38,474 nucleotides of DNA, from positions 19,243 to 57,716 of the forward strand of contig NZ_ANBH01000113.1 in assembly GCF_000341185.1 (NCBI RefSeq). The letters run 5' to 3'. A program made the translations under genes and the position numbers. The notes beneath the pieces were generated by a model, which was not told the origin of the DNA, did no database searches, and was given only the letters and a program-made list of their open reading frames with translations. Each line of letters opens with the position of its first letter. Within the stretch, counting starts at the first letter, position 1. Source of the stretch: Nocardiopsis chromatogenes YIM 90109 (GTDB taxonomy: Bacteria; Actinomycetota; Actinomycetes; Streptosporangiales; Streptosporangiaceae). Positions 1-38,474 of this stretch are shown piece after piece.

Positions 1-56
1 TCGCCGCCGTCGGCATCTTCTTCTTGATGCGTCGGCGGCAGAGGCGGCAGAGCTGA
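1..56 (+). CDS. C-terminal tail of a membrane-anchored protein (partial)
   Basis: The first bases read in frame from position 3 as a short hydrophobic stretch (AAVGIFFLM), then a basic tail (RRRQRRQS) and TGA at 54-56. This is the usual end of a single-pass protein whose C-terminal helix is held by positive charges on the cytoplasmic side. The rest lies left of the window, so its function cannot be read. A strong hairpin starts four bases after the stop, which supports this being a real gene end. Confidence 0.5.
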   Translation, partial: AAVGIFFLMRRRQRRQS

Positions 57-60
57 AGGA

Positions 61-102
61 CCCGGGCGGGCTCCCCCGTCCTCCCAGGGGAGCCCGCCCG
101 GG
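61..102 (+). terminator. Rho-independent-type hairpin
   Basis: A perfect 16-base-pair stem (61-76 with 87-102, starting CCCGGGCGGG) encloses a 10-base loop. It follows the stop codon of the partial plus-strand gene directly. There is no U-tract, as is common for actinobacterial terminators. It could also stop minus-strand transcripts leaving the cupin gene. Confidence 0.8.
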
Positions 103-191
103 CCTCAGTGCTGCGCCCGAAAGGCGATGCCCTGCACGCACCCACCGGCGCCTTCCCGCCCCGGCGACTCAGCGGGTCGTGAAGGATTTCC

Positions 192-650
192 TCAGGGAGG
201 CCCGCTTCTCCTCTCCCACGAGTCCCTGCCGGGCCCCTCGGGCATCTCGGGGAACCATCTGTCGTGGCGGATGAGGAATCGGCGCCGCTCCTCATCGCTC
301 ATGCTCCCGATCTCGCCGAGCTTCGAGAAGTACTCCTCCCGCGCCGCCCCTGGGGCGAACAGCATCAGGAACTCGGCGGGCTCTCCGGAGATGTTGCCGA
401 ACGAGTGCATGCCCCCGGGTGGGATGTAGAGGTAGTCGCCCTTGGCCGAGTCCATCCACTGTTCGCCGTCGAAGACGTGGATCTCGCCGGACAGGACGTA
501 GAACGCCTCCGACATCGTCTTGTGGAAGTGCGGCCTGGTCCCGCCGATCGCGGGCCCCATCCGGTTCTGATAGAGCCCGAATAGGCCATCGGCGTCCCGG
601 TCGGCACCGTCCCGATCGAAGAGGACCCAGATCGAAGAGGACCCAGGCAT
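192..650 (-). CDS. Cupin-domain protein, N-terminally truncated and joined to an RloB remnant
   Basis: From ATG 650 this frame gives 152 residues. The body is a small cupin: motif 1 includes the metal-binding series GGTRPHFHKTMSEAFYVLSGE, shortened here to its core RPHFH...E, and motif 2 is GDYLYIPPGGMHSF with its histidine. Cupins of this family usually have about a dozen more native residues before the GLFGLYQNRM stretch. Here that end is replaced by WVLFDRDG, which belongs to RloB. A GAGG lies just before ATG 650, so translation may restart there. The frame also extends upstream without a stop, but that part is the wrong frame of rloB. I infer that a cupin gene was fused to the truncated rloB. 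The product may fold but has no assignable substrate. Confidence 0.6.
   Translation of the reverse strand: MPGSSSIWVLFDRDGADRDADGLFGLYQNRMGPAIGGTRPHFHKTMSEAFYVLSGEIHVFDGEQWMDSAKGDYLYIPPGGMHSFGNISGEPAEFLMLFAPGAAREEYFSKLGEIGSMSDEERRRFLIRHDRWFPEMPEGPGRDSWERRSGPP
614..645. repeat. Exact 16-bp tandem duplication causing a frameshift
   Basis: GATCGAAGAGGACCCA occurs at 614-629 and again directly at 630-645. Sixteen is not a multiple of three, so the second copy moves the minus-strand reading frame by one base at the junction between the RloB and cupin sequences. Confidence 0.95.
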
Positions 651-930
651 CCTCGCCCTCACGCGCCTTCTCGGCCGCCCTGGCCACGGCCTGCTTCGGT
701 AGCAGGCCGTTCCTGTCGCTGATGGGATGGATCTGGAAGGGAGGACGGTCGTCGCCGCCATCGCCGAACTCGTGGTTGAGGTGGATGAGGTAGTCCGGCT
801 CGGTCACCGCCCCTTCGACGGCGACGAAGAGCACGCGGACATGTCGATCTCGGGACGCTTCCGAAGGCCCGAGGGGGATCTCATCGTCGATGGAGCTGCG
901 CCGACGGCGCCGCCTGTCGCGTTTGCTCAC
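614..930 (-). pseudogene. RloB-like gene, 3' half lost and frameshifted
   Basis: Starts with GTG at 930, overlapping the ATPase stop as GTGA, so the two were translationally coupled. The first 100 residues match the RloB family (PF13707): a basic start (KRDRRRRRR), VRVLFVAVEGAVTEPDYL, and EDAWVLFD. The family's second half, with its NPCFELWLL-type motif, is absent. At residue 100 a 16-base tandem duplication shifts the frame, and the reading then runs out of frame through the cupin sequence to a stop near 292. Removing one repeat copy gives a single in-frame 240-residue RloB-cupin fusion ending at 192. RloB pairs with RloA ATPases in restriction-linked and presumed defence loci. This copy is very probably dead as RloB. 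Confidence 0.75.
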
Positions 931-2234
931 GCGCTCGGCCTCATCCCCGACTGCGCGATCTCCCGCGCGATCTCGCCGGGCGTCAGCCGGGGCACGCCCC
1001 CGTACCGTCCCTGCAGGTAGCCGCGTTCAAGGCTCTCCTCCTTACGCGGCTTGGCATCGGTGACGGGGTAGAGCTCAGTGGCTCCGTCACGTCCCTTCCG
1101 CGTGATCCACACTTGGTCGCGGTCGAGAGGCCGGTCGACCACGGCGCTGCCCAGGAGCGACACGTCGTGTGTGGTGAAGATGAGCTGGGCTCCGTGAGGG
1201 TTGGCGTCCGGGTCCTGGAAGATGCGGACGACCTCGGCGGCGAGCGTCGGGTGGAGGCTGGAGTCGAGTTCATCGACCAAGAGCACGCTCCCGTCAGTCA
1301 AGGCTTCGAGCATCGGCCCGAGGAAGGCGAACCATGTGAGCGTTCCCTGTGACTCCTCGGTATTGAAGTCCAGTGCTACTTCCCCGCTGGCTCCCCGGTG
1401 CTGGAAGCCGATCAGAGGCTCCTCGAAGGTCTGTACTTCTGCACCCTCCACCGCCCTGGTGTACCGAAACTCCACTTCGACCCCGGCGATGCCGAGATCG
1501 GCGACTGAGAGCAGGCGTTCGATCTCCTCACGCTGGGACTTCCCTCCACCGGCCAGCATCTGCGCAGTGAGCCCGGCAAGCCAGGTGCCCCCGCCCATGG
1601 AGTCGGTCGGCCACAGACTGTCGACGAACCACCGGTGCAGAGGGCGCAGCTGGGGATCGTTCAACGCGGCGCCGGTCGAGAGGAACAGGGCGTTGGGCCG
1701 GGTCATGTCCACGATCGCATCGCGCTTGCCCTTGAAGCCCGCCCCGCGGAAGACGTACTCGTCTCCGCCGTCCTCAGCGCGCTCGGCGTCCCGGTCGAAC
1801 CACACGTTGCGTTTGCCGTGCGGGTAAGCGTGCAGCCACTCGGCCTCGATGCGCTCGTCGGAGGCCTCGAAGCCGTAGGTGTACCTGGTGCCGGGTTCCC
1901 CGAGGACCAGGTCGACCTCAAAGAGGGAGGTCTGCTCCCGGGACTCGCGGTCGAGTTTGAATGGCTGGCGGGGAACCCGGTCAGGGTGTCGGGCCCAGTC
2001 CGCGAATGACCGCGTCACAGCTTGCTGCATGAAGGCCAACGCGCTAACCACGTTCGACTTGCCCGAGGCATTGGCGCCAAAGACTCCCACGACCGGTAGC
2101 GCGCTGACCGACCTGCCTTTCGATCGGAGAGGCGTCGGCCTGGCCGTCCCTCCATTGAACTCGGTTCCGACGAGGGACAGCGTCTGCTCGTCGCGGATCG
2201 AGCGGTGGTTGGCGGTCCGGAATCGGAGCAGCAT
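927..2234 (-). CDS. RloA-like AAA ATPase (AAA_15/AAA_21, SMC/ABC-type head)
   Basis: A 435-residue OLD/RloA-type ATPase. Visible motifs are FRTANHRSIRDEQTLSL near the start, Walker A GANASGKS at 53-60, a signature-like ESQGT at 294-298, Walker B VLLVDELD at 317-324 and the H-loop TTHD at 354-357. All catalytic elements look intact. ATG 2234 is chosen because GAGGAGG sits about 7 bases upstream; an ATG five codons earlier has no ribosome site. It overlaps rloB by 4 bases. In RloAB pairs the ATPase is thought to sense or regulate and RloB to act as effector. With RloB broken here, the ATPase may be an orphan or be decaying. A phage-defence role is inference. Confidence 0.85.
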   Translation of the reverse strand: MLLRFRTANHRSIRDEQTLSLVGTEFNGGTARPTPLRSKGRSVSALPVVGVFGANASGKSNVVSALAFMQQAVTRSFADWARHPDRVPRQPFKLDRESREQTSLFEVDLVLGEPGTRYTYGFEASDERIEAEWLHAYPHGKRNVWFDRDAERAEDGGDEYVFRGAGFKGKRDAIVDMTRPNALFLSTGAALNDPQLRPLHRWFVDSLWPTDSMGGGTWLAGLTAQMLAGGGKSQREEIERLLSVADLGIAGVEVEFRYTRAVEGAEVQTFEEPLIGFQHRGASGEVALDFNTEESQGTLTWFAFLGPMLEALTDGSVLLVDELDSSLHPTLAAEVVRIFQDPDANPHGAQLIFTTHDVSLLGSAVVDRPLDRDQVWITRKGRDGATELYPVTDAKPRKEESLERGYLQGRYGGVPRLTPGEIAREIAQSGMRPSA

Positions 2235-2279
2235 GCCCGACCTCCTCATTCGACGCCCGGTGAGCCTGCGTCAGATGAC

Positions 2280-2306
2280 TTCTCGTGCAGATCACCTGCA
2301 CGAGAA
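2280..2306. promoter_or_regulatory. Inverted repeat upstream of the RloA-like gene
   Basis: Eleven-base arms TTCTCGTGCAG (2280-2290) and CTGCACGAGAA (2296-2306) enclose ATCAC. The element ends about 45 bases before the ATPase start and lies between it and the next minus-strand gene. It may be an operator for a dimeric repressor or a weak terminator for the upstream gene. The moderate GC of the arms favours an operator. Confidence 0.5.
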
Positions 2307-2363
2307 AGCCTTAGACAGCGATACGTCAACATCGCTCGCCTCACGGGACGTGCCCCAGGGTCT

Positions 2364-2924
2364 TCACCCGAAGAGGCCGAGGAGGCGGGCGAGGAGGACG
2401 ACGGCGGCGACGGTGCAGGAGTAGGGCAGGGCCTCCCAGGCTGTGAAGAGCATCCATTCGCCGCTGGTGCGGCCGGGCAGGTAGGGGAAGGCGTCGGGAC
2501 GCCGGTGGAAGTGCGCCTTCACGGTGCGGCCCGGCGGCGGAGTTGCCGGACGGGACGGGCCGGGGGGGCAGGGTGGGCGCGAGGTGCCGGGCGGACGGGA
2601 CGGCGCTGACGGCGCTGACGGCCTCGGGGACGGGAGGTGCCGCAGGTCCAGGGCTCCGGACTCGGCTCTGCGGGCGCGTCTGGCGGCGTGGGCCGTGCGG
2701 ACGTCGCCGACGGTCGGGGCGGTCGCGCGGGCCTCCGGGCTGAGTTGGCGGGCCGTTTCGAGGAGCCAGGGCGGGAGTTCGGACTCCGGGACATCGTGGC
2801 TCGCGCGCGCGTGCGGAGAGCGGAGCAGGGGCGGCGCCAACCGGGTACGGCTGAAGCGCCGGCCGTGTCCCCGGGAGAGGACCAGGCGGACGCGACTGGC
2901 TATGGCTGGGGGCTCGTTGTTCAT
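2364..2924 (-). CDS. Hypothetical protein with C-terminal membrane segment
   Basis: A 186-residue protein from ATG 2924, with GGAG about 8 bases upstream. The N-terminal third is basic (RVRLVLSRGHGRR...). The middle has a short ordered stretch (SELPPWLLETARQLSPEARA), followed by a low-complexity Pro/Ser/Arg region. The C-terminus carries one hydrophobic segment, YSCTVAAVVLLARLLGLF, with the protein ending right after it, as in tail-anchored proteins. I do not recognise a family. The frame stays open far upstream of ATG 2924, but that extension is Pro/Arg-rich and looks non-coding. It follows the gene at 3050-3424 on the same strand and may share its promoter. Confidence 0.6.
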   Translation of the reverse strand: MNNEPPAIASRVRLVLSRGHGRRFSRTRLAPPLLRSPHARASHDVPESELPPWLLETARQLSPEARATAPTVGDVRTAHAARRARRAESGALDLRHLPSPRPSAPSAPSRPPGTSRPPCPPGPSRPATPPPGRTVKAHFHRRPDAFPYLPGRTSGEWMLFTAWEALPYSCTVAAVVLLARLLGLFG

Positions 2925-3049
2925 GAGGTCTCCGAGTGGAGCTGTCGGGGGGCGGACTCCGGGGAGGGGAGGGTGTGGGAGTGCGCTGTTGAAAGAGCGG
3001 GGGCGCTCCGCCCGGCCCCCTCCGTCCGGGCGGAGCGCGTCGGGGGCGG

Positions 3050-3424
3050 CTACTCGTCCCGCGTAGGCGGGGTGGGGGCGGCCGCGAGGATGGACTCGAT
3101 ACGACGGGCGAGCTCGGCGTACTCCTCGACCGGGAGGAGGCGGGTCATCTCGGGCTCGGCGATCTCGCGCTCGAAGCGCTGGCCGGGCCACAGGAGCCAC
3201 CACCAGGGACGGGCGGAGACGGCGTCCGGGCGGAGGATCGCGCGCTGGGAGGCGAACGGGCAGCCGCGGAGCCGGGCGGAGTCGCCGCCGTCGGGGTCGA
3301 GGATGTAGGCATCGACGACGGAGACGGAGGTGTCGACGGCTGCCCCGAGGCCGCGCGCTTCGAGCTCCTTGGCCAGCGCGAAGAGCGGGTGGAAGGGCGA
3401 GCCGGTGTAGACAGATACAGGCAT
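3050..3424 (-). CDS. Hypothetical protein (124 aa) near an XRE/DUF397 locus
   Basis: A soluble 124-residue protein from ATG 3424. It opens with MPVSVYTGSPFHPLFALAKELEARGLG, has a small mixed core with a conserved-looking CPFASQRAILRPDAVSARPWWWLLWPG stretch (quoted here only as the CPFASQ...PWWWLL pattern), and ends in an acidic helix (EEYAELARRIESILAA). I recognise no catalytic motif. It is divergent from the XRE regulator at 3591, and such small proteins often neighbour XRE/DUF397 pairs in actinobacteria, so shared regulation is likely. The start is chosen by similarity to a typical MPVxVY opening; a GTG further up is possible. Confidence 0.65.
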   Translation of the reverse strand: MPVSVYTGSPFHPLFALAKELEARGLGAAVDTSVSVVDAYILDPDGGDSARLRGCPFASQRAILRPDAVSARPWWWLLWPGQRFEREIAEPEMTRLLPVEEYAELARRIESILAAAPTPPTRDE

Positions 3425-3481
3425 GAGGTCACCACCTGGAGGCAGAGCTGATACCAATCTCGTGATCAGCCACTTACCCTG

Positions 3482-3509
3482 AGCATAGATAGTCTCGACT
3501 AATTATCAA
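3482..3509 (-). promoter_or_regulatory. Candidate sigma-70-type promoter in an AT-rich divergent spacer
   Basis: On the minus strand TTGATA (3504-3509) and TATGCT (3482-3487) are 16 bases apart, a fair -35/-10 pair for the minus-strand gene starting at 3424. The 3470-3550 stretch is distinctly AT-rich compared with its surroundings, as expected for a divergent promoter serving also the XRE gene. I could not define a convincing plus-strand pair. Confidence 0.45.
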
Positions 3510-3590
3510 GCGAGATCATCAAGTCTCTTCTAAATTTCTTATCATCCCAGGTCACAGCCACACACGCCCACGACATCTCAGGAGACAGCC

Positions 3591-4478
3591 TTGGCTCCCC
3601 CACCCGCCCAGCCCCCGACCGTCCGGCATCGGCGCCTCTCCGCCGAGCTCAAGCGGCTCCGCGAAGCGGCCGGAGTCTCCGTGGACGAGGCCGCGCGCAC
3701 GATCGGCGCCTACCGAACAAAGATCAATCGGATCGAGCGCGGGGAGTGGAAGCGGCTCCGAGAGCGGGACCTGCGCCTGCTGGCGTCGCTCTACGGCATC
3801 CCCGAGAGCCACGCGGACGCCCTCGTACGTCTTGCTCGCGAGGCGAGCCGCCGAGGATGGTGGGCCAGCTACTCGGATGTTCTCGGCTCTGGCGCTTACA
3901 CGAGCATCGAAGCCAGCGCCGGCAAGCTCCGCTTCTACAGCGGGCTACTGATCCCGGGACTCCTGCAGACAAGCAGCTACACCGAAGCCGTACTTCGTGG
4001 ATGGGGCATCACAGACGAAACAGAGATCCGTCGGAGACTCGAGGCACGCCGCGAGCGCCAGCGCCTACTGGACCGGGCTGACCGCCCTACCGTCGAAGTG
4101 ATGCTGGATCAGGCTGCCGTCAACAAGGTGATGGGCCGTCCCACCACTATGGCTGAGCAGATTCTGCACCTGATCGAGGCCTGCGAACGAGGGCGGGCAA
4201 CGGTCCTTCTCCTCCCCGACAGTGCAGGGGCCCACGCAGCCCTCACCGGCCAGTTCGCCATAATGGAGTTCGACTCCGCACACGTGAGCACGGTCGAACC
4301 GCCGATCGTCTTCCTCGACAGTGCCCATAATGGACTCTTCCTGGAGGAGCACAACGACGTTACAAACTACATGGAGATATACAAGAAACTCGCGAGTACA
4401 GCATTGGACTCAGATAATACCGCCCGCGAGCTGGCCAACCTGGCTAGCAGATTGACCGACCAAGGAGATCGACGGTGA
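3591..4478 (+). CDS. XRE-family regulator with DUF5753 domain
   Basis: A 295-residue DNA-binding protein starting with TTG (GGAG 7 bases upstream). Residues about 19-55 form the helix-turn-helix (ELKRLREAAGVSVDEAA...KINRIERG). From about residue 105 to the end is a DUF5753 ligand or partner domain (LIPGLLQTSSYTEAVLRGW, then PTVEVMLDQAAVNK). This layout is shared with WhiJ-type regulators of development and antibiotic production. The next gene, a DUF397 protein, overlaps by 4 bases (GTGA), the usual partner arrangement, where DUF397 is thought to counteract the regulator. Base composition is lower in GC than the neighbours, hinting at a different origin. Targets are unknown. Confidence 0.9.
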   Translation: MAPPPAQPPTVRHRRLSAELKRLREAAGVSVDEAARTIGAYRTKINRIERGEWKRLRERDLRLLASLYGIPESHADALVRLAREASRRGWWASYSDVLGSGAYTSIEASAGKLRFYSGLLIPGLLQTSSYTEAVLRGWGITDETEIRRRLEARRERQRLLDRADRPTVEVMLDQAAVNKVMGRPTTMAEQILHLIEACERGRATVLLLPDSAGAHAALTGQFAIMEFDSAHVSTVEPPIVFLDSAHNGLFLEEHNDVTNYMEIYKKLASTALDSDNTARELANLASRLTDQGDRR

Positions 4479-4663
4479 TTCAGAACTGGAAGAAGAGCAG
4501 CTACAGCAGCGCAAAGGGAGAGGAGTGTGTTGAGGTTTCACTCACTCCGGAGAGACCCATACTCCTCCGCGACTCCAAGAACCCTGGAGGGCCATGGCTT
4601 CCGCTCAGCGCACCGGAGTGGACCAGATTCCTGTCAATGGTTGGCGTTCACGCGAGCGACTAA
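4475..4663 (+). CDS. DUF397 small protein
   Basis: A 62-residue protein starting with GTG inside the XRE stop (GTGA). It shows the DUF397 pattern: WKKSSYSSAKGEECVEVS at the start, ILLRDSKNPGGPWLPLSAPEW in the middle (pattern RDSK..G..L..S..EW), and a final hydrophobic strand. These proteins act with the adjacent XRE/DUF5753 regulator, probably by binding it. The stop overlaps the stop of the convergent gene at 4660 by 4 bases, with no terminator between them. Confidence 0.9.
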   Translation: MIQNWKKSSYSSAKGEECVEVSLTPERPILLRDSKNPGGPWLPLSAPEWTRFLSMVGVHASD

Positions 4664-5439
4664 CTGACATCATCCGGCAGGATCCTATCGAAGAGTCCTG
4701 ACATCCGCCGGTCCGTGAGCCTGCTGGCCTGTTGAAACTCCTTCGCCGTCGGCACCTCACCGAGCCTCAGGGACGGCTCTGTGGTGTCAGACAACCGAAT
4801 CCCATAGACGGCGTTCTTCCCCAGAGCAACGCGAGTGAAAGTCGGACCTCTGTCATCCGAAGAGAGTATCCCGTAGAAGTATCTTCCCTCATCAGCGCTC
4901 TGCTTGTCATCCTCCTCTACTTCGATCGATTCGTACTCCTCCGAAACCTGACTGAGCTGCGCCTCGTATTCAGTGCTAGCCAGCTCAGTCATCTTTTTCC
5001 CCTCAGGAGGCCCTACGAATGCCTCGAAGGAGAAGGTGAACTCCCAGTCTTCCCCGTCTGGCGAGCTAACGCTCCAGGTACAGCTGTCACTCACTACACG
5101 ACCTTTACCGTCAACCTTGCGATCTTGATAGTTCTCCCCTTCCTCCCCTTGCCTTTTTGCCTCGTTGGCCTTCAGAAGCCCAAACGACTGAATGTACTTA
5201 CATGCCTCGACACTGGCTACGTCGAGGGAAGGTCGCGGCTTAGGCTCGGGAATGGGACCTGAACGTCCCGACGGATCAGGATCACCGGATAGCGAATTGA
5301 CGATCAGGCGTCCGCCGCCTACGACAACGGCGAACATGAGAACAGCGGCCAGCGTCCCGCATCCGAAGACAACGCCGAACGCCTTCCAGCCATGAAGCCC
5401 TTTCTTCTTCGGCTCGCTCTTCGTCTTCTCCTCGGGCAT
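4660..5439 (-). CDS. Membrane-anchored extracellular protein of the transfer locus
   Basis: 259 residues. A charged lysine-rich start (EEKTKSEPKKKG) leads to one membrane helix at about 20-45 (FGVVFGCGTLAAVLMFAVVVGGG). A proline-rich spacer and a roughly 190-residue outside domain with two cysteines (EACKYI... and DSCTWSV) follow. The C...CTW pattern faintly recalls DUF3558 lipoproteins, but there is no lipobox. It starts 18 bases after the NlpC/P60 gene, so it is the last gene of the secretion operon. It may be a surface component or an immunity or entry-exclusion factor; this is inference. Its lower GC matches that of the XRE/DUF397 genes. Confidence 0.65.
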   Translation of the reverse strand: MPEEKTKSEPKKKGLHGWKAFGVVFGCGTLAAVLMFAVVVGGGRLIVNSLSGDPDPSGRSGPIPEPKPRPSLDVASVEACKYIQSFGLLKANEAKRQGEEGENYQDRKVDGKGRVVSDSCTWSVSSPDGEDWEFTFSFEAFVGPPEGKKMTELASTEYEAQLSQVSEEYESIEVEEDDKQSADEGRYFYGILSSDDRGPTFTRVALGKNAVYGIRLSDTTEPSLRLGEVPTAKEFQQASRLTDRRMSGLFDRILPDDVS

Positions 5440-5457
5440 AGCCTCTCTGACCCTCGC

Positions 5458-6627
5458 TTAGGGGTTCTGCTGCTCCAACTGCGCCTTCACGTCCGGGTGC
5501 TCCAGCGGCCGCGTGAAGCCGAGGATGTCCGCACGGCTCGGGTCATCATACTCACGGGTCGCGATCGGACCGCAGTCGGTGCACCAGGCCTCCACCATCA
5601 GCCCGTCCCCGATCACCATGCCGACGTGCCCCGGGCCGGGCGGCTCATTCGACCGGCTCACGTCGAAGAACACCAAGTCCCCGGGCTGTTCCTCGCCCTG
5701 TTCGACTTCCGGGCCGAACTTCCACTGGTCCTGCGAGATCCTGGGAATCGAGACACCGATGCTCTCGTACGCCTTCATCAACAGCCCGGAGCAGTCGAAC
5801 GCGTCCGGCCCCGTCCCCCCGTAGAGATACGGCTTCCCACGCTGAGCCAACGCCCAATCGACCACGGCCTGCGAAACCTCGTCCGGCGCCTGACCGATCG
5901 GCGCCCCCTTGGTGTCGACCGTGCAGTTCACCGCGGTCTCGATCGCCCCGCTCGCGTCGAAGTCACCGTCGGCATACTGGTCGGCCCACCCCATGACGTC
6001 ATCCACGTACCACCAGGCGTGGTTGTACGAGTAGATGGCCTGTCGGACGTCGTCCTTGATCCCGTTGGCGATCAGGTAGTCAGCGGCGGCCGGGATCGCG
6101 TCCTCTGGGTCGTAGACGCTGACCACGCCGTCCTCGTTGCCGTCCTGGCCGTACCCCTCCTCGGGGCGGTCATCGGCATCCATGATCGGCTCGCCGCCCC
6201 AGCTGTTGCCTGCAGCAGATCCGTCCAGGGCACCGAACTGCATGGGCCCGGCGGCGCCCCAGTCGTTGTGGCCCTCGGTGATGCCGGGGCCTTCCCAACG
6301 CCCATGCTTGCTCTCCACCTGGCCGATGCCGGCGAGGATGTTCCAGGGGATCCCCTTCTCCTCGCCCCACTCCTTGTAGAGCTCCAAGTAGTTCTCAGGG
6401 ATCGAGTCCTCGGCGTAGCCGCTGCTCTGCGCCTGGTCACTCGCCGGATCACTGGTGCACTGAAGCCTGGAGATCTGATTGAAGACGCCCGGGTTCACCA
6501 CGGTCGTCGTCACTGCGACGATGCCGAGGATGAGCGCTCCGATCATGAGCACCCCGACCCCGACCGCCAACCGCGTCGCGACCGCGCCTTGGTCGCCTTG
6601 CGCATGCTTGGCAAAGAGGGAGATCAT
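5458..6627 (-). CDS. Lytic transglycosylase-NlpC/P60 cell-wall hydrolase of a T4SS
   Basis: 389 residues. One N-terminal membrane helix (about 20-43) is followed by a transglycosylase-like domain (about 80-225) with the likely catalytic glutamate E105 in AGIGQVESKHG. A C-terminal NlpC/P60 peptidase (about 250-375) has the catalytic cysteine C279 (FDCSG) and histidine H334 (GHVGMVIG). Cutting both glycan and peptide is typical of VirB1/TcpG-like enzymes that open the wall for a conjugation channel in Gram-positives. It starts after AGGTGG. The position downstream of VirB4, VirB6 and VirB8-like genes supports this role. Confidence 0.88.
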   Translation of the reverse strand: MISLFAKHAQGDQGAVATRLAVGVGVLMIGALILGIVAVTTTVVNPGVFNQISRLQCTSDPASDQAQSSGYAEDSIPENYLELYKEWGEEKGIPWNILAGIGQVESKHGRWEGPGITEGHNDWGAAGPMQFGALDGSAAGNSWGGEPIMDADDRPEEGYGQDGNEDGVVSVYDPEDAIPAAADYLIANGIKDDVRQAIYSYNHAWWYVDDVMGWADQYADGDFDASGAIETAVNCTVDTKGAPIGQAPDEVSQAVVDWALAQRGKPYLYGGTGPDAFDCSGLLMKAYESIGVSIPRISQDQWKFGPEVEQGEEQPGDLVFFDVSRSNEPPGPGHVGMVIGDGLMVEAWCTDCGPIATREYDDPSRADILGFTRPLEHPDVKAQLEQQNP

Positions 6628-6696
6628 CAGCCACCTACCGGGGGATGGGCGACGGACACGTCAGCAGCGGAGTGGAGGGAATGTAGGGCCCGGCGC

Positions 6697-7362
6697 TCAC
6701 CTCTGCCCGCCGAGGTTCCCGGCATCGGCGGGTTGGAAGTCGTAGACCTGCCACCCGCCGCGCGCCTTCTGAACCGTCACGGCGAAGTCGCCGAGGTTCT
6801 CATCGGCACCGTCCTCGTTCTCCACGATCGACTGGGCCTTCACGACGAACACGACCGAGTCGTCACTGAAGCTACGGATCGACTCGATGTCGGCCCGTCC
6901 CTGCGCCACCGTCTCCTTCTCGGCCATCTCGTCCCACAACGCCCCTGCCCCCGAACTCTGAGCCAGCGTCTGCGCATAGTCGTCGGCCGCCAACTCTTCC
7001 AGCGAGGCGAAGTACTCCTCCTGGGGAGCGGTGTAGTCGATGGTTCCATAGGCTTCTGCGAACCCCTGCGCGGTGGCGGCCGCCGCCTTCAGCTCATCCT
7101 CCGAAAGCGGAAGCCAGTCGAGAACCTGCATGTCCTCGACGTCAGTCGTCGGGATGGGGCTGGGCACCGCTGTCGCAGGGGCACCGGGCTCCTCCGCGCC
7201 AGCGTTCCCACCGTCGGCCTGCTGCTGCCCCTGGCCCCCATCCGCCTGCTCGTCGCCTCCGCCGAAGCCCCCGATGCTCAGATAGATACCGAAGGCGACC
7301 AAGACGACGACGAGAACGCCGAAGACGACTCGCTGCTGCCGATCGGTCAGTGTCCTGGGCAT
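6697..7362 (-). CDS. VirB8/TcpC-like conjugation protein, short form
   Basis: 221 residues. A short cytoplasmic start is followed by one membrane helix (about 13-30, VFGVLVVVLVAFGIYLSI), a Gly/Gln/Ala spacer, and an outside domain of about 130 residues that looks like the NTF2-like fold of VirB8 and TcpC (helical ELKAAAATAQGFAEAYGT, later the sheet VVFVVKAQSIV and GGWQVYDF). VirB8-like proteins form the scaffold of type IV secretion channels. A second, longer TcpC-like gene opens the operon at 19434. This one lies between the VirB6-like and the wall hydrolase genes. The family call rests on topology and context more than on motifs. Confidence 0.7.
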   Translation of the reverse strand: MPRTLTDRQQRVVFGVLVVVLVAFGIYLSIGGFGGGDEQADGGQGQQQADGGNAGAEEPGAPATAVPSPIPTTDVEDMQVLDWLPLSEDELKAAAATAQGFAEAYGTIDYTAPQEEYFASLEELAADDYAQTLAQSSGAGALWDEMAEKETVAQGRADIESIRSFSDDSVVFVVKAQSIVENEDGADENLGDFAVTVQKARGGWQVYDFQPADAGNLGGQR

Positions 7363-7423
7363 TGCTGGGGTTTCCTCTGGTCACCGTTCGAGAGAAACGT
7401 TCCGGCGCGACTCCACCCGGTCA

Positions 7424-9799
7424 TCAGTCACCGTCCTTCAGCCAGAAGGGGACGTCCTTGTCGGGGCGGCGCTGCGCTCCCGTCCCCGATCCCGTCCCCG
7501 TCCAGAAGGGGCTGATCGGGCGGTCCGGGTCCCTGTCGCCGGACTTGAACCAGTGCCCGCCTTCCTTCGACCCGTTCGACGCGGGCGGCGCAGACTGCCG
7601 TGGAGGTGCGGGGCGCTCCCGCCGGGAACGGGGACCACCCCAGCGGGAGCCCCTGTTCACGTTGCCCTGGGGCGGCGTGGCCTCCCGCCCCTTGAAGATG
7701 CCGGAACCGCTCGTCGGCGAGGGCTCGCCCCTCGGCGGAGGCTCGGCCGCGCGAGAGTCGCCACCCACCCCCGAACGCTGGCCGCTACCGCTCCCCGTTC
7801 CGAAGACGGACGCCCAGCCCGTGTCGCCGGTACCCCGGTAACCACCTGCCGGACGGGGCGGGATCGGCCCGGAGCTACTGCCCCGACTCCCGGAGCCGGG
7901 GCCCACTCCCCCGCTGTGCGCGGCGACTCCACCCAGGCTCGGTGCCTGGTCGGCGCTCTTGGGCGGGGGCGCGGAGGGAGCCGACGCCGAGGTGTCCTTA
8001 CCCTCCGTCGCGCCGAGCTTGAGCGGCGGCGGCCCCGATTTGCCGTGCGCACGGCCGTATCCCGCACTTCCGCGTACCCGGCGTCCCTCGCCGCGCGCGG
8101 CGCCGCCTTCGCCTTCTGCCTGTTCCGGCGCGCCCTGCACGGTTCCTCGGCCGCCGATGTCCGGCTGGTCGCCGCCTGCCCCAACACCCGTTGACGGAAC
8201 TGCTGCGGCGGCTGCGGCGAGCTGGGGCGCGCGCTTGAGACCCCACTTCTGCGCACGCATGTAGGCCACCGGCGGAAGGACGTTCGCGCTCCTGCTCATC
8301 ACGCGGCTCTGCAGCGCGTCGTCGACCAAGCGCGAGGTGAACGTATTTGCATTCACAGAGGAGAAAATGTTCGCAAATGGCTTGCGGAAGACGATGACGG
8401 CAACGGTGAAGAGAGCCAGCAGGATGACCTTCAGCCCCCAGCTCATCGCCCCAGCCATCACGATGGAGTAGCACATCATCAGAACCGCGAGCATGACGGC
8501 CATGAATATCTGCTTCAGCAGCATACCGAGGACCATCTCAAACCAGCGAAGAAGAACCGACCTACCGTACCCCGGATGAACTCCCACAAGGAAGAAAATC
8601 GGCGAAAGCAGCACGAGCAACATGAACCCGATTTTCAAGACAATGACGGCAAGCGAAGCCACCATGATGAGCCCACCGGCAAAGACCGCCGCAAATAGAG
8701 CCATCATCGCAATCCCGAAGCGCTCCCCCTGCTGCGCCCCCTCGAAAGTCGGATATATTTCAGGGTAGTTATCCTCGACCCCGGACGCGATCTCCTCGTA
8801 TTGCTCCTGCTTGTCAGCCATCAAGGTGGAGGCCTCGACCTCGCCGTCCTCGATCTGCTTCTGCTCGATCTTATTGATCCCCTGGGCTTCCAGGAGCGGA
8901 ACGCCATATTCGAGTTCTGCGTACCCCGCGGCGTCCGTGCTCCCAAATTGACCTGCCATCCAAGGACGACACACAAGGCCAGACCAAAGCGTCTGAGAAT
9001 TCTTGCGAACTGCAAACTCGTTCGCACTTTCCCACTCAGCCTGTTCAATGCTTGGCGCATCGACCGGGCAGGTGTTTGCCACATCTTCCACCGTTACCCG
9101 GTTCAACGCCGCATTCACCAATTCACCACCGGAGTTGACGACACGCGCCGCAGTTCCCATTATCGTACTTGGGGCCGCTAGAATCCATAGTCCTACCGCG
9201 ATAGCTACGACCATCCAAATAGCACTCTCAAAAGTAAGAGTCACTCGTTTCCGGATCAGGCCGTACCAGGCAAGGGCCACAGCCCCGAGAATAATTACCG
9301 TGGGGAGAAGGGGACGCCAAACGCCATCCCGCAGCTCTGCGACCACACTGCTGACCATGTCATTGAAATCATTCAAGAGACCATCGGCCATGGCAGCCTG
9401 ATACACAGTGATGGTGGACTGATTGATGGTCCTGGAGAGGTCCCACATCGTGTTGCTCAGTGTCGCTGCCGCGCTGCTACCCAGTTTGTCGACACAGGTC
9501 TCACGAATGACATGCCACTGCTGGCCTGCTGTCCCGTATTGGCCGTAGAGACTCGCATCCGGCGGGAGGCCATCGGGTGACTGCTGAATGCTCGATTCGG
9601 CTTGAGGAGGTACCAGTAGCCCGTCCGCCCCTGAACCAGCGGACTCCGGCAGCGGTGCCGGCTCCCCTGGACACATGGGATCCGCCTGCACCGCCCCCAC
9701 CGGCACCAGCAGGAACGCCATCACCAGCAGCGCCATCGACAGCGACCGGTGGAGCCCGGGACGTGCACGCGCCCCTCCCGCTCCACTCGCCCCCTTCAT
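7424..9799 (-). CDS. TrbL/VirB6-like polytopic channel protein
   Basis: 791 residues from ATG 9799, preceded by GGAGGAG; an ATG at 9868, two bases after the VirB4 stop, would add 23 residues. A signal peptide (MALLVMAFLLVPVGAVQA) and a cysteine-bearing outside segment come first. Helices such as TVIILGAVALAWYGLI and AIWMVVAIAVGLWILA, and then a dense group (AMMALFAAVFAGGLIMVASL through ILLALFTVAVIVF), follow to about residue 530. The last 260 residues are a disordered Gly/Ser/Pro/Arg tail. This is the layout of TrbL/VirB6 proteins, which form the inner-membrane part of the conjugation channel. The membrane core (8340-9560) is clearly lower in GC than both ends of the gene. Confidence 0.82.
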   Translation of the reverse strand: MKGASGAGGARARPGLHRSLSMALLVMAFLLVPVGAVQADPMCPGEPAPLPESAGSGADGLLVPPQAESSIQQSPDGLPPDASLYGQYGTAGQQWHVIRETCVDKLGSSAAATLSNTMWDLSRTINQSTITVYQAAMADGLLNDFNDMVSSVVAELRDGVWRPLLPTVIILGAVALAWYGLIRKRVTLTFESAIWMVVAIAVGLWILAAPSTIMGTAARVVNSGGELVNAALNRVTVEDVANTCPVDAPSIEQAEWESANEFAVRKNSQTLWSGLVCRPWMAGQFGSTDAAGYAELEYGVPLLEAQGINKIEQKQIEDGEVEASTLMADKQEQYEEIASGVEDNYPEIYPTFEGAQQGERFGIAMMALFAAVFAGGLIMVASLAVIVLKIGFMLLVLLSPIFFLVGVHPGYGRSVLLRWFEMVLGMLLKQIFMAVMLAVLMMCYSIVMAGAMSWGLKVILLALFTVAVIVFRKPFANIFSSVNANTFTSRLVDDALQSRVMSRSANVLPPVAYMRAQKWGLKRAPQLAAAAAAVPSTGVGAGGDQPDIGGRGTVQGAPEQAEGEGGAARGEGRRVRGSAGYGRAHGKSGPPPLKLGATEGKDTSASAPSAPPPKSADQAPSLGGVAAHSGGVGPGSGSRGSSSGPIPPRPAGGYRGTGDTGWASVFGTGSGSGQRSGVGGDSRAAEPPPRGEPSPTSGSGIFKGREATPPQGNVNRGSRWGGPRSRRERPAPPRQSAPPASNGSKEGGHWFKSGDRDPDRPISPFWTGTGSGTGAQRRPDKDVPFWLKDGD

Positions 9800-9870
9800 C
9801 GGCTCCTCCGCACGCTCTTCCTGCTCGCCGATCCCTGGACCATGCCCTCGTCCGCGCCCCAGCCGCATGC

Positions 9871-12420
9871 TCACCGTTCCTGACCGTTGCCCCTGCCGGT
9901 GCCTCCGGTGCCGCCCGCACCGCCCGTGCTCCCCGTGGCCACCAAGGGCTCCGCGCCTTCCAAGCCCTCGAAGACCTCGGTGTCCTCCTCGTCCGGGTGC
10001 TGTCGTGTCGGGTTGGTGTCCAGCCACCGCAGCAGCTCCTCCGACACCAGGTCGACCGCGATCCGCCCCGCCCGTCCGTCCAGGTCGCGGAAGATGCATT
10101 CACCGTTGCCGAGGTTCCTGAGCATCCCCATGTGCTCCTCCTCGGGTTCCACCCCGAGCAGCGACATCACACTCTCGACCTCGAACCGCTCACTCGAACG
10201 GAACGCGAACACACTGGACAGACAGTTGGTCACCTGCTCGTTGAGGAGGTCGCCGGCGTTCTGGCTGACGAGGATGAGGGCGGTGTTGCGCGAGCGGCCC
10301 ATGCGGCTCACCTCGGGCACCAGCTTCGCGCCCTCGGGGGTGGAGGTCACCGCCCACGCCTCGTCCAGGAAGATCGCCTTGGGGAGGTGCCGGTCCAGCC
10401 CGTTCATCAGCTCACGGGCGAACTGGCTCACCAGGTACAGCAGCGCGACGCTCAGCCTCTGCTCATACGAGTAGTCCTCGCGCTGGATGGTCGAGTCGGG
10501 CAGCGTCAGCCCCCCGAGGGTGAAGACCGTCGTCCACCCTTCGGAGTCGACCTGCGCGTCCCCCTGGGGCGAGAAGCACAGGTTCGCCAGCCGCATCTCC
10601 GACATGGACTGCAGGACCGCGCCCAGGTTGCGCGACGCCGGGTCGTGCGAGCGTTCCAGGTACTGCACGACCTTCGCCAGACTCGGATCGGGCTGGTTGG
10701 CGACCGCCGCCACCGCCTGGATCATGGCGGACTCGCGCTCCTCGCTCATGCGGGGCAGCAGCAGCCGCAGGGTCTCGGTCGCCATGGTCTTCTTGGCCGG
10801 GAGGTCGTCCCCGAACGCGAACGGGTCCAGCAGCCCCGGCTGCGCCGACTCCAGGGACATGATGCGGGCCTTGCGCCCCCGCCGCTGGAGCAGCCGCACC
10901 AGCGACTCCGCGTCGCCCTTGGGGTCGATGGCGGCGACGGTCACCCCGCGCAGCGCGAGCTGGTAGATGAGCAGCAGCGCCAGGGTCGTCTTCCCGCCGC
11001 CGGGCTCGCCCGTGATGGCGATGGCGGTGGGCCGGTTGCGCGCCGCCGCCACCATCGGGTCGAAGTGCACAATGGAGCGCGCGCGCCCGAGGGTCTCGCC
11101 GATGTACGGCCCGGTCCACCCCCCACCCCCCTGGCTGGGGTCGCGCCGGTCGCCCAGGTCGACGGTGGCGGTCGGCATCCCCCCCGCGATGGTCCGCAGG
11201 GGCTGGCGCTGGGCGTAGGCGCTGAGGCGGATCCGGTCCCCCGGCAGCGACTCGTTGAACAGGGAGAGCTGGTCCCCGGTGGAGTTCACGACGTCGATGC
11301 CGATGTCCCGGTAGTGCTCGACGACCGCCTCGATCCGCTGCACCAGCAGCTCTTCGGTCGGCGCCGACACCATCAGCCGGTGCCACCCGTACACGAACGG
11401 CAGCCGCTCCTTGGTGATGCCGTGCTCCAGCATCCGGGCGGCGTCGATCTGCTCGGCGAGGGCGATGGGCATGTCCGCCCCCGCCTCGCGGATGTGGGCG
11501 TCCATGTCGCGCGCGTGGGCGAGCTTGCGGCTGACGTCCTTGCTCGCCTTGGCGGGCGGGATCAGCTTCATCCGGGAGCTGATCTCGACCGGGAAGGGAA
11601 GCGCGTCCGCGTAGTGCATCCACGGTTCCCCCTCGGGGAAGGGCATGAGGTCGGGGAACCGGGAGAACGACAGGTACGCCACGTACGTATCGCCGATGTT
11701 CTGCTCCAGGCGCAGCATGGACCGCCCGTTGTGGATGACGCCTTCCACCAGCTGCTCGATCTCGCCGCGCCCCCAGGTGCGGCGCCCCGCCGCCGACGGC
11801 CGGGGCTCCTCGACGGTGCCGGTGACCGCGTGCCTGAAGAGCCAGGCGACCTGGTTGGCGGTCGCGTGCTTGGCGTGCAGGGAGCTGGCCGACAGCGCGC
11901 GCCCCAGGCGCTCGGACTGCTCGGTCCAGCGCGCGATCTCCTTGGCGTCGATGGCCGGGTCCTCGATGCCGAGCGCCTGCTCCGAGCGCTGGTAGGCCCC
12001 GATCAGCTGCGCGAACATCCCCTGGGAGAGCTGGCCGCGGACGCCGCCCCGCATGCCCAGGCGCACGCCCAGGTAGACCTCCTTGGTCCAGAAGTCCTTG
12101 GCCCACACGTGGCGGTACATCTCGTCCAGGTACTCGTACCACCCGGCGCCGGAGTCGGACGTGGTGTCCAAGCGGGTCGCCCATTGCGCCGCCGGGTAGG
12201 TGCGGTGTGCGATGCGCAGGTGCACCTCCGCGTCGTCCATCCGGATGGCGGCGAGGGCGATGGTGATGTTGTTGGCGAGGGCCTCGCGCTCCTCCGGCGT
12301 GGTGAACTCGTAGGAGACCGTCGGGAGGCGGAAGTACGCCCACGCCTCGGAGTCGCTGAGCAGGATGCGGTCGTCGAAGTACCGGACCGCGAGTCGGCTG
12401 CCGCCCCTGCTGCCGTTCAT
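9871..12420 (-). CDS. virB4: VirB4/TraC-family conjugation ATPase
   Basis: 849 residues. The N-terminal half (to about 440) is the SCO6880/VirB4-type membrane-docking region. The C-terminal motor shows Walker A GEPGGGKTT at 471-479, a DPKGD strand at 500-504, Walker B AIFLDEA at 682-688 and the VSQN sensor at 718-721. A Gly/Thr-rich tail ends the protein. VirB4 powers assembly of, and transport through, type IV systems. It starts with ATG 12420 after GGGAGGGG and overlaps the small gene upstream by ATGA. The VirB6-like gene follows about 70 bases downstream. Confidence 0.93.
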   Translation of the reverse strand: MNGSRGGSRLAVRYFDDRILLSDSEAWAYFRLPTVSYEFTTPEEREALANNITIALAAIRMDDAEVHLRIAHRTYPAAQWATRLDTTSDSGAGWYEYLDEMYRHVWAKDFWTKEVYLGVRLGMRGGVRGQLSQGMFAQLIGAYQRSEQALGIEDPAIDAKEIARWTEQSERLGRALSASSLHAKHATANQVAWLFRHAVTGTVEEPRPSAAGRRTWGRGEIEQLVEGVIHNGRSMLRLEQNIGDTYVAYLSFSRFPDLMPFPEGEPWMHYADALPFPVEISSRMKLIPPAKASKDVSRKLAHARDMDAHIREAGADMPIALAEQIDAARMLEHGITKERLPFVYGWHRLMVSAPTEELLVQRIEAVVEHYRDIGIDVVNSTGDQLSLFNESLPGDRIRLSAYAQRQPLRTIAGGMPTATVDLGDRRDPSQGGGGWTGPYIGETLGRARSIVHFDPMVAAARNRPTAIAITGEPGGGKTTLALLLIYQLALRGVTVAAIDPKGDAESLVRLLQRRGRKARIMSLESAQPGLLDPFAFGDDLPAKKTMATETLRLLLPRMSEERESAMIQAVAAVANQPDPSLAKVVQYLERSHDPASRNLGAVLQSMSEMRLANLCFSPQGDAQVDSEGWTTVFTLGGLTLPDSTIQREDYSYEQRLSVALLYLVSQFARELMNGLDRHLPKAIFLDEAWAVTSTPEGAKLVPEVSRMGRSRNTALILVSQNAGDLLNEQVTNCLSSVFAFRSSERFEVESVMSLLGVEPEEEHMGMLRNLGNGECIFRDLDGRAGRIAVDLVSEELLRWLDTNPTRQHPDEEDTEVFEGLEGAEPLVATGSTGGAGGTGGTGRGNGQER

Positions 12421-12569
12421 CGGTGCCCCTCCCGGTTGGTGGTCGTTACACGCGTGCCCTTCCTCGTCGATCTCGGGGAAGTCGGCCTTAAGAGGGCCGT
12501 CTCACGCCCGAGTCCCCCGAGATCGACGGGGAGGGGGGCGGCGGCGGTGGTGGAAGCGGGGCCGGTCAT
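12417..12569 (-). CDS. Small protein (50 aa) chained between PrgI-MinD and VirB4
   Basis: This 50-codon frame fills the gap between two large genes exactly. Its ATG (12569) overlaps the PrgI-MinD stop as ATGA, and its TGA overlaps the VirB4 start as ATGA. A GGAGG lies 7 bases before the start (12577-12581). The product is polar and basic (30% Thr/Arg), with a central PVDLGGLGRETALL stretch, and has no membrane segment. It contains one TTA leucine codon (12489-12491), rare in such genomes and read by the bldA tRNA in streptomycetes. The family is unknown. It may be a real subunit or a coupling leader; the inverted repeat inside it could instead mean that the region acts as RNA. Confidence 0.55.
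   Translation of the reverse strand: MTGPASTTAAAPLPVDLGGLGRETALLRPTSPRSTRKGTRVTTTNREGHR
12465..12528. repeat. 14-bp inverted repeat with inner hairpin in the small gene
   Basis: CGTCGATCTCGGGG (12465-12478) and CCCCGAGATCGACG (12515-12528) are perfect complements. The 36-base loop holds a further short stem (CGGCC/GGCCG) around TTAAGAG. In the operon mRNA this would be a stable stem upstream of the VirB4 start, able to act as an attenuator or a processing site. The ribosome site of VirB4 lies outside it. Confidence 0.7.
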
Positions 12570-15500
12570 CGGCGCGCCTCCGACGGGGTGCGGTTCGGCG
12601 GCTGCTGCCCCGCCGGGGACACGGCGTGCATCAGCACCCCGCCGAGCGCCGCGTGGGCGCGCCGGGTGCTGGACCGCAGGTTCCCCGTGTCCCCGAGCTT
12701 GCCCTGGGCCACGTGGTCGTCCCAGGGGACGCGCACGATGGCGCGGCAGCGCCCTCGGGCCACCTGCTCGGCCTCGTCGACGTCGGAGAGGCTGCGCTTG
12801 CTCACCCCGTTGATGACCACGACCGAGCGGGCGCGCAGCGCCGCGTACCCGTGCCCGTCCAGCCACTCGAAGGTCATGGCGACCGAGCGCGCGGCGTCGG
12901 CGCTCGCCGGGGCCACCAGCACCAGGCCGTCGGCGGTGGGCAGCGCGCGCGCCACGCCGGTGGCGGCCGGGTCGAGCAGGGCCACCTCGTAGTGGGCGCA
13001 GAGCAGCTCGGTCAGCCCGGCGTAGTCGCGGTCGTCCAGGGTCTGCACGTAGGGGTCGTCGAGCGTGGAGACGACCTCCAGGCCGGTCCCGGTCTGGGTG
13101 GTGTAGCGGCGCATGTCCGCGTACCCGTCGACCGATTCGGCGTTGGCGAGCAGGGAGGTGAGGGTCTCCGGGGTCTCGCTGCGGATCCTCCGGGAAAGGC
13201 CGTTGACGCCCGGGTTCACGTCGACGGCCACGACCCGGTCGTCGCGGTAGGACGCCAGGGTGTGGCCGAGCATGAGCGAGGTGATGGTCTGCCCGGCGCC
13301 GCCGGTGCAGCCGAGGACGACGACGCTGCGCGCCCCGCCGATGTCCATGCGGAGGCGGGCGACGTCCCCGGCGGGCAGTTCGTGCTTGGGCGCGTTGGAG
13401 CCGCCGGTGACGACGCGGGCCAGGCGCCGCCAACCGCGCGTGGCGCCGGTGTCGGACCCGGCCGCTTCGGCGGCGGCACGGGCCCGGTCGGCCGGGCTGA
13501 GGCGCCGCTGTTCGCCGGTGCCGTGGTCGAGCTGGAGCTCGGGCTTGTCGTCGGAGTCGGCGTCGGTGCCGGAGGCGGTGCCCTGGCCGGAGCCGTCCGG
13601 GGCGCGTCCGCCGCCCACAGCGGAGCCGGGGCCGCGCTCGGAGGCGCCCTTGCCGCGGTCGCCCTCCTGCCCGAAGAGGTTGTTCAGGCGGCGGGCGTTC
13701 TCGGCGACCTTGCTGAAGACCCCGTCGTCGGAGTGCGCCGTGCCGGACTCGGGGGCCACGGGAGGCTCGGGGGCCGGGCGGGTCTCGGCGGAGCGCTCGG
13801 CCGGATCGGTGTTCCCGGAGTCGGTGTTCCCAGAGTCGGTGCTCCCGGAGTCAGCGCTCCGGGAGGTGTGCTTGGGCGTGTGGTGCAGCGCGCTCTGGGA
13901 GCCCGTCGGGTTGCTGCGCATGGAGCGCGAGAGCCGACGCGACCGTTCCATGATGTCGTTCACCGCTGCGGGGCGGGAGGGCTCCGCGGGCGCTGCGGGC
14001 TCGGTGGACTCGGCAGGTTCGGTGGACTCGGCGGGTTCGGCGGGTTCCTGAGGCGCGCGGCGGGACGCGGCCTGGCGCGCGCGGAGCGCGGCCTCCTCCG
14101 CGGCGGCCAGGTCGTCGTCGGTGGCGCGCTGCGGCTCCTCGTCCGGCTGAGCGGTGGCGGCGTAGCTCTCGTGCTCACCGGTGCCGTGGTCCAGCTCGGT
14201 AAGGGGCTTCACGGGCGCCGGTGGCGTCACGGGGGTCGGCGTCGCGGCTTCGGCGGGCTGCTCGGGGCCGGAGCGGCCGTCCGCGCGTTCCGCGCCCTCC
14301 GCGCCCCCCGCGTCCACTGCGGCATCCGGGGCCGAAACCCTCGGTGCCGCGTCCTCGTCAACCTGGCCCGCCTGGTCGGCACCGTCGGCCGGGCCTGAGC
14401 CCGACAGGCCCTGCCCGTTGGCGGCAGGCGCCGGAGGCGTGGCAGGCATCGACTCCGCGGCTCCAGCCGTCTCGCCCCCACGCGTGGCAGCCCCGGCACC
14501 GGGCCCGCCGGTGGCGTCGGAGGGCTGCTCGGAACCGGAGCGGTCCTCCGCGCCCTCCGCGTGCACTCCCTTGCCAACCTGGTCCGGCCGATCGACCCCA
14601 TCGGCCGGACCGGAACCCGAAAGGCTCTGACCGCTGACGGCGGCCACCGGAGGGGTGACGGGGATCGGCCTCACGGGTGCCGGAGGCGAGGCGGGCGTCG
14701 GCCTCGCGACCTCGGCCGCCTCACCCCCATGCGTGGCGGCCCCGCCACCGGGTCCGCCGGAGACTTGAGCGGATTCCTCGGGACCAGGGCGGCCGTCCGT
14801 ACCCTCCGCACCCTCCGCGTTCACTCCGGCCTTCGGAGCCGAAGCCCTCGGCGCCGCGTCCTTCCCAACCTGGTCCGCCTGATCAGCACCATCAGCCGGG
14901 CCGGAGCCCGAAAGGCCCTGACCGTCGGCGGCGGGCGCCGCTTCGGCGGCGGTGGCCCCACCGCCACGTGCGCCCGGAGCCGCCGAAGCAGTCGGGGCCG
15001 CGTCCGTGCCAGTCGGTCCGGACTCGCCGGTCACGCCCGTGGCCGTCGAAGCCCGGCCATCGGAGGGAGCCTCGGCGACGCCGGCAGCGGCGGCGTCTTC
15101 TTCGTGGTGCTCGGCTTCTGAGGTGCCCTCCGCCGGGCGCGCAGCGGTCGACCGCAGTACGCCCCGGACCTGAGCGTCCTCTGGCTCGGCCCCGCTTCGC
15201 CCGGCCTCGGCGGCTGCGACGTGAGTCTCCGGTGCGTCCATGGCGCCGACGTGGTCCGGCTCCTCGGGGGCCGGAGCCTTGCCGTCCTGGGGCGTGGCAC
15301 CGTTGGCCTTCCGGGAAGGTCCATCGGACGGCACAGACGGCACAGACGGCGTGGACGAGGCTGTGGAGGCGGCACGCTCCTTGGGTGCTCCGTCGTCGGA
15401 CCGGCTCGCCCCGGTCACTCCCGTGGATCCGAACGCCGGGAGCGGCGCGCTGTCCTGCTCATGACCCGGCGCGCTGAGGGAGTCGGACTCGGCCGACCCG

Positions 15501-18055
15501 CGCGCTTCACCGACGGCCTGACCGGAGTTGCCGGGCCACGGGCTCGCCGCCGCGTAGCCGTAGCTCTCGTGTTCACCGGTGCCGTGGTCGAGCTGCATCA
15601 CGGGCTTCGAGGGCTCCGGCGTCGCCGTCGCGGCCTGCTCAGGGCGGGCGTCGCCGCCGTCCTCAGGAGCGGCCTGCTGCGCCTGCCCGGTGGCGGCGTC
15701 CGTGTCGGAGCGCTCGGCCTCGTCCTCGCCATCGCCCACGGACGGCTCGGCCGTCGCCGCGTAGCTCTCGTGCTCACCCGTACCGTGGTCCAGCTCGGTG
15801 GCGGGCTTGGCCGGAGCCTCGGACACGGGACCGGCCGCGGTCGCCTCGGGCGGTGGGGCGTCGGCCCCGGCGGTGACGGCGTAGCTCTCGTGCTCGCCGG
15901 TCCCGTGGTCCAGCTCGGTGGCCGGTTTCGACGGGGTGTTCCGAACCGGCTCTTCCGCCTGTGCCTGGTCTGCCGCGTCCTGCGGCCCCTCGGCCGTCGC
16001 GGCGAAACTCTCGTGTTCTCCCGTGCCGTGGTCGAGCTGGAGGTGGGGCTTTTCCGCCTCCGAGGGGCCGGCCGCCGTCCCGGCCTCGGCGGGGGCGGCC
16101 TCGGCCGAAACCGGCTCGGTCGGCGCCTCGTCCTCCCGGGCGCGGCCGTCGGCCGGGCGCTCCGCGCGCTCCTCGGTGAACCAGCCCTCCCGGCGGCGCT
16201 CGGTGCGCTCGACGTCCTCGGAAGCGGCGAAACGGGGCTGCGGCGGCACGGGGTCCGCCTCGCGCTCCTGCTCCTCCAGACGTTCCAGGTGGCGGTCGAG
16301 GACCTCCAGGCGCTCCTCCTGAGGGCTCTTGGGCCCCCTGGCGCTCTCGGCCCCCTTCTCCGCGACGGCGTCCTCCGTGGCGGACTCGGCGCGCTTGCCG
16401 TGCTCCGGGAGCTCCCACGGCGCCGCGTGCGGGCGGCGGCCGCGCTCCTCGCCCGCCGCGCCGACCGCCTGCCGGGCGGCCTCCTCCGGCATCGCGGGGG
16501 TGCCGGTCGCCTGCGCCTGCTGCCGGGGCGGCGGGGGCGCCACGCGCTCACGCTCGCGCGCGAGGCGGCGCTCCACCTGCTTGCCCTGGATCCGACCGCG
16601 CAGGCGCCGGTGAGCGCTCTCATCGCGCTCGACCGGGCGTTCGCCCACGTGCTCGACCGGCCCCAGGGCCGACACCGCCGCCTCGGCCTCCTCCGGGGCG
16701 GGCTCGACCACGCGCACGCCCTCGTCCGGGGGAAGCTCGGCGTGCGGCTCTTCGGGGGCCGGTGCCGCCATCATCTCCTCGGCGCGGCGGCGGGCCTCCT
16801 TGTCGGGCCTGTTGCCGTTCTCCTCGGCGGCCGGGGCCCACTCCCCGCCGCCGGGCTCGTAGATCTCGTCGAACTCCTGCGCCGGGCCCGCCTTCGAGGC
16901 GTCCGAGGAGCGGTAGGCGTTGAGCCACTCCTCGTTCTCCCGGCGCAGCTCGTCGCGCTCGCGGGCGCGGTCCGCCGCCTCTCCGCGCTCCAGGGAGGTG
17001 GGGTGGGTCAGGGAGCCGCCGGTCTTCTGTTCGGGGGTGTCCTCGAACGCGTTCCGGGGGGCCGCGGGCTGCGCCTTGTGGAGCGCGAACCCGAAGTAGT
17101 TGAGCACCTTGGTGCCGAGTCCCCGCTTCGGGGCGGACACGGGTTCGGCGCCCGCTGCGGCCGCAGGCCCACGGGCGGGGGCGGGAGCGGGCTCGTCGCG
17201 GACGGGCTCGGGGACGGCGAGCCTCGGCGGCTCGGCGCGCACCGGCTCGACCGGCAAGGGCTCGGGCTCCTCGGGGAGCGGTTCGGGCTCGGGGGCCTCG
17301 GCGAGGGCGCCGGGCTCGGCGGTGTGCTCGGCGGTGTGCTCGGGCCGCGCCTCGGTGGGCTCCTCGTCCGCCTGTGGCGACGAGGGCTCCCGGGGCTCCT
17401 CCACGGGTTCCGGAGGACGGACGGCCCCGGGGGCGGGCCCGCCCCGGTCGAGCTTGAGCGGCTCGGGCGCGCGTTGGCGCCGGGGCCTCTCCGGGGCGGC
17501 CACGGCCTCCACCCGCTCGACCGCCGCCTCCCGTTCCGCCGTCCGGGCCGGAACCTCCGTGACCTCGGCGACCTCGATGGCCCCGGCCTCCTCGGGGGCC
17601 GGTGCGCGCAGCCCGCCGCGCTGTTTCGCGGCGCCCTTCTTCGCGATGCCCTTGCGGGACTTGGCGACGTCCGGCAGCGGAAGGTCCGGGTCGCGGTGCC
17701 ACACGCGTACCTCGACCCGGACCTCGGCCGGCTCGTGCTCGGGCGCGAGCCGGGTGTACACCCGGGCCTCGGCCAGGAAGCGGATCTGGGACAGCAGCAG
17801 CTCGGTGAGCCGTTTTCCCTCGATCACCGGCCGGGTGGCCAGGAAGGTGATGACGAGGGGCGGCACGAGCCACACCACGTGCCACGGCGTCTCGAACGGC
17901 ATGTTGACGATCCGCATGAGCAGGATCCATACGGCGAGGACGCCCAGGAACACACCGAGGGTGACGACCGAGAGCGGCTGCGGAAGCCGGAAGTCGTACA
18001 GCTTGTACAGCCGCTTCTCGATGCGCCAGATGTTGGTGTACGTGGGCAGGTCCAT
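12566..18055 (-). CDS. Giant PrgI/TcpE-MinD fusion with long repeat-bearing linker
   Basis: 1829 residues, starting after GGAGG. Residues 1-115 are a PrgI/TcpE-type domain (MDLPTYTNIWRIEKRLYKLYD, two helices at about 28-48 and 57-74), a VirB3-like membrane part of Gram-positive conjugation systems. About 1400 residues of acidic, Pro/Ala/Glu-rich sequence follow, with six LDHGTGEHESYA-type motifs and a second set of about three GQxLSGSGPADG units. The last 270 residues are a MinD/ParA-like P-loop domain: GCTGGAGQT around 1582-1590, then DRVVAVDVNPG. The Walker lysine is replaced by glutamine (Q1589). Related genes are usually separate; fused, they would tether an ATPase-like domain to the channel by a very long flexible arm. 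Function of the motifs is unknown. Confidence 0.85.
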   Translation of the reverse strand: MDLPTYTNIWRIEKRLYKLYDFRLPQPLSVVTLGVFLGVLAVWILLMRIVNMPFETPWHVVWLVPPLVITFLATRPVIEGKRLTELLLSQIRFLAEARVYTRLAPEHEPAEVRVEVRVWHRDPDLPLPDVAKSRKGIAKKGAAKQRGGLRAPAPEEAGAIEVAEVTEVPARTAEREAAVERVEAVAAPERPRRQRAPEPLKLDRGGPAPGAVRPPEPVEEPREPSSPQADEEPTEARPEHTAEHTAEPGALAEAPEPEPLPEEPEPLPVEPVRAEPPRLAVPEPVRDEPAPAPARGPAAAAGAEPVSAPKRGLGTKVLNYFGFALHKAQPAAPRNAFEDTPEQKTGGSLTHPTSLERGEAADRARERDELRRENEEWLNAYRSSDASKAGPAQEFDEIYEPGGGEWAPAAEENGNRPDKEARRRAEEMMAAPAPEEPHAELPPDEGVRVVEPAPEEAEAAVSALGPVEHVGERPVERDESAHRRLRGRIQGKQVERRLARERERVAPPPPRQQAQATGTPAMPEEAARQAVGAAGEERGRRPHAAPWELPEHGKRAESATEDAVAEKGAESARGPKSPQEERLEVLDRHLERLEEQEREADPVPPQPRFAASEDVERTERRREGWFTEERAERPADGRAREDEAPTEPVSAEAAPAEAGTAAGPSEAEKPHLQLDHGTGEHESFAATAEGPQDAADQAQAEEPVRNTPSKPATELDHGTGEHESYAVTAGADAPPPEATAAGPVSEAPAKPATELDHGTGEHESYAATAEPSVGDGEDEAERSDTDAATGQAQQAAPEDGGDARPEQAATATPEPSKPVMQLDHGTGEHESYGYAAASPWPGNSGQAVGEARGSAESDSLSAPGHEQDSAPLPAFGSTGVTGASRSDDGAPKERAASTASSTPSVPSVPSDGPSRKANGATPQDGKAPAPEEPDHVGAMDAPETHVAAAEAGRSGAEPEDAQVRGVLRSTAARPAEGTSEAEHHEEDAAAAGVAEAPSDGRASTATGVTGESGPTGTDAAPTASAAPGARGGGATAAEAAPAADGQGLSGSGPADGADQADQVGKDAAPRASAPKAGVNAEGAEGTDGRPGPEESAQVSGGPGGGAATHGGEAAEVARPTPASPPAPVRPIPVTPPVAAVSGQSLSGSGPADGVDRPDQVGKGVHAEGAEDRSGSEQPSDATGGPGAGAATRGGETAGAAESMPATPPAPAANGQGLSGSGPADGADQAGQVDEDAAPRVSAPDAAVDAGGAEGAERADGRSGPEQPAEAATPTPVTPPAPVKPLTELDHGTGEHESYAATAQPDEEPQRATDDDLAAAEEAALRARQAASRRAPQEPAEPAESTEPAESTEPAAPAEPSRPAAVNDIMERSRRLSRSMRSNPTGSQSALHHTPKHTSRSADSGSTDSGNTDSGNTDPAERSAETRPAPEPPVAPESGTAHSDDGVFSKVAENARRLNNLFGQEGDRGKGASERGPGSAVGGGRAPDGSGQGTASGTDADSDDKPELQLDHGTGEQRRLSPADRARAAAEAAGSDTGATRGWRRLARVVTGGSNAPKHELPAGDVARLRMDIGGARSVVVLGCTGGAGQTITSLMLGHTLASYRDDRVVAVDVNPGVNGLSRRIRSETPETLTSLLANAESVDGYADMRRYTTQTGTGLEVVSTLDDPYVQTLDDRDYAGLTELLCAHYEVALLDPAATGVARALPTADGLVLVAPASADAARSVAMTFEWLDGHGYAALRARSVVVINGVSKRSLSDVDEAEQVARGRCRAIVRVPWDDHVAQGKLGDTGNLRSSTRRAHAALGGVLMHAVSPAGQQPPNRTPSEARR
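13508..16052. repeat. Six coding copies of an LDHGTGEHESYA motif
   Basis: In protein order the copies lie near 16000-16052, 15880-15931, 15757-15809, 15556-15607, 14158-14211 and 13508-13548. Five share K-P-x-x-x-L-D-H-G-T-G-E-H-E-S-(Y/F)-(A/G); the last keeps K-P-E-L-Q-L-D-H-G-T-G-E and then diverges just before the MinD-like domain. Third-codon positions differ between copies, so the peptide, not the DNA, looks conserved. Confidence 0.9.
14200..14930. repeat. Second coding repeat family, about three units
   Basis: Three units of roughly 70-100 residues each begin with GQ(G/S)LSGSGPADG(A/V)D and continue with Q-V-(G/D), A-EGAE, SG-E, GGP-G, and a Pro-rich end (TPPAP). They sit in the linker just before the fifth LDHGTGEHESYA copy. 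Units differ by in-frame deletions, as expected of expanding low-complexity sequence. Confidence 0.75.
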
Positions 18056-18067
18056 CCGCTGGGCCTC

Positions 18068-18385
18068 CTACTCGACCGGAACGCCCACGGCGCGCGCGAG
18101 GGCGGTCGCCGTCACCTCGATGATCTGGGGCACGTAGAAGACGATTCCGATAAAGATCGCAAGAAGAACAAATTGGACAAACCGGGTGATCTCCCGTGTG
18201 AAGAGGAAGAAGATCGCGACCACCGAGACGATCACGAGGAACAGCGGCCCGAAGAATCCCCGGAGCCATTCCGCGAGCCCCTCGGTGTCGAGGGAGTCCT
18301 CCGGCGGCGCGTCGGCCGCCGCGAGCACGATCGGCCCGACCGCGTCCGACACCGCGTGTACGACACTGGAAAACAGGGGGAGCAT
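18068..18385 (-). CDS. Two-helix pilin-like (VirB2/TcpD-like) membrane protein
   Basis: 105 residues from ATG 18385. An N-terminal stretch that may be a signal (FSSVVHAVSDAVGPIVLAAADA) is followed by an acidic loop and two membrane helices (about 43-62, FFGPLFLVIVSVVAIFFLF, and 70-86, VQFVLLAIFIGIVFYVP) with TREIT between. Size and topology fit VirB2/TrbC pilins or TcpD. The place just before the PrgI/TcpE domain matches the VirB2-VirB3 order of type IV systems. It lies 12 bases before the fusion gene. A 12-codon open frame with a strong ribosome site ends just before its start. Confidence 0.7.
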   Translation of the reverse strand: MLPLFSSVVHAVSDAVGPIVLAAADAPPEDSLDTEGLAEWLRGFFGPLFLVIVSVVAIFFLFTREITRFVQFVLLAIFIGIVFYVPQIIEVTATALARAVGVPVE

Positions 18386-18386
18386 G

Positions 18387-18425
18387 TCAGTCGCCGTCCT
18401 CCCGTGCCTCACGTCTGAACTGCAT
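18387..18425 (-). CDS. Possible 12-residue leader peptide
   Basis: ATG 18425 follows AAGGAGATCGAAGGCC, the best Shine-Dalgarno in this stretch, and encodes MQFRREAREDGD before TGA at 18387-18389. The pilin-like start at 18385 comes one base later. Such spacing allows a terminating ribosome to restart. It could be a coupling leader, or the ribosome site may be chance. Confidence 0.35.
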   Translation of the reverse strand: MQFRREAREDGD

Positions 18426-18465
18426 GGCCTTCGATCTCCTTGTCTCGGAACCCCGTTGCGCCGCC

Positions 18466-19434
18466 TCAGCGGCCGAAGGACTGCGGAGCCCCTTGGAGGT
18501 CCCGCACGTACCACTCGCCGTCGGAACGGACGACGGTGATCCGGTAGCTCTGGGTGAGGGCGGCGGCCTCACCGCCGCCTCCGGGGATCCGCCACTCCAC
18601 GGTCGCCGTGGCCTGGCGTACATCATCCTCCCCCACCTCGGTGCGGGCGGGTACCACCACGTCGTCGAGTTGCCCGAACTCCAGACTCCCCTGGGGGAGG
18701 CGGGCCACCGACGCGCCGTTCTCCACATAGCGCGTCAGGTGCTCGGGGGTCTCGGCGTAGGCCTCGAAGAACGAGGTCAGCACCGGCTCCAGCTCCTCGC
18801 GGGCCTGGGAGTCGGCCTCGACTCCGGGCGCCTCGGGAAGCTCGGCCTTGTCCGGCGCGGCCAGCAGGGCGGGCGGGCCGGACACCACCAGGGAGGTGGC
18901 GTCCTCGGCGTAGACGGGCACGTCCAGGCTCATCGGCTCGCCGTTGACCTGCGCGCTGAGGGTGACCACGGCGTTGTTGCCGTCCTCGGGGGTGACGGTG
19001 ACGACCTGGATCTCCGACCCCGTCAGCGACCCGGCCGGGACGTTGAACTCATCGGCGTCGCCCTCGGGGACGAACGCGGCGAGCGCCGCGGCCCGGTCGG
19101 CCTCGTCGCCGTCCTCGGCGGCGTTCAGGTAGTGCTCGGCGAAGCGCCCCGCGAACGCGCCCGCGGCCGCCTCGGGGAACTGCGCCTCCTGCGGCTCCTC
19201 CTGTGCGCCGTCGTCGTCGGCGGCGGGGGTGGCGATGCCTTCGCGCAGGGGGTGCCAGACGCCGTTGAACAGGACCACGATGATGAAGGCCCACAGGACG
19301 GCGCGGCCGACCCAGACCCACCAGCGGCCGCCGGATCCGGCGCGGGGCCGCCTTCCCGCTCCCCCGCCCACGCCGTCGGCCGCGTCGGCGGCTTCGGGGG
19401 TCCCGCCGCTCCGCGCGGTCGACCTGCGAGCCAT
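18466..19434 (-). CDS. TcpC-like conjugation scaffold protein
   Basis: 322 residues from ATG 19434 after GGGGGAGG. A basic, disordered cytoplasmic start is followed by one membrane helix (about 41-58, VGRAVLWAFIIVVLFNGVW) and then two NTF2-like domains outside: the first with AGAFAGRFAEHYLNAAED, the second with ELEPVLTSFFEAYAETPEHLTRYV and the end sheet YRITVVRSDGEWYVRDLQG. This is the layout of TcpC (conjugative transposon family, PF12642), the VirB8-like assembly factor of Gram-positive transfer systems. It is the first gene of the minus-strand secretion operon. Confidence 0.85.
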   Translation of the reverse strand: MARRSTARSGGTPEAADAADGVGGGAGRRPRAGSGGRWWVWVGRAVLWAFIIVVLFNGVWHPLREGIATPAADDDGAQEEPQEAQFPEAAAGAFAGRFAEHYLNAAEDGDEADRAAALAAFVPEGDADEFNVPAGSLTGSEIQVVTVTPEDGNNAVVTLSAQVNGEPMSLDVPVYAEDATSLVVSGPPALLAAPDKAELPEAPGVEADSQAREELEPVLTSFFEAYAETPEHLTRYVENGASVARLPQGSLEFGQLDDVVVPARTEVGEDDVRQATATVEWRIPGGGGEAAALTQSYRITVVRSDGEWYVRDLQGAPQSFGR

Positions 19435-19737
19435 CACGCCTCCCCCAACTCTCCACACACCGGACCGGGCACTGGTGGTCCGAGGGCACGGCGTCACCCG
19501 GACTTCGCCCGAGCCCTGTCTACCCCATACCTATGGTGAGGCATTGTTCAGGATCTCGGTCGCCAATGATCGTCGGTGTTTCTTCACCAACCGCACGATG
19601 TACCCGGCATGTCGAACCGCCAATACCCCCGTACCTGGTCGAATCACATCGAACCACGAGGATTTCCGAGGTCAATGGGGTAATTGCGGTCTGACCGGAA
19701 ACGAGCGTGTGCCCGTTCGGCAACAGGAGTGTGACGT
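19435..19737. promoter_or_regulatory. Upstream region of the secretion operon
   Basis: About 300 bases without a gene between the TcpC-like start and the TetR stop. The part 19540-19700 is AT-richer than its surroundings and should hold the promoter of the minus-strand operon. An interrupted inverted repeat (TTTCC..GGTCA at 19663-19674 with TGACCGGAAA at 19692-19701) is visible. I could not fix -35/-10 boxes with confidence. Confidence 0.4.
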
Positions 19738-20373
19738 TCAGCGGACTTGCCCGCCCAGGAGGCGGCGCGCGCTCCAGGCCAGTGCGGCGGCGATGCGCGC
19801 GGGGGGCAGCCCGGCGCGGTCGCGCTGGTGGGCGAAGGACTCGGGGGCGAGCGGGGCCAGCAGCGGCTCGACGAGGGCCTCGGGGTCGTGGGCCCCGGCC
19901 TCGCGCAGGAGCACGCGCAGGTGGGCGCGCCAGAAGGCGTAGGCGCCGGTGGTGTAGCGCCGCTCGCCGGTCTCGGCGCCCAGCAGCAGCGGCAGGTGGC
20001 GGTCGAGGAGGTCGACCATGGCGGCGTAGAAGGCCGCCAGGCGCTCGTCGGGGGGTGCGCCGGGGCCCAGGGGCGGGGGGCCGGTCATCATCGCGCCCTG
20101 CAGTTCGCGCTCGTGCTCGTCGAGGAGCGCGACGGCGACCGAGGCGGTGTCGGGGAAGCGCCGGTAGAGGGTGGCGCGGCCGACCCCAGCCGCGCGGGCG
20201 ATGTCGCCCATGGTGACGGCCCGCGGGTCCTTCTCGGCGAACAGGCGGCGGGCGGCGGCCAGGATCTGCGCGCGGTTGCGGGCCGCGTCCGCGCGGGGGC
20301 GGCGCCCGGCGGGCGCACCCACGGACGGCGCGTCGAGCAGCAGGCCCTCGGGGTGTCCGGCTCCGTTCTCCAT
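19738..20373 (-). CDS. TetR-family repressor
   Basis: 211 residues. The DNA-binding domain is at about 32-78: RAQILAAARRLFAEKDPRAVTMGDIA, then the recognition helix AAGVGRATLYRRF. The remaining 130 residues are the helical ligand-binding and dimer part (LAAFYAAMVDLLDRHLPLLLGAE). It is divergent from the DMT transporter operon with about 105 bases between, where two matching palindromes lie. I infer that it represses itself and the transporter, and lets go on binding a small molecule that the operon exports or breaks down. Confidence 0.92.
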   Translation of the reverse strand: MENGAGHPEGLLLDAPSVGAPAGRRPRADAARNRAQILAAARRLFAEKDPRAVTMGDIARAAGVGRATLYRRFPDTASVAVALLDEHERELQGAMMTGPPPLGPGAPPDERLAAFYAAMVDLLDRHLPLLLGAETGERRYTTGAYAFWRAHLRVLLREAGAHDPEALVEPLLAPLAPESFAHQRDRAGLPPARIAAALAWSARRLLGGQVR

Positions 20374-20403
20374 GCCCCGATGCTAGCGGATTCCGCCGGA
20401 TAT

Positions 20404-20420
20404 GTGGACACCATGTCCAC
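20404..20420. promoter_or_regulatory. TetR operator 1
   Basis: A perfect palindrome, GTGGACA-CCA-TGTCCAC, with 7-base arms and a 3-base spacer, 31 bases upstream of the TetR start. It shares the core GGACAnCATGTCC with a second site at 20447-20459, so one dimeric protein probably binds both. Confidence 0.75.
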
Positions 20421-20446
20421 TTGGATGCATGATGGAGGCTCCAAGC

Positions 20447-20459
20447 GGACAGCATGTCC
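20447..20459. promoter_or_regulatory. TetR operator 2
   Basis: GGACA-GCA-TGTCC, 5-base arms (6 with one mismatch) around a 3-base spacer. It is centred 41 bases from operator 1, about four helical turns, and lies 19 bases before the transporter start, where a bound repressor would block transcription. Confidence 0.7.
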
Positions 20460-20478
20460 ATTTGACCGGGAGAGGACC

Positions 20479-21459
20479 ATGCACATCGCACTGCTCGCCG
20501 CCGCCCTGCTGATCGGGTGCCTGCTCGCGGTCCAGGCGTCGGTGAACCTCCAGCTCAACAAGGCCGTGGGCACGCCCTACGGCGCCTCGACCGTCCAACT
20601 GTGCGTGGCCACCGGCCTGCTGCTGGCGCTCGGCCTGGCCACCGGGTCGCTCGGCGCGCTCGGGCAGGTGCCCGAGGCCCCCTGGTGGCACCTGCTGGGC
20701 GGGCTGGCCAGCCCCTTCTACATCACCAGCGGAATCCTGCTGATCCCCCGGCTCGGGGCGGTGACCACCGTGGGCCTGTTCGTGTCCGGGCAGATGCTCG
20801 CGTCGGTGGCGCTGGACCTTTCGGGGGTGCTCGGGGTCGAGCAGCGGCCCCTGTCGGTCGGGACGGCGGCCGGCGCGGCGGCCGTGCTGGCCGGCATCAC
20901 CGTCGTGGTGCGCTCCCAGACGCGGGCCGCGGCCCCGGCCGCCTCCCCCGGCGGCGGGGGTCTGGCGGTCAAGGCCCCCTCCGGCGGCGACGGGCGGCCG
21001 CCGTCCCTGGCCGGGTGGGTCGTCCTGGGCCTGGCGGCGGGCGCGGTGCTCCCGGTGCAAGGGGCAGTGAACGCGCTGCTGCGCGGCACCCTCGTCGAGC
21101 CGCTGGCGGTGGCCGTCGTCAGCTTCACGGTGGCCACGCTCGCCATCGCCGCGGTGCTGGCGGCGCTGCTGGCGACCGGGCGCACCCCGCGGCCGCAACT
21201 GGCGCCGCTGCGGCACATGCCCTGGTGGGGGTGGCTGGGCGGGGCCTGCGCGGCGGGCTACGTCACCGGAACCTTCCTGCTGATCCCGCAGATCGGCGCC
21301 GCGGTGACGGTGGCGCTGACCGTGGCCGGGCTGCAGCTCACCTCGGCCGCCGTCGACCAGTACGGCCTGTTCCGCCTGCCCAAGCGGCCCGTGACGCCGC
21401 CGCGCGCCGGGGGCCTGGCCCTGCTCGCCGCCGGCGCGCTCGCCATCCAGTTGCTGTGA
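20479..21459 (+). CDS. DMT-superfamily transporter, YdcZ type
   Basis: 326 residues from ATG 20479 (AGAGGA 4 bases upstream). Two repeated halves of about five helices each are visible: GILLIPRLGAVTTVGLFVSGQ in the first and TFLLIPQIGAAVTVALTVAGLQ in the second have the same pattern (compare LLIPRLGAVTTV with LLIPQIGAAVTV). Both halves also begin with an A/V-Q-x-x-(V)N motif (AVQASVNLQLN, PVQGAVNALL). This is the DUF606/YdcZ branch of drug/metabolite transporters, made here as one double-length protein. It probably exports a small compound. First gene of a TetR-controlled operon with the next two genes. Confidence 0.9.
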   Translation: MHIALLAAALLIGCLLAVQASVNLQLNKAVGTPYGASTVQLCVATGLLLALGLATGSLGALGQVPEAPWWHLLGGLASPFYITSGILLIPRLGAVTTVGLFVSGQMLASVALDLSGVLGVEQRPLSVGTAAGAAAVLAGITVVVRSQTRAAAPAASPGGGGLAVKAPSGGDGRPPSLAGWVVLGLAAGAVLPVQGAVNALLRGTLVEPLAVAVVSFTVATLAIAAVLAALLATGRTPRPQLAPLRHMPWWGWLGGACAAGYVTGTFLLIPQIGAAVTVALTVAGLQLTSAAVDQYGLFRLPKRPVTPPRAGGLALLAAGALAIQLL

Positions 21460-21473
21460 GGGGATGAGGACCG

Positions 21474-22256
21474 ATGCGCGAGCCCTACCGCGCCGGGCCG
21501 GGGATCACCACCCTGCCCTCCGACCTGCCCATCCCCGGCCTCGGGCTGCAGCCGGTCAACGGCTACCTGGCCGCCGGGCGCGAGCCCGTGCTCGTCGACT
21601 CCGGGATGCCGGTGGACTCCGCCGCCTTCGAGGCGATGCTGTGGACCCACGTGGACCCCGACGACCTGCGGTGGGTGGTCGTCACGCACGACGACCGCGA
21701 CCACACTGGGGCGCTGATGCGCATCCTGCGCGCCGCGCCGCGCGCGCGGCTGGTCACCAGCCCGGTGTCGGCGGTGCGCCTGAGCGAGGAGTTCTCCCTG
21801 CCCGAGGGGCGGGTCGTCACCGCCAACCCGGGCGGGCGCCTGGAGACCGCCGACCGCGTGCTGTCGTTCCACCGGCCGCCGGTGTTCGACTCCCCGGGGA
21901 CGCTCGCGGTCCTCGACTCGGCCACGGGGTCGCTGTTCGCCTCGGACAGCTTCGGCACCGTGCTGCCCGGCCCGGCCGAGCACCCCTTCGACCACGGCGA
22001 GGAGCGCTTCTTCTCCGGCTTCTCGATCCTCAACCGGGCCATCGCCCCGTGGACGGCGATGGTCGACCAGGAGCGGTTCGCGACCGCCGTCGCGGCCCTG
22101 CGGGGGCTGCGCCCGCGGCGGATGCTCAGCGCCCACGCCCCGCCGGTGGAAGGGGGGATGGACCGGCTGTTCGCGGCCATGGCCGAGCTGCCCCTGCTCC
22201 CGCCGTGGCTGCCCGAAGCCGACCTGGAGGGCGCGCTCGACGCGAGCGCGCCCTGA
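21474..22256 (+). CDS. Metallo-beta-lactamase-fold hydrolase
   Basis: 260 residues, 14 bases after the transporter stop, with GAGG upstream. The metal motif is THDDRDHTG (H72, D74, D76, H77). The second histidine of the usual HxHxDH is aspartate, closer to the HxExDH of flavodiiron-type (ODP) domains. Later ligands are probably D in LDSATGSLFASDSFG and H in LSAHAPP. There is no flavodoxin domain. It may be a hydrolase of an electrophile or a di-iron oxygen- or NO-handling enzyme; the operon, with an exporter and a thioredoxin-fold protein, suggests detoxification. Substrate unknown. Confidence 0.82.
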   Translation: MREPYRAGPGITTLPSDLPIPGLGLQPVNGYLAAGREPVLVDSGMPVDSAAFEAMLWTHVDPDDLRWVVVTHDDRDHTGALMRILRAAPRARLVTSPVSAVRLSEEFSLPEGRVVTANPGGRLETADRVLSFHRPPVFDSPGTLAVLDSATGSLFASDSFGTVLPGPAEHPFDHGEERFFSGFSILNRAIAPWTAMVDQERFATAVAALRGLRPRRMLSAHAPPVEGGMDRLFAAMAELPLLPPWLPEADLEGALDASAP

Positions 22257-22291
22257 ACGACCGCAGGTGAACGACCGAAGGGACATGACCC

Positions 22292-22975
22292 ATGCAGGAC
22301 CCGATCGACGTGACGCCGGGGACCATCGTCGTCTACAGCGACATCTGGTGCTCCTTCGCCCATATAGCCGTGCACCGGCTGCACGAGGCGCGCAGGCGCG
22401 CGCGGCTCGACGAGCAGGTGCGGTTCGACCACCGCGCGTTCCCGCTGGAGCTGTTGAACGGCGGCCCCAGCCCGCGCTCGGGGACCGACAGCGAGGTGGG
22501 GCGCATGGCCTCGATGGAGCCCGGCGCCGGGTGGCAGCTCTGGCAGTCGCCCGACTGGCTGTACCCGACGACCACGCTGCCCGCACTGGAGGCGGTGCAG
22601 GCCGCCAAGGCGCAGGGGCTCGATGCCTCTGAGCGGCTGGACCTGGCGTTGCGCAAGGCGTTCTGGGCCGAGTCGCGGTGCGTGGGCGACCGCGCGGTGA
22701 TCCTGGACTGCGCCAAGGCGGCGGGGGTGGACGCGGCGCACATCGCCGAGGCGCTGGACGACGGGAGGGCCCGGCGCACCCTGTCGGACCAGGCGGAGAC
22801 GGCCGCCACCGACCGGGTGAACTGCAGCCCGCACCTGTTCTTCGCCGACGGCGGCGACGTGGCCAATCCCGGCATCGAGGTGGGGTGGGCCGGGGACTAC
22901 GGCGTCGGGTGGCCCGAGGTCGCCTCCGACGACCCGTCGGTGTACGACGCCATCATCCGCCGCGCCGCCGCCTAG
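22292..22975 (+). CDS. DsbA/FrnE-family thioredoxin-fold protein
   Basis: 227 residues, 35 bases after the hydrolase. A thioredoxin strand (IVVYSDIWCSFAHIA) is followed by a helical insertion and a C-terminal strand with the cis-proline region (CSPHLFFADG) and NPGIEVGW. This is the FrnE/2-hydroxychromene isomerase branch of the DsbA family. The active site has a single cysteine (C20-S-F-A) rather than CxxC, so a simple disulfide oxidase role is unlikely; a glutathione- or mycothiol-transferase or isomerase-like role is possible. Last gene of the TetR-linked operon, followed by a terminator-like hairpin. Confidence 0.85.
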   Translation: MQDPIDVTPGTIVVYSDIWCSFAHIAVHRLHEARRRARLDEQVRFDHRAFPLELLNGGPSPRSGTDSEVGRMASMEPGAGWQLWQSPDWLYPTTTLPALEAVQAAKAQGLDASERLDLALRKAFWAESRCVGDRAVILDCAKAAGVDAAHIAEALDDGRARRTLSDQAETAATDRVNCSPHLFFADGGDVANPGIEVGWAGDYGVGWPEVASDDPSVYDAIIRRAAA

Positions 22976-22993
22976 GGAGCCGCCGCCTAGGGA
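22964..22993 (+). repeat. 15-bp tandem duplication spanning the stop codon
   Basis: GCCGCCGCCTAGGGA is present at 22964-22978 and again at 22979-22993, so the TAG stop and its flanks are doubled in the same frame. It looks like a recent slippage event with no effect on the protein. Confidence 0.9.
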
Positions 22994-23039
22994 GGGGACC
23001 GCCCCCGAACGCACCGACCCGCACACCCGCATCGCGAGT

Positions 23040-23066
23040 CCGCCGGAGCCCATGGGGCCCGGCGGG
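23040..23066 (+). terminator. Hairpin after the TetR-linked operon
   Basis: CCGCCGGAGCCC (23040-23051) pairs with GGGCCCGGCGGG (ending 23066), with one mismatch and a short ATG-containing loop. It stands 65 bases after the DsbA-like stop. No U-tract is present. Confidence 0.55.
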
Positions 23067-23468
23067 CTCGTCGTGTGCGTCCCCCGTTCCCGTGCGTTGC
23101 CGGTTCCTGCCACGCCCCCGCGACGGCCGACCGGGTGTCCGGGCCCCCGCGATCCGGACGTGCCCGGTCCCCGGTTCCCAGGCGCCGAAAGACCGCTCCG
23201 AAGACCCCTCCGCACCGTTTTTCCCATTCATATGTGAAGTGGACACGGAAATGCGTCGCATTCATCTCCGGATTCTCGGCCGAGCGCGGGAGTGTACCGG
23301 CGGCGCGGCCATTTTGCAGGGCGCCGGACGCGTCCGTTTCAGGTCAGGGCGAAAGGCCCTAAAGCGCCGCCTCCGTTCATAGACTTCAAGGCGTTCGAGC
23401 AGGTGATCACGGGTGTCCACATCGAACCGCCCGTGCTCGTCCTCCGAAATCGAGAAAGGCGCGAAGAC
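23067..23468. other. Upstream region of the biosynthetic cassette
   Basis: About 400 bases with no gene I can support. The stretch near 23215-23245 (CCGTTTTTCCCATTCATATG) is AT-rich and the likeliest promoter zone. The PLP gene's frame stays open back to an ATG at 23292, but that extension looks non-coding. No iron box like that at 27363 is visible here. Confidence 0.4.
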
Positions 23469-24695
23469 GTGACCGAGGCCGGAATCACCGACAACGAAGT
23501 GTCCGCTTTCCTCAACACGCTGCACGAAGAGGGAAACCCCGGCGGACAGGACGCGACCGACCTGACCCAGCACGAGATCCGGGCGCTGAGGACGCGGTAC
23601 AACCTGGCGGACGCGCACACCCACCAGCGGCAGTCGCCCGAGCAGGAGAAGATCGTCGCCCGGCTCACCGAGCTGTGGCACGAGTCCGAGGACCACACGC
23701 AGGCCTACTTCGAGGACCGGCTGCGGTCGGCCTTCTTCCGGCTGCACCGCCAGCCCACGGCGCTGCGCATGGACCGGGCGCTGCTGTCGTACTCGGCCAG
23801 CGTGTCCACCATGGTGGCCGCCATGTACCTGCGGCGGCACGGCATGTCCGTGGCGCTCGTCGAGCCCTGCTTCGACAACCTGACCGACCTGCTGCGCAAC
23901 ATGCAGGTCCCGCTGGAGGCGCTGGCCGAGGAGTCGCTGGCCGACCCGGCGCGGGTGTACGACCGGCTGGCCGAGGGGTGCGCCGCCGACGCGGTCTACC
24001 TGGTCGACCCGAACAACCCGACCGGGTTCACCCTGGCCTCCGGCGGCATGGAGGGGCTGCGCGAGGTGGTGCGGTTCTGCGCCGACCACGGGCGGCTGCT
24101 CGTGCTCGACTTCTGCTTCGCCTCGTTCGCGCTGGCGGCCGAGGGCGCCCGTGCGGACGTGTACGCGCTGCTGGAGGAGTCCGACATCGACTACCTGGCC
24201 ATCGAGGACACCGGCAAGACGTGGCCGCTGCAGGACGCCAAGTGCGCGCTGCTCACCGCCGGCGGGTCCCTCCAGCGGGAGGTCTACGACCTGCACACCA
24301 GCGTGCTGCTGAACGTCTCGCCGTTCGTGCTCAACGTGGTCGCCCGGTACGTGGAGGACTCCATCGAGGACGCGATGGGGTCGGTGCGGCGGATCGTGCG
24401 GGAGAACGCCGCCACCGCCCGCAACGCCCTGCACGGGCCGGTACTGGAGTACCAGGAGCCGATGGTGGAGACCAGCGTCGCCTGGTTCCGCATCCGCCCC
24501 GGCGGCCTGACCGCCTCCCGGCTGCAGGACGAGCTGCTGGCCGAAGAGGTGTACGTGCTGCCTGGCACCTACTTCTACTGGAGCGCACCCGAGCGCGGCG
24601 AGCGGTTCGTGCGGGTGGCGCTGGCCCGGGAGCCGGAGATGTTCCGCCTGGCCATGGACCGCATGCGGAAGGTGCTGATGCGCCATGAGCGGTGA
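23469..24695 (+). CDS. PLP-dependent fold-type I aminotransferase-like enzyme
   Basis: 408 residues from GTG 23469 (AAAGG upstream). A non-standard helical N-terminus of about 95 residues (TQHEIRALRTRYNLADAHTH) precedes the aminotransferase core: the NNPTG motif at 182-186, D214 in LVLDFCF (pyridine-nitrogen contact) and the Schiff-base lysine K250 in EDTGKTWP. The C-terminal small domain has WFRIRPGG and ends with a helix. It may be an aminotransferase, or a decarboxylase or lyase of the same fold. First of five genes with short overlaps (11 bases to the next), so it probably makes or modifies an amino acid that the downstream aldolase and oxidase use. Confidence 0.85.
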   Translation: MTEAGITDNEVSAFLNTLHEEGNPGGQDATDLTQHEIRALRTRYNLADAHTHQRQSPEQEKIVARLTELWHESEDHTQAYFEDRLRSAFFRLHRQPTALRMDRALLSYSASVSTMVAAMYLRRHGMSVALVEPCFDNLTDLLRNMQVPLEALAEESLADPARVYDRLAEGCAADAVYLVDPNNPTGFTLASGGMEGLREVVRFCADHGRLLVLDFCFASFALAAEGARADVYALLEESDIDYLAIEDTGKTWPLQDAKCALLTAGGSLQREVYDLHTSVLLNVSPFVLNVVARYVEDSIEDAMGSVRRIVRENAATARNALHGPVLEYQEPMVETSVAWFRIRPGGLTASRLQDELLAEEVYVLPGTYFYWSAPERGERFVRVALAREPEMFRLAMDRMRKVLMRHER

Positions 24696-25188
24696 GGTGT
24701 TCGTGGACGCCGCCCTCTTCATGGGGATGCACCACGAAGACGAGCGCGTGCGCCGCGGCTGCAAGGCGTTCTTCGCCCGCGCGCTGGAGCGGCCCGCGGC
24801 GCGGGTGCGCATGGGACTGGAACAGGTCGGACTGTGCGACGCCCTGGTGTGGAGGCGTCCCAGGGGCGAGCAGGACGCCTACTACCCCTTCATGGACCGG
24901 CTCCACACGGACCTGCGCGTGGACCGGACCGGGTACACGGAGAAGGAGACCCGGCGCGCCTGGGAGGACCCGGCCCTGGACGGGCTGCCCGACCACGAGC
25001 GGCTCCTGCTGGGGCAGGTGGTGGAGAGCGGCGGGACCCTGTACACCGCCTCCGCGCGCCTGCTGGCGCGGCCCGGCCTGCCGGTGGTGCCCGCACAGGC
25101 CGGGGAGGGCGAACCCCGGTTCCCGGGCGGGCTGGAGCCGTTCTACCGCATCTCGCTCGCGCTGCGCGTGGGGAGGGATGAGCTGTGA
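24685..25188 (+). CDS. DUF6190-like, PIN-type protein of the cassette
   Basis: 167 residues, starting inside the PLP gene. The opening EVFVDAALFMGMHHEDERVRRGC resembles the first strand and aspartate of PIN domains (VFVDAALFM), followed by helices (GCKAFFARALE, DRTGYTEKE...) and a later strand ending GLPVVPA. I relate it to DUF6190 from memory of that family's size and start, with limited certainty. No full PIN acidic set is evident. Its conserved place between biosynthetic genes suggests an accessory or structural role rather than a toxin. The next gene overlaps by 4 bases (GTGA). Confidence 0.65.
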   Translation: MSGEVFVDAALFMGMHHEDERVRRGCKAFFARALERPAARVRMGLEQVGLCDALVWRRPRGEQDAYYPFMDRLHTDLRVDRTGYTEKETRRAWEDPALDGLPDHERLLLGQVVESGGTLYTASARLLARPGLPVVPAQAGEGEPRFPGGLEPFYRISLALRVGRDEL

Positions 25189-25982
25189 TCTCCGGGACCG
25201 TGGTTCCGCTCATCACCCCTTACGACGGGCACGGCCGCGTCTCGGAGAAGAGCACGGCCTCCCTCATCGAGTACGTGCACGCGGACGTGTCCGCGCTGAT
25301 GCCGGTGCTCAGCTCGGGAGAAGGGTGGCGCCTCACCGACCAGCAGTGGAGCGACATGGTCTCCTTCACGGTCGCGCACTCCCACGGGCTCCCGGTGATC
25401 GCCGGGGTGCAGGCGGCCGACACGCCCTGCGTGCTGCGCCGGGCCCGCATGGCCGAGGCGCTGGGGGCGGACATGGTCGCCGCCACCACACCGTTCGGGG
25501 CGGGCGTCGGGCAGGACGAGATGGTGGCGCACTACCGGACGCTGCAGGGCGGGACCCGGCTGCCCATCGTCGTCTACAACGAGGAGCCGGTGTCGCAGAA
25601 CCGGGCGTCCCTGGTGACGCTGCTGCGGATCTGCGACCTGCCCGGCGTCGCCGCCGTGAAGGAGTCCAGCGGGAAGGCCGAACTGACGCGCGCCCTGGTG
25701 GCCGCCGGGACGGGGGTCCCGGTGTTCCAGGGGTGGGAGGACCGGGTGGCGTCGACGCCCGCGGTGGACGGGCTGATCGGGCCGCTGGCCAACCTCGAAC
25801 CGGGGCTGTGCAACACGCTGCTGGCCGACCCCGGCGAGCCGCTGCAGCGGATCGTGGTGGCGGTGTGCGAGCTGTTCGGGCTGTTCCGCGACGACTGGTA
25901 CCTGCGCGTGAAACGGGAGCTCGCGCGCAGGGGCGTGATCGAGGACGAATGCGCGCCCGCAGGAGAGGAGGACGGGTCATGA
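25185..25982 (+). CDS. Dihydrodipicolinate synthase-family aldolase/lyase
   Basis: 265 residues starting with GTG in the previous stop. The (beta/alpha)8 DHDPS/NAL family is shown by the opening VPLITPYDGHGRVS, SSGEGWRLT (in place of GTTGE, residues 43-51), GADMVAATTPFG, the tyrosine Y131 in VVYNEEP and the Schiff-base lysine K159 in VAAVKESSG. Housekeeping DapA has YNVPGRT here, so this one is divergent and likely condenses or cleaves pyruvate (or another keto acid) with a pathway-specific partner. The length is a little under the usual 290-300 residues. ATGA overlap with the diiron oxidase gene. Confidence 0.85.
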   Translation: MISGTVVPLITPYDGHGRVSEKSTASLIEYVHADVSALMPVLSSGEGWRLTDQQWSDMVSFTVAHSHGLPVIAGVQAADTPCVLRRARMAEALGADMVAATTPFGAGVGQDEMVAHYRTLQGGTRLPIVVYNEEPVSQNRASLVTLLRICDLPGVAAVKESSGKAELTRALVAAGTGVPVFQGWEDRVASTPAVDGLIGPLANLEPGLCNTLLADPGEPLQRIVVAVCELFGLFRDDWYLRVKRELARRGVIEDECAPAGEEDGS

Positions 25983-26902
25983 CGACGAGCACGGCGCCGG
26001 GTGTGCCGGGGATGCCGGGTGTGCCGAGCGGGGCACCCGCCGCCCCCGACACCGCCATGGCGCGCGCGAGGGCGGCCGACAGCGACCAGCTCCGGCTGTA
26101 CCGCCTGTACAGGACGGTGCCCACGGCCGAGGAGTACGCGGAGACGCTGGCGCTGGAGGAGCGCTGGATCGGGCCGATGGCCGCGCGGTTCGAGGCCGGG
26201 GCGCCCGACCTGCCGGACCGGGCGGCGCTGCTGGCCGCGCTGCGCGGGCGGCTGGCGGCCGAAGCGGCGGCGGAGGACGAGGCCGCGCGGTTCGTGGCCG
26301 AGGAGGCCGGCCTGGAACAGCTCAAGGTGGTCGCGGCCGAGTTCGCGGTGGACGGGCTGACCGAGTCCGAGACGCTGCTGCCGGTCGTGGCGCGGCTGGC
26401 GTTCCCCTCGGGTCTGGCGGTGTTCCGGGTGCTCATCGACGAGCTGGGGTGCGGCAGCGAGGAGAAGGCGCACTCCCGGCTGTACCGGGACCTGCTGACC
26501 GGGCTGGGGATGACGCTGGACCTGGAGCACTACGTGCAAAGGGCGGCGCCGGAATCGCTGGCCTACGTCAACCTGTTCCACTGGCTGGCGTCGCGCGCGC
26601 CGGAGCCGGAGTACTTCCTCGGGGGCTACGCCTACTTCGAGTCGAGCGTGCTGTACGCGTTCCAGTGCTACCGGCAGGCGGCCGAGCGGCTGGGGCTGTC
26701 GGAGCACGCGTACTACACCGAGCACCTGTACATCGACGGCTACCACAGCCGCCAGATGCGTGCGGCGCTCAAGGCGCTGGACACCGAGCGGGGCCTGGAC
26801 ACGGCCAAGGTCTGGGCGGGCGTGGAACTGACCGGCGCGGTGGCCGGGGCGGCCTTCGAGGCCGCCGTCGAACGCGCGCGGGCGGCGGGAGCCCCCTCGT
26901 GA
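25979..26902 (+). CDS. Haem-oxygenase-like diiron oxidase (iron-containing redox enzyme family)
   Basis: 307 residues from ATG 25979, inside the aldolase stop. A Pro/Gly-rich lead of 30 residues precedes an all-helical haem-oxygenase-like fold. Possible iron ligands are E155/E162 and H165 (DELGCGSEEKAHSRLY), E221 (YFESS), and the E-H-x3-D-x2-H group at 248-256 (TEHLYIDGYH). Known members of this superfamily (UndA, BesC, SznF and others) use oxygen to cleave C-C bonds, desaturate or hydroxylate amines. The Rieske protein encoded next, overlapping by GTGA, is a plausible electron donor. Reaction and substrate are unknown. Confidence 0.87.
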   Translation: MTTSTAPGVPGMPGVPSGAPAAPDTAMARARAADSDQLRLYRLYRTVPTAEEYAETLALEERWIGPMAARFEAGAPDLPDRAALLAALRGRLAAEAAAEDEAARFVAEEAGLEQLKVVAAEFAVDGLTESETLLPVVARLAFPSGLAVFRVLIDELGCGSEEKAHSRLYRDLLTGLGMTLDLEHYVQRAAPESLAYVNLFHWLASRAPEPEYFLGGYAYFESSVLYAFQCYRQAAERLGLSEHAYYTEHLYIDGYHSRQMRAALKALDTERGLDTAKVWAGVELTGAVAGAAFEAAVERARAAGAPS

Positions 26903-27165
26903 GCGGCGGCGGGGCCTCTGTCCGCCCCGTCACCGAGGACATGGTGCTGATCGAGGCGGGAGGCCGAAGGCTGCTGGCCGAGGCCCACTGCCCGCATAGG
27001 GGCGGCCTGCTGCGGTTCGGCCACGTGGACGGCACGGTACTGAAGGTGCGGTGCCCGCTGCACCACTCGGTGTTCGACCTGAGGGACGGTTCGGTGAGCG
27101 CGGGTCCATCGTGCAGGGCCCTGCGGATCATCTCCGACCTGTCCGGAGAGCCGGTCGAGCAGTAG
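26899..27165 (+). CDS. Small stand-alone Rieske [2Fe-2S] protein
   Basis: 88 residues from GTG 26899 (overlaps the oxidase stop as GTGA). The two Rieske motifs are complete: C31-P-H33-RGG and C52-P-L-H55-H. A preceding hydrophobic strand (MVLIEAGGRRLLAEA) fits the fold. With no other domain it can only carry electrons, or be fused in function to a partner. It is the last gene of the cassette and ends 16 bases before a strong terminator. I infer that it reduces the diiron oxidase. Confidence 0.9.
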   Translation: MSGGGASVRPVTEDMVLIEAGGRRLLAEAHCPHRGGLLRFGHVDGTVLKVRCPLHHSVFDLRDGSVSAGPSCRALRIISDLSGEPVEQ

Positions 27166-27181
27166 CCCTCCAGGAGAAGAG

Positions 27182-27215
27182 CGGGGCCCACACCCAAGGG
27201 AGCGTGTGGGCCCCG
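27182..27215 (+). terminator. Terminator of the biosynthetic cassette
   Basis: A perfect 12-base-pair stem, CGGGGCCCACAC (27182-27193) with GTGTGGGCCCCG (27204-27215), around a 10-base loop, 17 bases after the Rieske stop. It separates the cassette from the iron importer. Confidence 0.85.
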
Positions 27216-27362
27216 TCCGCTTCGCTTCAGGCGGTCGCTCGTCCTGCACCCGTCCTGCAGCGATTCGGCGCCATGTGCACGTCGACGGCTTCCGTCGGGC
27301 CGAAAGCGCCCCCACCATCCGGCGGGGCCCGATTTTCCGGCATACCGCGACGCGGGCATTGG

Positions 27363-27381
27363 TAAGGCTAGGCTAAGGTAG
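27363..27381 (+). promoter_or_regulatory. DmdR/IdeR-type iron box
   Basis: TAAGGCTAGGCTAAGGTAG agrees at about 14 of 19 positions with the actinobacterial iron box TTAGGTTAGGCTAACCTAA. It lies about 60 bases upstream of the siderophore-binding lipoprotein gene. Binding of iron-loaded DmdR/IdeR here would switch off the importer when iron is plentiful. Confidence 0.75.
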
Positions 27382-27442
27382 CCATCGCCGTGTTGGGCAT
27401 TTCGGGCGCATGGTCCCGAACCGGATCTGTTGAGCGGTGGTC

Positions 27443-28483
27443 ATGGTGATACGCGCTTCTCTCGCCGCGGGGGCGTCCGTCCTCCTCCTGCTGGCCACGG
27501 CCGGCTGCGGGGAGTCCGAACCCGTTCCGGAGCAGGAGGCCGCCGCCGGGGAAGGCGCGACCGAGTACCCCCTGGTCGTGGAGAACTGCGGCCGGGAAGT
27601 GACGATCGAGCACGCGCCTCAGCGGGCCGTCTCCCTCGACCAGGGGTCCACCGAGATCCTCCTGTCGCTGGGGCTGGAGGACCGCATGGTCGGCACCGCG
27701 TCGTGGACCGACCCGGTGCGGGAGAACCTCGCCGAAGCCAACGAGGAGGTCCCCCGGCTGGCGGACGAGGCGCCCTCCTGGGAAGTGGCCCTGGACACCG
27801 ACCCCGACCTGGTGACGGCCTCGTTCGGGCGCCACTTCGCCCAGGGAGGGGTGGCCGAGCGGAGCCGCTTCGAGGAGACCGGCATCCCGACCTATCTCTC
27901 CCCCACCGACTGCGACGGCGGCACGAGCATCAACGGCGGCGGCACCCGGACCGCCCCGCTCACCCTCGATTCGCTGTACCAGGAGATCCGTGAGCTGGCC
28001 GAGATCTTCGACGTCCCCAGCAGGGGCGAGGACCTGGTGGACGAACTCGAACAGCGGCGCCGAGCGGCCCTGGAGGGCGTCGACGGCTCCGACGTCACCA
28101 TCGCGTTCTGGTTCGCGGACCTGAAGACGCCCTACGTCGCAGGCGGGCGGGGTTCGGCGAACCTCCTGGCCGACGAGGTCGGCGCCGAGAACGTGTTCGC
28201 CGATGAGGAGGACGATTGGCCGGCCACGACGTGGGAGGCCTTCGTCGACCGGGACCCCGACGTGATCGTGCTCGGAGACCTCAGCCGCGAGCGGGCGCCG
28301 GGCGACCAGCTCCAGGAGAAGATCGACTTCCTGGAGAGCGACCCCCTCACCAAGGACATGGACGCGGTCGAGGAGGAACGGTTCATCGCCCTGCACGGGG
28401 CCGAGATGAACCCCTCGATCCGGATCGTCGACGGGCTGGAGGACCTCACCGAAGGGCTCGGCTCCTTCGAGGAGGCGCGGTGA
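27443..28483 (+). CDS. Siderophore-binding lipoprotein (ABC importer, FepB/FhuD type)
   Basis: 346 residues from ATG 27443 (GTG starts two codons before or one after are possible). A lipoprotein signal with the anchoring cysteine C22 (LLLLATAGC) is followed by a class III binding protein: TIEHAPQRAVSLDQGSTEILLSLGLEDRMVG, shortened here to its core PQRAVSLDQGSTEILLSLG, and a second lobe with VAGGRGSANLLADEVGAENVF. It catches an iron-siderophore outside the cell and passes it to the permease encoded next (overlap GTGA). The upstream iron box indicates induction by iron starvation. Which siderophore is taken up is not readable. Confidence 0.92.
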   Translation: MVIRASLAAGASVLLLLATAGCGESEPVPEQEAAAGEGATEYPLVVENCGREVTIEHAPQRAVSLDQGSTEILLSLGLEDRMVGTASWTDPVRENLAEANEEVPRLADEAPSWEVALDTDPDLVTASFGRHFAQGGVAERSRFEETGIPTYLSPTDCDGGTSINGGGTRTAPLTLDSLYQEIRELAEIFDVPSRGEDLVDELEQRRRAALEGVDGSDVTIAFWFADLKTPYVAGGRGSANLLADEVGAENVFADEEDDWPATTWEAFVDRDPDVIVLGDLSRERAPGDQLQEKIDFLESDPLTKDMDAVEEERFIALHGAEMNPSIRIVDGLEDLTEGLGSFEEAR

Positions 28484-29568
28484 CGCTCGACGCCTCGCCC
28501 GTCGAGTCGCGCACCGCGTCCGCCCCGGCGCCGTCGGCCGGACCCGCCGGGGGCTCGTCTCTGCGGTTCCTCGGCGTGGGCACGGGGGCGCTGGCACTGC
28601 TCCTGGCGTCGATCGGAGTGGCGATCACCCTGGGGCCCGCGGACGTCTCCCTGGTCAACGTGCGCGACATCGTGCTCAACCACCTGGGGTTCACGGACAT
28701 CCCGGTGCGGGTCTCCGAGGACGCCATCGTGTGGGACGACCGCCTGCCCCGGGCGCTGGTGGCCGCGGCGTGCGGGGCCGGTCTGGGACTGTGCGGTGTG
28801 ATCCTGCAGTCGCTGCTGCGCAACCCGCTCGCCGACCCCTATGTCCTCGGGATCTCCTCGGGCGCCTCGACCGGAGCGGTTCTGGTGGGGATCGTGGGCA
28901 TCGGCGGGTTCGCGCTGGGGGTCTCCGGCGGAGCGTTCGCCGGCTCGGTCGCGGCGTTCGCCGTGGTGCTGCTGATCTCGCGCCTGGCGGGCGGCACCAA
29001 TGACAAGGTCATCCTGGCGGGGATCGCGGTGACGCAGCTGTTCTCCGCGCTGACCTCGTTCGTCATCTTCGCCTTCGCCGATTCGGACGAGGCGCGCGGG
29101 GTGATGTTCTGGCTGCTGGGCTCCCTCGAAGGGGTGCGGTGGGACGATGTGGCCCTGTGCGGTGCCGTCGTGCTCGCCGGTGTGGTCTTCTGCCTGCTGC
29201 GGGCGCCGGTGCTGGACGCGTTCGCGTTCGGTGACGAGGTCGCCTCCTCGCTGGGGGTGTCGGTGCGGCGGGCCAGGATCACCCTGATGACCGTGACCGC
29301 GCTGCTCACGGCGACGATGGTGAGCGTGGCCGGGGCGATCGGGTTCGTCGGCCTGGTGCTGCCGCACGCCGCACGGTTTCTGACCGGGCCGGTGCACTCC
29401 CGCCTGGTCCCGGTGACGGCGCTGGTCGGGGCGGTCTTCATGGTGTGGGTGGACGCGGCGGCGCGCGTCGCCTTCTCCCCCTCGCCGCTGCCCGTCGGGG
29501 TGGGGACCGCGCTGGTCGGCGTCCCGGTGTTCATCGCCATCATGTTCCGCCGGAGGAGGTCGCTGTGA
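28480..29568 (+). CDS. FecCD-family siderophore permease
   Basis: 362 residues from GTG 28480. Nine to ten membrane helices of the FecCD (BtuC) type are visible. Family motifs are WDDRLPRALVAAACGAGLGLCGVILQ (core RLPRALVAAACGAGL), NPLADPYVLGISSGASTGAV (core NPLADPYVLGISSGAS), and GFVGLVLPHAARFLTGP near the end. A single permease gene suggests a homodimer. It works with the lipoprotein before it and the ATPase after it. There is an N-terminal disordered lead of about 25 residues. Confidence 0.93.
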   Translation: MTLDASPVESRTASAPAPSAGPAGGSSLRFLGVGTGALALLLASIGVAITLGPADVSLVNVRDIVLNHLGFTDIPVRVSEDAIVWDDRLPRALVAAACGAGLGLCGVILQSLLRNPLADPYVLGISSGASTGAVLVGIVGIGGFALGVSGGAFAGSVAAFAVVLLISRLAGGTNDKVILAGIAVTQLFSALTSFVIFAFADSDEARGVMFWLLGSLEGVRWDDVALCGAVVLAGVVFCLLRAPVLDAFAFGDEVASSLGVSVRRARITLMTVTALLTATMVSVAGAIGFVGLVLPHAARFLTGPVHSRLVPVTALVGAVFMVWVDAAARVAFSPSPLPVGVGTALVGVPVFIAIMFRRRRSL

Positions 29569-29599
29569 CCCCTGCGTTCCGACTGACGAGGAGGCCGGT

Positions 29600-30388
29600 G
29601 TGACTCTGCGGACCCGGGAGGTCGGCTGGAGCCGCGGCGGTCGGCTCGTCGTCGACGGGGTGACCCTGGAGCCGCGGGCCGGGGAGACGGTCGGGCTGCT
29701 CGGTCCCAACGGTTCGGGCAAGTCCTCCCTCATCAAACTGCTGTCGGGGGCGGTGCGGCCCACGTCCGGGACGGTCACGCTGGACGACGCATCGCTGGCT
29801 GCGCTGTCCCGGAAGGACGCGGCGCGAGCGATCGCCACCGTGACGCAGCACGCCGACACCGTCGTGGACATCACGGTCCGCGACATCGTGGCCCTCGGCC
29901 GCATCCCCCACCGCGGCACGTTCGGCGGCGACAGGCGGGCCGATGCCCGGGCCGTCTCCGACGCGCTCGCGAGGACCGGCCTTTCCGACAAGGCAGACGA
30001 ACTATGGCACCGCCTGTCGGGAGGAGAACGCCAGCGCGTCCATATCGCCCGCGCGCTGGCACAGGAGCCCAGGGAGCTCCTTCTGGACGAGCCGACGAAC
30101 CACCTGGACATCCGCTATCAGCTGGAACTGCTCCAGCTCGTGGCCGACCTGCCGGTGACGACGGTGGTGGCCCTGCACGACCTGAACCTGGCGGCGATGT
30201 TCTGCGACTCCGTCCTCGTCCTCAAGGAGGGCCGGGCCGTCGCCGGAGGCGCACCGGCCGACATCCTGACGCCGGAGCTGATCGCGGAGGTCTACGAGGT
30301 CAACGCCACTGTCAGAACCAACCCCGGGACGGGCCGCCCGGAGATCGGCTTCACCCCGGGACGCGTGCCGAGCACGGCGGCGCGGTAA
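29600..30388 (+). CDS. Siderophore ABC importer ATPase (FecE/FepC type)
   Basis: 262 residues from GTG 29600, 31 bases after the permease. Walker A GPNGSGKSS is at 35-43, the Q-loop is in TVTQHAD, the signature LSGGERQR follows, then Walker B LLLDEPTNHLD and the switch histidine in VVALHDLNLA. It powers import through the FecCD permease. Its stop codon is followed at once by a hairpin, so it closes the three-gene iron operon. Confidence 0.94.
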   Translation: MTLRTREVGWSRGGRLVVDGVTLEPRAGETVGLLGPNGSGKSSLIKLLSGAVRPTSGTVTLDDASLAALSRKDAARAIATVTQHADTVVDITVRDIVALGRIPHRGTFGGDRRADARAVSDALARTGLSDKADELWHRLSGGERQRVHIARALAQEPRELLLDEPTNHLDIRYQLELLQLVADLPVTTVVALHDLNLAAMFCDSVLVLKEGRAVAGGAPADILTPELIAEVYEVNATVRTNPGTGRPEIGFTPGRVPSTAAR

Positions 30389-30408
30389 GCCCCCGGCCCG
30401 CCGGGGGC
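30389..30408 (+). terminator. Terminator of the iron-import operon
   Basis: GCCCCCGG (30389-30396) pairs with CCGGGGGC (30401-30408) around a CCCG loop, beginning directly after the ATPase stop. Confidence 0.75.
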
Positions 30409-30431
30409 GGCCTGCGGGCGACCTCGTGGGC

Positions 30432-30455
30432 GCCCGCCACCGCCAGAGGGCGGGC
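30432..30455 (+). terminator. Second hairpin, tandem terminator
   Basis: GCCCGCC (30432-30438) pairs with GGCGGGC (30449-30455), 24 bases after the first hairpin. The two in series probably insulate the importer from the toxin-antitoxin pair. Confidence 0.5.
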
Positions 30456-30529
30456 TCCTCACTGCTGAACCACGCGCTATTTCATACGAGAGCCGTCCAC
30501 CCGGTGCCATATAGAGGCATGGTCAAAGT

Positions 30530-30796
30530 ATGGCTGCCAAGAAGATCACCATTACGCTCGATGATTCCCTGTTCGAGGCTCTTGCAGGTGCCGCCGAGGA
30601 GGAGGGAATTCCGCTCTCCAGCCTCGTGGCAGGGGCTGTGGAGCGGGAACTCCGGCTGCGCGCAGGTCGGGCCGTGGTGCGGGAGTGGGAAGCCGAGAAC
30701 GGGGCCTTCACACCTGAGGAGCTCGCAGCGGCCCGCGCCGAGATGGCCGCGGCCGACGCCGAACACCTGAGCAGCAGGGGGACATCAGCCGCGTGA
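30530..30796 (+). CDS. VapB-like ribbon-helix-helix antitoxin
   Basis: 88 residues from ATG 30530. The N-terminus is a typical ribbon-helix-helix DNA-binding unit: a strand KKITITLDDSLFEALAGAA and two helices (EEEGIPLSSLVAGAVERELR). The C-terminal part is acidic and helical (FTPEELAAARAEMAAADAEH), suited to binding and blocking the toxin. Its stop overlaps the PIN gene start (GTGA), the usual antitoxin-first order. It likely represses its own promoter as a complex with the toxin. Confidence 0.85.
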   Translation: MAAKKITITLDDSLFEALAGAAEEEGIPLSSLVAGAVERELRLRAGRAVVREWEAENGAFTPEELAAARAEMAAADAEHLSSRGTSAA

Positions 30797-31185
30797 ACGT
30801 GCCCTACCTGTACGACCCCAAGGCACTCATCGCCATCAATGACAATGACGGCGATATGTGGGCCCGCCACTCAGTGGCTCCTGCCGAAGGGCGGGACGTC
30901 CACATCCCATCCGTCGTCGTCGCCCAGGCGTGGCGAGACGCACGCCGCCAGGTCAGACTCGGCAAGTTCCTCGCCGGATGCCGTGTCGTTCCCGTCGAGC
31001 TCGAGATCGCGAAGGCGGCGGGGGTCCTCTGCGGCAAGTCCAGAACGGCCGACATCGTCGACGCCACAGTTGTCGTCATGGCAGCCGCCCTCGGTGCCAT
31101 CATCTGGACCTCCGACCCAGACGACATCCACGCCCTCATCGACGCCCAGGGCCTGAAACCTGCCCCTGTCTTTCGAACCGTCTAG
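30793..31185 (+). CDS. VapC-like PIN-domain toxin
   Basis: 130 residues from GTG 30793. The PIN fold is shown by the first aspartate D8 in PYLYDPKALIAI, the strand VHIPSVVVAQAWRDARR, the aspartate pair in SRTADIVDATVVVMA (D87, D90) and TSDPDDI near the end (D108, D110). At the second acidic position of classical VapC toxins there is glutamine (AQAW), a form seen in some actinobacterial PIN proteins. Such enzymes cut RNA, often tRNA. Pairing with the antitoxin upstream supports the call; activity is not certain. Confidence 0.82.
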   Translation: MNVPYLYDPKALIAINDNDGDMWARHSVAPAEGRDVHIPSVVVAQAWRDARRQVRLGKFLAGCRVVPVELEIAKAAGVLCGKSRTADIVDATVVVMAAALGAIIWTSDPDDIHALIDAQGLKPAPVFRTV

Positions 31186-31203
31186 GGGCGGGACGAGCCC
31201 ACA

Positions 31204-31272
31204 ATCCTGCACGCCGCCACCGAGGGCGGCCTCGCCCTCGAGGCCCCGCGCCCCGTCCTCAAGGTGACGTAG
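31204..31272 (+). pseudogene. C-terminal remnant of a paralogue of the 31360 gene
   Basis: Reading from 31204 gives a peptide ending EGGLALEAPRPVLKVT-stop. The intact gene downstream ends EGGLTPDAPRPVLTVT-stop, at the same distance from its TAG. DNA identity over the last 60 bases is high. No start or upstream body belongs to this fragment; the VapC stop lies 18 bases before it. It is the stump of a second copy, apparently cut off where the toxin-antitoxin pair now sits. Confidence 0.75.
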
Positions 31273-31359
31273 CGGAGCTTCATACATGTTCCGGGCCGGA
31301 CGCAACCGTTCCCCTCTCCCCCGCATCGAAGGCATGCCGACGAAGCGAGGGAGCGAACC

Positions 31360-32022
31360 ATGGCATCCGGTATCCACCACCCCGGCCGACCTGAGGACCT
31401 GCCTCCAGCACCGATGCTGTGGGCCCACGGGGTACTGGGAGCGGCGACCGCAGCGGCCGCCCCCTGGGAGGCGCTTCACCTCTACTCGTTGGACGGCGAG
31501 GGGCTGCTGATGGACCCCGAGGACGGCACGTGGTGGCGCCTGACCTGGTTCGGCGAGGACATGGCCGTGCTCACCGGAAACGAACCCCTGGGGTACCGCT
31601 GCCAGGAGTACGAGGGCCTCGTCGACAAGCTGGCCGGCGCCCCGGAGAGGCTGCCGCTGCGATGGCTGCGCAATCTGCTCGACTCGACGGTTCAGGGATC
31701 GTGGGAGCCCTCTTTCCTCTATTGGTGGACCGACGGTACTTGGGGCCGGACGGCGTACCCGGACGACCTCGACGACGGGCTGTGCGTCGTCGGCACCATG
31801 GGCACCCCCGAAGACCTGAAGAAGTCCGGGTGCGTCGGGAACCCCTCCTTGGAGCCGGTGACCGAGATCTTGGAGGCCGCGGCCACCGGGACGCTCGCAC
31901 CATCGGAGCTGGAGGCCTTCATGCGGATGTGCGGGGTGGAGGACCCGGCCCCGGCCCTGCGCATCGCCGCCGAGGGCGGCCTCACCCCCGACGCCCCGCG
32001 CCCCGTTCTCACAGTGACGTAG
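31360..32022 (+). CDS. Unknown protein (220 aa) with a duplicated tail nearby
   Basis: 220 residues from ATG 31360 (GAGGGAG upstream). The protein is soluble and rich in tryptophan and acidic residues (GTWWRLTWFGEDM, FLYWWTDGTWGRTAYPDD), with a helical end (EPVTEILEAAATGTLAPSELEAFMRMCG, shortened to its pattern) and the closing APRPVLTVT. I recognise no family. The gene end has a broken copy 750 bases upstream, so the family was once present twice in tandem, as often happens with immunity or other quickly varying genes. That parallel is only a suggestion. Confidence 0.65.
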   Translation: MASGIHHPGRPEDLPPAPMLWAHGVLGAATAAAAPWEALHLYSLDGEGLLMDPEDGTWWRLTWFGEDMAVLTGNEPLGYRCQEYEGLVDKLAGAPERLPLRWLRNLLDSTVQGSWEPSFLYWWTDGTWGRTAYPDDLDDGLCVVGTMGTPEDLKKSGCVGNPSLEPVTEILEAAATGTLAPSELEAFMRMCGVEDPAPALRIAAEGGLTPDAPRPVLTVT

Positions 32023-32073
32023 CCGGGCCAACGTCCAGCGAAGGCCGAAGTGGGGTCCGCCCGTCTCGGTGAG

Positions 32074-32280
32074 TCACCCTTCGAGACCCGCCTTGTGCAG
32101 CGCCGCGCTCGCCCGGAACCTCACTCGTGCGCACCGGTCGCGTTCTTCGTCGGGGGTGTCGTCGTCACAGGCGCAGCGGTGCCTCAGCCACCGCAGGTCC
32201 TCCGGATCGAGCCACAGCGCGACGCGCCCCTGGGCGGCCTCGGCATCGGGATCGGTCGGCATGACTCGGCGCTCATCCAT
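32074..32280 (-). CDS. Small conserved actinobacterial protein (68 aa)
   Basis: 68 residues from ATG 32280. The core ALWLDPEDLRWLRHRCACDDDTPDEERDRCARVRFRASAALHKAG (pattern LWLDPEDL.WL..C.C..D....ERCARVRFRA..ALHK) is one I have seen as a common short hypothetical protein in streptomycetes and relatives. Three cysteines could bind a metal. No clear ribosome site precedes the start, so a leaderless transcript or a start three codons earlier (32289) is possible. No neighbour suggests a role. Confidence 0.7.
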   Translation of the reverse strand: MDERRVMPTDPDAEAAQGRVALWLDPEDLRWLRHRCACDDDTPDEERDRCARVRFRASAALHKAGLEG

Positions 32281-32520
32281 GGCGCACATTGTGCCGGTAC
32301 ACGGAAACGGCCACGCCCGTGCGACGTCGCCTCGATCAGGTACCGGGAGGTCGTCGACGCCACCCACGCCCTGCGCCGCATGCATGAGCGCGACGCCGAT
32401 ATGGGGCCTGCGCTCAGCCTTCGTCATGACGCCGCCCCCGCCTCCATACCGGACATACTCCGTCCGCATTGCTCCGTAACGTCGCCTCCGCCTTCACGTC
32501 CATCGCAGGAGGAGACGACC

Positions 32521-32928
32521 ATGCAGCTCGCAGCTACTCGCATCATCACCGACGACGTGGACGCGCTCGTCGCGTTCTACGAAGCCGCCACCGGAATCAC
32601 CGCCGCGCGGCTCCACCCGATGTTCGCCGAGATCCGCACCCCGACCGGCACGCTCGCGATCGCGAGCTCCGCAACGGTGCCACTGCTCGGAGAGGACGCC
32701 GCCGAGGCCCGCGCGAACCGCAGCGTGACCCTCGACTTCCTCGTCGACGACGTCGACGCGGCTTATGAGGCCCTCCAGGACACCGTCGAGGTGTTCGTGA
32801 ACAAGCCGACGGACATGCCCTGGGGCAACCGCTCCCTACTCGTCCGCGACCCCGACGGGAACCTGGTCAACCTCTTCACCCCGACCACCGAAGCCGCCCG
32901 GACCCGCTTCGCCGACCAGGCCGGGTGA
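32521..32928 (+). CDS. VOC-family (glyoxalase/bleomycin-resistance fold) protein
   Basis: 135 residues from ATG 32521 after GGAGGAG. One full VOC module pair: TRIITDDVDALVAFYEAATGI at the start, the strand TLDFLVDDVDAAYEAL in the middle, and the closing LLVRDPDGNLVNLFTP. The usual late metal-binding glutamate is replaced by asparagine in NLVNLF, so metal use is doubtful. It may bind or sequester a small molecule or act on an unknown substrate. It is a single-gene unit ending at a two-way terminator shared with ychF. Confidence 0.88.
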   Translation: MQLAATRIITDDVDALVAFYEAATGITAARLHPMFAEIRTPTGTLAIASSATVPLLGEDAAEARANRSVTLDFLVDDVDAAYEALQDTVEVFVNKPTDMPWGNRSLLVRDPDGNLVNLFTPTTEAARTRFADQAG

Positions 32929-32934
32929 CAGGAA

Positions 32935-32967
32935 CGGGCACGCCGATCCCCAGGATCGACGTGCCCG
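32935..32967. terminator. Bidirectional terminator between VOC gene and ychF
   Basis: CGGGCACG (32935-32942) pairs with CGTGCCCG (32960-32967), continued inside by CGATCC/GGATCG around a CCA loop, with one mismatch. It sits between two convergent genes. Confidence 0.85.
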
Positions 32968-33004
32968 AACGTTCGGTTCGGCCGCTGCGGCGGCGTACGG
33001 CGGC

Positions 33005-34099
33005 TCAGACGTTGAAGCGGAACTCCACCACGTCGCCGTCGGACATGACGTAGTCCTTGCCCTCCATGCGGACCTTGCCCGCGGACCTCGCGGCCTGCAT
33101 GGTGCCCGCCTCGACCAGGTCGTCGTAGGAGACCACCTCGGCCTTGATGAACCCGCGCTGGAAGTCGGTGTGGATGACCCCGGCCGCCTCGGGGGCCGTC
33201 GCACCCTTCTTGATGGTCCAGGCACGGGACTCCTTGGGGCCCGCGGTCAGGTAGGTCTGCAGGCCCAGGGTCGAGAACCCGACCCGCGCCAGCTGCGCCA
33301 GGCCCGCCTCGGACTGGCCCATGGACTCCAGCAGCTCGGCGGCCTCGTCGTCGTCGAGCTCGGCCAGCTCGGCCTCGATCTTGGCGTCGAGGAAGATGGC
33401 CTCGGACGGCGCCACCAGCTCCGACAGCTTCGCGCGCAGGGCCTCGTCGGCCAGCTCGTCGCTGTCCAGGTTGAACACGTACAGGAACGGCTTGACCGTC
33501 AGCAGGTTCAGCTCGCGGACGGCCGCCAGGTCCACGCCCCCCTCGGCCGCTCCCACCGACAGGCTGGTGCCGGACTCCAGCACCGCCAGCGCCGCGCGCG
33601 CCGACTCCAGGGCCGCCTGGGCACCCTTGTCCTTGGCGTTGCGCTTGGCGTCCTTCTCCAGCCGCGGCAGCGCCTTCTCCAGCGTCTGCATGTCGGCCAG
33701 GATCAGCTCGGTGTTGATCGTGTCGATGTCGCGCGAGGGCTCGATGCCGCCGTCGACGTGGGTGACGTCCGGGTCGTTGAACACGCGGATCACCTGGCAC
33801 ACGGCGTCGCTCTCGCGGATGTTGGCGAGGAACTGGTTGCCCAGCCCCTCCCCCTCCGAGGCGCCGCGCACGATACCGGCGATGTCGACGAAGTCGACCG
33901 TGGCCGGGATCGTCTTGGCGGATTCAAAGATCTCGGCGAGCTTGTCGAGCCGTGGGTCGGGCACACCCACGACACCGACGTTGGGCTCGATGGTCGCGAA
34001 CGGGTAGTTCGCGGCCAGAGCGTCGTTCTTGGTCAGCGCGTTGAAGAGGGTGGACTTGCCGACGTTGGGCAGCCCGACGATCCCGATAGACAGACTCAC
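33005..34099 (-). CDS. ychF: Redox-regulated ribosome-associated ATPase YchF
   Basis: 364 residues, full family length, starting with GTG after GGGGG. The G-domain shows GLPNVGKSTLFNALT at 9-23, the switch ATIEPNVGVVGVPDPRL (pattern PFATIEPNVG) and FVDIAGIVRGASEGEGLGNQFL (pattern DIAGIVRGASEGEGLGN). A coiled-coil insertion follows, then the C-terminal TGS domain (GVIHTDFQRGFIKAEVVSYDDL...). YchF/OLA1 proteins are conserved housekeeping factors that bind ATP and ribosomes and affect stress survival. This is a stable chromosomal landmark beside the variable genes to the left. Confidence 0.97.
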   Translation of the reverse strand: MSLSIGIVGLPNVGKSTLFNALTKNDALAANYPFATIEPNVGVVGVPDPRLDKLAEIFESAKTIPATVDFVDIAGIVRGASEGEGLGNQFLANIRESDAVCQVIRVFNDPDVTHVDGGIEPSRDIDTINTELILADMQTLEKALPRLEKDAKRNAKDKGAQAALESARAALAVLESGTSLSVGAAEGGVDLAAVRELNLLTVKPFLYVFNLDSDELADEALRAKLSELVAPSEAIFLDAKIEAELAELDDDEAAELLESMGQSEAGLAQLARVGFSTLGLQTYLTAGPKESRAWTIKKGATAPEAAGVIHTDFQRGFIKAEVVSYDDLVEAGTMQAARSAGKVRMEGKDYVMSDGDVVEFRFNV

Positions 34100-34347
34100 A
34101 GCCCCCGAGTCTAATTGCGCCGGGGCCCTGTCCTCGCCGTCCGTGTGTCCCGACCACCCCGAACGCCCGCTCCGTGGGCCTGCGGCACCCTGGAGCGGCG
34201 ATGGGGGACTTTTCGGTTACAGATCGTCGATCTTCGGATGAAATGCCCTGCGCTCTGCGACACCGCGCAGTACGTTCGTGTCCTGCCGCACGTTCACCCC
34301 GGTCAGGGGTATGCGCGCACCGACCGTATCGACTGGGGGGATCGAGA

Positions 34348-35292
34348 ATGGTTGCAGGGCAGGTCCGGGCGTTCGTCCAACGCCACCCGGTGGTGCGCCA
34401 CGCCACGCGGAGGATCCGGATCCGGCTCCCCATCAGTCTCGGCGGCATCGACCCCGAGCGCGTTCCGCCCCGGGTGCGCCGCTTCGACCTGCCGCTGCCC
34501 CGCCGCGCCGGCGCCCCGCGCACCGGCCCCGACGCGCTGCGCGTGTGCGCGCCGGGCGACCTGTGGACCCCCGGCCGCCTGCACGCGCGCGGGCTGCCCG
34601 GGTACCGGCCCGACGCGCTGGCCTGCTTCCTGGCGGTGCTGGAGCACGCCCGCCCCGGCACCGTGCTCGACGTGGGCGCCAACGTGGGCGTGTACGGCGC
34701 CCTGGCCGCCGCGCGCACCCGGCGCAGGGTGGTCGCGTTCGAGCCCGCCCCGCGCGCCGCGCGCGCGGCGCGGGTGATCGCGGCCGAGAACGGGCTCAAC
34801 ATGGACGTGGTGGAGCTGGCGCTGAGCAACCACAGCGGGACCGGCCTGCTGCGCCTCTCCCCCGACGACGCCTCCAACTCCCTGCTGCCCGGCGCGGGCC
34901 CCGCGGCAGGCCGGGTGACTGTTCCGGTGCGGCCGCTGTCGCACTGGCGCGAGGAGGCCGGGGTGCTGCCGTCGGTGGTGAAGATCTCCACGTGCGCGTC
35001 CGAGCCCGACGTCGTCTCGGGCAGCCTGGAGGTGCTGCGGCGCTTCCGCCCCTGGGTGCTGTGCGAGGTGCGCCCCGGGTACGGCATCGGCCAGCGCCTC
35101 ACCGCCCTGCTGGAGCCCTTGGACTACCACTGGTACCGGATCTCCGGCAGACCCCCGTACTCGCCGCAGCCGTCGATCTCCGAGGGGGCCTCCAGGCGCG
35201 GCGGCATGTGGCTCTTCGCCCCCACCCCCACCCCCGAGGGCCTGTGGTCCAGCGCGGAGGCGTGGCGGGCCGCCATCGACGACTGCCGATGA
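34348..35292 (+). CDS. FkbM-like SAM methyltransferase, atypical
   Basis: 314 residues from ATG 34348 (GGGGGG about 7 bases upstream). A basic lead is followed by the SAM-binding motif VLDVGANVGVYGALAA (106-121), FEPAP at 131-135 and the LALSNHSGTG strand. At the place where FkbM enzymes have KIDVEGxE, this protein reads KISTCASEPDVV, so a motif that lies in the active site is gone, while the following EVLRRFRPWVLCEVR is normal. It may methylate a sugar or other small molecule, or may have lost activity. No sugar genes are near. Confidence 0.75.
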   Translation: MVAGQVRAFVQRHPVVRHATRRIRIRLPISLGGIDPERVPPRVRRFDLPLPRRAGAPRTGPDALRVCAPGDLWTPGRLHARGLPGYRPDALACFLAVLEHARPGTVLDVGANVGVYGALAAARTRRRVVAFEPAPRAARAARVIAAENGLNMDVVELALSNHSGTGLLRLSPDDASNSLLPGAGPAAGRVTVPVRPLSHWREEAGVLPSVVKISTCASEPDVVSGSLEVLRRFRPWVLCEVRPGYGIGQRLTALLEPLDYHWYRISGRPPYSPQPSISEGASRRGGMWLFAPTPTPEGLWSSAEAWRAAIDDCR

Positions 35293-35329
35293 CGGCCCCG
35301 GGCACGCGGCCTCTCCCGGGCCTCCGCGC

Positions 35330-36025
35330 CTAGATCCAGCCCTGCAGGCTCTCCATGTAGGCCGTGAAGTCGTCCCGGTGGCTGCAGTGCCCCGTCCCGG
35401 CGACCACGCGCACCTCGAACCCGCGCTCCTTCAGCCGGTCGGCCCCCTCGGGGGAGATGGTGAAGCTGGGGTCGGCCAGCTGCACCAGTGAGGGGACCAC
35501 GGGCCGCTCGGGGATGAAGTCGCTCCCCGCGCAGGCCTCCACCATCGCGAAGAACTCCGGGTCGAACAGCGCGAACCCCGCCGCCTCCGCCTGCACGTCG
35601 GCCTCGCTCCAGCGCGGATTGGCCTCGGCGATCGCGGCCGGGGACGCGGCGGCGACCATCGTGCGCATGGCCGCCAGGTCGCCCGCGCGCACGGCGGAGA
35701 ACTGCCAGCCCGGGTCGTAGTAGACCGCCCGCCGCGGGCGCAGGCGCTCGACGGCCGACGACAGCGCCAGGGCGCCCATGGAGTGGCCGATGGCCAGGTC
35801 GGCGCCCTCGGGCAGGCTCTCGGCCAGGTCCGCGGCGAGCAGCTCGGGCGTGTACTCCCCGCGCGGGCTCAGGCCGTGCCCGCGCATGTCCGGGGCGACG
35901 ACCCGGTAGCCGCGTTCGATGAGCGCGCCCTCGACCGCGTGCCAGGTCCGGTGGTCGGCCATGGCGCCGTGGACGAGCAGCGCGGTGCGCTCGCCGTCGC
36001 CGCCGGTGTGCACGTTGAGTCGCAT
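35330..36025 (-). CDS. Alpha/beta hydrolase
   Basis: 231 residues from ATG 36025. The fold is shown by LLVHGAMADHRTW (oxyanion region), VAPDMRGHGLS, the nucleophile S82 in GHSMG, the probable acid D185 in LADPSF and H213 in GTGHCSH. All three catalytic residues are present. It is a small esterase- or lactonase-type enzyme with no clear substrate. It begins 44 bases after the MFS transporter gene on the same strand, so the two form an operon next to a divergent LacI-family regulator. Confidence 0.9.
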   Translation of the reverse strand: MRLNVHTGGDGERTALLVHGAMADHRTWHAVEGALIERGYRVVAPDMRGHGLSPRGEYTPELLAADLAESLPEGADLAIGHSMGALALSSAVERLRPRRAVYYDPGWQFSAVRAGDLAAMRTMVAAASPAAIAEANPRWSEADVQAEAAGFALFDPEFFAMVEACAGSDFIPERPVVPSLVQLADPSFTISPEGADRLKERGFEVRVVAGTGHCSHRDDFTAYMESLQGWI

Positions 36026-36069
36026 GGTGGTGGACCCTTCCCTCGGTGGTCGGTGAACGGCGCCGCCGG

Positions 36070-37377
36070 TCAGGCGACGCCCTTGACACGGGTGATGGCC
36101 AGCGCCCCGAGCAGGGACAGGAGCGCGCCGACGATGAACAGGTACTGGTAGCCCCCGAACACCACGACGATCCCGCCCGCCACGAACGGCGCGATGATCT
36201 GCGGACCGGCGTTGGCGATGTTGAGCACGCCCAGGTCGCGGGCGGCGTCCCCGCCCGCGGGCAGCACGAGGGTGACGATGGCGTGGTCGGCGGCCATGAA
36301 CACCCCGAAGGCCGCCCCGGCGATGGTCGCCCAGACGAGGATGCCGGTGAAGGTGGGCACGAGGACGGGCACGACGGTGGCCGAGGCCGCGATCAGCCCC
36401 GCGACGAGCACGAAGGGGCGGCGCCGCCCGATCCGGTCCGACACCGGCCCGATCACGGCGGTGCAGGCCACGGTGAGCACGGTGTTGGCGATGGTGAGGA
36501 CGGGCACCGCGTCGGTCGGGGAAAGCCCTTCTGGCAGCGCGATGTAGTCGGACAGGATGTAGACCTGGTAGCCCAGGATCGCGAAGAAGCCCATCATCAT
36601 CAGGGCCCGGCTGGTGAACGCCCAGGTGAAGTCGGGGCTGCGCAGGGCCGAGCCGAACCCCTTGAGCTGCTGCACCAGCGGGTTGGGGCCGCCGGTGGAG
36701 CGGGCCGGGAGCTCGTCGCCGCGCGGGTCGTGGGTCAGGGCGGTGAAGAGCACGGCGACCACGACGAGGGCGGCACCGAGCAGGATGTAGCCGAGTTCGA
36801 GCCGGCCGACGAAGCGGGCGGCGACCAGGCTACCGGCGACCATGCCGAGCGACTGGGCGATGCCCATGACGGCCGAGGCGCTGCCGCGCCGCTCGGGCGG
36901 CACGCGGTCGGGCACGGTGGCGGTGATGGCGGCCTGGTAGACGTTGCCCATGGCCTGGGCGACGCACCAGCCCACCGCCAGCAGCCACAGGGCCGGGGAC
37001 AGGCCCATGACGGCGAGGAAGGCCACGACGCCGAGAGCGCCGCCGAGCATCCACGGGTTGCGCCGCCCCCACCGGGTGCGGGTGCGGTCGGACAGCATGC
37101 CGCCGATGGGGTTGAACAGGGTGGCGAAGACGGCGCTGACGCCGGTGACGACGGCGAGGTTGATCTCCTTGGAGCCCGGGTCGAAGGCCTCGACCTGGAC
37201 GGGCAGCAGGATGCTGACCACCCCCAGGTACATGGCGTACAGGGCGAGGTTCCCGACGGCGTAGAGGGTGAGGAACCGGGAGAGGCCGCGGCGCCCCCAG
37301 CGGCCGGACGCCGGGACGGCGGTTCCGGAGGGCCCGGCGGCGGGTGGGGGCGGGGGTACGGGGGAGGTATCGGGCAC
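36070..37377 (-). CDS. MFS transporter, GPH/SLC45-like sugar carrier
   Basis: 435 residues starting with GTG 37377 after GGAG. A Pro/Ala-rich lead precedes twelve predicted helices in two halves. Loop 2-3 carries GGMLSDRTRTRWGRRNPW and loop 8-9 GPVSDRIGRRRPF, the paired MFS signature in a form close to GPH and SLC45 sugar carriers. The divergent LacI-family gene fits sugar or glycoside control. With the hydrolase encoded next, a likely job is to take up a glycoside or ester that is then cut inside. The substrate is unknown. Confidence 0.88.
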   Translation of the reverse strand: MPDTSPVPPPPPAAGPSGTAVPASGRWGRRGLSRFLTLYAVGNLALYAMYLGVVSILLPVQVEAFDPGSKEINLAVVTGVSAVFATLFNPIGGMLSDRTRTRWGRRNPWMLGGALGVVAFLAVMGLSPALWLLAVGWCVAQAMGNVYQAAITATVPDRVPPERRGSASAVMGIAQSLGMVAGSLVAARFVGRLELGYILLGAALVVVAVLFTALTHDPRGDELPARSTGGPNPLVQQLKGFGSALRSPDFTWAFTSRALMMMGFFAILGYQVYILSDYIALPEGLSPTDAVPVLTIANTVLTVACTAVIGPVSDRIGRRRPFVLVAGLIAASATVVPVLVPTFTGILVWATIAGAAFGVFMAADHAIVTLVLPAGGDAARDLGVLNIANAGPQIIAPFVAGGIVVVFGGYQYLFIVGALLSLLGALAITRVKGVA

Positions 37378-37441
37378 GGGAGGTCTCCTTCGCGCGGCTA
37401 CGGCGTGAACGGTCGGCGCATCCCCCCAGGTCGTGCGCTGA

Positions 37442-37458
37442 TTAGACGTTTAACCTAA
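37442..37458. promoter_or_regulatory. Candidate LacI-family operator
   Basis: TTAGACGTTTAACCTAA lies between the MFS start and the divergent LacI-family start. The ends (TTAG/CTAA) and the centre (GTTTAAC) are each palindromic but centred one base apart. It is the AT-rich spot in an otherwise GC-rich spacer and probably overlaps the promoters. Confidence 0.45.
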
Positions 37459-37507
37459 GCGACCGCGCCCGCCGCGTCAACGGGGTCGACGCGGCACAAT
37501 GGAGCCG

Positions 37508-38474
37508 ATGAGTGCGACCCGATCCCGTCCACCGACCATTACCGACATCGCCCGGCAGGCCGGGGTGTCCACGGCGACGGTGTCCTACGTCCTGAACGAC
37601 ACCCCGGGGACGCGCATCCCCGAGGCGACGCGGCGCAGGGTCACCGAGGCCGCCGACGAGCTGGGCTACGTCCCGCACGCAAGCGCGCGCTCCCTGCGCA
37701 CGGGCCGCAGCGACCTGGTCGTGTACGCGATGCCCGCGGTCACGCTCGGCCCGCTGGCGGCGCGGTTCCTGGCCGGTCTCGCCGACGAGCTGCAGAACCG
37801 GGGCTTCACCCTGGTCCTGCACGGCGACGGCGCCTCGCGCGGGGTACGGGCGGCCCGCCGGTGGGCGCGGCTGCGCCCTGCCGCGGTGATCGCCGAGGGG
37901 CACCGGCTCACCGACGCCGCCAAGGACCTGATGCGGCGGTCGGGGACGGTGCTGGTGGCCTCCGGCGGCGCGCCCGACCCCGACCTGCCGACGCTGGTCA
38001 TGGACCACCGGGGCATGGGCGCGGCGGCCGGACGCCACCTGGCCGGGCGCGGATGCCGGGACGTGGCGGCCGTGGTCCCCGCCGAGCCGGGGCTGCAGGC
38101 CATGGGCGAGGCACGGGCCGAGGGCGTCGAGGAGGGGCTCCGTGAGGCCGCCGGAGGCGGGGACGACGGGGGCGGCGGGGACGGCCCGGCCGTGCGGCGC
38201 ACGCCGATGGAGGAGACCCCCGAGGACGCGGGCCGCATCGTGCGCGCGTGGGTCCGCGACGGGCTGCCCGACGGGGTGTTCGGCTACAACGACGAGCACA
38301 CGGGCCTGCTGCTGTCGGCCCTGTCCGATGCCGGGGTGGAGGTGCCCGGCCGGGTGCGGCTGGGGGGGGCCGACAACCTGCCGCTGTGCGGAATGCTGCG
38401 GCCCCGGCTGACGTCGGTGGCGCTGCGGGCCGAGTACGCGCCCGCCGAGACGGCGGACCGGCTGGGGGGGGGCG
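37508..38474 (+). CDS. LacI-family transcription regulator (3' end cut by window)
   Basis: At least 322 residues from ATG 37508 (GGAG just upstream). The N-terminal helix-turn-helix TITDIARQAGVSTATVSYVLND (core ARQAGVSTATVSYVLN) and hinge GYVPHASARSLRTGRS are classic LacI/GalR features. The rest is the periplasmic-binding-protein-like effector domain (VVYAMPAV, ARFLAGLADELQNRGF, FGYNDEHTG). It would bind a sugar-like effector. It is divergent from the MFS-hydrolase operon, which it most likely represses. The window ends before the stop. Confidence 0.9.
   Translation, partial: MSATRSRPPTITDIARQAGVSTATVSYVLNDTPGTRIPEATRRRVTEAADELGYVPHASARSLRTGRSDLVVYAMPAVTLGPLAARFLAGLADELQNRGFTLVLHGDGASRGVRAARRWARLRPAAVIAEGHRLTDAAKDLMRRSGTVLVASGGAPDPDLPTLVMDHRGMGAAAGRHLAGRGCRDVAAVVPAEPGLQAMGEARAEGVEEGLREAAGGGDDGGGGDGPAVRRTPMEETPEDAGRIVRAWVRDGLPDGVFGYNDEHTGLLLSALSDAGVEVPGRVRLGGADNLPLCGMLRPRLTSVALRAEYAPAETADRLGGG

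Follow-up and report, generated by a model that had tools for sequence, protein, structure and literature searches.

A truncated gene tail adjoins different toxin-antitoxin pairs downstream of ychF in Nocardiopsis

Introduction

Pseudogene remnants that consist of the 3'-terminal part of one of two tandem paralogues are a general phenomenon, and integration hotspots between conserved genes are likewise known. Chromosomal type II toxin-antitoxin (TA) systems of the VapBC and FitAB kinds combine a ribbon-helix-helix (RHH) antitoxin with a PIN toxin. All three bear on a locus of Nocardiopsis chromatogenes YIM 90109 that was analyzed within a stretch of 38,474 nt (contig NZ_ANBH01000113.1, positions 19,243 to 57,716 of the forward strand), referred to below as the window. 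Here a short gene fragment, the tail, lies between a vapBC pair and a gene that we call gene A, inside an interval bordered by ychF and a TcpC-like gene cluster (Table 1). An initial annotation had read the fragment as what is left of a tandem copy of gene A that was probably replaced by vapBC, and had taken it as an insertion scar suggestive of a fast-turnover locus. Among the papers listed in a literature search, none was about this locus.

Table 1. Features of the tail, its neighbors and the interval borders (window positions)
Feature	Position	Strand	Remarks
Left border: similarity to the TcpC-like cluster seen in G004 and N. halophila	17686..19754		
vapB-type RHH antitoxin gene	30530..30796	+	PF07878 26.1 bits, cut-off 26
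vapC-type PIN toxin gene	30793..31185	+	4-nt overlap with vapB; PF01850 21.3 bits, E 4.4e-4, below the cut-off of 23.6
Truncated 3' end of a gene A paralogue (tail)	31191..31272	+	Gene codons ~194-220, about 26 in all, then TAG; probably untranslated
Short spacer, tail to gene A	31273..31359	+	Aligns in N. suaedae and N. endophytica
Gene A (220 aa), the intact copy	31360..32022	+	Family without Pfam or NCBIfam name
Small ORF, 68 aa, after the fitA remnant	32074..32280	-	Conserved in N. suaedae and N. endophytica
fitA antitoxin gene remnant, C-terminal half	32314..32424	-	81% nt identity to N. suaedae fitA over 111 nt
ychF (GTPase) gene, bordering the variable interval on the right	33005..34099	-	

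The tail repeats the end of gene A

A repeat search of the window recovered an 88-nt direct repeat, 31191-31278 versus 31941-32028, whose copies are 78% identical and lie 750 nt apart from start to start, and blastn inside 4.1 kb aligned 31206-31273 with 31956-32023 at 85% identity over 68 nt (E 3e-17). As the initial annotation had stated, the last 60 bases before the two TAG stops are closely alike, with 50 of them agreeing between the tail and gene A; over 31204-31272 and 31954-32022 the agreement is 57 of 69 bases. In the whole window, the best ungapped plus-strand partner of 31186-31278 lies at 31936 with a score of 86, compared with a median of 28 for random 93-nt control pieces of the window, 2 of 150 of which scored as high (87 and 116). 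These two controls are partners of each other in a separate local repeat at about 14.3-14.9 kb. Since the tail is also found at the same place in two other species, its match to gene A is not due to chance.

The repeat picked up by the controls is a further local direct repeat of the window at ~14300-14900, with control pieces at 14339 (score 116) and 14873 (score 87), and is at least as strong as the one between the tail and gene A.

Read in the frame of gene A, the tail gives GRDEPTILHAATEGGLALEAPRPVLKVT enclosed by two stops, where the end of gene A reads EDPAPALRIAAEGGLTPDAPRPVLTVT followed by its stop. The first of the two stops is the TAG of vapC at 31183-31185, in frame ahead of the tail, and the sole in-frame start codon of the window tail is a GTG two codons ahead of its stop. 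No further portion of gene A was detected by blastn upstream of the tail. The fragment is homologous, in register, to one part of an intact paralogue and lacks both the remainder of the gene and a start, as a gene remnant does, and its register with the end of gene A upholds the earlier reading of it as the 3' end of a paralogue. It is probably dead DNA.

Gene A itself contains no known domain at E ≤ 0.1 in Pfam and NCBIfam. Four distant homologues gave no Pfam match or only chance-level ones (E 0.11-0.25), two further homologues gave no Pfam match, and the AlphaFold2 model of gene A (mean pLDDT 82) had no PDB match at E ≤ 0.001. None of the phage records encodes gene A at E ≤ 0.01; plasmid matches of the region came from 18 records, and all 10 matches listed fall on the glyoxalase part. 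Of 341 genomes from the bacterial family, 70 contain matches to the gene A family profile, a count that includes genomes matching just the extra C-terminal part of longer family members. The window's own genome also contains a longer member of 421 aa (L002 270-1532, minus strand) and, cut by a contig end, an N-terminal piece (L003 from 1501). In one genome of a related genus, g73, two members are near neighbors, separated by a single other gene (G141, L137), which fits a family that duplicates locally.

The tail in related species

The window genus was sampled with six species: that of the window, N. suaedae LSu2-4 (G001, locus L019), N. endophytica RSe5-2 (G002, L020), N. halophila DSM 44494 (G005, L021/L061), G004 (L059) and G003 (L060). 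Gene A is present at the ychF locus in full or near-full length in the first four of these. The upstream ABC gene has counterparts of 96-97% identity in N. suaedae and N. endophytica. Between this gene and gene A, these species carry fitAB, encoded on the opposite strand, together with a longer tail, the DNA of which (L019 6032-6138; L020 from 6014) matches the window gene from 31904, codons 182-217. The recognizable tail thus starts at gene codon ~182 in these two species, compared with codon ~194 by the repeat search, or 199 by blastn, in the window. For both species the protein matches extend further upstream, to residues 174 and 178, with the first matching residues in L019 overlapping the fitA palindrome (6000-6019). 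Because a 24-nt stretch around the tail stop is absent from both species, a stop-free frame of 302 codons runs from the tail through gene A.

The spacer downstream is common to the tails of all three species, and its segment from 31304 is also present in N. halophila, which has one full copy of gene A and no tail. There, gene A sits between what we take from its sequence to be a WYL-type regulator and the TcpC-like gene, and none of the three TA families sought was found at the locus. Two full adjacent copies of gene A at the ychF locus were found in none of the six species of the genus.

The case for a common origin of the tails rests on their place and the shared spacer, and two tail-specific bases seen by eye in the alignment favor it. 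In a tree of tails and genes (107 nt) none of four topologies was rejected (AU p 0.77, 0.24, 0.43, and 0.23). Over its final 30 bases the window tail matches the N. suaedae gene exactly and not the N. suaedae tail, which may reflect gene conversion or a separate duplication.

TA genes between ychF and the TcpC-like gene

Similarity to the TcpC-like cluster stops at 19754, and the ychF-TcpC interval of the window measures 13.6 kb. In g73, 34 of 38 loci have a TcpC-like gene 582-10535 nt after ychF. Three TA families (vapBC, fitAB, and Phd/YefM) are represented downstream of ychF in 12 of 44 loci, namely the window, L019, L020, L059, L060, L138-L142, L171, and L173. The 44 loci comprise 6 of the window genus and 38 of g73, where one genome has no ychF match and, among the 39 that do, G156 was left out with its ychF at a contig end. 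The count takes matches at E ≤ 1e-4 to the three TA families sought, with none counted in the 32 other loci, and leaves out a 41-aa fitA match beyond TcpC in L170 and a 20-aa yefM piece in L160. TA genes were seen between ychF and TcpC in 8 of the 12, a figure that excludes L019, L020, L141, and L142, whose fetched stretches do not include TcpC. The Phd/YefM antitoxin gene follows ychF in G003 (PF02604, 5.8e-11) and in the g73 loci L140, L171, and L173. Together with the fitA remnant that the window retains, these counts support the initial annotation's view of a fast-turnover locus.

Two further observations concern the contents of the interval. The G003 Phd/YefM gene lies 145 nt after ychF (L060 1934-2203, plus strand), and no partner toxin was recognized by eye in the ORF list. 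In the window, a segment of ~10.7 kb (~19754-30420) with an ABC transporter operon, presumably of the iron-siderophore type, stands between the TcpC-like cluster and vapBC; it is not found at this place in N. halophila or G004.

The window vapB has the RHH antitoxin character of a VapBC type II pair, and vapC matches occur in 71 of 338 genomes. G004 carries vapBC in the same ychF-TcpC interval and in the same orientation, with neither gene A nor the tail there. Its YchF protein is 90% identical, and it pairs with G003 in the ychF tree. Among seven vapBC loci compared (that of G004 plus the six top-ranking others in a vapC search of 338 genomes), G004 is closest to the window in its vapB protein (78% identical; next 64%) and in its DNA (75.6% versus 68%). 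The DNA identity of vapBC to G004, 75.6%, compares with 75.5% for the adjacent TcpC cluster, and the similarity stops at 31183. The vapC of G004 is shortened and agrees with the window vapC at 49 of 78 aligned residues (63%), as against 62-63% for two loci of another genus. Since vapC does not single out G004, two independent gains of vapBC are possible. The comparison nevertheless makes it probable that vapBC was resident before the tail formed, so that the pair need not be the insertion behind the scar.

As for the shortened gene itself (L059 4071-4304, minus strand), it lacks about 52 central codons without a frameshift and bears a repeated GTCGTC motif where the two parts meet; the accompanying vapB is intact.

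The pair in N. suaedae consists of a FitA-like RHH protein (PF22513, 62.6 bits, 3.4e-17) and a PIN toxin (PF01850, 67.8 bits, 1.7e-18), as expected of FitAB, and so does that of N. endophytica, which is 97-100% identical. Compared with five other fitAB loci, all of g73, the similarity of L019 fitAB ends on the tail side, where the fitA palindrome lies, at 6019, 6019, 6020, 6022, and 6035, and on the other side at 5339-5340, at the fitB stop. All five g73 fitB matches of at least 65% identity lie downstream of ychF and on the ychF strand, with fitA 123 to 8405 nt away. Matches to fitB away from ychF were seen in G254 of another genus (67% identical, 3.5 Mb off) and in G139 of g73 (37% identical, 3.9 Mb off).

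The fitA remnant of the window, located between gene A and ychF, covers residues 35-76 of the 77 at 71% amino acid identity, and its counterpart region in N. suaedae contains a deletion. The 68-aa ORF is 88-91% identical over 64 aa in N. suaedae and N. endophytica and matched no Pfam family at its cut-off. Downstream of ychF in L140 and L142, extra fitB-like fragments of 26 and 73 aa lie beside an intact fitAB and may be taken as further signs of turnover. Tandem duplication of a unit containing fitA and gene A was considered by reasoning as a source of the arrangement, and no such unit was found that yields the order fitA remnant, 68-aa ORF, gene A, tail, fitAB.

Origin of the tail

We consider it fairly probable, judging from the sequence comparisons, that 31191-31272 is the end of an upstream tandem copy of gene A (A1, with the intact gene as A2) that was trimmed from its 5' side in an interval of TA turnover. 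The tails are cut at different codons in the two lineages, so a longer upstream copy once existed, and a full tandem copy is likely to have been present. To this extent the tandem copy of the initial annotation stands, while a full second copy was found in none of the six species. The pair A1-A2 would have arisen inside the variable interval between ychF and the TcpC-like gene, where vapBC, fitAB, and Phd/YefM genes would be gained and lost repeatedly. A TA pair could then have been placed beside A1 by deletion or displacement, events that would have trimmed A1 from the 5' side up to the module edge. The window tail starts 8-23 nt after the part of vapBC common to G004; in the other two species, 12 nt separate the tail from the fitA palindrome. 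The remainder of A1 would have been lost before or around the split of the window species from N. suaedae and N. endophytica, and lost from its 5' side differently in the two lineages. More tentatively, the ychF-TcpC interval may be an arena in which unrelated small TA pairs displace each other as bare modules, with neighbors trimmed to the module edge and gene tails recording the exchanges.

Insertion of vapBC into the upstream copy, replacing it, had been the explanation of the initial annotation, and would have to be joined by a like but independent insertion of fitAB in N. suaedae and N. endophytica. The beginning of the tail near a TA module edge in both lineages would fit such events, as would the same slot after the ABC gene that both TA pairs fill, and a window vapC as similar to that of another genus as to that of G004 could have arrived separately. 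We nonetheless hold this course of events to be improbable, given that G004, which lacks gene A and the tail there, carries vapBC in this interval at an identity equal to that of its neighbors. The insertion account had also named relatives without vapBC that still show only the short tail as evidence against itself, and N. suaedae and N. endophytica, where the tail adjoins the unrelated fitAB, are such relatives. It expected two full copies in strains lacking vapBC; N. halophila has one copy and no tail, and L019 and L020 have the tail beside gene A. These relatives without vapBC do not carry the intact extra copy that a vapBC insertion scar would imply.

A duplication limited to the 3' end of gene A, with no full tandem copy at any time, would agree with the absence from these genomes of A1 sequence upstream of codon ~174-182 and of any strain with two copies. 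It is unlikely in view of the different codons at which the tails are cut, which imply an original longer than the window's tail, and of the position of the tail directly upstream of the intact copy, which is that of a tandem pair. Far less credible still is a functional tail, for instance as an in-frame N-terminal extension of gene A. The 302-codon open frame of N. suaedae and N. endophytica, the ATG inside its tail portion, and a 24-nt loss that removes the stop and keeps the frame all speak for it. However, gene A retains its own ATG behind GAGGGAG in the three species with a tail (by eye), the window tail has a stop, and long open frames arise by chance in GC-rich DNA. Differences between the two tails number 2, 2, and 1 by codon position, too few to show selection.

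Comparison with known systems

Under the reading as a trimmed tandem copy, the tail locus is ordinary genome wear. By itself the tail is unimportant; it is a shared mark at a place where closely related species hold different TA pairs, which makes the locus a small natural experiment on the gain, exchange, and loss of such pairs. It also illustrates that finding a TA pair next to a gene fragment does not prove that insertion of the pair disrupted the gene.

Like integration hotspots, the region carries variable cargo between two markers, here ychF and the TcpC-like gene; unlike them, it has no tRNA or tmRNA genes in the window or in the six loci scanned, and no integrase match among the genes scanned in the window's interval. 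The VapBC and FitAB pairs resemble other chromosomal type II systems in their RHH antitoxin and PIN toxin, their overlapping genes, and the palindrome before fitA, and differ in that they only adjoin the tail and that the PIN match in the window is under the Pfam cut-off. As in 3'-terminal pseudogene remnants of tandem paralogues, the truncated copy lies directly upstream of the intact one, in the same frame and on the same strand, with no start of its own. What sets the present remnants apart is their position next to two unrelated TA pairs and their truncation at differing codons.
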